The translations under genes and the position numbers were made by a program. Source: Candidatus Wallbacteria bacterium (GTDB taxonomy: Bacteria; Muiribacteriota; JAQTZZ01). From it: DNA of 38,723 nt. The notes beneath the pieces were generated by a model. The model worked only from the letters and a program-made list of their open reading frames with translations, was not told the DNA's origin and ran no database searches. Positions 1 to 38,723 of this stretch are shown here, one piece after another (within the stretch, counting starts at the first letter, position 1; each line of letters starts with the position of its first letter). Where the stretch lies: the NCBI GenBank assembly GCA_028687545.1, contig JAQTZZ010000031.1, positions 1 to 38,723 of the forward strand. Reading direction: 5' to 3'.

Positions 1-742
1 GGCCGGTTCCGATTGGATGGCGGTTGAATTCCGAGGTCCGGATATTCTCTTTTTCATATATATGTTTGGGAATAATTACCGGGGAGAGATGTTCAACAAG
101 ATAAATATCAGGCTTGCTGCAAGCGATTCTGATGGTGTAAGAATTAATTATTTCAACTGTGACTACGTCTGCGAAGTAACTTTTATAACTGCTTCCTAAC
201 TCTGGGTCCATAATTTTATCACAGGTGAATTTGACGTCCTCTGCAGTAAATGGTGCTCCGTCATGCCAGCGGACATCTTTTCTCAAGTGGTAAGTAATCG
301 CAGTATGGTCAGCTGATATTTCCCAGGTTTCAGCCAGTTTGGGAATCAGATTATTATTTTTATCATAGTCAGCCAGGTAATCCATGATCATACAACATAC
401 ATCACCAGATGGAGTGTCTTCTGCCAGCAGAGGATTAAGAGTTACAGGTTCAAGTGATGGCTCAACGAATGTATCCCCGTAAGACGGGGACGGTGAAATC
501 TCACTGGTCTGCGTTTTCAACAGTTCGTGATAGCTGTTTTCGGCCTTCTCCAACACCCTGATGTCCCTGGCTTTTTTCGGGTTGTTGAGAAAAGTCTTGT
601 AATCTGCGCTGGCTGAGGCAGTATCCTTCAGCACATAATGCTCGAACAGGGCTTTCTCCAGGGTGTCCGAATTCGTGGCTGCCGCCAGAAAGACCGGGAG
701 CAGCAGGGAAACTGTCAACAGTTTCAGTCCGGAAACATTCAA
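1..742 (-). CDS. Family 5 extracellular solute-binding protein (oligopeptide type), 3' part beyond window
   Basis: This is the N-terminal 247 codons of an exported peptide/nickel-type ABC transporter binding protein. I chose the TTG at 740-742 because GGGAG lies 7 bases upstream and a hydrophobic signal sequence follows at once (SGLKLLTVSLLLPVFLAAA). After the signal comes a helical segment of about 65 residues (NSDTLEKALFEHYVL... to YHELLKTQ) that the second copy at 7903 lacks. The SBP_bac_5 fold then begins with SPSYGDTF. Family hallmarks visible are LNPLLAED, the block around VRWHDGAPFTAEDVKFT, and HPIGTG, where the window ends. It would deliver peptides to a permease that is not encoded here. 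The family call is secure; the ligand is unknown. Confidence 0.88.
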   Translation of the reverse strand, partial: MNVSGLKLLTVSLLLPVFLAAATNSDTLEKALFEHYVLKDTASASADYKTFLNNPKKARDIRVLEKAENSYHELLKTQTSEISPSPSYGDTFVEPSLEPVTLNPLLAEDTPSGDVCCMIMDYLADYDKNNNLIPKLAETWEISADHTAITYHLRKDVRWHDGAPFTAEDVKFTCDKIMDPELGSSYKSYFADVVTVEIINSYTIRIACSKPDIYLVEHLSPVIIPKHIYEKENIRTSEFNRHPIGTG

Positions 743-790
743 ATTAATTCTCCCACTGTATTGCAAAGAACAGAATTCCATTTTACTGTC

Positions 791-800
791 ATTATATCAA
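791..800 (-). promoter_or_regulatory. Extended -10 promoter of the first solute-binding protein gene
   Basis: On the minus strand this reads TTGATATAAT, a consensus -10 hexamer (791-796) with the TGn extension. It lies about 50 bases upstream of the TTG start. No convincing -35 box is present. The same ten bases precede the second solute-binding protein gene (9610-9619), and TTGATAAAAT precedes the fossil copy at 19192, so the three loci seem to share promoter ancestry. Confidence 0.6.
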
Positions 801-851
801 AAATACAGCGCATTTTGCTGCATTTGTGAAGTGTTTTTCTGAAAGATCGGG

Positions 852-3194
852 TTATTTCAGCTGTGCCGCGATTTCTGCAATAATGCCTGTTTCAGACAAG
901 TGGGTTTCGCGGCATTTCTTCCTCAGCATGTCAAGCGCTGTTTCGCCAGCCCGGTTTTTCGCTCCCGGGTCAGCTCCGGCTTCTCTGAGCGCTTTTAATA
1001 CTGCCACAAATTCTTTGCGAAAATAAGCTTCATATTTATTCAACTCGTCTTCAGTGACAGTCCTGGTAAACGACCCGACCAAACGGTTAACCATGCAATG
1101 CAAAGGCGTGTTTCCGGATCTGTCTGCTGCACGCGGATTGGCCCTGGCGGCGGTCAATGCCAGTGTTTTTTTATAGTATTGATTTTTTATCGCATAAAGC
1201 AATGCGCTGTCGCCGTTTTTATCGGTTGCATCAGGAAAAAATCCGGCATTTACGAGCATCTCCACATATTCGAAACGGCATTCCAGTAATGTGCTTGATT
1301 TTTTTTTATTGAGCGCAGGGCCTCCTTTTTCCAGAAGATATCGCACCATATCCTCATTCCTGATTTCCCGCACTGCCTGGTCGAGCACAGGATCGATCGT
1401 ACTGTTCAGGTCAAAGCCTTTTTTCTCCATCATTCTGGCGACTTCCAGCACCGGGCAGAGCATCAGGAGATTCCAGCCGTTTGAATCCTTGACTTGCGGA
1501 GACCCGCCAGCGTCCAGAAATTTCCGGATCAGGTCAACGTAAATATAGTGATCATCGTCAAACACATCCCTTCTACCATAGTCGTTGCGATTGTCCAGCA
1601 GAACAAGCAGAGGCAGCTGGCCGTCATACTGTTTGTAGTAACCATCTTTTTCAGTGGAAAAATCAAAGGGTTTCAGGATACTGCCGCATTTTTCCAGGAC
1701 TTCCTGAAAAACTTTGTGTTCCTTCATTACCGTACAATTGCGCTCCAGTGGAATAGGAGATCCTTTCGGGCAGATGGTTTTCAAGTATTCAAGGTTATAT
1801 TCATCCCGATTCACTTCCATGATCCCTAATCCTCTGCTGTTTATCGCCCCAGGGTCAGCCCCATTTTCGATCAGGCAGCTGAGAGCTTCCCTGCCAAGTA
1901 TATTGTTGAAAATCGGAGTATTCCCCAGGCTGTCCCTGGCGTTCACATCAGCTCCTGCTTCAATCAGTGCCTTAATAGCGTTGAGTTCGTAGACTCTGTG
2001 CAGCGGGGTTTCATCTAATTCACCGGCCCGCGCATTAGGATCAAGTCCTGATTCCACCATCAATCGGACAATATCTCCGCTCCTTGCGCAATGCAGCAGG
2101 GTGTATCCTGGTTTATCAGCTGCAGTTCCCTTCTGTTTCCTGGATATTTGGTAATTTTCATAAGCTGAAACATCAAGAGGAGTTGTGTATTGTCTGAGAA
2201 GGTCTACATTGCAGCGAAAGATTCTGAGCTTGGGGTCAGCTCCGTGCGAGAGGAGAATGCGCGCTTTTTCCGCTGAATCAGTGCAATAGAAGAGAGGTGG
2301 AATCCCGAAACCATCTGGAAGATTCGGGGACATTCCTAAATCAAGCAGCAATTCGAGCACTGCAGGTGTGATATCTTCACAGTGGATTGGAAAATATCCG
2401 GCTGCATCCGGAAAATCGTATCTGCAGCCTCTGCTGATCAGCAGTTCTGCGATTTCCCTGGTTTTCACGCGCGGCAGTATCTGATACGACCAGCGATCCC
2501 GGAAGCCGACTTCTTTTGATCTGTCAATAGAAGCCGGCTGCTGGAACTTGAATTCCGCACCATTCTTTATCAATATTTCCGCCACATCCATCCTGTCTAC
2601 CCAGGCAAGTGGACTGTAGGGCAGGTAGCCTGGATTAACCGAATGTCCGTGATCAATCAGATATTGCGCCACTTCCGGGCTTTTTACATAACAGAGCTGG
2701 TCAGCCCAGTCGAAATTTCCCTCCCATGATTCCAGCTTTAATTCAGCCGCCAGATCAATGCTGTGGACAGCAGGCACCATTTCAGGGTGGAGCTTGATTT
2801 TCCCTTTTTTTTGCATGGCTTTGAGCAGTTCTTCATCCTGAGAGTCTCTCAATATGAGGTAAAGATCAGGGTCACTTTCCTTGCTGAAATCTCTGGCCGG
2901 GAATTCGGCTCTTCCCAGCAGGTATTTCAGCGCATCAAGTCTCTTGGCCTGGATTCCTGCATTAAAAGCTGACAGCAGCACTTCAGCCGTCTTATCTGTA
3001 ATCCTGTCGATCAGGCTGCCAAACAGGGAAATTTCACCTGTTACCACTGCCAATCGGATCTGTTCCAGCAGCGGTTTTTCCAGAATCTGGTCAACCGCAG
3101 TTTCCGGGACAGAACAATGGACTTTCAGCGTAACCAGAAGCACTGCCAGGAAAAAATTGAACTTGCTGAATCCAATGCATTTTTTATTACTCAT
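852..3194 (-). CDS. Exported multi-ankyrin-repeat protein, copy 1 of a tandem triplet
   Basis: This 780-residue exported protein is built largely of ankyrin repeats. The ATG at 3192-3194 is preferred over in-frame codons further upstream because GGAGG precedes it and a signal peptide follows (MSNKKCIGFSKFNFFLAVLL...). About 190 N-terminal residues form a module shared with the next two genes (EQIRLA, DRITDKTAEVLLSAFNAG, GRAEFPARDFSK, VKSPEVAQYLIDHG). Ankyrin units follow, for example ALIEAGADVNARDSLGNTP, GADPGAINSRG and LREAGADPGAKNRAGETAL. A middle block containing PFDFSTEKD is shared with copy 3 but not copy 2. The protein ends AAQLK, unlike MKLLE in the other two. Ankyrins bind proteins, so a role in the periplasm or on an outside target is plausible; the partner is unknown. 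It is probably co-transcribed from the promoter at 7842. Confidence 0.88.
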   Translation of the reverse strand: MSNKKCIGFSKFNFFLAVLLVTLKVHCSVPETAVDQILEKPLLEQIRLAVVTGEISLFGSLIDRITDKTAEVLLSAFNAGIQAKRLDALKYLLGRAEFPARDFSKESDPDLYLILRDSQDEELLKAMQKKGKIKLHPEMVPAVHSIDLAAELKLESWEGNFDWADQLCYVKSPEVAQYLIDHGHSVNPGYLPYSPLAWVDRMDVAEILIKNGAEFKFQQPASIDRSKEVGFRDRWSYQILPRVKTREIAELLISRGCRYDFPDAAGYFPIHCEDITPAVLELLLDLGMSPNLPDGFGIPPLFYCTDSAEKARILLSHGADPKLRIFRCNVDLLRQYTTPLDVSAYENYQISRKQKGTAADKPGYTLLHCARSGDIVRLMVESGLDPNARAGELDETPLHRVYELNAIKALIEAGADVNARDSLGNTPIFNNILGREALSCLIENGADPGAINSRGLGIMEVNRDEYNLEYLKTICPKGSPIPLERNCTVMKEHKVFQEVLEKCGSILKPFDFSTEKDGYYKQYDGQLPLLVLLDNRNDYGRRDVFDDDHYIYVDLIRKFLDAGGSPQVKDSNGWNLLMLCPVLEVARMMEKKGFDLNSTIDPVLDQAVREIRNEDMVRYLLEKGGPALNKKKSSTLLECRFEYVEMLVNAGFFPDATDKNGDSALLYAIKNQYYKKTLALTAARANPRAADRSGNTPLHCMVNRLVGSFTRTVTEDELNKYEAYFRKEFVAVLKALREAGADPGAKNRAGETALDMLRKKCRETHLSETGIIAEIAAQLK

Positions 3195-3243
3195 CTGCCT
3201 GCCTCCAATCGACTCAGTCTGAAACGTAATCATTAAAAGCTGA

Positions 3244-5475
3244 CTATTCCAGCAGTTTCATCATTTCAAGCAGCCTGCCCTCTTCGGGAACTCCCTTGTC
3301 GCTGCAGTCATTCCTAAACATTTCCAGAGCGGTCCTGCCCTGATTATCCCTGATCCGGGGGTCTGCCCCCGCCTGCCGCAGCAAATTCAGCATTCGCAAG
3401 GCATAGTCCTGCATGCTGTTCATGGCAGAGTCATCGTTGCCAGACCAGTTGTAGGTGAAATCAAGCACAAGATGATGCAGAACTGTGTATCCACCTTCAC
3501 TGACCAGATTGACATCCGCGCCAGTTGCGATCAATTTTTCTAATCGTCGGTAGCTGTCGGTTTCGGTAAAATTCAGCGCAGCTTCCATCAGCGGAGTGAT
3601 GCCGCAAAGCGAGGCCGAATCCGGTGAAAATCCCGCTTTGACAAGCATATCGATGTATTCTGATCGGCAGAACAGCAGAAAAGGTTGCCTAGCCACTCTG
3701 CCATCTTTGAGTTTGTACCCCTTTTCGCACATCATCAGATCTGGCATTCTTGTTTCCAGCAGATACCGAACCAGGTCTGCATGCCCGATTCCACTGACAG
3801 CATCAACCATGATTTCGAAAATATCTCGCTTCAGTTCAAACCCCTTTTGTTCCAGCATTCGGGCAGTTTCAGGCCTTGGACAGATCCGCAGGAACTCACG
3901 GCAGTCATCCTCATTAACCTTGACTGCTGACTGAGCAAGACATCTGCGAATCCGGTAGATTTTATCCTCGTCGGTCAATCCGTTCTCGTGGCGAAGATAG
4001 TACAGCACGGAAGAAGGAGAAAAGTCTTCCTTCACGCTGGTTTCAGTTTGAGCCTTTATCCTGATTTTACTGCATGTTTTTAAAAGGTCCCTGCACTTGT
4101 CACCAAAATGCACGTCCAGGGCACTTTGCCCCTGGTTGTTTAAGGCATCCGGATCTGCTCCGTGGCTGAGCAGTATTTTCAAACCCTCAGGTTTGAGTTG
4201 TATATTGAACAAAGGCGTGTTTCCCAAGTCATCCCTGGCATTGACATCGGCCCCGGCCTCGATCAGGGCTGAAAGCGCTCCCGGATCAGAGACAGTGTGC
4301 AGCGGTGTTTCGCCCCTCTTTCCTCCGCGCTGATTGGGATCAAGCCCTGAATCCAGCATCAATCGTACGAACTCTTCGTTCCTGGCGCAATGCAGCAAGG
4401 TGTATCCCAGCTTCCCGGCCAGGTCTGACTCCATTTCCGCCGAGTCCATGTGACGATGAAGCCCCCAGCCTAAAATATCATCTGCCTGGATCGGCATTCT
4501 GGCTTTGGGATCTGCTCCGTGTGCGAGCAGCATGCGGGTCTCAACTGTTAAAGATGTGTATTGGAAAAGAATCGGCTCATCGCGGCAATCTGTAATGTTG
4601 AGGGGCATTCCCTGCTCCAGCAGGAGCTTCAGCAGGTCAGGATTTTTCAAAGGCTCAGTAATCGAATAATTCTCATGCCAGTCTGGAAGCTCCCAGCCGC
4701 AATCCTCGCTGATCAGCAGCTGGGCTACTTCCAGGGACCTGGTCTTCAGCAGCGGATGCTGATCCCATGAACAGATAATACTTTCTTCCGACTGAAAATT
4801 GAATTGCTTCGGCATCCTGAAATCTGCTCCGTTCCTGATCAGCACCTGGGCCACATCCGCCCTGTCCACATAAGCCAGCGGTAAATTATCCCATGAGCAT
4901 GAGGTTTTGAAGCCGTTCGGCGAAAATCCGCGGTCGATAAGGTATTGTGCCACTTCCGGGCTTTTCACATAGCAGAGCGGCGACTTATCATCTGTCTTCC
5001 TGTTCCAGGATTCCAGCCTGAGCCGGGACGCCAGCTCTGCGTTATGGATCGCGGTCACCATTTCACGGTGCAGCTTGACTGACCCCTTTGCCAGCAGGCA
5101 GCGGAGCAGTTCTTCGTCCTGTCTGTCGTTCAGCAGGGTGTACAGGTCTGGATCACTGTCTTTGCTGAAATCCCTGGCTGGGAATTCGGCTCTTCCCAGC
5201 AGGCATTTCAGCGCATCCGGTCTTTTGGCTTTACATCCTGCATTAAAAGCTGACAGCAGCACTTCAGCGGTCTTATCTGTAATCCTGTCGATCAAGCTCC
5301 CGAGCAGAGAAATCTCTCCTGTTTCAGCGGCCAGACGGATCTGCTCCTGCAGCGGAACTTCCAGAGTATGGCCTGTGGCAGTTTCCGGAACAGCACAATG
5401 AACTTTCAGCGCGATCAGGAGCATCAGCTGGAAAAAAATGAACCGGCTGAATCCAATGAATTTTTGATTGCTCAT
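3244..5475 (-). CDS. Exported multi-ankyrin-repeat protein, copy 2 of a tandem triplet
   Basis: This 743-residue paralogue of its neighbours starts at ATG 5473-5475 behind a GGCGGGC-type ribosome site, followed by a signal peptide (MSNQKFIGFSRFIFFQLMLL). The N-terminal module is very close to copies 1 and 3. Good ankyrin units include ALIEAGADVNARDDLGNTP, ILLSHGADPDALNNQGQSAL and LRQAGADPRIRDNQGRTAL. The middle differs: the PFDFSTEKD block of copies 1 and 3 is replaced by an unrelated-looking stretch (around SPSSVLYYLRHENGLTDEDK). The C-terminus EMMKLLE matches copy 3. The 49 bases between its stop and the start of copy 1 are nearly identical to the 49 bases between copy 3 and this gene, so the array grew by unequal duplication. 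Function is inferred only as protein binding outside the cytoplasm. Confidence 0.88.
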   Translation of the reverse strand: MSNQKFIGFSRFIFFQLMLLIALKVHCAVPETATGHTLEVPLQEQIRLAAETGEISLLGSLIDRITDKTAEVLLSAFNAGCKAKRPDALKCLLGRAEFPARDFSKDSDPDLYTLLNDRQDEELLRCLLAKGSVKLHREMVTAIHNAELASRLRLESWNRKTDDKSPLCYVKSPEVAQYLIDRGFSPNGFKTSCSWDNLPLAYVDRADVAQVLIRNGADFRMPKQFNFQSEESIICSWDQHPLLKTRSLEVAQLLISEDCGWELPDWHENYSITEPLKNPDLLKLLLEQGMPLNITDCRDEPILFQYTSLTVETRMLLAHGADPKARMPIQADDILGWGLHRHMDSAEMESDLAGKLGYTLLHCARNEEFVRLMLDSGLDPNQRGGKRGETPLHTVSDPGALSALIEAGADVNARDDLGNTPLFNIQLKPEGLKILLSHGADPDALNNQGQSALDVHFGDKCRDLLKTCSKIRIKAQTETSVKEDFSPSSVLYYLRHENGLTDEDKIYRIRRCLAQSAVKVNEDDCREFLRICPRPETARMLEQKGFELKRDIFEIMVDAVSGIGHADLVRYLLETRMPDLMMCEKGYKLKDGRVARQPFLLFCRSEYIDMLVKAGFSPDSASLCGITPLMEAALNFTETDSYRRLEKLIATGADVNLVSEGGYTVLHHLVLDFTYNWSGNDDSAMNSMQDYALRMLNLLRQAGADPRIRDNQGRTALEMFRNDCSDKGVPEEGRLLEMMKLLE

Positions 5476-5524
5476 CTGCCCGCCTCCAATCGACTCAGTC
5501 TGAAACGTAATCATCAAAAGCTGA

Positions 5525-7816
5525 CTATTCCAGCAGTTTCATCATTTCAAGCAGTTTGCCTTCTTCAGGTATGTGTTTTTCGCTGAGTCTTTTCTTCAGC
5601 AGTTCCAGTGCAGTATAGCCGTCCTTGTCTTTCAGCAGAGGATTCGCTCCACCTGCAAGCAGGGCTTTCAACATCAAGATCGCATTATCGGCAAGATAAT
5701 CACTTGGTGCTTGATAGTAGCTCAATTGCATGTAGAAAAACATCGCTACAAAATGCAGCGGCGTATGACCAAACCTGTCTGCAAGATTGGTATCTGCACC
5801 TGCTGCGATCAGTTTTTCGGCTTTTTGAAGATCGTCCGGAAGATGACTCATATATGCTGCCAGATGCAATGGAGTAACTGTGTCATATGTTGCGTCAGGA
5901 TAAAATCCAGCTTTGATGAGCAGATCCATGTATTCGAGACGGCAATTCCGGAGTGAATCGATCTTGGAACTTTTACCCCATCGATCGACACATTTTTCAT
6001 CCTTGAGCCCAGGCCCGCCTTTTTCCAGAAGAAAGCGGATCATTTCCACGTTCCCGCATTCCTCTACTGCGGGATCGAGCATCCAGTGAATATAGTTTCC
6101 AAAGTCGAATCCCTTTTTTTCCAGCATCCTGTAAACTTCGAGCCTGGGGCAGAGCATCAGCAGATTCCGGCCATATCTATCCGTGACCCGCGGGTTTCCG
6201 CCCTGGTCCAGATATTTTCTGATCAGATCAAGGTAAACCTTATCCTCATAGATATTATTGCCTTCTTTTACATTGCATTGGCGGTTTGCCAGCAGCGCAA
6301 CCAGGGGGAGCTCTCCGTCATTTTCCCTTAATTGTCTGTCTTTTTCCGTGCTGAAATCAAAAGGTTCCAGGATACTGGCTCCTTTATCCACTGCCTCCTG
6401 GAAAGCAAGCGGGTTTTGGGTCAAGCTCAGGTTGCGGGAAAAAGGCAGGGCCACTTCTTTGCAGATTGATTTCAGATAGTCCTGACAATAGGTGTCAGGA
6501 TGCATTTCCCTCACACCTATGCCTTTGAGATTCAGCGCTTCCGGATCAGCCCTATGTTCGATCAGGTATTTGAGACCGGCATGATTCAGGTTCCTGTTGA
6601 AAATCGGTGTGTTCCCAAAGCTGTCTCTGGCGTTCAGATCTGCTCCCGCTTCGACCAGAGCTTTCAGGGCATCCAGATCAGTGACTTTGTGCAGTGGGGT
6701 TTCATCGAATTCCCCTCCACGCACATCGGGATCAAGTCCGGATTCAAGCATCAGGCGGGCGAAATCTCCTGTTCTGGCGAGATGCAGCAATGTGTACCCG
6801 GACTTTTCCGTTATCTTTCCATCCGGACTCGCCTTTAAAGGAGCTCTCAGTTTGGGATCTGCTCCTTGCTCCAGCAGAATGCGCGCTTTTTCAGCTGAAT
6901 CGGTGAAATGGAAAAGTGGGGCCAATCCATCTGCATCAGGAAGATTAGGAGAAAGTCCCAGTTCAAGAAGCAGTCCTAGTACAGGAGGAGTGATCCTTTC
7001 ACAGTGGATTGCATAGCTTCCAAAGGAATCCGGAAAATTGTATCCGCAGCCTCTCTTGATCAGCAGTTCTGCGATTTCCCTGGTTTTCACATGCGGCAGT
7101 AACTGATCATCCCATTGACGCCAGCATAAAGCTTCTCTTGTCCTGACATAGGGTGGCGGCTGCTGAAAATTGAATTCCGCACCATTCCTGATCAGCACTT
7201 CTGCCACATCCACCCTGTCCACCCAGGCCAGAGGGCTGGTTGGCAGGTAGCCGTCCTTCGGCGAACAGCCGTGGTCGATTAGATATTGCGCAACTTCCGG
7301 GCTTTTTACAAAGCACAGAGTGTTTAATCTGTTCATTCCCATTTCCCGCGATTCCAGCTTCAGCTCGGCCGCCAGATCGACGCTGTGTATTGCAGGCACG
7401 ATTTCGTGATGGTGCTTGACCGCCCCTTTTTTCAGCATCAGCCTGAGCAGTTCCTCATCTTGCGAATCATTAAGCAAGGAGTAAAGATCAGAGTCACTTC
7501 CCTTGCTGAAATCTCTGGCTGGGAACTCGGCTCTGCCAAGCAGGCATTTCAACACTTCAGGTCTTTTGGCTTTGCAACTGGCATTAAAGGCAGACAGGAG
7601 CACCTCAGCGGTCTTATCGGTAATCTGATCGATCAGGTGTTCGAGCAGGGAAATCTCTCCTGTTTCGGCTGCCAGCCGGATCCGTTCCTGCAGTGGAACT
7701 TCCACAGTTTGTTCCAGGATTGTTCCCGCTGCAGCACAATGAATCCTCAGCGCAAAGAGAAGCACTGGCAGAATAAGAGTGAACCCGCTGATCCCCATGC
7801 ATTTTTTACTGCCCAT
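5525..7816 (-). CDS. Exported multi-ankyrin-repeat protein, copy 3 and promoter-proximal gene of the triplet
   Basis: This 763-residue protein is the first gene transcribed in the ankyrin array. ATG 7814-7816 follows a strong GGAGGAGG site and begins a signal peptide (MGSKKCMGISGFTLILPVLL, then LFALRIHCAAAG). The shared N-terminal module (ERIRLAAETGEISLLEHL, DQITDKTAEVLLSAFNAS) runs to about residue 200. Ankyrin units follow, such as LVEAGADLNARDSFGNTPI, LIAAGADTNLADRFGHTPL and LLAGGANPLLKDKDGYTAL. It carries the PFDFSTEKD middle block like copy 1 and the EMMKLLE end like copy 2, so the triplet is mosaic. Its promoter (7842-7896) has the four-repeat operator also found before the protease and transglutaminase genes. 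Confidence 0.9.
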   Translation of the reverse strand: MGSKKCMGISGFTLILPVLLFALRIHCAAAGTILEQTVEVPLQERIRLAAETGEISLLEHLIDQITDKTAEVLLSAFNASCKAKRPEVLKCLLGRAEFPARDFSKGSDSDLYSLLNDSQDEELLRLMLKKGAVKHHHEIVPAIHSVDLAAELKLESREMGMNRLNTLCFVKSPEVAQYLIDHGCSPKDGYLPTSPLAWVDRVDVAEVLIRNGAEFNFQQPPPYVRTREALCWRQWDDQLLPHVKTREIAELLIKRGCGYNFPDSFGSYAIHCERITPPVLGLLLELGLSPNLPDADGLAPLFHFTDSAEKARILLEQGADPKLRAPLKASPDGKITEKSGYTLLHLARTGDFARLMLESGLDPDVRGGEFDETPLHKVTDLDALKALVEAGADLNARDSFGNTPIFNRNLNHAGLKYLIEHRADPEALNLKGIGVREMHPDTYCQDYLKSICKEVALPFSRNLSLTQNPLAFQEAVDKGASILEPFDFSTEKDRQLRENDGELPLVALLANRQCNVKEGNNIYEDKVYLDLIRKYLDQGGNPRVTDRYGRNLLMLCPRLEVYRMLEKKGFDFGNYIHWMLDPAVEECGNVEMIRFLLEKGGPGLKDEKCVDRWGKSSKIDSLRNCRLEYMDLLIKAGFYPDATYDTVTPLHLAAYMSHLPDDLQKAEKLIAAGADTNLADRFGHTPLHFVAMFFYMQLSYYQAPSDYLADNAILMLKALLAGGANPLLKDKDGYTALELLKKRLSEKHIPEEGKLLEMMKLLE

Positions 7817-7841
7817 ATGTCCTCCTCCAACCCTCTAAGTG

Positions 7842-7896
7842 ATTATACCGAAGCGTTGTAAAGGACTGATGAGGATCATGTAAAAAGAATGTAAAA
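7842..7896 (-). promoter_or_regulatory. Four 11-bp direct repeats plus -10: promoter of the ankyrin array
   Basis: On the minus strand four contiguous 11-base units read TTTTACATTCT (7886-7896), TTTTACATGAT (7875-7885), CCTCATCAGTC (7864-7874) and CTTTACAACGC (7853-7863). Five bases (TTCGG) and a perfect TATAAT (7842-7847) follow. There is no separate -35 box. Repeat length, order and the 5-bp gap match the elements at 14150, 15779 and 25619, although units 3 and 4 are the most diverged of the set. The layout fits activation by a PhoB/OmpR-family dimer. That the regulator encoded at 24885 binds here is inference. Confidence 0.8.
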
Positions 7897-7902
7897 TCCG
7901 GC

Positions 7903-9561
7903 TTATTTATACTTCTGCATTCCCTCTGGCACGTACCACTGGGGAAAATTATAGAAAATACCGGCAGGAGCTGGATCTATGCCGTGGAAGCGCTTGCTTA
8001 ATGCATAAATATCAGCACTGGTATAAAGAAAAGTGTAAGGCTGATCTTCATGAATCAGGGCTTGAATCTTATAGTAGATTTCCTTCAGTTTTTCTCTGTC
8101 AAAAGTGGAACGGCCTGCTTCGCACAATCTATCGACTTCAGGGTTATGGTAAGAAATGTAATTGTCCCCGGAAAAGCCGTTACTTTCATTGGGTATTTGC
8201 GAGGAATGCCAGAGTTCGAATGGAGTGTATAGAAGATCACCCAGATTGCCTTGTCCCCAGCCACCAAGGGTGGTTTGAAAGTTATGACGGTTCAGCTGTT
8301 CTAAAAAATCCGTCCAGGCGAGCATTCTGACCTGGGTACTTATCCCTACTGCTTTCCAATAATCACTTATCGTATCAGCCAGAAGTTTGACAGTGGGATT
8401 ACCGGGCCAGATGAGAATTTCCAGTGTGAGTTTCATTCCATCCCGTTCCCTGATTCCATCGCCGTCTACATCCTTCCATCCGGCTGCGGAAAGTAGTTTT
8501 CTGGATAATTCAGGGTCATAATGAAATGGAACTATCGATTTGTCGCAAGCCCAGTGCGAAGGCAGAAAGTCTGTTGTGATCAGGTTTCCAAAGCCATATC
8601 GCACATTGTCGATGAGGCTCTGCCGATTGATGGAGATCGTAAGTGCCTGCCTGGTATTCTTATCTTTCAGGATGGGGTGGTTCAGGTTATACGCCACATG
8701 CCAATAGGTATATGTAGAGAAGCTGTATACATTGAACTTGTCGCGGAATTCTTTGGAATTGGCCTGTTTGGTATACTGATCCGGTGAGAGCTTCATCAGA
8801 TCCAGTTCGCCTCTCATCAGTGAAAGAAAGGCTGCCGAGTCATCAGGGATGATTTTGAAGACTACACGGTCCAGAAATGGTCTTCCCTCGTGGTAATCTT
8901 GATTCGCTACCAGTGTGATCTGTCCGCCGGGCTGCAATTCCAGAAATTTGAACGGACCGGTTCCGATGGGATGTCTGTTGGATTCAGAGGCAGAGAATTT
9001 CACCCGGTCAAAGGCATGCTTTGGGATTATCATGGAGTTTATTTTCAACGGGATATCCAGAGTTGGCGTTTTCATATGAATTCTCACTTCATAAGTGTCT
9101 ACAACTTCGATGGTATCTACGATTAAAAAAGCCTGCCTGATCGGACTTCCGGATTCCGGGTCAAGGATCTTTTCAAAAGTGAACAAGACATCTTCTGCAG
9201 AAAAATTCTCTCCGTCATGCCAGCGAATGCCTTTTTTCAAATGATAGGTAATCATCAGGTTGTCTGCGGATGTTTCCCACGAGTCAGCCAGGCGGGGAGA
9301 CAGTGTCAGATCGGCATTGACATGGGTCAGAGAGTCGAAAATCAAGGGCAGCACCTCGTCAAATGTTTCGGAATCTTGTGTCAGCAAAGGATTGAGCGAA
9401 TCAGGATCAGCTACGAAATGTTGAATCAAGGCATCCCCGTAAGACGGAGACAGTGAAATCTCATGGGTTTGTTTCTCCCGCCCTTCTGAACCGGCTGCGT
9501 CAGCCAGAAAGATCGGGAACAATAGACAAACAGCCAATAATTTCAAATAAGAAGCGTTCAT
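7903..9561 (-). CDS. Family 5 extracellular solute-binding protein (oligopeptide type)
   Basis: This 552-residue periplasmic binding protein belongs to a peptide-type ABC importer. ATG 9559-9561 is chosen because GGAGGAAAAGC directly precedes it and a signal peptide follows (MNASYLKLLAVCLLFPIFLADA). Family features in order are SLSPSYGDAL, LNPLLTQD, KKGIRWHDGENFSAEDVLFT, HPIGTGPFKF, DRVVFKIIPDDSAAFLSLM, ALTISINRQSLIDNVRYG and the C-terminal lobe ending QWYVPEGMQKYK. Length is normal for the family. Compared with the copy at 1-742 it lacks the 65-residue helical insert after the signal peptide. No permease or ATPase genes adjoin it, so it is an orphan receptor or works with a distant transporter. 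A C-terminal fossil of a relative lies at 15911-15973. Confidence 0.92.
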   Translation of the reverse strand: MNASYLKLLAVCLLFPIFLADAAGSEGREKQTHEISLSPSYGDALIQHFVADPDSLNPLLTQDSETFDEVLPLIFDSLTHVNADLTLSPRLADSWETSADNLMITYHLKKGIRWHDGENFSAEDVLFTFEKILDPESGSPIRQAFLIVDTIEVVDTYEVRIHMKTPTLDIPLKINSMIIPKHAFDRVKFSASESNRHPIGTGPFKFLELQPGGQITLVANQDYHEGRPFLDRVVFKIIPDDSAAFLSLMRGELDLMKLSPDQYTKQANSKEFRDKFNVYSFSTYTYWHVAYNLNHPILKDKNTRQALTISINRQSLIDNVRYGFGNLITTDFLPSHWACDKSIVPFHYDPELSRKLLSAAGWKDVDGDGIRERDGMKLTLEILIWPGNPTVKLLADTISDYWKAVGISTQVRMLAWTDFLEQLNRHNFQTTLGGWGQGNLGDLLYTPFELWHSSQIPNESNGFSGDNYISYHNPEVDRLCEAGRSTFDREKLKEIYYKIQALIHEDQPYTFLYTSADIYALSKRFHGIDPAPAGIFYNFPQWYVPEGMQKYK

Positions 9562-9609
9562 GCTTTTCCTCCGTCTGTCAATCTGAAGAACCGAATTCAT
9601 TTTTTCGCG

Positions 9610-9619
9610 ATTATATCAA
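9610..9619 (-). promoter_or_regulatory. Extended -10 promoter of the second solute-binding protein gene
   Basis: The minus strand reads TTGATATAAT, the same ten bases as at 791-800, about 50 bases before the start codon. The -10 hexamer is perfect and has a TG extension. I see no good -35 box and none of the 11-bp repeats that precede the ankyrin and protease genes. Confidence 0.6.
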
Positions 9620-9754
9620 TAAGTTAGATCGTATTTTAATGGCAGTCAACTCTGCCTGTATGCAGTAACTAAAAGGATCCCAATTCTTAACCTCACACCT
9701 TCAGGAATTAAATATAATTCAGCAGGCGGTATGTTCCTGAACACCTTAGAAATA

Positions 9755-9782
9755 TTGAATCAGGCTGAATTCCGGGTATAAT
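9755..9782 (+). promoter_or_regulatory. Sigma-70 promoter of the alginate-lyase-like gene
   Basis: TTGAAT (9755-9760) and TATAAT (9777-9782) are separated by 16 bases, and the start codon with a GGGGGGAGG ribosome site lies about 30 bases further on. The 11-bp repeat operator is absent, so this gene is probably outside the proposed regulon. Confidence 0.65.
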
Positions 9783-9813
9783 TAATGTAGTATTATGGGG
9801 GGAGGAACAGCGG

Positions 9814-10950
9814 ATGAGGAAAATCCTGCAACTGATTGCAATTCTTCTGATTCCGGCTATCCCGGCCCTGGCTGAAAACCCGTCTTATGCTACTGCTTTA
9901 TCCTTGTATCCTTGCGTGATTCACACCCCCCAGCAGCTTGCTCTGATCCGCGAACAGCTGGATACTGATCCGGTCAGAAACGCCTGGCTGAGGCTCCAGC
10001 AGGAAGCTGACCAGGCTCTCAGCCACACTCCGACTCCTCCTGAAAACTTTGATGTGCCTGGATACTATGAAGATAAGCCCGGTCATCAGGCAGCTAAAAA
10101 ATGCCTTAGAGAAGACGGCGGCGCTGCATATACTCTGGCGCTTGCCTATCAACTGCACCCTGACAAATCCCAAAAACAGGAATACTCTGCCAAAGCCATT
10201 CAAATCCTGAACGCCTGGGCTGCAAAGAATAAAAAGGTCTCCAACTCTGACGGCGACTTGACCATGATTTACAAGGGAATTCTCCTGGTACTGGCCGCTG
10301 ACTTGATGATGGACTATCCGGCCTGGGAAGGAAAAGAAACCTTTAAAACCTGGATGAACAATGTTTTCCTTAAATCCGCGGACACGATCAAGGACAGGCC
10401 TAACAACTGGGGTGCCTGGGGTATTTTCGGTGCGATCTGTGTGGCGCGAATCAATCATGACGACGCAGCTTTGCAGGATGGGATCGGACTGATCAAGGGG
10501 TACATAGCCTCAGCGATCGATGAAAAAGGTGAACTTCCGCAAGAGAACAAGCGGCACGTCAAAGGCATGTGGTATACATTTTTCGCCCTCTCCCCGCTTT
10601 CCTCTGCCATGCTGGTCGCGAGGAATGCAGGCACAGACCTGTTCAATTACACTTCAGATAACGGCAGATCATTGAAAATGGCTCTGGATAAGTATTTCCA
10701 GTATGCGGTCAACCCTGATACCTGGCCATACAGGCATCCGACCGACCCGCTGGAAATCATCCAGTCGTTGATCTCGCCTCAAGCTAACCAGATCGAGCTT
10801 CCAACAAAAGAGGACTGGCCGGGAAATCTGTATGAGGCCATGTCAGTAATTTACAAAGAGCAGAACTGGGATAACTGGGTCAAGGGAACCAGGCCTCATC
10901 AGGGAAGTGAATTCTGGACCTGCCCCACGCTGATGATCCCGGGACTGTAA
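9814..10950 (+). CDS. Exported alginate-lyase-like protein
   Basis: This 378-residue protein has a signal peptide (MRKILQLIAILLIPAIPALA) and the all-helical alginate lyase (PF05426-like, alpha/alpha toroid) architecture. Supporting motifs are IHTPQQLALIREQL near the N-terminus, AYTLALAYQLHPD, the conserved Asn block NNWGAWGIFGAICVA near residue 195, and GELPQENKRHVKGMWYTFFAL near residue 240. Such enzymes cleave uronate polysaccharides by beta-elimination in the periplasm or outside. In classical family-5 lyases the Asn block contains a catalytic His (NNHxxW); here that position is Trp, so either the substrate differs or activity is altered. It is the only plus-strand gene in the first 19 kb and is flanked by oppositely oriented genes. 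The family call is good; the reaction is uncertain. Confidence 0.75.
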   Translation: MRKILQLIAILLIPAIPALAENPSYATALSLYPCVIHTPQQLALIREQLDTDPVRNAWLRLQQEADQALSHTPTPPENFDVPGYYEDKPGHQAAKKCLREDGGAAYTLALAYQLHPDKSQKQEYSAKAIQILNAWAAKNKKVSNSDGDLTMIYKGILLVLAADLMMDYPAWEGKETFKTWMNNVFLKSADTIKDRPNNWGAWGIFGAICVARINHDDAALQDGIGLIKGYIASAIDEKGELPQENKRHVKGMWYTFFALSPLSSAMLVARNAGTDLFNYTSDNGRSLKMALDKYFQYAVNPDTWPYRHPTDPLEIIQSLISPQANQIELPTKEDWPGNLYEAMSVIYKEQNWDNWVKGTRPHQGSEFWTCPTLMIPGL

Positions 10951-10987
10951 TCAACCTACCTTGTCTAAACTATCAAATAAAAACCTG

Positions 10988-12007
10988 TCAGGGAGTTGAA
11001 CTGCCCTGGTAGAGGAGCCCGCCGCTGAATTCCCCGAAGTTGGCTGCTCCGTATGCGATGTAGCCAAAGCCTTTCTCACCCCAGACTGTGCTCCATGAAT
11101 TCTTGATGATCCAGTATCTGCCTGAATCGCTGTAACCCACTGCCAGCACGGCATGATTTGTGGGAGTATCAGTAACCACGTTATAGATGCCGCCTGAATA
11201 GGCCATTACTGATGCGTCCACCGTCACCCCGACATAGCAGGAACCTGACTTTACAATGCAGGCCTTGATCAGGGAATCGAGACCGGTTTCAGTGTGACCT
11301 GTCTGATCCGCTTCCGGTCCGGCGATGCATACTCCCTGCGTATCTTTGAAGAACCAGCGCCAGGTGGCAATTTTATAGTTCCTGGGGTTGTTCCTGCAGG
11401 TTCCATTGGCAGCCATGTAAGGTTCATCGCTTTCCAGAACCGCCCCCATTGTACGGAAAAGTTCGACAGCAGTGAAATATCCGCCATGGCAGTTCATTCC
11501 CAGGGGATTGCAGTTCATCAGATCCTGCTCGGAAAGATCCACAAGTCTGTCTGTCTTGCAGGCGATTGCGGATTCCAGGCAGGCTGTCGTGGCAAAAGCC
11601 CAGCAGGAACTGCACATTTCCTGGCACTTCACTGGAGTCACCTTGTTTTCCTTTCTCCAGTCAATTTCCGCAGGCAGGCTTAGTAAGTCGCCAAAGAATG
11701 GGTCAGGCCCTTTTTCATGATCAAGGAGGTCTGTCTCTGACTGTTTTTTCCACCTGGCCTGCATTTTCACTTCCCTCACCATGTCCTGCATGATGTCCCT
11801 GATAGGAACTCTGCTATAGGAACAGGAGACAGAGAGTGCAGCAGGAGATACCTGAAAGCTGTCATTGTTTTCAGCAGCGATTTTCACCGCTGTTTTATAG
11901 ATTTCACTTTTCCGGAGCGAGTCATCCCCGTTAATCATGTGTTTTTCCCCGGCGGATATCATTATTGTAACAGCCAGGAAAACGCTCATGATCAGGCTTC
12001 TCTTCAT
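10988..12007 (-). CDS. Exported papain-like cysteine protease (C1), diverged copy
   Basis: This 339-residue secreted C1-family peptidase has a signal peptide (MKRSLIMSVFLAVTIMISAG) and a propeptide-like region to about residue 110. The mature domain opens with LPAEIDWRKENKVTPVK. Catalytic residues are present: oxyanion Gln129, Cys135 in CSSCWAFAT, His285 in NHAVLAVGY and Asn303 in IIKNSWSTVWGEKGFGYIAYG. The usual QGxCGSCWAF is QEMCSSCWAF here, so two glycines next to the active site are changed. It is closely related to the gene at 13089 and probably sits third in that operon, 75 bases behind the TolB-like gene. It likely degrades extracellular or envelope protein. The changed active-site loop may alter specificity or activity. 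Confidence 0.92.
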   Translation of the reverse strand: MKRSLIMSVFLAVTIMISAGEKHMINGDDSLRKSEIYKTAVKIAAENNDSFQVSPAALSVSCSYSRVPIRDIMQDMVREVKMQARWKKQSETDLLDHEKGPDPFFGDLLSLPAEIDWRKENKVTPVKCQEMCSSCWAFATTACLESAIACKTDRLVDLSEQDLMNCNPLGMNCHGGYFTAVELFRTMGAVLESDEPYMAANGTCRNNPRNYKIATWRWFFKDTQGVCIAGPEADQTGHTETGLDSLIKACIVKSGSCYVGVTVDASVMAYSGGIYNVVTDTPTNHAVLAVGYSDSGRYWIIKNSWSTVWGEKGFGYIAYGAANFGEFSGGLLYQGSSTP

Positions 12008-12082
12008 CTTTCCCTCCCAGGCCAGTACTTAAATCATGCCTCTGCTTTGTTCAGCTGCTACCGGTACTTTCAAAAACTTGTT

Positions 12083-13051
12083 TCACTTCACATCTCTTAG
12101 AAATTTCCAGGTCTTGTTGTTTGTCAGTCTTTTCAGCTCAGTACCGTCAAACTTGATCGAAAAAATTTCATCTCTCACTTCATCTGGGAAATAGGAACTG
12201 CTCAGGCTTCCGCTGAAAAAGATCCGGTCTCCGTTGATGGCGATCCCCCAGGTGTCGTCGCAATGAATAACCTGCTTCACTCTCCTGTCTGACAGATCTA
12301 TGAGTTTGATTCCTCTGCTGCGGAAATCTTCTTCAGTTTTCCTGCGGAAAATATAGGCGACTTTAGTGCCATCCTGCGAAACTGCCGCATTGTCCGCTTC
12401 GTCTTCAAGGCAGGACAGCACGGTTTTATCGCTGCCGTCGAGATTCATCATCACCAGAGTCTTGGGATCAGAGTATTCGATGAACAGGATCCTCTTACCG
12501 TCCGGAAAAAAACTGGGGCAGTCTTCCCGCTCCTGGTTGTTCGTGATCCTGTGAATGTTTTCCCCCGATAGATCGCATATATACAGATCTTGAATCTCTT
12601 TTACAACCATCACGAAGAGGATCAGAGAATTGTCAGGAGAAAGGCTGGGCCAGTGTATGGCTGACGCCTTCAGGTCAGTGACCTTTTTTTCCAGACCGCT
12701 CTGCAGATCCAGGCGATAGATTTCCTTATCTCCATCAGGTACGGAATTTCCGTCAAGATCCTTTGTGTAAAAGACCATTTTCTGGTCGCTGGACAGGCTG
12801 CCTCCCTCTTCCAGGTAAGTGGTGTTTGTCAACTGCTTCAGGTCGCTGCCATCGTCATTCATGATAAAAATGTCATCGTCAGCATATCCCATGTTCCCGG
12901 AAGAATAGACTAATTTAGCCTGCCCTGGACTCCGGTTGCCCGGACAGGGTGCAGCTGTGCCTGAATCAGCGGCCTGGAGCGAGCAGATGAAAATCAGGGC
13001 AGTAATCAGGATCTTTTTTTCATATTTACCCCCAAGATCAAGAGATTTCAT
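12083..13051 (-). CDS. TolB/WD40-like beta-propeller protein, start uncertain
   Basis: This protein of about 322 residues has repeated TolB-type blades: DDDIFIMNDDGSDLKQLTN, LYICDLSGENIHRITNNQ, LVMMNLDGSDKTVL and IFSIKFDGTELKRLTNN, with PSLSPDNSLILF and PSFFPDGKRILF between them. A signal-like segment (KKILITALIFICSLQA) lies near the N-terminus. The start is odd. The best ribosome site (GGGGG) serves an ATG at 13021-13023 followed by seven A residues, and that frame stops after five codons. One extra A would join it to the propeller frame as MKKKILITALIF. I therefore annotate the in-frame ATG at 13051, which lacks a good ribosome site. The gene lies between two papain-like protease genes and is probably co-transcribed with them. 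It is likely a periplasmic protein-interaction scaffold. Confidence 0.78.
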   Translation of the reverse strand: MKSLDLGGKYEKKILITALIFICSLQAADSGTAAPCPGNRSPGQAKLVYSSGNMGYADDDIFIMNDDGSDLKQLTNTTYLEEGGSLSSDQKMVFYTKDLDGNSVPDGDKEIYRLDLQSGLEKKVTDLKASAIHWPSLSPDNSLILFVMVVKEIQDLYICDLSGENIHRITNNQEREDCPSFFPDGKRILFIEYSDPKTLVMMNLDGSDKTVLSCLEDEADNAAVSQDGTKVAYIFRRKTEEDFRSRGIKLIDLSDRRVKQVIHCDDTWGIAINGDRIFFSGSLSSSYFPDEVRDEIFSIKFDGTELKRLTNNKTWKFLRDVK

Positions 13052-13088
13052 TCTATCTGATCGAGTCCAGATTCTTCTCAATGTCAGC

Positions 13089-14105
13089 TCAGGAGCTTGA
13101 ATCGCTCTGGTAGACGAGCATGCAACCGATATCTTCTATGCCGGCTGCTCCATATGCTATGCGGCCAAAGCCTTCTTCACCCCAGGTTGTGTCCCATGAA
13201 TTTTTGATAATCCAGTATTTGCCTGAATCGCTGTAGCCTACTGCTATCACTCCATGATCTGTAGGTTCGGTGGCAACAACATCGTAGATCCCGCCTGAAT
13301 AAGCCATGAAGGAATCGTCCGCTTTCACTGCAATGCCACAGGAACCTGACTGTACTATGCTCATCTTGATCAGGGTTTTGAGATCTGTTTCAGTCTGGCT
13401 GATTTGATCCGCTTCCGGGCCTGCTATATAGACTGCTTGCGTATCTTTATAATACCAGCGCCAGGTTGTGATTTTGTAGTTCCTGGGATTTTTCCTGCAG
13501 GTTCCATTAGCTGCCTGATAAGGCTCATCGCTCTCCAGAACCCCTCCTTCCTTGCGGAAAAGATCAACAGCTGTGTAAAATCCGCCGTCGCAACCCATGC
13601 CTTCGTAATTGCAGTTTATCAGGTCCTGTTCTGAAAGGTCGATCAACTTGCCAGTTTTGCAGGCGATAGCGGATTCAAAGCAGGCTGTCGAAGCGAATGC
13701 CCAGCAACTGCCGCATGTCCCCTGCGACTTTACCGGAGTCACTTTGTTTTCCTTCCTCCAGTCAATCTCCGCTGGAAGGCGGGTCTGATCGCAGAAAAAA
13801 GTGTTAAATCCCTGGTCAGGATTCTCCCGGTTTGGTGATGAATTTCTCAATCTGACCTGCTGTCTCACTTCCTCAATCATCCCAGCCAGGTAGCTTCTGA
13901 TTGGTATCCTTTTATTGGACCAGGATTCTGGGATTGCAGCAGGAGATACCTGAAAACTGCCCTGATGTTTTTCGGCGATTTTGACTGCATTTTCATAGAT
14001 TTCACTTTTCCGGGCTGTGGAATCCCCCGCATTAATACTGCATCTCTCCTCTGCGGATATCATCACGGAAATCATGATCAAGTTCATGAACAGGTGCAGC
14101 TTCAT
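13089..14105 (-). CDS. Exported papain-like cysteine protease (C1)
   Basis: This 338-residue secreted C1-family peptidase starts at an ATG behind GGGAGGGAAGT and has a signal peptide (MKLHLFMNLIMISVMISA). A propeptide-like stretch runs to about residue 108, then LPAEIDWRKENKVTPVK. The active site is canonical: Gln128 and Cys134 in QGTCGSCWAFA, His284 in DHGVIAVGY, Asn302 in IIKNSWDTTWGEEGFG. The GCDGGFYTAV and NCN motifs and several cysteines are also typical. It is a clear paralogue of the gene at 10988. It is the first gene of the protease, propeller, protease operon and is driven by the four-repeat promoter at 14150-14204. It is probably an extracellular or periplasmic endopeptidase made as a zymogen. 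Confidence 0.94.
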   Translation of the reverse strand: MKLHLFMNLIMISVMISAEERCSINAGDSTARKSEIYENAVKIAEKHQGSFQVSPAAIPESWSNKRIPIRSYLAGMIEEVRQQVRLRNSSPNRENPDQGFNTFFCDQTRLPAEIDWRKENKVTPVKSQGTCGSCWAFASTACFESAIACKTGKLIDLSEQDLINCNYEGMGCDGGFYTAVDLFRKEGGVLESDEPYQAANGTCRKNPRNYKITTWRWYYKDTQAVYIAGPEADQISQTETDLKTLIKMSIVQSGSCGIAVKADDSFMAYSGGIYDVVATEPTDHGVIAVGYSDSGKYWIIKNSWDTTWGEEGFGRIAYGAAGIEDIGCMLVYQSDSSS

Positions 14106-14149
14106 ACTTCCCTCCCGGCCACTAATTTCTCCTCACTCGATCTTAACTA

Positions 14150-14204
14150 TTTATACCTAAAAATCTTCAAGAACCTGTCAGAAACTTGTAAAAGCAATGT
14201 AAAT
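14150..14204 (-). promoter_or_regulatory. Four 11-bp direct repeats plus -10: promoter of the C1 protease operon
   Basis: On the minus strand the units are ATTTACATTGC (14194-14204), TTTTACAAGTT (14183-14193), TCTGACAGGTT (14172-14182) and CTTGAAGATTT (14161-14171). Then come 5 bases (TTAGG) and the -10 TATAAA (14150-14155). Units 3 and 4 are identical to those at 15779-15833. The start codon is 45 bases downstream. A binding site for an OmpR/PhoB-family activator is the natural reading. Confidence 0.85.
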
Positions 14205-14211
14205 TTTTGGG

Positions 14212-15642
14212 TCAGTCTTTGACGTGCTCAAGCATTTTTTCCACATCTGCCGCAGTAAAAGGGCTGCCCAGATACAGTCTGGCGATCCCTGCGGCATCCT
14301 TGAAGCTCAGCCCTGTTTTAATCACTTTCCTGTAAAATGCCTGCGCTTTTTTCCTTTCTGCCAGAATGTCGTGAATGAAACCCTGGAAATTCAGGGCCCA
14401 GATCTTGATATTTGCTGAATATCCGATATTGCTGCCCTTAGTGTGACAGTCTGAAAAGAAATCCAGGGCTTTCTGGTAATCTCCTGTAGCCAGAAACGTC
14501 TGTCCAAGAAAGTAATTGGTCAGCGGCGAGTCAGGTTGTTTCTCCAGGTCGCAGAAAAGTTTTTTCCTGGCTGCCAGCCATTCCTTATTTTCTATCAGCA
14601 AGAAAAGCAAATTGCCGCTGCTTTTTTCATAGGCATGTTTCCTGTCTGTAGCCTTTTCTCCGAAAACATAGTTTCCGCTGTGGATGACTTTATCGTGTAT
14701 ATCATAGAATTCGACGGATCTTGGTTTTGAGGAAATACCTCCGGGCGTGAGGTTTTCGAAGACTCTTGTTTCACCTGTTTTCCTTGAGATGAATTCATTT
14801 TCGAGGCCTGCATAGTTTATAATCCGATTCGGATAAAGGTTTCCGAAAAGATAATCTGGATCAGGACCTTCAATTCCCAATACATCGCAGATGTATCCAA
14901 GTGCCTTCTTGTCGAAATTGCATTTAGACTTCTGAAGGAAACCCTCAGCGAAAGAAGTGTCAGCCGGAATCCATCCGCATCCGGGGATGAAAAATTCCGA
15001 AAAAGCGTGCCCGCCTCCTGGAAACCAGCGGCAGCACATGGGCCGGGCGGGGATGCCTGAAGCTCTGCAGAGAGCAACGAACAGGCAGGCGAAGTCGAGA
15101 CAGGAGCCTTTTCCAAGCCTGAGGGTCTGGTCTGCCGAATTCGTATCATCAGATGTGCCTTCAAAATCCATGTTGTAAATGATCCAGTTGAAAATCAGTC
15201 TGGCTCTGAAATAAGGATTATTTTCCAGACCCACGATCCTGGCTGCGGTTTTCCTGACTCTGCCTGTCAGTGTGATCAGGCCTTCAGACCTGGTAAAAAA
15301 ATCGAAAAAATCGCTGGACTTGTCGTAATCCCTGATCATGGTCGGGTTTATTCTTGTATTGACAGGAGAGACAGACATTTCGAAATCATAGTAAAATTGA
15401 AGCTTTTTTTTCCGGATATCCTTGATCTCCCAGAAAACGACTCTGTTTTGATTGAACCTGTCTGTGATTATTTCCGTGGGCTCAGGATAAATTTCTCTGA
15501 TCTTTACTTTCTGGCTTCTGTGCTGATAGGGAAGAGCCAGCCAGAGCAGTATCCTCGGGTCCGTCCCTGTGACTTTGATGTTTTCGATGAAGAACCAGAA
15601 ACGGCCTCTTTCAGCTCCGGTTTTTATTCCTGTTGTTTTCAA
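14212..15642 (-). CDS. Transglutaminase-like protein with C-terminal TPR region
   Basis: This protein of about 476 residues (from the TTG at 15640-15642) has a transglutaminase-like papain-fold domain and helical repeats. The catalytic triad is visible: Cys181 in GKGSCLDFACLFVAL, His212 in GHAFSEFF and Asp228 in WIPADTSF. An N-terminal beta-rich part (RFWFFIENIKV, ILLWLALPYQ) is typical of bacterial relatives. Residues from about 370 on form TPR-like helices (NYFLGQTFLATGDYQKALDFF). TTG is chosen because GGAGG lies just upstream and homologous-looking sequence begins there; the same frame also stays open to an ATG at 15756. No signal peptide is seen, so the protein may be cytoplasmic. Such domains act as proteases or cross-linking enzymes. 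It is driven by the four-repeat promoter at 15779. Confidence 0.8.
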   Translation of the reverse strand: MKTTGIKTGAERGRFWFFIENIKVTGTDPRILLWLALPYQHRSQKVKIREIYPEPTEIITDRFNQNRVVFWEIKDIRKKKLQFYYDFEMSVSPVNTRINPTMIRDYDKSSDFFDFFTRSEGLITLTGRVRKTAARIVGLENNPYFRARLIFNWIIYNMDFEGTSDDTNSADQTLRLGKGSCLDFACLFVALCRASGIPARPMCCRWFPGGGHAFSEFFIPGCGWIPADTSFAEGFLQKSKCNFDKKALGYICDVLGIEGPDPDYLFGNLYPNRIINYAGLENEFISRKTGETRVFENLTPGGISSKPRSVEFYDIHDKVIHSGNYVFGEKATDRKHAYEKSSGNLLFLLIENKEWLAARKKLFCDLEKQPDSPLTNYFLGQTFLATGDYQKALDFFSDCHTKGSNIGYSANIKIWALNFQGFIHDILAERKKAQAFYRKVIKTGLSFKDAAGIARLYLGSPFTAADVEKMLEHVKD

Positions 15643-15778
15643 ATGTCCTCCATGTGACGTAATAAAGTTCCTGGCCTTTGGACACTGCTTTTGGTGTCTA
15701 CTCAGACGATTTCCAACTCGATTCTTCCGGTGATTTCCATAAAACCTCCAGCGCATTGTTTTAAATCGCTTTAAGAAA

Positions 15779-15833
15779 TGTATAACCAGAAATCTTCAAG
15801 AACCTGTCAGAAAATTGTAAAAATAAAGTAAAA
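15779..15833 (-). promoter_or_regulatory. Four 11-bp direct repeats plus -10: promoter of the transglutaminase gene
   Basis: On the minus strand the units are TTTTACTTTAT (15823-15833), TTTTACAATTT (15812-15822), TCTGACAGGTT (15801-15811) and CTTGAAGATTT (15790-15800). Then come 5 bases (CTGGT) and the -10 TATACA (15779-15784). Spacing is identical to the other three copies. Downstream, GGAGG plus ATG at about 15738 opens a 12-codon frame (MEITGRIELEIV) that stops before the main gene. Confidence 0.83.
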
Positions 15834-16135
15834 CATCTGGAGATTACCTGAACCGAGTTGAAAACGAGTGCGATTTTATGAAATTCAAGTTCTGTTAACA
15901 GATTCCATTGTCAATGATATTTTTGCATTTCAGAAGGGATATACCATTTCTCCACATCGGATAAGACTCCTGCCAGAAATTTTTGAGCATGCCAAGTTCC
16001 AGCTGGATGTCTGAATTGTTGCTGGACAGCAAGACTACCTCGTGTGAAAAATCAAAGTCAGAAACAGGAATTTGGCCATAAAATGACTGCCTCTTGCTAC
16101 AAGAACCTGTTCCCTGATTATACCCGATCGCCTGC
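15834..16135 (-). other. Gene-poor stretch with a solute-binding-protein remnant
   Basis: About 300 bases between the transglutaminase promoter and the stop of the 954-residue protein gene. Apart from the C-terminal remnant at 15911-15973 I find no credible gene. One minus-strand frame stays open for 118 codons, but it overlaps the next gene's 3' end, lacks a ribosome site and has the remnant in a different frame. A TATAAT on the minus strand near 16115 has no gene to serve. Confidence 0.55.
15911..15973 (-). pseudogene. C-terminal fossil of a family 5 solute-binding protein
   Basis: Read on the minus strand, this encodes AGVLSDVEKWYIPSEMQKYH followed by a stop. It aligns end to end with the last 20 residues of the intact binding protein at 7903 (AGIFYNFPQWYVPEGMQKYK). 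WY-P--MQKY and the stop position match exactly. Upstream the same frame loses similarity and then hits stops, so only the tail survives. It points to an earlier duplication and deletion of a binding-protein gene at this site. Confidence 0.65.
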
Positions 16136-19000
16136 CTAGCGCAAACTGTTCGTGGATTCAACCACAGGGCAGTAGTTCGCACAGCAGGTATTTTCCTGTT
16201 CCCATTTGACTCCTGCCAGAGACCGGGCATGATCATCTCCGATATGGGCATAGCATCCCCAATACCAGTTATTGTTATTTGTCACCCTGAGCAGGATGCA
16301 GTTCAGGCCTTTTTTCAGACGGATCTGAGCCCTGCCATTGTCCGGAAACCCATTATGGTAGCCTGTGGAACGGAAAACCTCCACACTGTTCACCCAGGCG
16401 GTGACTGACTCTCCGAAACTGAGCCAGAGAACTGCTTCCCTGTCCTGATCGGATTCGACACGGCCGAAACAGTATACTGAGGCATTTTCCGAGTCAGGGA
16501 AAATATTGTCAAGCCTGAGATAGTTTTCTGCGGAAGTGTATCTTCTCCTGGGTATACCCGGATATCCGTCACTTCCTGCAGCGAATGTTTTGCTGAGCAG
16601 TTCCGCCATCTCTTCGCCTGTGTCCATTACCGGGCCAAGCAGCAGCCAGTGGTTGCAGAACTCTGTTTTAGTATGATGATGCAGCTCATGCCACATTCTG
16701 GAAGTGATGTGTTCGCTCATGATATGCCTGTAAAAATCCAGGCTGGACTGATCCGGTTTTCTGCGAAAATCCGGGTCGCCGCCAAACTTCCCCTCATCCC
16801 TGATCGCATGTGGAGAAGGAACGAGCGCGTCCGGATAATGGAGTACGTTCTGGAATGCGGAATCGATCTGATGCAGCCATTCATGCAGCTCCAGCTCTCC
16901 TTTTTTCCGAATGTCCCCGCAGCAGAGAATATTTACGAATCCTGGACTCCCGGCTGTACTGCAATAATCTCCTGAAGCTCCAGCGGCATAACGGGGGATA
17001 TAATCATTCCCTTGGCCGAACTTTACATAGGCGAAAACCGAGTCAGTTCTGCGGTATGGAAAACGGTTGGAAATCAGGCCCTGCACATTCCAATACTTCA
17101 GAAGATATGTAAAACGTGTTTCTGAGAATGGAGATTTCGCTGTGGAGAGTTTCGTGACCGGCTCGTCGATCACTTCGATCGTGTATTCGATGCGCATGTT
17201 TTTCCTGCTGTAATTAAAGACAAGCTCCGAAAAATTCCGCATTGCTTCCCTGATGGATTTGATTTCAGATTCGTCGAATCTGGAGTGAAAATGCTTCGTC
17301 TCGTCCGTGTCGTCAGTGCGGTAATCGCAGTCCAGTACGCGGAAAACGGGCACATAAATCGACCATACATTGGCAGGACCCGAATCAGGTTCAACCTGTC
17401 CGTTAAGATATTTCAAACCTGCTGCTGCCTGCAGGACCTGGGCTGAATCAGCCTGGCAGGTATCGATTACCCGCTCCCAGACTTCCCTCGCTTCAGGATA
17501 GTTCCCCAGCGCCTGCATTTCCCGGGCTTTCCGGATCCGGATTTCCGCAGTGAGATTCCGGTCTTCCCAGGAGATGCCTGCAGATCCTTTCCCTGCAGCT
17601 GAATATCCTGCAGACTGAAGGCGGACATCCGCTACCCCCTCAATTTTATGGGGAATCAGAGAAGGGTGAAAAGCACCGCAGTAATCCGAACCATTGGGAA
17701 ATCTGGCGAAAGGCCGGAGAAGACCGGGTTTTCCACCATCATCATTGCGGTCAGGACCCCGTGAATATATCAGTATCCTGTCATCCTTAGTTTTGACTAT
17801 CAGATCCTGGTCAGCGGAAAATGGATCAGGCTGGGTTTCTCCTGTCAGTACGGTCAGGAGTATGTTGATCATTGCATCGTTAAGATGGCTTCTTTCAGAC
17901 AGTTTAGGAGGACCGAACGAGAAAAACGATATTTTCCGGTTTTCATCACATTCTTTCATGGAGAGTCGGCCTGTTTGTTCCAGAGCAAGCATTTCAGACA
18001 TGTATTCCTTATAGAGATCTGCCGCTTTCCTGGACATGCTGAACTGTCTGTCGAACAGGAACATCCTGACCGGGGCTTCGTGATAGAGATCTTCAAACAG
18101 CCTGGACCAGAGAGCTTTTTCGCTTTCCAGAACTTCGCTGCAGGTGAAATTATACTTTTTTAGCTGCAGAAGTATCCTGATCAACTCAGCCCTGATGTGT
18201 TCCGGAAGTTCCAGACCCCTCTTACTGATCAATGATGCTGTTTTTTCAGAGCGGAATTTCAGGGAGGTCAGGCTGAATTCAGGATCCCCGTAATCCAACA
18301 TTCTGCACAAAGGCTGCAGGCCTATGCCGATAATCTTCTGTCCCACCATGGCGGGCAGGATGCTTGTTACATTTCCGACACCCCGGGAAAAAGCCAGACC
18401 AAGCACAAGGTCTTTTTTCAGATAGGCAACAGCTTTCTCGTAATCGCCGGTTTCAAGGCAATGGATGGAATAAGCGGCAAAAACCTTGCCAGCCGTGGTT
18501 GCCGCGGAATACACACTTTTCCCTTCAAAGTCCTGGATTACAGCCATTCTGTCCCTGAGAAGCTCATCCATAAACGAATCCTCTGTTTTCACATGTTTTC
18601 CCAGATTTTCGACTGCTTCCAGCAGTGCTTTGTCGGAGAAAGGCGAGCTTTCCTCAGAGTCATCCGAAGAATCAGGAACCTGATTACCGTTGTAGTAATC
18701 TTCCAGAGCATCGTAGCGGAATTTCTGCTCAGTCCAGATCAGTTTAGCCATCTGAAAAAAATCAGCAGCAAATTCCCGCTGCGCAGGATTAAAGTAATAT
18801 TTAGAAACTTTGCAGTTGCAGAAATTTCTTAATGACTCTGAATTTCCCAGCCCTACAACTTCGAAGTACTGTTCGCCCCGATGCTTCTTCCAGAGGCTGT
18901 CAGCCTCCCACATCAGCAGGATAAGTAAAAAAAGACAGATTGTAATGGCCTTTTTCCTGGACATTCCCCATTTCAAAGCGTGATAGAGTAAGTTCTTCAT
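16136..19000 (-). CDS. Membrane-anchored protein with HEXXH motif and C-terminal beta-sandwich-like domain
   Basis: This 954-residue protein starts at an ATG with GGGGGAAATT upstream. One transmembrane helix near residues 17-34 (AITICLFLLILLMW) anchors a large outside part. Residues 40-450 are mostly helical and of no family I recognise; ILIYSRGPDRNDDGG near residue 425 is a motif seen in many envelope proteins with pilin-like relatives. A region from about 560 carries LELHEWLHQID with HEWLH at 706-710, matching the HEXXH zinc-protease signature; further His/Glu residues follow (SEHITSRMWHELHHH). The last 130 residues (REAVLWLSFGESVTAWVNSVEVF, LKKGLNCILLRVTNN) resemble the galactose-binding-like modules of secreted enzymes. 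It may be an anchored metalloprotease. The gene is intact and has its own promoter region, without the 11-bp operator. Confidence 0.7.
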   Translation of the reverse strand: MKNLLYHALKWGMSRKKAITICLFLLILLMWEADSLWKKHRGEQYFEVVGLGNSESLRNFCNCKVSKYYFNPAQREFAADFFQMAKLIWTEQKFRYDALEDYYNGNQVPDSSDDSEESSPFSDKALLEAVENLGKHVKTEDSFMDELLRDRMAVIQDFEGKSVYSAATTAGKVFAAYSIHCLETGDYEKAVAYLKKDLVLGLAFSRGVGNVTSILPAMVGQKIIGIGLQPLCRMLDYGDPEFSLTSLKFRSEKTASLISKRGLELPEHIRAELIRILLQLKKYNFTCSEVLESEKALWSRLFEDLYHEAPVRMFLFDRQFSMSRKAADLYKEYMSEMLALEQTGRLSMKECDENRKISFFSFGPPKLSERSHLNDAMINILLTVLTGETQPDPFSADQDLIVKTKDDRILIYSRGPDRNDDGGKPGLLRPFARFPNGSDYCGAFHPSLIPHKIEGVADVRLQSAGYSAAGKGSAGISWEDRNLTAEIRIRKAREMQALGNYPEAREVWERVIDTCQADSAQVLQAAAGLKYLNGQVEPDSGPANVWSIYVPVFRVLDCDYRTDDTDETKHFHSRFDESEIKSIREAMRNFSELVFNYSRKNMRIEYTIEVIDEPVTKLSTAKSPFSETRFTYLLKYWNVQGLISNRFPYRRTDSVFAYVKFGQGNDYIPRYAAGASGDYCSTAGSPGFVNILCCGDIRKKGELELHEWLHQIDSAFQNVLHYPDALVPSPHAIRDEGKFGGDPDFRRKPDQSSLDFYRHIMSEHITSRMWHELHHHTKTEFCNHWLLLGPVMDTGEEMAELLSKTFAAGSDGYPGIPRRRYTSAENYLRLDNIFPDSENASVYCFGRVESDQDREAVLWLSFGESVTAWVNSVEVFRSTGYHNGFPDNGRAQIRLKKGLNCILLRVTNNNNWYWGCYAHIGDDHARSLAGVKWEQENTCCANYCPVVESTNSLR

Positions 19001-19191
19001 ACAATTTCCCCCTAATCCCCTCCACGAGTCAGGACCTTTTATATGTCTGCATTGTCTGATTGCCTGCCTCAGGCTTTCGACATTTTATTTATCCGGTCCC
19101 AAGCAAATCATAACCAGAAAACGAATCCGGAGTTATTTTTCCCGCGCAACAATCCGCAACAATGTTTCATGAAATTTGATAAAATTCAGTA

Positions 19192-19404
19192 ATGTTGCGA
19201 ATCCTGCTGTTGAGATTGCTGTGCTACTCGCTGAATGGAAATGCCGTTGTCCCCGACACTCTGGAAAAAGCCTTCGAACATTATATCCTGAATGATGGGC
19301 ATTCTGCGCTCATGGATTATGAAAATTATTTTACACTGCCGGGAGCGGTTCCAGGGATCAGCAGAAATATAATCAGCTTCTGCAGAACATTTTTCAGGTT
19401 TTAA
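19192..19404 (+). pseudogene. N-terminal fossil of a solute-binding-protein gene
   Basis: The 70-codon frame encodes PDTLEKAFEHYILNDGHSA, which matches the leader module of the binding protein at 1-742 (SDTLEKALFEHYVLKDTASA), preceded by a degraded signal-like stretch. Similarity in this frame ends near 19340. One frame over, RDQQKYNQLLQN resembles the next part of that module (EKAENSYHELLKT), which suggests a frameshift. TTGATAAAAT just upstream resembles the TTGATATAAT -10 of the two intact binding-protein genes. The 3' end abuts the stop of the PhzF-family gene. It could instead be a small secreted gene, but the frame switch argues for decay. Confidence 0.55.
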
Positions 19405-20291
19405 ATTATCAGCTCACCCCGCACCACAGTCACGGCCTGTCCCCCGACTTTCACGGTTTTCATATCCTCCGGAGGTCCGATCACTTCCACAAAAGCGCGT
19501 CCCGGGCGGCTCATCCAGTGCCCCTGTTCAGCCGTGAATTTCGGCTGTTCGATCAGGCCGTAATGCCATAAGTAAGCCGCCATTCCTCCAGTGGCCGAAC
19601 CTGTGAAAGGGTCTTCCGGAAGATCCGGCGGGCAGCCGAAGTGCCTGGCGAAAGTCATGCCTTCTTCTGTGATCCCCCGAAGGCAGAACAGGTGAGGACT
19701 GAAAAAATCTGCTTTGGCTCTGAATTCCTCATAGGCGGTCACATTGAAACTGATCGCTCGTAAAGCCTCCAGGCTGCGCAGCGGAACCATCAGCTGCCTG
19801 GTGCCTGTGCTTACAGTCTGGATGGGGAAATCCGCTAACAGTTCCTTCTCAGTCAAACCGAAAATCGGCAATACGATTTTGGGATCATGTTTACTGAAAA
19901 ACTCAGGTTTCCGCTGGTTCATCACTATCTGCTGCACAGATCCGTTTTTAGAGAAAATCTCAACCGGAATCGGTCCGTGCTTAAGTTCAAGACTGATCAT
20001 CATAAAATCGTCTGTCAACTTCAGCCTTCCGGAATCAATCAGGGCAAAAACAGTGGCAATCGTGGGATGACCAGCCAATGGTATCTCTTCGGCAGGAGTG
20101 AAAAAACGTACGCCGAAATCCGCTATAGGTGAATCACGGACAAAGGCGGTTTCAGACAGATTCATCTCGCGGGAGACTGCAAGCATTACAGCTTCGTCCA
20201 GCTGATCAGTCTCGAAAACCACGGCACAGGGATTCCCGTTCAACGGCTTGTCTGTAAAAGCATCCACCTGCATGACCGGATAAGTCGCCAC
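19401..20291 (-). CDS. PhzF-family isomerase-like protein
   Basis: This 296-residue protein of the PhzF/diaminopimelate-epimerase-like fold starts at GTG 20289-20291, which has GGAGGAATT immediately upstream and places YPVMQVDAFTDKPLNGNPCAVV at the N-terminus, as in the family. The conserved Glu47 in NLSETAFV is the usual catalytic acid, and DPFTGSATGGMAAYLW is the second conserved motif. Other landmarks are VRFFTPAEEIPLAGHPTIAT and FARHFGCPPDLPEDPF. Most family members are cytosolic isomerases of unknown substrate; true phenazine synthesis is unlikely because no other phz genes are present. It is a single gene, divergent from the STAND regulator and convergent with the fossil at 19192. Confidence 0.9.
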   Translation of the reverse strand: MATYPVMQVDAFTDKPLNGNPCAVVFETDQLDEAVMLAVSREMNLSETAFVRDSPIADFGVRFFTPAEEIPLAGHPTIATVFALIDSGRLKLTDDFMMISLELKHGPIPVEIFSKNGSVQQIVMNQRKPEFFSKHDPKIVLPIFGLTEKELLADFPIQTVSTGTRQLMVPLRSLEALRAISFNVTAYEEFRAKADFFSPHLFCLRGITEEGMTFARHFGCPPDLPEDPFTGSATGGMAAYLWHYGLIEQPKFTAEQGHWMSRPGRAFVEVIGPPEDMKTVKVGGQAVTVVRGELII

Positions 20292-20411
20292 AATTCCTCC
20301 TTCAGGGTTTAAAATCTGTTCACAATAAATGTTAGCGTATTTATCCGGAAAAATCATTTTGGATATTCTTCAGGGCTTGCCGCAATCAGCGGAAATCGTT
20401 ATCATGAATCC

Positions 20412-23108
20412 ATGAATTTATTACCTTCCAAGCCGTTTTTCTGCGGCAGGGCAAATGACCTGAAAGAGCTGAAAAGAGCGATTCCAGAGAGAAATGTCCT
20501 GATCATCGCAGGTATAGGCGGTATCGGCAAGACTGCGCTGCTTCTGCAGCTTGCTTATGATCTTCTGGAAGAACCCGGGCGAGGGGAAAACCTGATCTGG
20601 GTATCCAGCAAGAGCGGCTGGAATGATGACGACCTTTTTTCAGAGATTGTCCAGAAAATCGCCCAGCTGTCTGGAGATAAAAAATACACTTCAGGATTCA
20701 AGGGTGCACCTGCTGAAATCATCGGAATGCTCGAAGATCTTTCGCTGATCCTTTTTCTGGATGATTTCCATCTGGTGGAGAACGAACACACCAGAGGTCT
20801 GATTACTGCCGGATCAGAGAGTCTGAAGAGCGGGAAAATCATAATTGCGACCAGAAAGAGGCTTTCACTGGCTCCCCTTGAACTGATCGAGATCTACCAG
20901 AGAAAAATCGAAGGCCTGGAAGATTCTGATGCTTCTGATTTGATGGATAATCTGCTGCGGTCTCAAGGACTGAAAACCCTGACTGAAGAGAAAAAAGGCC
21001 GGATTTTTCAGAAAACCAAGGGCCATCCGTTCTCCCTGAAACTCTTTTTCAGCCTTTTGATCACAGGCCGGCATTCGCTGGAGTCTTTACTCTCCGAGTC
21101 ATCCGGCTTTCTCGATGAGATGGACAAATTCCTGTTCCACAAGCTGTGGGAGAATCTGACCGAAGCCGAGAGGCAAGTCCTGTGCAGGCTTTCCATTTTG
21201 AGAATCCCTGTGTCTGCTGACAGGTTCCCGCTGTTTGACCGCAGTGACCTTGCTGCAGCCTGCAGGCTGCTGATCGAGAAATATCTGATCGAGACCGACA
21301 GCGAAGGCAGAGTGCACCTGCATGATCTTTTAAGGGAATATGCTGCTTTACAGCTTCCCGAAGACAGCCGCAGAAAGTTCCATGAGCAGGTGGCCCTTCA
21401 TTTTTTCAACCAGAATGAATTGAATGTCTCTGAAATGAAGGAATCATATTATCATTACTGGGAAGCAGGGGACAAGAAAAAGGCGATTGACGTGATCATT
21501 AGAATCAGCAGGCAATTCCTGCTGATCGCTGAAGATTCGGAGAATTTTCTGCCACATTTAAACGACGCCATCAACTTCTGCGAAAATTACAGAGAGCAGG
21601 AGCTTATGGAGACAAAGGCTCAGATCCTGATCGAAGTGGGGAAGTCTGAAGAAGCCCTGAGCCTGCTCCAGAAGATCGTTGATCAGAGGGCATTTCATTA
21701 TCTGAGGGCGTATCTTCATTACCAGAAGGGTGAAGACCGTCAGGCCCTGGACGATGCGCTGGCCGCTCTGAGTTCAGATGGTGGTGAAACACTGATTCCG
21801 GAAATCAAGCATCTGATCGGAGTAATTTATTTTTTTCTCGGGGAATCGGGGAAGGCTGAGGAGAATTGTCTGGAAGCCTTGAAAATGGCCGGTGATCAGA
21901 AGTTGACTTTCCTGGTCAGCAGAACACTGATCGATCTGGGCAACACCAGGGCCAGAATGGGAAAATTACAGGAAGCCCTTGACAATTTTCGGGAAGCAGA
22001 GCAGATCCTTAGAAGTCACAACCTGATTTCACAGCTATCAAAGCTGCTGATCAGCGCCGCCAACCTCTGCCTCGAACTGCAGGATTACGGGATGGCGCGG
22101 AAGTGCGTTTCAGAGGTGATCGGGATCGCCCTGGACAGCAAAAAATATTACCGGAATCTGATTTACTGCTATGGAATTTCCGGTGACATTGATTTCGCGG
22201 CCAGGGATTTCGAATCCGCATATCGTAATTACAGCGAAGCTCTGCGCCTGATTGAACTGTATAAATATTACTGCGTCAAGCTGGAGCTGATGGGTTATCA
22301 GGGCAGGGCTCTCGCCTGCCTCGGCAGACTGGACGAAGCAGAAGAAGTTTTCGGGAGGGCTTTCAAGATCATGAATGATGACAGTCCATACATCCGGAAT
22401 ATTTTTCTGGAGGAATACGCCCAGTTCCTGCTGATGAGGGGAAAACCCGAAGCCCTTGCCAGATTCCAGGAAGTCCGGGATTTTGCCAGGCAGTCCTCTT
22501 ATCAGGAATTACTGCTGAAGAGCCTGTTTTTTATCAGTAAGATTTTGAAAACCAGCGGAAGCAGAGAAGCTGACGACTGCGGCAGAGAATTCAGAATGAA
22601 GATGGAGGAAGCCTCACAGGCGGTCAGGAACAGGCTGAAGACTTTTTTTCAGTGGTTTGATGAGCAGTCTGCAGACTATAAAACAGGAGGCTTTGTCCTG
22701 TCCCGGAAGGGCAGGGCGCAGATCACTGATTCCGAGATCAGAAAGCTGCAGGGAGGGGAATTTGAAATTTTCATTGACTTCATCAACAGGGATTTGAGCG
22801 TGGACGGCCAAAAAATCGGCATCTTCAAGAAAAGGATTCTCGTGCCACTGATCACAGCGCTGGCCTGCAGACCGGGACGGATCATGAAACCCTCGGAGAT
22901 CTCTGCCTTGGTCTGGAACAAGGAATACGACCCAGAGACTGACTCTCAGACACTGCGGAAGAATGTTTCCAGGCTCAGGGAGATGCTGGGGGACGGCAAG
23001 GGCGAGCGTTTTATTCTGGCCGGGCCGGAAAAGGGCAGCTATCTCTTCAACGACAAAGTGAATTTCTGCGTGATCATATCCGGCACCCTGGATTCAGATC
23101 GAAAATGA
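20412..23108 (+). CDS. STAND-type ATPase regulator with TPRs and C-terminal OmpR-type DNA-binding domain
   Basis: This 898-residue signal-responsive regulator has an N-terminal NTPase with Walker A at 34-41 (GIGGIGKT), Walker B at 112-119 (LILFLDDF) and a GHPFSLKL motif near residue 215. Tetratricopeptide-like helices run from about 350 to 740 (GESGKAEENCLEALKMAG, GKLQEALDNFREAEQIL). Residues 783-885 form a winged helix of the Trans_reg_C/OmpR class (VDGQKIGIFKKRILVPLITAL, LRKNVSRLREMLGD, then a GSYLF wing). STAND proteins oligomerise on ATP and ligand binding and then activate transcription. It lies 46 bases before the histidine-kinase gene and shares a DNA-binding fold with the response regulator, so it may act on the same genes. 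It has no strong ribosome site. Confidence 0.85.
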   Translation: MNLLPSKPFFCGRANDLKELKRAIPERNVLIIAGIGGIGKTALLLQLAYDLLEEPGRGENLIWVSSKSGWNDDDLFSEIVQKIAQLSGDKKYTSGFKGAPAEIIGMLEDLSLILFLDDFHLVENEHTRGLITAGSESLKSGKIIIATRKRLSLAPLELIEIYQRKIEGLEDSDASDLMDNLLRSQGLKTLTEEKKGRIFQKTKGHPFSLKLFFSLLITGRHSLESLLSESSGFLDEMDKFLFHKLWENLTEAERQVLCRLSILRIPVSADRFPLFDRSDLAAACRLLIEKYLIETDSEGRVHLHDLLREYAALQLPEDSRRKFHEQVALHFFNQNELNVSEMKESYYHYWEAGDKKKAIDVIIRISRQFLLIAEDSENFLPHLNDAINFCENYREQELMETKAQILIEVGKSEEALSLLQKIVDQRAFHYLRAYLHYQKGEDRQALDDALAALSSDGGETLIPEIKHLIGVIYFFLGESGKAEENCLEALKMAGDQKLTFLVSRTLIDLGNTRARMGKLQEALDNFREAEQILRSHNLISQLSKLLISAANLCLELQDYGMARKCVSEVIGIALDSKKYYRNLIYCYGISGDIDFAARDFESAYRNYSEALRLIELYKYYCVKLELMGYQGRALACLGRLDEAEEVFGRAFKIMNDDSPYIRNIFLEEYAQFLLMRGKPEALARFQEVRDFARQSSYQELLLKSLFFISKILKTSGSREADDCGREFRMKMEEASQAVRNRLKTFFQWFDEQSADYKTGGFVLSRKGRAQITDSEIRKLQGGEFEIFIDFINRDLSVDGQKIGIFKKRILVPLITALACRPGRIMKPSEISALVWNKEYDPETDSQTLRKNVSRLREMLGDGKGERFILAGPEKGSYLFNDKVNFCVIISGTLDSDRK

Positions 23109-23154
23109 TTTAAATCGATTTTTCCCAAACATTTTACTGCTATAAAGAGTTTTT

Positions 23155-24888
23155 ATGTTTCTCTATGGTATATTACTGTATATGGATACCCGGAAAAACG
23201 GAAAACTTCAAATTGTATTTTTACTTTTGACGGCGCTTTTCTTTGCTTTATGCTTTATCACATCGATACTTTTCAGAGTCCTGGGTGCCAGGGAAGTCGA
23301 AGCCCGTCTTGCGCTTCCTGAACATAAACAGGAGATTTCCCAGATGCTGCTCAAGCTGGCTGATAAGTTGGAGATGGGGCCGCAAATCTATGATTCCAGG
23401 AATGATACCCGCAGACTCCCTGCCCCTGAAGAGAAATTCAATAAAGTCAGGGAGGAGATAGAGCGCTCATATGCCATAGCTATCGGGTATTACCGGACCG
23501 GTAACATGACCCTGGCTGACCGGGGTTTCTTGGAAATAGTGTCCAGCTATGAGGTGTTCTGCAATAATTATGCAGGTTTCTCCAACCCGATTCTTTTTTC
23601 CAGATTGTTTCTAGGCGTGATCCATAAGGAAAATCCTGATCTGAAATTGAAATCCGCTCTGGTCGAGGATCTGGCTCAAAGTGACGGCATGGAACCGCTG
23701 ATGATGAAGAGCCTTCTCCATAATTTCCAGGAAATGTTCACTTCTGGAGAAGTGACATTAATCCAGGGAGTTAACTTTTTTCGGAGATTCGGCTTGGCTG
23801 AAAAGATTAAGAGCTCTCTGGAAACCGGATCCAGAAGATTCATCTATTGTGCGTCTGATGATATCAGCCGGCATTGTTTTCTGGTGAATATCGAGACCGC
23901 TGGATTTAGTGTCCATGCTCTGGATTATGAAAGTCTGGAAAGCGAATTATCCAGAATCCGTGAAACTTTTACAGAGCTGAACTATCGGGTGAATTTCATT
24001 CCTGACCATGAGCTGCAGAGCGACTGTCCTGACCGGGCGGCAGGGATTGCCTTCAATCTGGCTCTGGCTCCAGAAGTCATGAGCAAGATCATTTCAGGAA
24101 CCAGAAAGAAGCTTGTTTTATGGCAGTTTGTGCTGTATCTGGTCTGGGGCATAGTGATAGTAGCAATCGGCAGATATTTTATTCTCCTGAAACGGCTCGA
24201 GGAGAGGAAAGATAATTTTCTGCATGTTGTTTCCCATGAACTGAAGACACCGCTTTCAGCGATCAAGATTTATGCCGATACGCTCAAGAGGACGAAGGAT
24301 GTGACGAAGATCGCTGAATACACGAGCGTAATTTCCGCGAGATGCAATCAGATCCAGAACATGATCGCCAACCTGATCTATTTTGATAAAATAGCTTCTT
24401 CAGGGGACAGCCTGTTGTCCGGTCTGGCAGGATCCCTGGAAAAAAGGGAATTGTCCCTTCATCAGCTGCTGTCCTCCATCTGTCTGGATTATGCCAACGG
24501 ATTTTACAGAGAATGCAAACTGGATTTTCCTGATAATGATTTCCTGATCTGCGGGGATGAGAGCATTTTCAGAATCATATTCTCGAATCTGGTGGAAAAC
24601 TCCTTCAAGTATATTAAAGACACAAAGGTGATAGTAACTGTCCATGGCTCAGGCAGCACAGAAGGATGGGAACTGACTTACACCGACAACGGGGAACTGG
24701 CCAAAGACACTGACGTCAGCGGTTTGTTCGGGAAGTACCGCAGAGGCGAAACCATGGGTAGAAGCGGGCTGGGACTCGGCCTGTACATAGTAAAAAAACT
24801 GACTGAAATGATGGGTGGGACTGTGACGGCGGAAAATGCAGGCACACTGCTTTTCCGTTTCAGATTTGGAAAAGGGAGGGCTGCATGA
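23155..24888 (+). CDS. Sensor histidine kinase
   Basis: This 577-residue membrane sensor kinase has transmembrane helices near 18-41 and 321-346 flanking about 280 extracytoplasmic residues that I do not recognise. The dimerisation domain has phospho-acceptor His361 in VVSHELKTPLSAIKIYADTL. The ATPase domain shows the N box (NLVENSFKYIKD), an F box (LFGKYRRGE) and G2 (GRSGLGLGLYIVKKL). The G1 box reads DNGEL rather than the usual DNGxG(I), losing a glycine. The stop overlaps the response-regulator start by 4 bases (ATGA), so the two are translationally coupled. The kinase should phosphorylate that regulator in response to an envelope or extracellular cue. Start choice is uncertain: an in-frame ATG nine codons later also lacks a good ribosome site. 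Confidence 0.92.
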   Translation: MFLYGILLYMDTRKNGKLQIVFLLLTALFFALCFITSILFRVLGAREVEARLALPEHKQEISQMLLKLADKLEMGPQIYDSRNDTRRLPAPEEKFNKVREEIERSYAIAIGYYRTGNMTLADRGFLEIVSSYEVFCNNYAGFSNPILFSRLFLGVIHKENPDLKLKSALVEDLAQSDGMEPLMMKSLLHNFQEMFTSGEVTLIQGVNFFRRFGLAEKIKSSLETGSRRFIYCASDDISRHCFLVNIETAGFSVHALDYESLESELSRIRETFTELNYRVNFIPDHELQSDCPDRAAGIAFNLALAPEVMSKIISGTRKKLVLWQFVLYLVWGIVIVAIGRYFILLKRLEERKDNFLHVVSHELKTPLSAIKIYADTLKRTKDVTKIAEYTSVISARCNQIQNMIANLIYFDKIASSGDSLLSGLAGSLEKRELSLHQLLSSICLDYANGFYRECKLDFPDNDFLICGDESIFRIIFSNLVENSFKYIKDTKVIVTVHGSGSTEGWELTYTDNGELAKDTDVSGLFGKYRRGETMGRSGLGLGLYIVKKLTEMMGGTVTAENAGTLLFRFRFGKGRAA

Positions 24889-25577
24889 AAGAAATGATCA
24901 TTATCATCGAAGATGACCGTGGGATCATGGAGGGGTTGAAAATAAATCTTGAAGCCGAGGGTTACGAAGTTCTGACTGCAGATAACGGGTCAGCCGGACT
25001 TCAAATCATCAGAGAACATCTGTCCGGGATCAGCTTAGTGATTCTGGACTTGATGCTGCCTGACATATCAGGTTTCGAGGTTCTCAGCGAGATCCGGAAA
25101 CTTGACGCTTCTCTGCTGGTGTTTTTCCTGACGGCCAGGAGCGATCTCTTTGACAAAGTCACAGGATTCAATCTGGGATGCGATGACTACCTCACCAAGC
25201 CCTTCGAAGTCCGGGAGTTGATCCTGAGGATCAAGTCGCGCCTTTCCAAACGTGCGGAATCAGAAGCAGTGTCCAGAAAGATTGAATTCGGGGAGGTCAG
25301 CATTGACATGGATGAATTCAAAGTCTTTGTCAAAGGGCAGGATGTGGAATTCACCAAACTCGAGATCAAGATTCTGACATTCCTTTATCAGAATCGGGGC
25401 AGGGTGATCACCAGAAACCAGCTCCTCGAACGGGTCTGGGATATGGAGTCAGACGTCACCACACGCACAGTGGACATGCATGTCAGCAAGATCAGGAAGA
25501 AGATCGAGGATGATCCATTGAACCCCAGATATCTGCTGACTGTTTATGGAATGGGCTATAAACTCGAATGCCCTTGA
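24885..25577 (+). CDS. OmpR/PhoB-family response regulator
   Basis: This 230-residue two-component regulator has a receiver domain (1-120) with acidic pocket Glu9-Asp10-Asp11, phospho-acceptor Asp55 in LVILDLMLPD, Thr83 in FFLTARSD and Lys105 in YLTKPFE. All key residues are present. The winged-helix domain (about 128-229) shows VEFTKLEIKILTFLYQNRG, RNQLLERVW, RTVDMHVSKIRKKIEDDP and YGMGYKL. It is coupled to the upstream kinase. Members of this family bind as dimers to direct repeats of about 11 bp. Exactly such repeats lie 42 bases beyond its stop, before the C11 protease gene, and before three other operons in this window, so it is the leading candidate for their activator. Confidence 0.96.
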   Translation: MKEMIIIIEDDRGIMEGLKINLEAEGYEVLTADNGSAGLQIIREHLSGISLVILDLMLPDISGFEVLSEIRKLDASLLVFFLTARSDLFDKVTGFNLGCDDYLTKPFEVRELILRIKSRLSKRAESEAVSRKIEFGEVSIDMDEFKVFVKGQDVEFTKLEIKILTFLYQNRGRVITRNQLLERVWDMESDVTTRTVDMHVSKIRKKIEDDPLNPRYLLTVYGMGYKLECP

Positions 25578-25618
25578 AATCAAGATGTTCCGTACAGCAC
25601 TGACTAATTCAGACTGAA

Positions 25619-25673
25619 TTTTACATTAATTTTACATGTTCCTGACAAGTTCTTGAAAGTCCCCGCCTATAAT
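25619..25673 (+). promoter_or_regulatory. Four 11-bp direct repeats plus -10: promoter of the C11 protease gene
   Basis: The units are TTTTACATTAA (25619-25629), TTTTACATGTT (25630-25640), CCTGACAAGTT (25641-25651) and CTTGAAAGTCC (25652-25662). Then come 5 bases (CCGCC) and a perfect TATAAT (25668-25673). Spacing is identical to the copies at 7842, 14150 and 15779. It is the copy closest to the kinase/regulator genes. The start codon is 32 bases beyond the -10. Confidence 0.87.
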
Positions 25674-25705
25674 CTGAATTAAGTAGATGAGTATCGGAGG
25701 GGAAC

Positions 25706-26950
25706 ATGAAAAACAAAATATTTTTTTTCCTCGTGCTGCTTCTGTCTGGAGTGGTTTCCAGGTCTGCCGGAGCTTCGGAAAGCGATAAAGCGCAGAACGA
25801 CTGGACAATCATGATGGACTTCACTTCTGACGCGGGCCTGGTCGAACTAATGGAATCTGAAATCAACAATCTGGAAGAAATGATGACCGGGAACAATCTG
25901 ACTGTTCTTATCCAGTATGAAGGTCCGGAAAAAAATGACTCTGTCCGCTACACGATCAGGCATGATGAAAACACCAATCTGATTACTTCCCCCAAGGAGG
26001 AAATCGGTGAAATCAACTCTGGAGACGTGAAGAGTCTCAAGGAATTCTTTGACTGGTCGGTGGAGAAAGCGCCGGCTGATCATTATTGTTTCCTGTTTTA
26101 CTGCCACGGATGCGGCTTTGCCAAAGGTACCGGCCGCGGAATCTGTTTTGATGCTGACGACCCTGGTGAGTACATAGACGCTTTGGAGATGAAGGAGTTT
26201 GCAGAGCACATCAGGAACAAGATCGGCCGGAAAATCGATCTGCTGGCTTTCAACGCCTGCCTGATGTCAAACCTGGAGGCGCAACTTCAATTTTCGGAAT
26301 GCTCTGATTATGGAATTGCCTCTGAACCTGTGATGCTGAGCTGCTTTTGCGGCCAGATCGCAGGAATGCTTCCTGAGCTGTCCAAAAATCCCTCGCTCTC
26401 CGGCAGTCAGCTGGGGATGGAAGTCATCAAGGGGACCTGCCAGTATATAAACCAGAACCATCTGAGCAATACATGCGCACCAGGGTATATCTTTTCCCTG
26501 ATTGATTACGCTGCCCTTGCCTCAGAGAGGGAAACTGCAATCTGCCCTGCAATGGACCGCCTGGCAAAAGCCCTGCGGAAAAATCTCTCCACAGAAGTGG
26601 AATTGATTGAAAAAGCTTTCAATGACTGTGAAAAATACTTTTTTCCGGATAAATTATGCCTGTTTTCGGACCTGGGCACTTTCTGCCAGGGGCTTTCCCA
26701 GAGCGCTGTCCCTGAGATAGTTGAAGCTGCGGTGGATGTGAAAAGAGCGATCAAGAAAAGCGTGACCTATCTGGAATTCACCCAGAACGAGGGCGAAGTG
26801 ATACGGGCATGCGGATTAAGCTTTTTCACTCCCGGCAAGACTTCTGGATATTATAACAGCAGTTCATACAGCCAGATCGAACTTGGCAAAAAGACGGATT
26901 GGGATGAATTCATGACCGAATTTCTGGTTGGAAGCCGGAAGCTTCCCTGA
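25706..26950 (+). CDS. Exported clostripain-like cysteine protease (C11)
   Basis: This 414-residue C11-family peptidase starts at an ATG behind GGAGGGGAAC and has a signal peptide (MKNKIFFFLVLLLSGVVSRSAG). The caspase-like fold has NDWTIMMDFTSDAGL at the first strand, catalytic His134 in CFLFYCHGCGF and catalytic Cys185 in DLLAFNACLMSNLEAQLQF. Family members usually have DHG at the His and DACLM at the Cys; here they are CHG and NACLM, close variants. Such enzymes cleave after Arg or Lys and usually self-activate. It is transcribed from the four-repeat promoter right after the two-component genes, which suggests it is a direct output of that system. It acts outside the cytoplasm. Confidence 0.9.
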   Translation: MKNKIFFFLVLLLSGVVSRSAGASESDKAQNDWTIMMDFTSDAGLVELMESEINNLEEMMTGNNLTVLIQYEGPEKNDSVRYTIRHDENTNLITSPKEEIGEINSGDVKSLKEFFDWSVEKAPADHYCFLFYCHGCGFAKGTGRGICFDADDPGEYIDALEMKEFAEHIRNKIGRKIDLLAFNACLMSNLEAQLQFSECSDYGIASEPVMLSCFCGQIAGMLPELSKNPSLSGSQLGMEVIKGTCQYINQNHLSNTCAPGYIFSLIDYAALASERETAICPAMDRLAKALRKNLSTEVELIEKAFNDCEKYFFPDKLCLFSDLGTFCQGLSQSAVPEIVEAAVDVKRAIKKSVTYLEFTQNEGEVIRACGLSFFTPGKTSGYYNSSSYSQIELGKKTDWDEFMTEFLVGSRKLP

Positions 26951-26971
26951 CTGAAAAATCCGGCTGTACAA

Positions 26972-28357
26972 TCAGAATTCAAACAGGTATAAAAGCGAGC
27001 GCAGCAATTTAATAAACACCCTGAAATTGCGCAGATAAAAAATGAAATGACTGAAGAAGTGTTTTAAGAGGAAAAACGGGTTGAAGTAGAAGGAACAATA
27101 AAGATAGGCCTGGCCGAACTTGAGAACCCTGCGGCTCATCCTGGAAGGAGAATGTTCAGGGGTGGAGTAATGATAACTGTGATGATCTGAGAGATGTCCG
27201 TAATTCCGGTAAAGTGCCGAACTGGGATAGATCGTGAGGAATGATACCTGCAGCAGGTCCGGTTTCAGCCTGCGGATCAGCCTGCCTGTCCTGAGCACAT
27301 CGCCGAAGGTTTCATCCGGATTCCCGATCAGTGCGAGGAACAGGCTCTGGATTCCAAATTTTTTCGTGAGGGAAAACACCTGAGCTGCCTTTGTCAGATA
27401 TTTCTCAGGTTCCATTGTTTTTCCGATTCTGCGCAACACACTTTTCGAACCGCTCTCCACACCCAGACGCAGCAGCCTGCATCCTGCGGCAGCATAAAGT
27501 TTCAGCAACTCCTGATCCAGGTTTTCCACTCTGAGATGACACTGCCAGTGAATGTCCAGGCCGTTTTGGATCATCAGATCGAGAAATTTTCTAGTCCATT
27601 CCCTGTCGCAGCCGAAATTGTCGTCGTCGAAGCAGATGAAGTTCACTCCCAGTGACTTGAATTTCATGATCTCTGCGATCACCCGCTCAGGAGAATGCAG
27701 TCTGAGATTATTCCCGAACGATTCCCTGAAGACCTGGGAGCAGAACAGGCAGCCGCCCGGACAGCCGCGGGAACTGAGGATGTGACCGTATCTAAGCCGG
27801 GCTGAGACAGGGACAGGATAATAAAACCGGTATCCTTCAAGTTCACGCTCTGAATAAAACGGGATAGGCAGATCGTCGGGATTGTCCACAATCGCCTGAC
27901 AGGCGGTGTTGCCCAGATTCACATCAATCACTCCGTCAGGGACCTGGAAATCTCTTTGTGCCGCAAGCAGTGAGATCAGGCTGGAAAGGGACTGTTCCGA
28001 TTCTCCGAGCGCTATGTAGTCCACTTCATCGCGATGCAGGTAAAATCCAGGCCTGCCCGAAGGATCCTGGCCGCAGACAATGATTACTGTAGCCGGGTTC
28101 TGCTTGTAAATCCTCGCGATGTCGAGCGACCGTCCCGCATCGCTCGTGATGATGGAAAGCACAACTATTTCAGGGGAACTTTCTGCAGGAACAATCGGTT
28201 CGTCTCCGAGATATTCGTCACTGAAAATTGTTTCAATCTTCTGATTTTCGGTGAGCAGGCTCTGCAGGTATTTCAGAAGGTACGGAGGTCTGATGTTGCG
28301 CGGGTGCCTGGATTTTCTGGCTGTTTCGCCTTGAACCCTGAGCAGGAGTACTTTCAT
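26972..28357 (-). CDS. B12-binding-type radical SAM protein
   Basis: This 461-residue radical SAM enzyme has an N-terminal cobalamin-binding-like Rossmann domain (about 1-140; VVLSIITSDAG, DYIALGESEQSL). It lacks a DxHxxG motif, so B12 may bind base-on or not at all. The SAM domain carries the CX3CX2C cluster site Cys199/203/206 in SSRGCPGGCLFCSQ, then FICFDDDNFGCD, LLRLGVESGS and LALIGNPDET. The C-terminal 60 residues are basic and hydrophobic (KHFFSHFIFYLRNF), perhaps membrane-associated. The start ATG overlaps the rarA stop by 4 bases, making it the last gene of the murA-rarA operon. Substrate unknown; relatives modify lipids, hopanoids, tetrapyrroles or antibiotics. Confidence 0.88.
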   Translation of the reverse strand: MKVLLLRVQGETARKSRHPRNIRPPYLLKYLQSLLTENQKIETIFSDEYLGDEPIVPAESSPEIVVLSIITSDAGRSLDIARIYKQNPATVIIVCGQDPSGRPGFYLHRDEVDYIALGESEQSLSSLISLLAAQRDFQVPDGVIDVNLGNTACQAIVDNPDDLPIPFYSERELEGYRFYYPVPVSARLRYGHILSSRGCPGGCLFCSQVFRESFGNNLRLHSPERVIAEIMKFKSLGVNFICFDDDNFGCDREWTRKFLDLMIQNGLDIHWQCHLRVENLDQELLKLYAAAGCRLLRLGVESGSKSVLRRIGKTMEPEKYLTKAAQVFSLTKKFGIQSLFLALIGNPDETFGDVLRTGRLIRRLKPDLLQVSFLTIYPSSALYRNYGHLSDHHSYHYSTPEHSPSRMSRRVLKFGQAYLYCSFYFNPFFLLKHFFSHFIFYLRNFRVFIKLLRSLLYLFEF

Positions 28358-29565
28358 CGCCTGGACCGGATTTCAGAAAGATAATCTCTGAACTTCCGCT
28401 CCTCGCCTATCTCAGTGGGTTCATAAAATCTTTTTTTGTCAGCGAGATACTGCTGTTCTACATAATGCCCCGGAAAATTATGCGGATACTGGTAATCCTT
28501 GGACTGCGGCCCGAAGTTGCGCAGGTGCCCCGGCACAGGCAGCAGGGCGTTTTCTTCGCATTCCTTTTCAGCCCTCTTGAGCCCGAGGTAGGAGGCGTTG
28601 CTTTTGCGGGAGCAGGCCAGATAAGTCACTCCATGCGCCAGATTGATTCTGGCTTCAGGCAAGCCGATCTGTTCGACTGCCCCCATCACGGAGATCGCCA
28701 GAGTAAGAGCAGCAGGGTCCGCATTGCCTATATCTTCAGAAGCGAAGATGATCATCCTTCTCGCAATGAAGCGAGGGTCTTCACCCAGTTTCAGCATGAC
28801 TGCGAGATAATAAAGTGCTGCGTCAGGGTCTGATCCGCGCAGGGATTTGATGAAAGCCGAGATATAATCGTAATGCGAGGTTTTTGAAGATTGCACAGGG
28901 ATGAATTCAAGTCCGGCCAGCAGTTCCTGTTCACCAGCTTCAGGCACTGACTTGAGGCGATCCGCGCACATTTCCAGATAATTGACCGCCATTCTGGCGT
29001 CCCCGTCGGATTTTTTGGCCAGTTCTCCGTGAAAGTTGTCGCTGAAAGGCTTGATCTTCAAGAAAATTTCACCCTTCCTGAGGATTTTCAGGATGTCTGA
29101 AATTTTGAGAGCATGGAATCTGAAGACATTCAGCCTGGACAGCAGGGGTCTGGTCACTGATTTGTAAGCAGAAAGCGTGGAGGTAGCTACCAGCAGTACG
29201 CTGCCTTCTTCCACATAGGGCAGCAGCGCATCCTGCTGCTTGCTGTTGAAACGATGGATTTCGTCGATGAAGATGATCGGAGTATGGCTGCTGAGCTGCC
29301 CGATGGAACTCGCGATGATCTCTTTGAGTTCCTGGACGTTGGAAGTGACTGCATTCAGAATATGGAAGTCCTGGGGGAACTTTTTGAAAAGCAGCGCGGC
29401 GGTAGTTTTGCCGCAGCCTGGAGGACCTGTGAAGAGAAGTGAACTGGTGAGCACGCCCTTTTCGAAGATGGTCCTGAGAGGTTTGTCAGGGCCGAAAAGC
29501 TGCTGCTGCCCGATGATTTCATCGACGGTTTCAGGACGGATGGAACCGGCCAGAGGGGAACTCAT
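28354..29565 (-). CDS. rarA: Replication-associated recombination protein A (AAA+ ATPase)
   Basis: This 403-residue RarA/MgsA homologue is the clamp-loader-like AAA+ ATPase that acts at stalled replication forks. It opens SIRPETVDEIIGQQQLFG, with Walker A at 47-55 (GPPGCGKTT) and Walker B ending Asp101-Glu102 (IIFIDEIHRFNSKQQDALLPYVE). Sensor 1 is LLVATST. The C-terminal part has the family's YDYISAFIKSLRGSDPDAALYYLA, EDIGNADP and LGLKRAEKE motifs. Length is normal. It overlaps murA upstream and the radical SAM gene downstream by 4 bases each, so the three are translationally coupled. Confidence 0.96.
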   Translation of the reverse strand: MSSPLAGSIRPETVDEIIGQQQLFGPDKPLRTIFEKGVLTSSLLFTGPPGCGKTTAALLFKKFPQDFHILNAVTSNVQELKEIIASSIGQLSSHTPIIFIDEIHRFNSKQQDALLPYVEEGSVLLVATSTLSAYKSVTRPLLSRLNVFRFHALKISDILKILRKGEIFLKIKPFSDNFHGELAKKSDGDARMAVNYLEMCADRLKSVPEAGEQELLAGLEFIPVQSSKTSHYDYISAFIKSLRGSDPDAALYYLAVMLKLGEDPRFIARRMIIFASEDIGNADPAALTLAISVMGAVEQIGLPEARINLAHGVTYLACSRKSNASYLGLKRAEKECEENALLPVPGHLRNFGPQSKDYQYPHNFPGHYVEQQYLADKKRFYEPTEIGEERKFRDYLSEIRSRR

Positions 29566-30824
29566 AGCGGGACTTTCACGCGCTGGATCCCGGCTCCCAG
29601 TTGCAGCAGCTTATGCTCAAATTCCTCGTATCCCCTGTCCACATGATAGACACGCTGGACCAGGCTTTCACCCTGGGCTGCGAGTGATGCAAGAATGATC
29701 GCGGCACCTGCCCGCAGGTCAGAGCACATCACTTCCGCTCCCGAAAGCTCCCTGACTCCCTCGATGATTGAGTTGTGACCTTCGACCCTGATATTGGCCC
29801 CCATTCTTCTCAATTCCGACACGTGCATGAAGCGGTTTTCAAAGATGGTTTCATTGATCACGCTGGTGCCTTCGGCAAAACAGAGGAGCGACATTATCTG
29901 CGGCTGCATGTCTGTAGGAAATCCGGGGAATGGCATGGTTTTGATGCGGACCGGTTGTATTTTTTTGCCTGAGCGGGCCAGCAGTTTATTGTTGTCCAGA
30001 ATGTTGATTTCCATTCCAGCGTCCCTGAGCTTCTGAATCACTGAGACCAGGGTCCCTGTATTGACCGGATTCAAAACCAGTTCTCCGCCTGTGATACCTG
30101 CTGCGATCATGAAAGTGCCTGCTTCGATCCTGTCAGGTCCGATCTGGTATTCCGCAGGGAAAAGCTGGCTGACCCCGTTGACCTTGATCACAGTTGAACC
30201 GGCGCCTGTAACTTTAGCTCCTACCTGATTCAGAAAATTGGCTAGTTCGATGATTTCCGGTTCCCTGGCGGAATTCTCAATGATCGTCTCCCCTTCGGCA
30301 AGTGAGGCGGCCAGCATGATGTTTTCAGTAGCACCGACAGAGGGGAAATCCAGGAACATTTTTTTGCCCTTGAGTTTTACGGCTTCAGCTTCGGCATATC
30401 CGCCCTTGATCTGGACTTTGGCGGACAGCTCCCTGAATCCCTTGATGTGGATGTCCACAGGCCTGGAACCGATGGCACAGCCTCCGGGCAGGGAAACCTT
30501 CGCTGATTTGAGCCTGGCCAGCAGCGGACCCATGATGATGAAGGAGGCCCGCATTGTCTTAACCAGTGAGTAAGGCGCTTCTTTTCCATTCAGATTGGTT
30601 GAATTTATCGTCAGAGTGGAGCCGTGTTCCGTGATTTTCGCTCCGAGTATTGTAAGCAGGTTCTTCATGGTTCGGATGTCGCGAAGTTTCGGGACATTGT
30701 GCAGCACCACTTCGCCCTTGACCAGAAGGCAGGCAGCCATGATGGGCAGAGTGGCGTTTTTACCGCCTGAAATTGAGATTTCTCCCTTGAGTTTTTTTCC
30801 GCCAGTGATTTTAAATGCATCCAT
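29562..30824 (-). CDS. murA: UDP-N-acetylglucosamine 1-carboxyvinyltransferase
   Basis: This 420-residue MurA transfers enolpyruvate from PEP to UDP-GlcNAc, the first committed step of peptidoglycan synthesis in the cytoplasm. Visible residues are Lys22-Asn23 in SGGKNATLP, Arg92 in KTMRAS, and Cys116 in [14 protein letters not shown], the residue attacked by fosfomycin. Later motifs are [23 protein letters not shown] and [12 protein letters not shown]. Length and motifs are standard. It is the first gene of a three-gene minus-strand operon and is divergent from secD across about 220 bases. Confidence 0.97.
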
Positions 30825-30857
30825 GGGATTTCCTTATTTTAGTTTTACAATTCCGAA

Positions 30858-30887
30858 CCAATTCACCAATCACCATTCATCATTACT
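30858..30887. repeat. Degenerate TGAT-rich short repeat between murA and secD
   Basis: The minus strand reads as iterations of the type TGATGAATGG, TGATTGG, TGAATTGG. A similar low-complexity stretch (GGTAATCGG, GGTAATAGG, GGTAATGGG, TGATGA) precedes the hydE fusion at 37104-37145. These look like small intergenic repeats without coding capacity. Confidence 0.45.
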
Positions 30888-30942
30888 ATGAACTCGTCCC
30901 AAAAGTATATCGGTATTTAGATTGTATATATTAGCCGATAGA

Positions 30943-30998
30943 TTGACAAGTTTTACTTGGATCGGTATATTGACAGCGACTCTGCCTGGTCATATAAT
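30943..30998 (+). promoter_or_regulatory. Two overlapping consensus sigma-70 promoters for secDF
   Basis: Promoter A has TTGACA (30943-30948), a 17-base spacer and TATATT (30966-30971). Promoter B has TTGACA (30970-30975), a 17-base spacer and TATAAT (30993-30998). The -10 of A and the -35 of B overlap by two bases in TATATTGACA. The secD start with its GGAGG site is 47 bases after the second -10. This is the strongest constitutive-looking promoter in the window. Confidence 0.85.
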
Positions 30999-31044
30999 TT
31001 CGGGTGGAAAATACGGCATCTATAATAAATATTCTGGAGGACGG

Positions 31045-32700
31045 ATGACTGCTAATTTGAAGTTCAGGATCATGATTATTTTCCTTATCCTGGGAATATC
31101 GCTCTGGTTCCTGTTTCCTACTGCAAGGTGGATTTATTATCATAAGATCGGAAGAGTCGCCCTGGATAAGATGTCTGAACTTGAGATCAAGGATCTTAAG
31201 AAGGGAACGATCAGTCTCGGCCTCGACCTGCAGGGCGGAGTTGATCTGCTGTACAGCATTGACGATGCTAAAATGCTTGAAAATATGCTCTGGAAGGAAG
31301 CCAGATCCCTGAAAGACAGACTGGAGAGGGATTACACATATGATGTGAAAGTAGATGTCGACAGCAAGAATAACGATATTTCAATCCAGCTCCCGGAAAA
31401 AGCCAAACCAGAGGAATTGACCGCAATGAGAGCAGTGATCGACCAGATGTCCCATCAGCGTCAGTTCAAGAAAGCGTCCGGCGACGAGGCCAGCCGCAAA
31501 GTTACCCTGCATATGGACGTGAACGCCCAGCAGGGATATGTAACGGATGCAGTGGACAAAGCCCTGGAGATCATCAGGAACAGGGTAGACATGTTCTCAG
31601 TCTCAGAACCTGCCATCAACAGAGTGGGAAAGAGCCAGATCGGAGTTCAGCTGCCAGGCGTCTCCAATGTAAAGGATGCCATCGACATCATCGGCACCAC
31701 AGCCCAGCTCCAGTTCAGGCTGGTGCGCAAGGAAAACGGAATGGTGCAGGACATCAGCTCTGTGATGCAGCTTCCAACTCCGGAACAGGACGAGGAAATT
31801 GTTTACGGGGTCCTGAATGCTGACGACGCTAAAACCCCTGTATACATACTCAAAAAAGAAACCCTGCTCTCAGGTGAATTTCTGACCAATGCCACGATCG
31901 TGTTCGACCAGATGACTTCCAGGCCTCAGGTCTCCCTCGCTTTCGACAAGGAAGGAGGCCAGAAGTTTTACGACATCACCAGCAAATACACCAAGTGGCA
32001 GCTGGCGATCGTGCTGGACGAGAAAGTCCAGTCCGCGCCTGTGATCGACGAGCCGATCCCCAATGGAAATGCAGTGATCAGGGGGAATTTCACTGACGAA
32101 GAGGCCAAGAAGCTGGCGATCGTACTTAGAGCCGGTTCGCTTCCAGCCCCGCTCCGCAAAGACTCGGAAATAACCGTAGGCCCCAGCCTGGGCTCAGACT
32201 CGATCACCAAGGGTGTGAACGCTGTTACCCTCGGTTTTATCGCGATCCTGATCTATATGATCGTTTATTACAAATTTTCGGGATTCCTCGCCAATGTGGC
32301 ACTGTTTCTGAACCTGGTGATCACTTTATCGGTGATGGCTGTACTGAAGGGCACTCTGACCCTGCCCGGCCTGGCCGGCCTGGTGCTGACCATCGGCATG
32401 GCTGTAGACGCCAATATCCTGATTTTCGAGCGTATCAAGGAGGAAATGCGCGCCGGGAAAACTCCCAGGGCTGCGATCGACGCGGGATTCAACCGTGCCT
32501 TTACCGCCATCTTCGACTCCAACCTGACCACAGTGCTCTCCTCACTGGTGCTGTATCTGTTCGGCACAGGTCCGATCAAAGGCTTTGCGGTCACGCTTGG
32601 GATAGGTATCTGCGCCAGCATGTTCACTGCCCTGACCGTGGTGCATGTGATCATGGAATCAATGTACGCAAGCGGCCAGCGCAAGACAATCAGCATTTAA
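31045..32700 (+). CDS. secD: Protein translocase subunit SecD
   Basis: This 551-residue SecD is the inner-membrane partner that uses proton motive force to pull secreted proteins through SecYEG. ATG 31045 is chosen because CTGGAGGACGG precedes it and a transmembrane helix follows (IMIIFLILGISLWFLFP). The longer in-frame start at 30922 would lie upstream of both promoters. Residues 61-67 are DLQGGVD. The periplasmic P1 region follows, then five C-terminal helices with GLAGLVLTIGMAVDANILIFERIKEE, the family signature containing the conserved Asp. secF follows after 12 bases. YajC is not encoded next to it. Confidence 0.96.
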   Translation: MTANLKFRIMIIFLILGISLWFLFPTARWIYYHKIGRVALDKMSELEIKDLKKGTISLGLDLQGGVDLLYSIDDAKMLENMLWKEARSLKDRLERDYTYDVKVDVDSKNNDISIQLPEKAKPEELTAMRAVIDQMSHQRQFKKASGDEASRKVTLHMDVNAQQGYVTDAVDKALEIIRNRVDMFSVSEPAINRVGKSQIGVQLPGVSNVKDAIDIIGTTAQLQFRLVRKENGMVQDISSVMQLPTPEQDEEIVYGVLNADDAKTPVYILKKETLLSGEFLTNATIVFDQMTSRPQVSLAFDKEGGQKFYDITSKYTKWQLAIVLDEKVQSAPVIDEPIPNGNAVIRGNFTDEEAKKLAIVLRAGSLPAPLRKDSEITVGPSLGSDSITKGVNAVTLGFIAILIYMIVYYKFSGFLANVALFLNLVITLSVMAVLKGTLTLPGLAGLVLTIGMAVDANILIFERIKEEMRAGKTPRAAIDAGFNRAFTAIFDSNLTTVLSSLVLYLFGTGPIKGFAVTLGIGICASMFTALTVVHVIMESMYASGQRKTISI

Positions 32701-32712
32701 GGGGGAAAAATA

Positions 32713-33642
32713 ATGACTACAAACTATGATTTTATCGGCAAGAAATATTACGCCTTTGCGATCACCGGATTTCTCTGCATAGCGTCGATTTTCCTCATGT
32801 TCACAGTCGGGATGAACTGGGGAGTCGATTTTACGGGCGGCACTGTGATGCATCTTAAATTTGAAAAATCCGTGGACCAGGCCAAAGTCAGGGAACTGCT
32901 CGGGGACGGCGGTCTGAATCTCTCGCCGACCGTGCAGGGCGTTTCAGGGAAACCAGAGGAAGCCATTATCCGCACCAAGATGCTGTATGACAAAAAAGAA
33001 GACGGAGTCACCAAAGACGAAGTCAGGGATGCGCTCCAGAAAGGGCTGGGAAACACTCTCGCTGAAACCATGGGTGCGACGGACATCGGACCTGTTGCAG
33101 GCGCTCAGCTGCGCGCTCAGGCCACCAAGGCTGTTATCCTGTCCTGGATCATCACTCTGCTTTATCTCTGGTATAGATTCGAATTCAAATACAGCATCGG
33201 CGGAGTGATCGGCATCATCCACGACTGCATCGTGACGATCGGATTCTTCATCCTGTTCAAGCTGGAAGTCAACATCACCACAATGGCCGCCCTGCTTACG
33301 ATCATCGGTTATTCGATCAATGACTCGATCATCGTCTGCGACAGGATGAGAGAGAATATCCGCCTGATCAAAGGCATGAATTACACAGATCTGTTCAATC
33401 ACAGCATCAACCAGATGCTCACCCGTACCATCAACACCTCGATGACAGTCATGATCACTGTGGTAATCCTGTTCTTAATCGCTACAGGAGAGATCAAGGA
33501 TTTCGCATTCGCCATGATCATCGGCGTGATCACAGGCACCTATTCCTCGATCTACATCGTAGGCCCGATCGCGATCTATTTCCACGAACTCGAGCAGTCA
33601 CGCATCAAGAGCAGGCTGGTAGGAAAGAAAAAATATGCCTGA
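32713..33642 (+). CDS. secF: Protein translocase subunit SecF
   Basis: This 309-residue SecF has six predicted membrane helices. The N-terminal helix is followed by GMNWGVDFTGGTVM (GVDFTGG at 37-43). The fourth-helix motif TIIGYSINDSIIVCDRMREN is typical. The start is preceded by GGGGGAAAAATA. It forms the SecDF complex with the gene upstream, and its 3' end overlaps the cytidine deaminase start by 8 bases. Confidence 0.96.
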   Translation: MTTNYDFIGKKYYAFAITGFLCIASIFLMFTVGMNWGVDFTGGTVMHLKFEKSVDQAKVRELLGDGGLNLSPTVQGVSGKPEEAIIRTKMLYDKKEDGVTKDEVRDALQKGLGNTLAETMGATDIGPVAGAQLRAQATKAVILSWIITLLYLWYRFEFKYSIGGVIGIIHDCIVTIGFFILFKLEVNITTMAALLTIIGYSINDSIIVCDRMRENIRLIKGMNYTDLFNHSINQMLTRTINTSMTVMITVVILFLIATGEIKDFAFAMIIGVITGTYSSIYIVGPIAIYFHELEQSRIKSRLVGKKKYA

Positions 33643-34018
33643 GCTTGACCTGCTGATCAAGCGCGCCAGAGCGGCACAGGCCAGAGCCCATAACCCATAT
33701 TCCGGATTCGGGGTCGGCGCAGCGGTACTGACCGGAAACGGCAAAATATTCGACGGCTGCAATATTGAAAACGCTTCCTATGGCTTGACTGTCTGCGCCG
33801 AGCGCGTGGCGATCTTCAAGGCAGTTTCTGAAGGTGAAAAATCATTCAAAAAGCTCGTGCTGGTCAGTTCGGCAGGTGATTTCACACCTCCCTGCGGAGC
33901 CTGCAGGCAGGTGATGGCCGAATTCGGCGATTTCGAGGTGATCATGGTCGATAAAGACAACCGGACCAAAATCATGAAAGTCAGCGAACTGCTGCCCGCC
34001 TCTTTTTCACTCAAGTGA
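33635..34018 (+). CDS. cdd: Cytidine deaminase
   Basis: This 127-residue zinc-dependent cytidine deaminase of the homotetrameric type converts (deoxy)cytidine to (deoxy)uridine. Zinc ligands are Cys54 (TVCAERVA), Cys87 and Cys90 (PPCGACRQV), and the catalytic Glu is Glu56. The substrate motif NPYSGFGVGAA and GCNIENASYG are also present. It overlaps secF by 8 bases and the next gene by 4, so it is part of the secDF transcript. Confidence 0.96.
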   Translation: MPELDLLIKRARAAQARAHNPYSGFGVGAAVLTGNGKIFDGCNIENASYGLTVCAERVAIFKAVSEGEKSFKKLVLVSSAGDFTPPCGACRQVMAEFGDFEVIMVDKDNRTKIMKVSELLPASFSLK

Positions 34019-35100
34019 GACTTTATCTTCTCCTGATTCTGTTCTCATTCCTGGCTCCGCTTTTTGCAGAGGCTGAAAGAGAAGCCTATGATGCTCTGAA
34101 AAAAAAGTTTGATGAATATACCACATTTCTTCTTTCAAACCCTGAGCACGTATACGACTCAGTCAACAATGTCCAGAATCGGGTCCTGATCGATCAGTAC
34201 CGGAAATCGACGGACGAGTATCTGAAGGCTTTCTCCGAACGGCCGGAATTTAAAATCCTGAAAAAAATATCACTACCCTCAAATATCGTTCAACTATACT
34301 GGGTGAATTTCGACAATGAGGAACTGATGTTCCTCGTATGCCTGGATAGAGTAGCCCTGGCCAGGATGGTGGAAAAGGGGCTGGAAATCGTCTGGGAGGA
34401 AAAACTGTCCGGAATCATCAATGTCTCGAATCTGGATCTGGAATCCGACGGCAGACGGGAAGTGATCGCTCTGGGCGCTGAAAATTATTACATCATCAGG
34501 AAATCGAAGAGCGAACGGATCTATTTCCAGGCCCTGCCCAATCAGTTCAATCTGAGAGGCATCTACAAGATCGGGGATGCTTATCTCGGCACATACATCA
34601 AGCTGCCTGACAGGACAGACATCGGGAGCGGCTGGCAGCTCGCCACTCTGAGCTGGATCCATCCGGGATTCGCAGTGGAGAGAGTCCTGACAGACCTGCC
34701 AGGAATGGAGCTGACCGTTGATCCGGATGGGGCGATTACGATGCTCGCAAACCTGGAAAAAGACAGAGGAATGGTTTACCGCTACCTATACCAGTCAGGC
34801 GCACTGACCACTAAAGAAGTCTTCACGATTGACCAGAGCGAGATTCCGCTGGGCGTTTTTCCGGCAGGCAGCGGAGGCAAGTATTATTTTGTCGAAGCAA
34901 CAGGTGTTTCCAGGATCAAAGTCCAGCTCAGGCAGGGGACAAAGAGCTCAGGCAAGGTCGGCTTCTTTTTTTTAAAGCAGGCCTGGATGAAGACGATCAA
35001 GGATGTCTCACCCGATCCGGTGCTGGTCTGCCTGGATTTCGCCAATCAGATGTATTATCTGACTGAAGAGAAGAACACTCTGCCATTATACGCGCAATAA
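34015..35100 (+). CDS. Exported protein of unknown function, possible beta-propeller
   Basis: This 361-residue protein starts at GTG 34015-34017, overlapping the cdd stop as GTGA. It has a signal peptide (MRLYLLLILFSFLAPLFAEA), a helical region of about 70 residues (AYDALKKKFDEYTTFLLSNP), then a beta-rich part. VSNLDLESDGRREVIALG resembles the FG-GAP/VCBS-type calcium loop of propeller proteins. I do not recognise a specific family. Its place at the end of secDF-cdd suggests a constitutive envelope protein. The helical part is faintly like the leader module of the binding protein at 1-742. Confidence 0.7.
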   Translation: MRLYLLLILFSFLAPLFAEAEREAYDALKKKFDEYTTFLLSNPEHVYDSVNNVQNRVLIDQYRKSTDEYLKAFSERPEFKILKKISLPSNIVQLYWVNFDNEELMFLVCLDRVALARMVEKGLEIVWEEKLSGIINVSNLDLESDGRREVIALGAENYYIIRKSKSERIYFQALPNQFNLRGIYKIGDAYLGTYIKLPDRTDIGSGWQLATLSWIHPGFAVERVLTDLPGMELTVDPDGAITMLANLEKDRGMVYRYLYQSGALTTKEVFTIDQSEIPLGVFPAGSGGKYYFVEATGVSRIKVQLRQGTKSSGKVGFFFLKQAWMKTIKDVSPDPVLVCLDFANQMYYLTEEKNTLPLYAQ

Positions 35101-35116
35101 ATCACATTATCTTTAT

Positions 35117-35134
35117 GGCTGATTTCAATCAGCC
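35117..35134. terminator. Hairpin between convergent genes
   Basis: GGCTGATT, a TC loop and AATCAGCC form a perfect 8-bp stem 17 bases after the secDF operon's last stop and before the convergent ankyrin gene's stop at 35168. The loop would open slightly in RNA. No long T run follows on either strand, so it may be a weak bidirectional terminator or an RNA-stability hairpin. Confidence 0.5.
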
Positions 35135-35167
35135 CTTATGGAATCGACGCTTGAGTATCATCAGTTA

Positions 35168-36535
35168 TTATTCCTTGGCACCGGCCTGTTTCAGGATTTC
35201 TGCGAGCTCGGTCCGGCCTTTTTTCTCTGCCACTTCGAGTGCCGTGCCTGTGAAGCCTTTGGCATTAATATTGATTTTCTTGGTGAGGAGCATCCTGAGG
35301 ATTTCAGTGTAGTTCCTTTCCACCACATAGGTGATCAGAGGCCTGTCATAGTAAAGCGCGTTGACATTGGCCCCCTGGGAGATCAGGATGTCGGCGATTT
35401 CGCATTCACGCGAGGAAATCATCCTGTCTTTCAGATGGTTGAAAGTATTGGGACTGTAATCGAAAAGCGTGTAGAAAAGCGGAGTGAGCCGGTTTTTATC
35501 TTTATGATTGACATCTACTTTTTTTGAAGTCAACAATGAAACAATGTTTTGGTAGCCGTCCATGCTGGCATAAAAAAGGGGAGTCCTGTCGTCACAGTCT
35601 GGATCGTCGACCCTGGCACCGTTTTTGATCAGAGCTTTGACTATCTCCACTTCATCTGAGTTTTCCCTGAGATTTTCAAAATACCTGGCCTGGCCAGCTT
35701 GATAGGTCTTAAACAGAGGGGAATCCGCATCCACCTTTGAAAGACCGCAGAATCGCTGGTAATCCCAGCAGCCGCAGGCATAGAAAAGGGCGTTTCTGCC
35801 GAATCTGTCGCGTTGATTGCAGTCTGCACCTTTTTTCAAAAGCCGGGTGACCAGTTCTTTTTTATGGTATTTTGCGGCAAAATGCAGCGCATTCATGCTG
35901 TTCTGATCCAGCATGTGAATGTTAGCGCCTTTATTGATCAATTGCTCAGCCAGATCATCCCAGCCGTTCAGGATGGACATCATCAGGGGAGTGCGGCGGA
36001 AACGATTCCTGGCATTGATTTCAAGTGTACCGGTGAGAAGTGTTCTGATTGTGGCCAGGCCCTCGAAATCAACTTTATCTGAGACCGACCATCTTTCAAA
36101 TTCCCTGATCAGAGGGTCTTTATAGTCTGCTGCTCCTGTGGCAGGGCCGCAGCACAATCCGTGTACAGTGCAGAGGCAGGAAGTATACTGTGGGTTATTG
36201 ATCAGAATGAAATGGCCTCCCTGCGGGCACCGATAATCCCGCTCGACCTCCTCATGGAGAACTGCCAGGGTGTCAATGCTTTCAGGCAGTCTGCCGTGCT
36301 CAAATTGCAGCCTGGCCAGCTTGTCGAGCAGCAGGCTCATCCGATAGTCGCATCTCATGGTGGGGTCCGGTGTAGCTGCCATCAGACGCTGCTGCATGGT
36401 TTCCTCATCTGCGAAGAAATATCCGATCAGCCATTTCAGCGTGAAAAATCCGCTGCCAAAAACCGAGATCGTGAAAACCAGGATCAGCAGTTTGAGGTTT
36501 TGACGGGAAATTCTGAGTTTGATTTTAGTAGGCAT
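35168..36535 (-). CDS. Membrane-anchored protein with pilin-like segment and ankyrin repeats
   Basis: This protein of 455 residues starts at ATG 36533-36535; an in-frame TTG lies 14 codons upstream, and neither has a strong ribosome site. One membrane helix follows a basic start (LKLLILVFTISVFGSGFF). A segment near residues 55-125 (MRCDYRMSLLLDKLARLQFE, then YRCPQGGHFILINN and SCLCTVHG) resembles the CPxGGxY...CxxHG pattern of type II secretion/pilin-related proteins. About seven ankyrin units follow, e.g. LINKGANIHMLDQNSMNAL, LLKKGADCNQRDRFGRNAL and LISQGANVNALYYDRPL. The protein should display ankyrins on the outer face of the inner membrane. It is unrelated in detail to the triplet at 852-7816. 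It is divergent from hypA. Confidence 0.85.
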   Translation of the reverse strand: MPTKIKLRISRQNLKLLILVFTISVFGSGFFTLKWLIGYFFADEETMQQRLMAATPDPTMRCDYRMSLLLDKLARLQFEHGRLPESIDTLAVLHEEVERDYRCPQGGHFILINNPQYTSCLCTVHGLCCGPATGAADYKDPLIREFERWSVSDKVDFEGLATIRTLLTGTLEINARNRFRRTPLMMSILNGWDDLAEQLINKGANIHMLDQNSMNALHFAAKYHKKELVTRLLKKGADCNQRDRFGRNALFYACGCWDYQRFCGLSKVDADSPLFKTYQAGQARYFENLRENSDEVEIVKALIKNGARVDDPDCDDRTPLFYASMDGYQNIVSLLTSKKVDVNHKDKNRLTPLFYTLFDYSPNTFNHLKDRMISSRECEIADILISQGANVNALYYDRPLITYVVERNYTEILRMLLTKKININAKGFTGTALEVAEKKGRTELAEILKQAGAKE

Positions 36536-36651
36536 AATTTTTTCTACTGAGTAGTGTGTTATCGTCCTATCGTACAATTCTGCCTGTTTGATAAATCATT
36601 TGGAGGAAGATAGTCCTGGTTTGCTTTCGTGATGCGGGGCAGGTTATATTT

Positions 36652-36736
36652 GTAGAGGGCGCAGCATGCGCCCTTACGAAGAGCACGTAGGGGTGCTGCT
36701 TGCTGCGCCCTGACAAGGATGCGCAGGATTCTGCGC
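36652..36736. repeat. Cluster of three GC-rich palindromes upstream of hypA
   Basis: Three hairpin-forming units occur in 85 bases: GGGCGCA-GCA-TGCGCCC (36657-36673), an imperfect GTAGGGGTGCTGC...GCGCCC unit (36687-36711), and GCGCAG-GATT-CTGCGC (36721-36736). The GTAG(G)GGG start and CCCTTAC end recall dispersed REP/MITE-like intergenic repeats, and a related unit lies beyond hypA (37151-37176). Confidence 0.6.
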
Positions 36737-36761
36737 TACACGAAGAAATCCAGGAGGCCTG

Positions 36762-37103
36762 ATGCACGAACATCATTCAGTGGAACATATCGTAGAGCAC
36801 GCACTGGAAGAAGCTGAAAAACGCAAGGCGAAAAAAGTGTTGAAGATAATACTGGGAATCGGCGAACTTTTAAATTACGACGATGAAGCTGTGCGCATGT
36901 ATTTCGCACAGTTCGCTGCAGGTACGGTCCTGGAAGGGGCGGAAGTCGAGATCAGACCGATCAGAGCCAAATTCTACTGCAGAAAATGCGAAAGCCTGTT
37001 CGAACACGGAAAAGGAGTGTTCAATTGTCCGGAATGCGGCAGTTTCGGATCAATAACTGATACAGGGAATGAGCTCTTCATCGAGGGAATGGAGACGGAA
37101 TAA
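36762..37103 (+). CDS. hypA: Hydrogenase nickel-incorporation / zinc protein HypA
   Basis: This 113-residue HypA delivers nickel to the [NiFe]-hydrogenase large subunit, usually with HypB. The N-terminus MHEHHSVEHIVEHALEEA carries the nickel-binding Met1-His2-Glu3. Four Cys of the structural zinc site are in YCRKCESLF and NCPECGSFG. A strong AGGAGG lies 5 bases upstream. No hypB, hypD, hypE, hypF or hydrogenase structural gene is in the window. The next gene, after 98 bases of repeat-rich DNA, encodes a HypC-HydE fusion, so the two probably function in one maturation pathway. Confidence 0.92.
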   Translation: MHEHHSVEHIVEHALEEAEKRKAKKVLKIILGIGELLNYDDEAVRMYFAQFAAGTVLEGAEVEIRPIRAKFYCRKCESLFEHGKGVFNCPECGSFGSITDTGNELFIEGMETE

Positions 37104-37176
37104 GGTGAATGACGGATGGTAATCGGTAATAGGTAATGGGTGATGAAAACGTAGGGGCAGACCCATGTGTCTGCCC
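37104..37176. repeat. Low-complexity repeat plus palindrome between hypA and the hypC-hydE gene
   Basis: GGTAATnGG-type iterations (37104-37145) are followed by a palindrome with stem GGGCAGAC (37155-37162), a 6-base loop and GTCTGCCC (37169-37176), preceded by GTAG. It belongs to the same general class as the palindromes at 36652-36736. The ribosome site of the downstream gene (CCGGAG) follows it directly. Confidence 0.55.
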
Positions 37177-37201
37177 TTGAGAGACCGGAGAATAATCTGA
37201 C

Positions 37202-38512
37202 ATGTGTTACGCCATACCAGGCAGAATCGTCGAAATCCTCCCCAAGATGGTAGTGGTGGAATATTTCGGGGAGCGTAAGAAAGCTTACAACGAGCTTTCC
37301 GGACTTAACGTCGGTGATTACGTCTATGCCCAGGGCGGATATGTGATCGACCGGATCAGCGAAGGGGAAGCGCTGGCCACGCTGGAAGTCTGGAAAGAGT
37401 TGTTTTTCCAGCTCAGGCAGGAGGATGAGCGGCGCACTAAGCTGATTCCTGACCGCAGAACCAGAGAAAACAGGATTTACTCACTCTTTGAAAAGGTTAA
37501 TCACGGGAAAAAACTTAAGCCTCGTGAACTGCTGCATCTGCTGAAGCTGAAAGACAGGGAAGACCTGGACATTTTGTACAGTTCAGCCAATTTTCTCAGG
37601 CAGAAGTATCATCGGAATTCCTGCTGCGTTCACGGGATCATCGAGCTGTCCAACCGGTGCAGCCGTAATTGCGCTTATTGCGGGATCTCGAACCACAATC
37701 AAAACCTGAAGCGCTATAAAATGGATAAAAGTGAAATACTGGCTGCCGTTGATCAGGCAGTGGAAAAATACGGATTTAAGGCGCTTGTGCTGCAGAGCGG
37801 AGAAGGAGCATATTCCGTCGGAGAGCTGGCTGAAATTACCGCTGAAATCAAGCTGCTGCACGGGGTGCTGGTATTCATAAGCTGCGGCGAGATCGGAGCT
37901 GCAGGGTTGCAGAAGCTTTTCGATGCAGGTGCCCGCGGCCTGCTGTTGCGTTTTGAAACCTCCAATCCCAAGCTCTATCAGAAGTTGCATCCCGGATATT
38001 CACTCGAGAATCGGCTGTCTGAACTCCGCACTGCGTACAGCATGGGCTACCTGCTCATCACAGGCGGCCTGATCGGGCTGCCTGGGCAATCGGAAAAGGA
38101 CATCTTGAACGATATTCTGCTGGCCGGTGAACTGCACTCCGAGATGTACAGCTTCGGTCCGTTTCTGCCCCACTGCGAAACCCCGCTGGCAAAAAAAAAT
38201 CCGCCAGACCCTGAACTGGTGCTGAAAACTCTGGCTGTAGCCCGCTTCACAGCTCCGGAGGATGCCAAAATACTGGTGACCACGGGTTTTGAAACCCTGC
38301 ATTCTGAAGCCAGGGAGCGAGGTTTGATGGCAGGTGCCAATTCAGTGATGCTGAATGTAACGCCAATGCAGTACAGATCTTTATATTCTATCTATCCCGG
38401 TCGTGCGCACGAACAGGAAACAATCGAATTTCAGATTGAGAAGACGATCGGATTGTTAAGAACTCTAGGTCGTGCTCCAACCGATTTAGAGGCTGTTGAA
38501 AAACCGAGTTGA
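37202..38512 (+). CDS. HypC-HydE fusion: hydrogenase chaperone joined to radical SAM maturase
   Basis: This 436-residue protein has two domains. Residues 1 to about 75 are HypC/HupF-like: MCYAIPGRIVEI with the essential Cys2, then LNVGDYVYAQGGYVIDRI. HypC carries the Fe(CN)2CO unit of [NiFe]-hydrogenases. Residues about 85-430 are HydE-like: PRELLHLL, HGIIELSNRCSRNCAYCGIS with CX3CX2C at Cys153/157/160, YKMDKSEIL, LVLQSGEG, LLLRFETSNPKLYQKLHPG, GLIGLPGQSEKD, FGPFLPHCETPLA and MLNVTPMQYRSLYSIYPG. HydE helps build the [FeFe]-hydrogenase subcluster. Both parts look intact. I know of no established role for this pairing. It may load iron-ligand units onto a [NiFe] enzyme, or serve another Fe-CO/CN cofactor. 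The stop lies inside an inverted repeat. Confidence 0.9.
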   Translation: MCYAIPGRIVEILPKMVVVEYFGERKKAYNELSGLNVGDYVYAQGGYVIDRISEGEALATLEVWKELFFQLRQEDERRTKLIPDRRTRENRIYSLFEKVNHGKKLKPRELLHLLKLKDREDLDILYSSANFLRQKYHRNSCCVHGIIELSNRCSRNCAYCGISNHNQNLKRYKMDKSEILAAVDQAVEKYGFKALVLQSGEGAYSVGELAEITAEIKLLHGVLVFISCGEIGAAGLQKLFDAGARGLLLRFETSNPKLYQKLHPGYSLENRLSELRTAYSMGYLLITGGLIGLPGQSEKDILNDILLAGELHSEMYSFGPFLPHCETPLAKKNPPDPELVLKTLAVARFTAPEDAKILVTTGFETLHSEARERGLMAGANSVMLNVTPMQYRSLYSIYPGRAHEQETIEFQIEKTIGLLRTLGRAPTDLEAVEKPS

Positions 38513-38534
38513 GCGAGGTTTTGATTACAGCCTC
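38489..38534. repeat. Inverted repeat across the stop codon of the hypC-hydE gene
   Basis: GAGGCTGT (38489-38496) pairs with ACAGCCTC (38527-38534), and inside it AAAACC pairs with GGTTTT around a GAGTTGAGCGA loop that contains the TGA stop. It may act as a terminator, but its proximity to the tandem hairpin repeats suggests a repeat-derived element. Confidence 0.55.
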
Positions 38535-38540
38535 TTAACC

Positions 38541-38723
38541 CCCGAAGTCCTGTCAGAGACAGGACGGAGCGGGGTTTAGAGGCACTGTAGTTGGAACCCG
38601 AAGTCCTGTCAGAGACAGGACGGAGCGGGGTTTAGAGGCACTGTAGTTGGAACCCGAAGTCCTGTCAGAGACAGGACGGAGCGGGGTTTAGAGGCACTGT
38701 AGTTGGAACCCGAAGTCCTGTCA
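38541..38723. repeat. 56-bp tandem hairpin repeat running off the window end
   Basis: A unit of exactly 56 bases begins at 38541 and recurs at 38597, 38653 and 38709, giving 3.3 copies with no differences from 38541 on. Each contains a perfect hairpin GTCCTGTC-AGA-GACAGGAC, and AACCC/GGGTT can extend the stem. The first copy is flanked by CCTCTTAACCCC, which nearly matches the reverse complement of GGGGTTTAGAGG in the unit. No open reading frame lies inside. The window probably ends here because the array continues. Confidence 0.85.

Follow-up and report, generated by a model that had tools for sequence, protein, structure and literature searches.

Introduction

Hydrogenase maturation is taught as two separate systems. 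In the canonical HypABCDEF system, HypC and HypD form the scaffold, and cyanide is derived from carbamoyl phosphate via HypF and HypE. The site that results in [NiFe]-hydrogenases carries one CO and two CN ligands, whereas the product of HydG, which belongs to the HydE-HydF-HydG system of [FeFe]-hydrogenases, carries two CO and one CN.

On the [NiFe] side, Fe(CN)2CO is carried to the large subunit by HypC together with HypD, and within HypCD it is held by Cys2 of HypC and Cys41 of HypD, with His44 nearby (PMC11565642). HypC has, in addition, a histidine (H51 in E. coli) that lies at the HypC-HypD interface and is required for HypD binding (PMC9002611). On the [FeFe] side, HydG converts tyrosine to [Fe(Cys)(CN)(CO)2]-, which is transferred directly to HydE and reduced by SAM radical chemistry (PMC12752695).

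Here we analyzed a stretch of 38,723 nucleotides from a Candidatus Wallbacteria genome (hereafter, the window), in which one gene encodes HypC and HydE as a single protein. The system to which this fusion belongs resembles canonical HypABCDEF in having a HypC domain with Cys2, HypA, HypB (at some loci), a C-terminal protease and ordinary group 3b or 4 large subunits, yet it differs in being without HypD and HypF, in joining HypC to HydE, in replacing the HypD-contacting His with Gln and in having hydG in the operon. With the [FeFe] system it shares HydG and a radical SAM domain of the HydE fold, including the CX3CX2C motif; however, HydF is absent from roughly half the fusion genomes, the linkage is to [NiFe] genes, and the HydE part bears HypC and a CCxH signature. 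The candidate role, i.e., supplying a CO ligand to a [NiFe]-hydrogenase, is also that of the HypX route of aerobes, but HypX uses a C1 donor, while the candidate source here is tyrosine via HydG, with joint delivery of iron, CO and cyanide.

Results

The fusion gene starts with ATG, contains no internal stops and lies 98 bp downstream of hypA (Table 1). As stated in the original prediction, HypC and HydE are encoded by one gene, Cys2 and the three radical SAM cysteines are present, and hypA precedes the fusion. Pfam matched HupF_HypC (E 3.6e-14, 53.1 bits versus a cut-off of 28.5), Radical_SAM (residues 147-305) and BATS (residues 323-405). The NCBIfam profiles TIGR03956 (HydE; E 1.3e-67, 228.5 bits) and hypC_hupF (42.8 bits) scored below their cut-offs, the former slightly (254.6 and 48, respectively), indicating that the protein is a divergent member of both families. 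The nearest solved structures are those of T. maritima HydE (residues 108-426) and T. kodakarensis HypC (first 67 residues). An AlphaFold2 model of the fusion, made with 54 aligned fusions, reached a mean pLDDT of 93 and a pTM of 0.92, which predicts a defined mutual placement of the two domains. When this model was compared by Foldseek, it superimposed on T. maritima HydE with an rmsd of 1.6 Å over 336 columns (39% identity), and synthon-bound structures of the same enzyme were among the top matches.

Table 1. Features of the fusion gene and the preceding hypA, in window coordinates
Feature	Position	Strand	Evidence
hypA (nickel metallochaperone), 113 aa	36762..37103	+	Pfam HypA, E 9.5e-25, above cut-off
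HypC-HydE fusion gene, 436 aa	37202..38512	+	Pfam and NCBIfam profiles, full-length homologues, AlphaFold2 model
HypC domain, residues 1-64	37202..37393	+	Pfam HupF_HypC; PDB HypC 2z1c/3vyr, E ~1e-8
Cys2, Fe-binding thiolate of HypC	37205..37207	+	Invariant in 85/85 fusions; role by canonical HypCD (PMC11565642)
Gln44, replacing HypC His (E. coli H51)	37331..37333	+	HypC structure alignment; Gln in 85/85 fusions
HydE-type radical SAM domain, residues 96-426	37487..38479	+	TIGR03956 at 96-403; T. maritima HydE at 108-426
C141-C142-x-H144, fusion-specific, first barrel strand	37622..37633	+	Invariant in 85 fusions
CX3CX2C radical SAM motif, C153/C157/C160	37658..37681	+	Invariant in 85/85 fusions

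The window contains several other features. A 56-bp perfect tandem repeat (3.3 copies, 38541-38723) lies 3' of the fusion gene and extends to the window end, and an ankyrin-repeat protein adjoins hypA on the other side (35168-36577, minus strand), the fourth of its kind after three consecutive ones of 757-793 aa (852-7816, minus strand). Also encoded are two papain-family cysteine proteases (10988-12007 and 13089-14105, minus strand) followed by a transglutaminase-like protein (14212-15756, minus strand), an NB-ARC/TPR protein with a transcriptional-regulator domain at its C-terminus (20412-23108, plus strand) and a radical SAM protein with a weak match to a B12-binding domain (26972-28357, minus strand). 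An Rfam search of the window gave no matches.

Is the fusion an artifact of assembly? A search of 57 genomes recovered full-length fusions in three besides the window's own (51-56% identity), one of them from another phylum, and a scan of GTDB species genomes returned 176 relatives, of which the best 80 essentially all span both HypC and HydE, at ~47-62% identity to the window protein. These best 80 comprise Omnitrophota (40), Margulisbacteria/Saganbacteria/WOR-1 (13), Elusimicrobia (6), Brevinematales/Spirochaetes (5), Riflebacteria/Ozemobacteraceae (2), Scalindua (2) and Deltaproteobacteria (2), plus singles. With at least 80 intact, full-length fused homologues in many phyla, the possibility that two genes were merged by misassembly or a frame error, a worry raised in the original prediction for the domain junction, is ruled out. 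A single branch (SH-aLRT 100) separated 50 fusions from 25 free-standing HydEs in a quick tree based on the HydE region. Two fusions are short (~392 aa; L190:9535-10713 and L191:594-1775), the stretch from HypC to the radical SAM core being much reduced in them.

We next turned to the residues that define the two parent families. Across 85 aligned fusions, neither Cys2 nor any of the three radical SAM cysteines varies (Met1-Cys2 in 85/85), and the HypC position of the HypD-contacting His is occupied by Gln44 in every one. The HydE domain has the residues Q198, E201, R250 and E252 in common with ordinary HydE. C141, C142 and H144, invariant in the fusions, occur in none of the 25 free-standing HydEs, all of which have Arg at the H144 position (R54 of T. 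maritima by alignment). The spacing of C141-x-x-H144 resembles that of the HypD Cys-x-x-His, and from this likeness in sequence the motif may provide a second Fe ligand in place of that of HypD. Thus, the fusion is neither a standard HypC, having no HypD-contacting His and no HypD, nor a standard HydE, as it forms a separate branch and shows no requirement for HydF.

The loss of the HypD-contacting residue is mirrored by the gene content of the fusion genomes. In the window's own genome, which is 97% complete, the fused HypC is the sole HypC, and searches beyond the window for the parts of the standard pathways found a separate hydE, but no separate hypC, no HypD and no match to the HypF zinc finger, zf-HypF. 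HypD was also missing from the three other fusion genomes of the first search (a control genome was positive) and from 48 of 50 further ones; in total, HypD and zf-HypF were both missing in the same 52 of 54 fusion genomes, the searches for both being positive in E. coli and other controls. The two exceptions, G073 and G093, are Deltaproteobacteria MAGs holding both proteins, and in G093 HypD and HypF are part of a canonical cluster that is separate and includes another hypC, reflecting either two systems or a binning mix. Among the clustered neighbors of 84 fusion loci, no recurrent HypE-like family was seen.

Since the fusion genomes are all MAGs, HypD, HypE and HypF could in principle be there and have been missed, because the genomes are incomplete (the window's own lacks 3%) or the proteins have diverged. 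We regard this as barely credible in light of the 285 genomes of the Omnitrophota phylum (counted as the phylum of G057, with the ambiguous G363, G267 and G193 excluded). HypD is present in 97 of the 98 with a free-standing HypC and in 0 of the 44 with the fusion, and no genome holds both forms of HypC, which split cleanly by length (67-162 aa when free, at least 372 aa when fused). The association is strong (Fisher p 4e-36), although the genomes are related and the p value therefore overstates their independence. This contrast rules out genome incompleteness as the cause of the missing hyp genes, and both the absence of HypF from the very genomes that are without HypD and the loss of the HypD-contacting His from all fusions speak against diverged, overlooked proteins.

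We clustered all open reading frames around the 84 fusion loci. The fusion was commonly found in operons of [NiFe] group 3b or 4 hydrogenases, with hypA and a maturation protease. A recurrent same-strand order emerged, of sulfhydrogenase beta, gamma, small and large subunits, protease, hypA, fusion, (rex) and hydG; a second arrangement involves group 4 genes (NuoH, NuoC, antiporter, ferredoxin). Large-subunit genes were present at 57 loci, hypA at 49, the protease at 46 and hydG at 36, with many loci stopping at contig edges, and some loci also have a HypB gene. Where at least 2.2 kb of downstream sequence was available, hydG started on the same strand within 1 kb of the fusion at 23 of 59 loci, and at several it overlaps the fusion stop by 4-8 bp. 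In one Omnitrophota-phylum genome (G182), HypC, HydE and HydG are fused in a single 915-aa open reading frame (L188:7651-10398), whose neighbors are a group 4 hydrogenase, hypA and a gene for a hydrogenase protease. Of all the observations, this fusion hints most strongly that the three proteins act one after another.

In the window's own genome, the contig runs 9.5 kb beyond the window and encodes there a divergently oriented group 4 hydrogenase, whose large subunit finds its closest match in P. furiosus MBH, and a HycI-type protease; a second [NiFe] enzyme, of the sulfhydrogenase type and matching P. furiosus sulfhydrogenase I, is encoded on contig C8. By sequence, group 4 enzymes lie close to NuoD, and one could argue that the large subunits linked to the fusion are of a complex-I-like kind, with no NiFe site and no need for Fe(CN)2CO. 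We give this reading next to no weight, as the Ni/Fe cysteines (CxxC and DPCxxC motifs) are kept in 56 of 57 linked large subunits, many of which are group 3b-like, and the operons include hypA and the C-terminal protease. Nor do the site motifs of the large subunits (PRG arginine, proline-threonine or proline-serine) show anything unusual. One genome (G025, loci L143, L144, L145 and L146; 83% complete) encodes four or more distinct [NiFe] large subunits and is without HypD and zf-HypF; there, the fusion may also work for group 1-like enzymes.

It had also been proposed, from the occurrence of HydE-like proteins without HydF or HydG, that the fusion might belong to a different Fe-ligand pathway. 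Our data do not support a pathway free of HydG: of the 54 fusion genomes, 50 have a HydG that passes the cut-off and 4 do not, and the HydG gene often overlaps that of the fusion. HydF, the GTPase scaffold of the [FeFe] system, behaved differently, exceeding the cut-off in only 24 of the 54. It did not do so in 30 of the 50 scan-derived fusion genomes, 27 of which have HydG; one of the 27 (G060) has part of a HydF at the edge of a contig, so that 26 genomes have HydG and no trace of HydF. In about half of the fusion genomes, then, HydG cannot be serving an H-cluster in the known way. In line with this, hydG was found at 4 of 5 fusion loci of Saganbacteria, for which a 2019 study independently described [NiFe]-hydrogenases of the group 3b and membrane types, but none of the [FeFe] type (PMC6349859).

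These data bear on a further interpretation, in which the fusion is simply a HydE for [FeFe]-hydrogenase maturation and HypC a passive or regulatory tag. Its HydE domain is typical, and the search for hydG and hydF elsewhere in the window's own genome found both (on contigs C52 and C62, respectively), HydG adjoining an [FeFe] group A6 hydrogenase in the operon of the latter. However, this genome, like some others, already has a separate HydE-like gene (on C14), and neither the 26 genomes with HydG and no HydF, nor the linkage of the fusion to [NiFe] genes, nor the exclusion of HypD where the fusion is present would be expected of an [FeFe] maturase; we thus consider the interpretation very improbable. 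As a point against the pathway proposed below, the HydG of this genome lies in that [FeFe] operon and may be shared by the [FeFe] and [NiFe] enzymes.

As for the HydGs of the fusion loci, all have CX3CX2C, while the auxiliary-cluster motif CX2CX22C is intact in 22 of 36 and its second cysteine is shifted in 13 of 36, the latter counting against a model in which HydG feeds the fusion. In these 13 (at L072, L077, L094, L096, L099, L110, L116, L119, L124, L126, L128, L131 and L133), the motif CTACYR..RTG has become CTAGYRCGRTG, and an extra Cys follows in most; judging by the motif, they may bind the fifth iron differently. In the HydG tree the fusion-locus HydGs do not form one clade (9 label changes), indicating more than one recruitment or exchange of HydG.

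Discussion

Taken together, these results make it highly probable that the fusion is the central protein of an alternative [NiFe] maturation pathway, in which HydG and HydE feed HypC, replacing HypD, HypF and presumably HypE. Such a junction between HydG/HydE chemistry and HypC delivery would explain why these organisms can do without HypD and HypF, and presumably without HypE. The original prediction, that the HypC carrier receives the radical SAM product or its iron complex, stands as far as genomic context goes, all of which fits it (a single HypC, no HypD or HypF, [NiFe] operons, hydG in the operon and the triple fusion); the chemical steps and the final ligand set we infer.

In this pathway, HydG, a radical SAM tyrosine lyase, would convert tyrosine to a mononuclear [Fe(Cys)(CO)2(CN)] synthon as it does in [FeFe] maturation, and would hand it to the HydE domain as it does to free HydE. 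SAM radical chemistry in that domain would then release the iron from its cysteine chelate, and the iron-carbonyl-cyanide fragment would be captured by Cys2 of the fused HypC domain, with C141, C142 and H144 perhaps standing in for Cys41 of HypD, the second ligand in HypCD. The HypC domain would finally dock on the apo large subunit and insert the fragment, after which HypA and HypB would insert nickel and the HycI-type protease would process the C-terminus, as usual.

The ligand count of the HydG product speaks against the proposed pathway and implies that either the ligands are rearranged or the [NiFe] site is different. In principle, two tyrosine turnovers, giving two CO and two CN, could yield a product with one CO and two CN; alternatively, a disproportionation could take place on HydE, or the [NiFe] site could be genuinely different. 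The ordinary motifs of the large-subunit pocket lean toward a normal site. In the boldest form of the proposal, organisms of several phyla would draw all diatomic ligands of their [NiFe]-hydrogenases from tyrosine via HydG and the fusion, and the site would keep an unprecedented Fe(CO)2(CN) set, which we consider unlikely.

The same mismatch with Fe(CN)2CO could be taken to mean that HydG and the fusion provide only CO (or Fe-CO), with cyanide arriving from some source other than HypE/HypF, and the source of CO in anaerobes is indeed unknown (PMC12134894). Yet HydG makes both CN and CO, and the operons hold no other widely conserved uncharacterized gene, rendering this division of labor improbable compared with delivery of both ligands by way of HydG, HydE and HypC.

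We conclude that the hybrid maturation system is real and widespread, and that it is undescribed within the searchable literature: we found no earlier report of a HypC-HydE system in open-access papers. In the fusion genomes, the front end of one maturation system meets the back end of the other, and the carbamoyl-phosphate route to cyanide and the HypD scaffold are replaced. If the proposed pathway is true, tyrosine would be a ligand source for [NiFe]-hydrogenases, with a genetic system at hand, and a different gene set would be available to produce these enzymes in other hosts. The finding also bears on the relationship between the two maturation routes.
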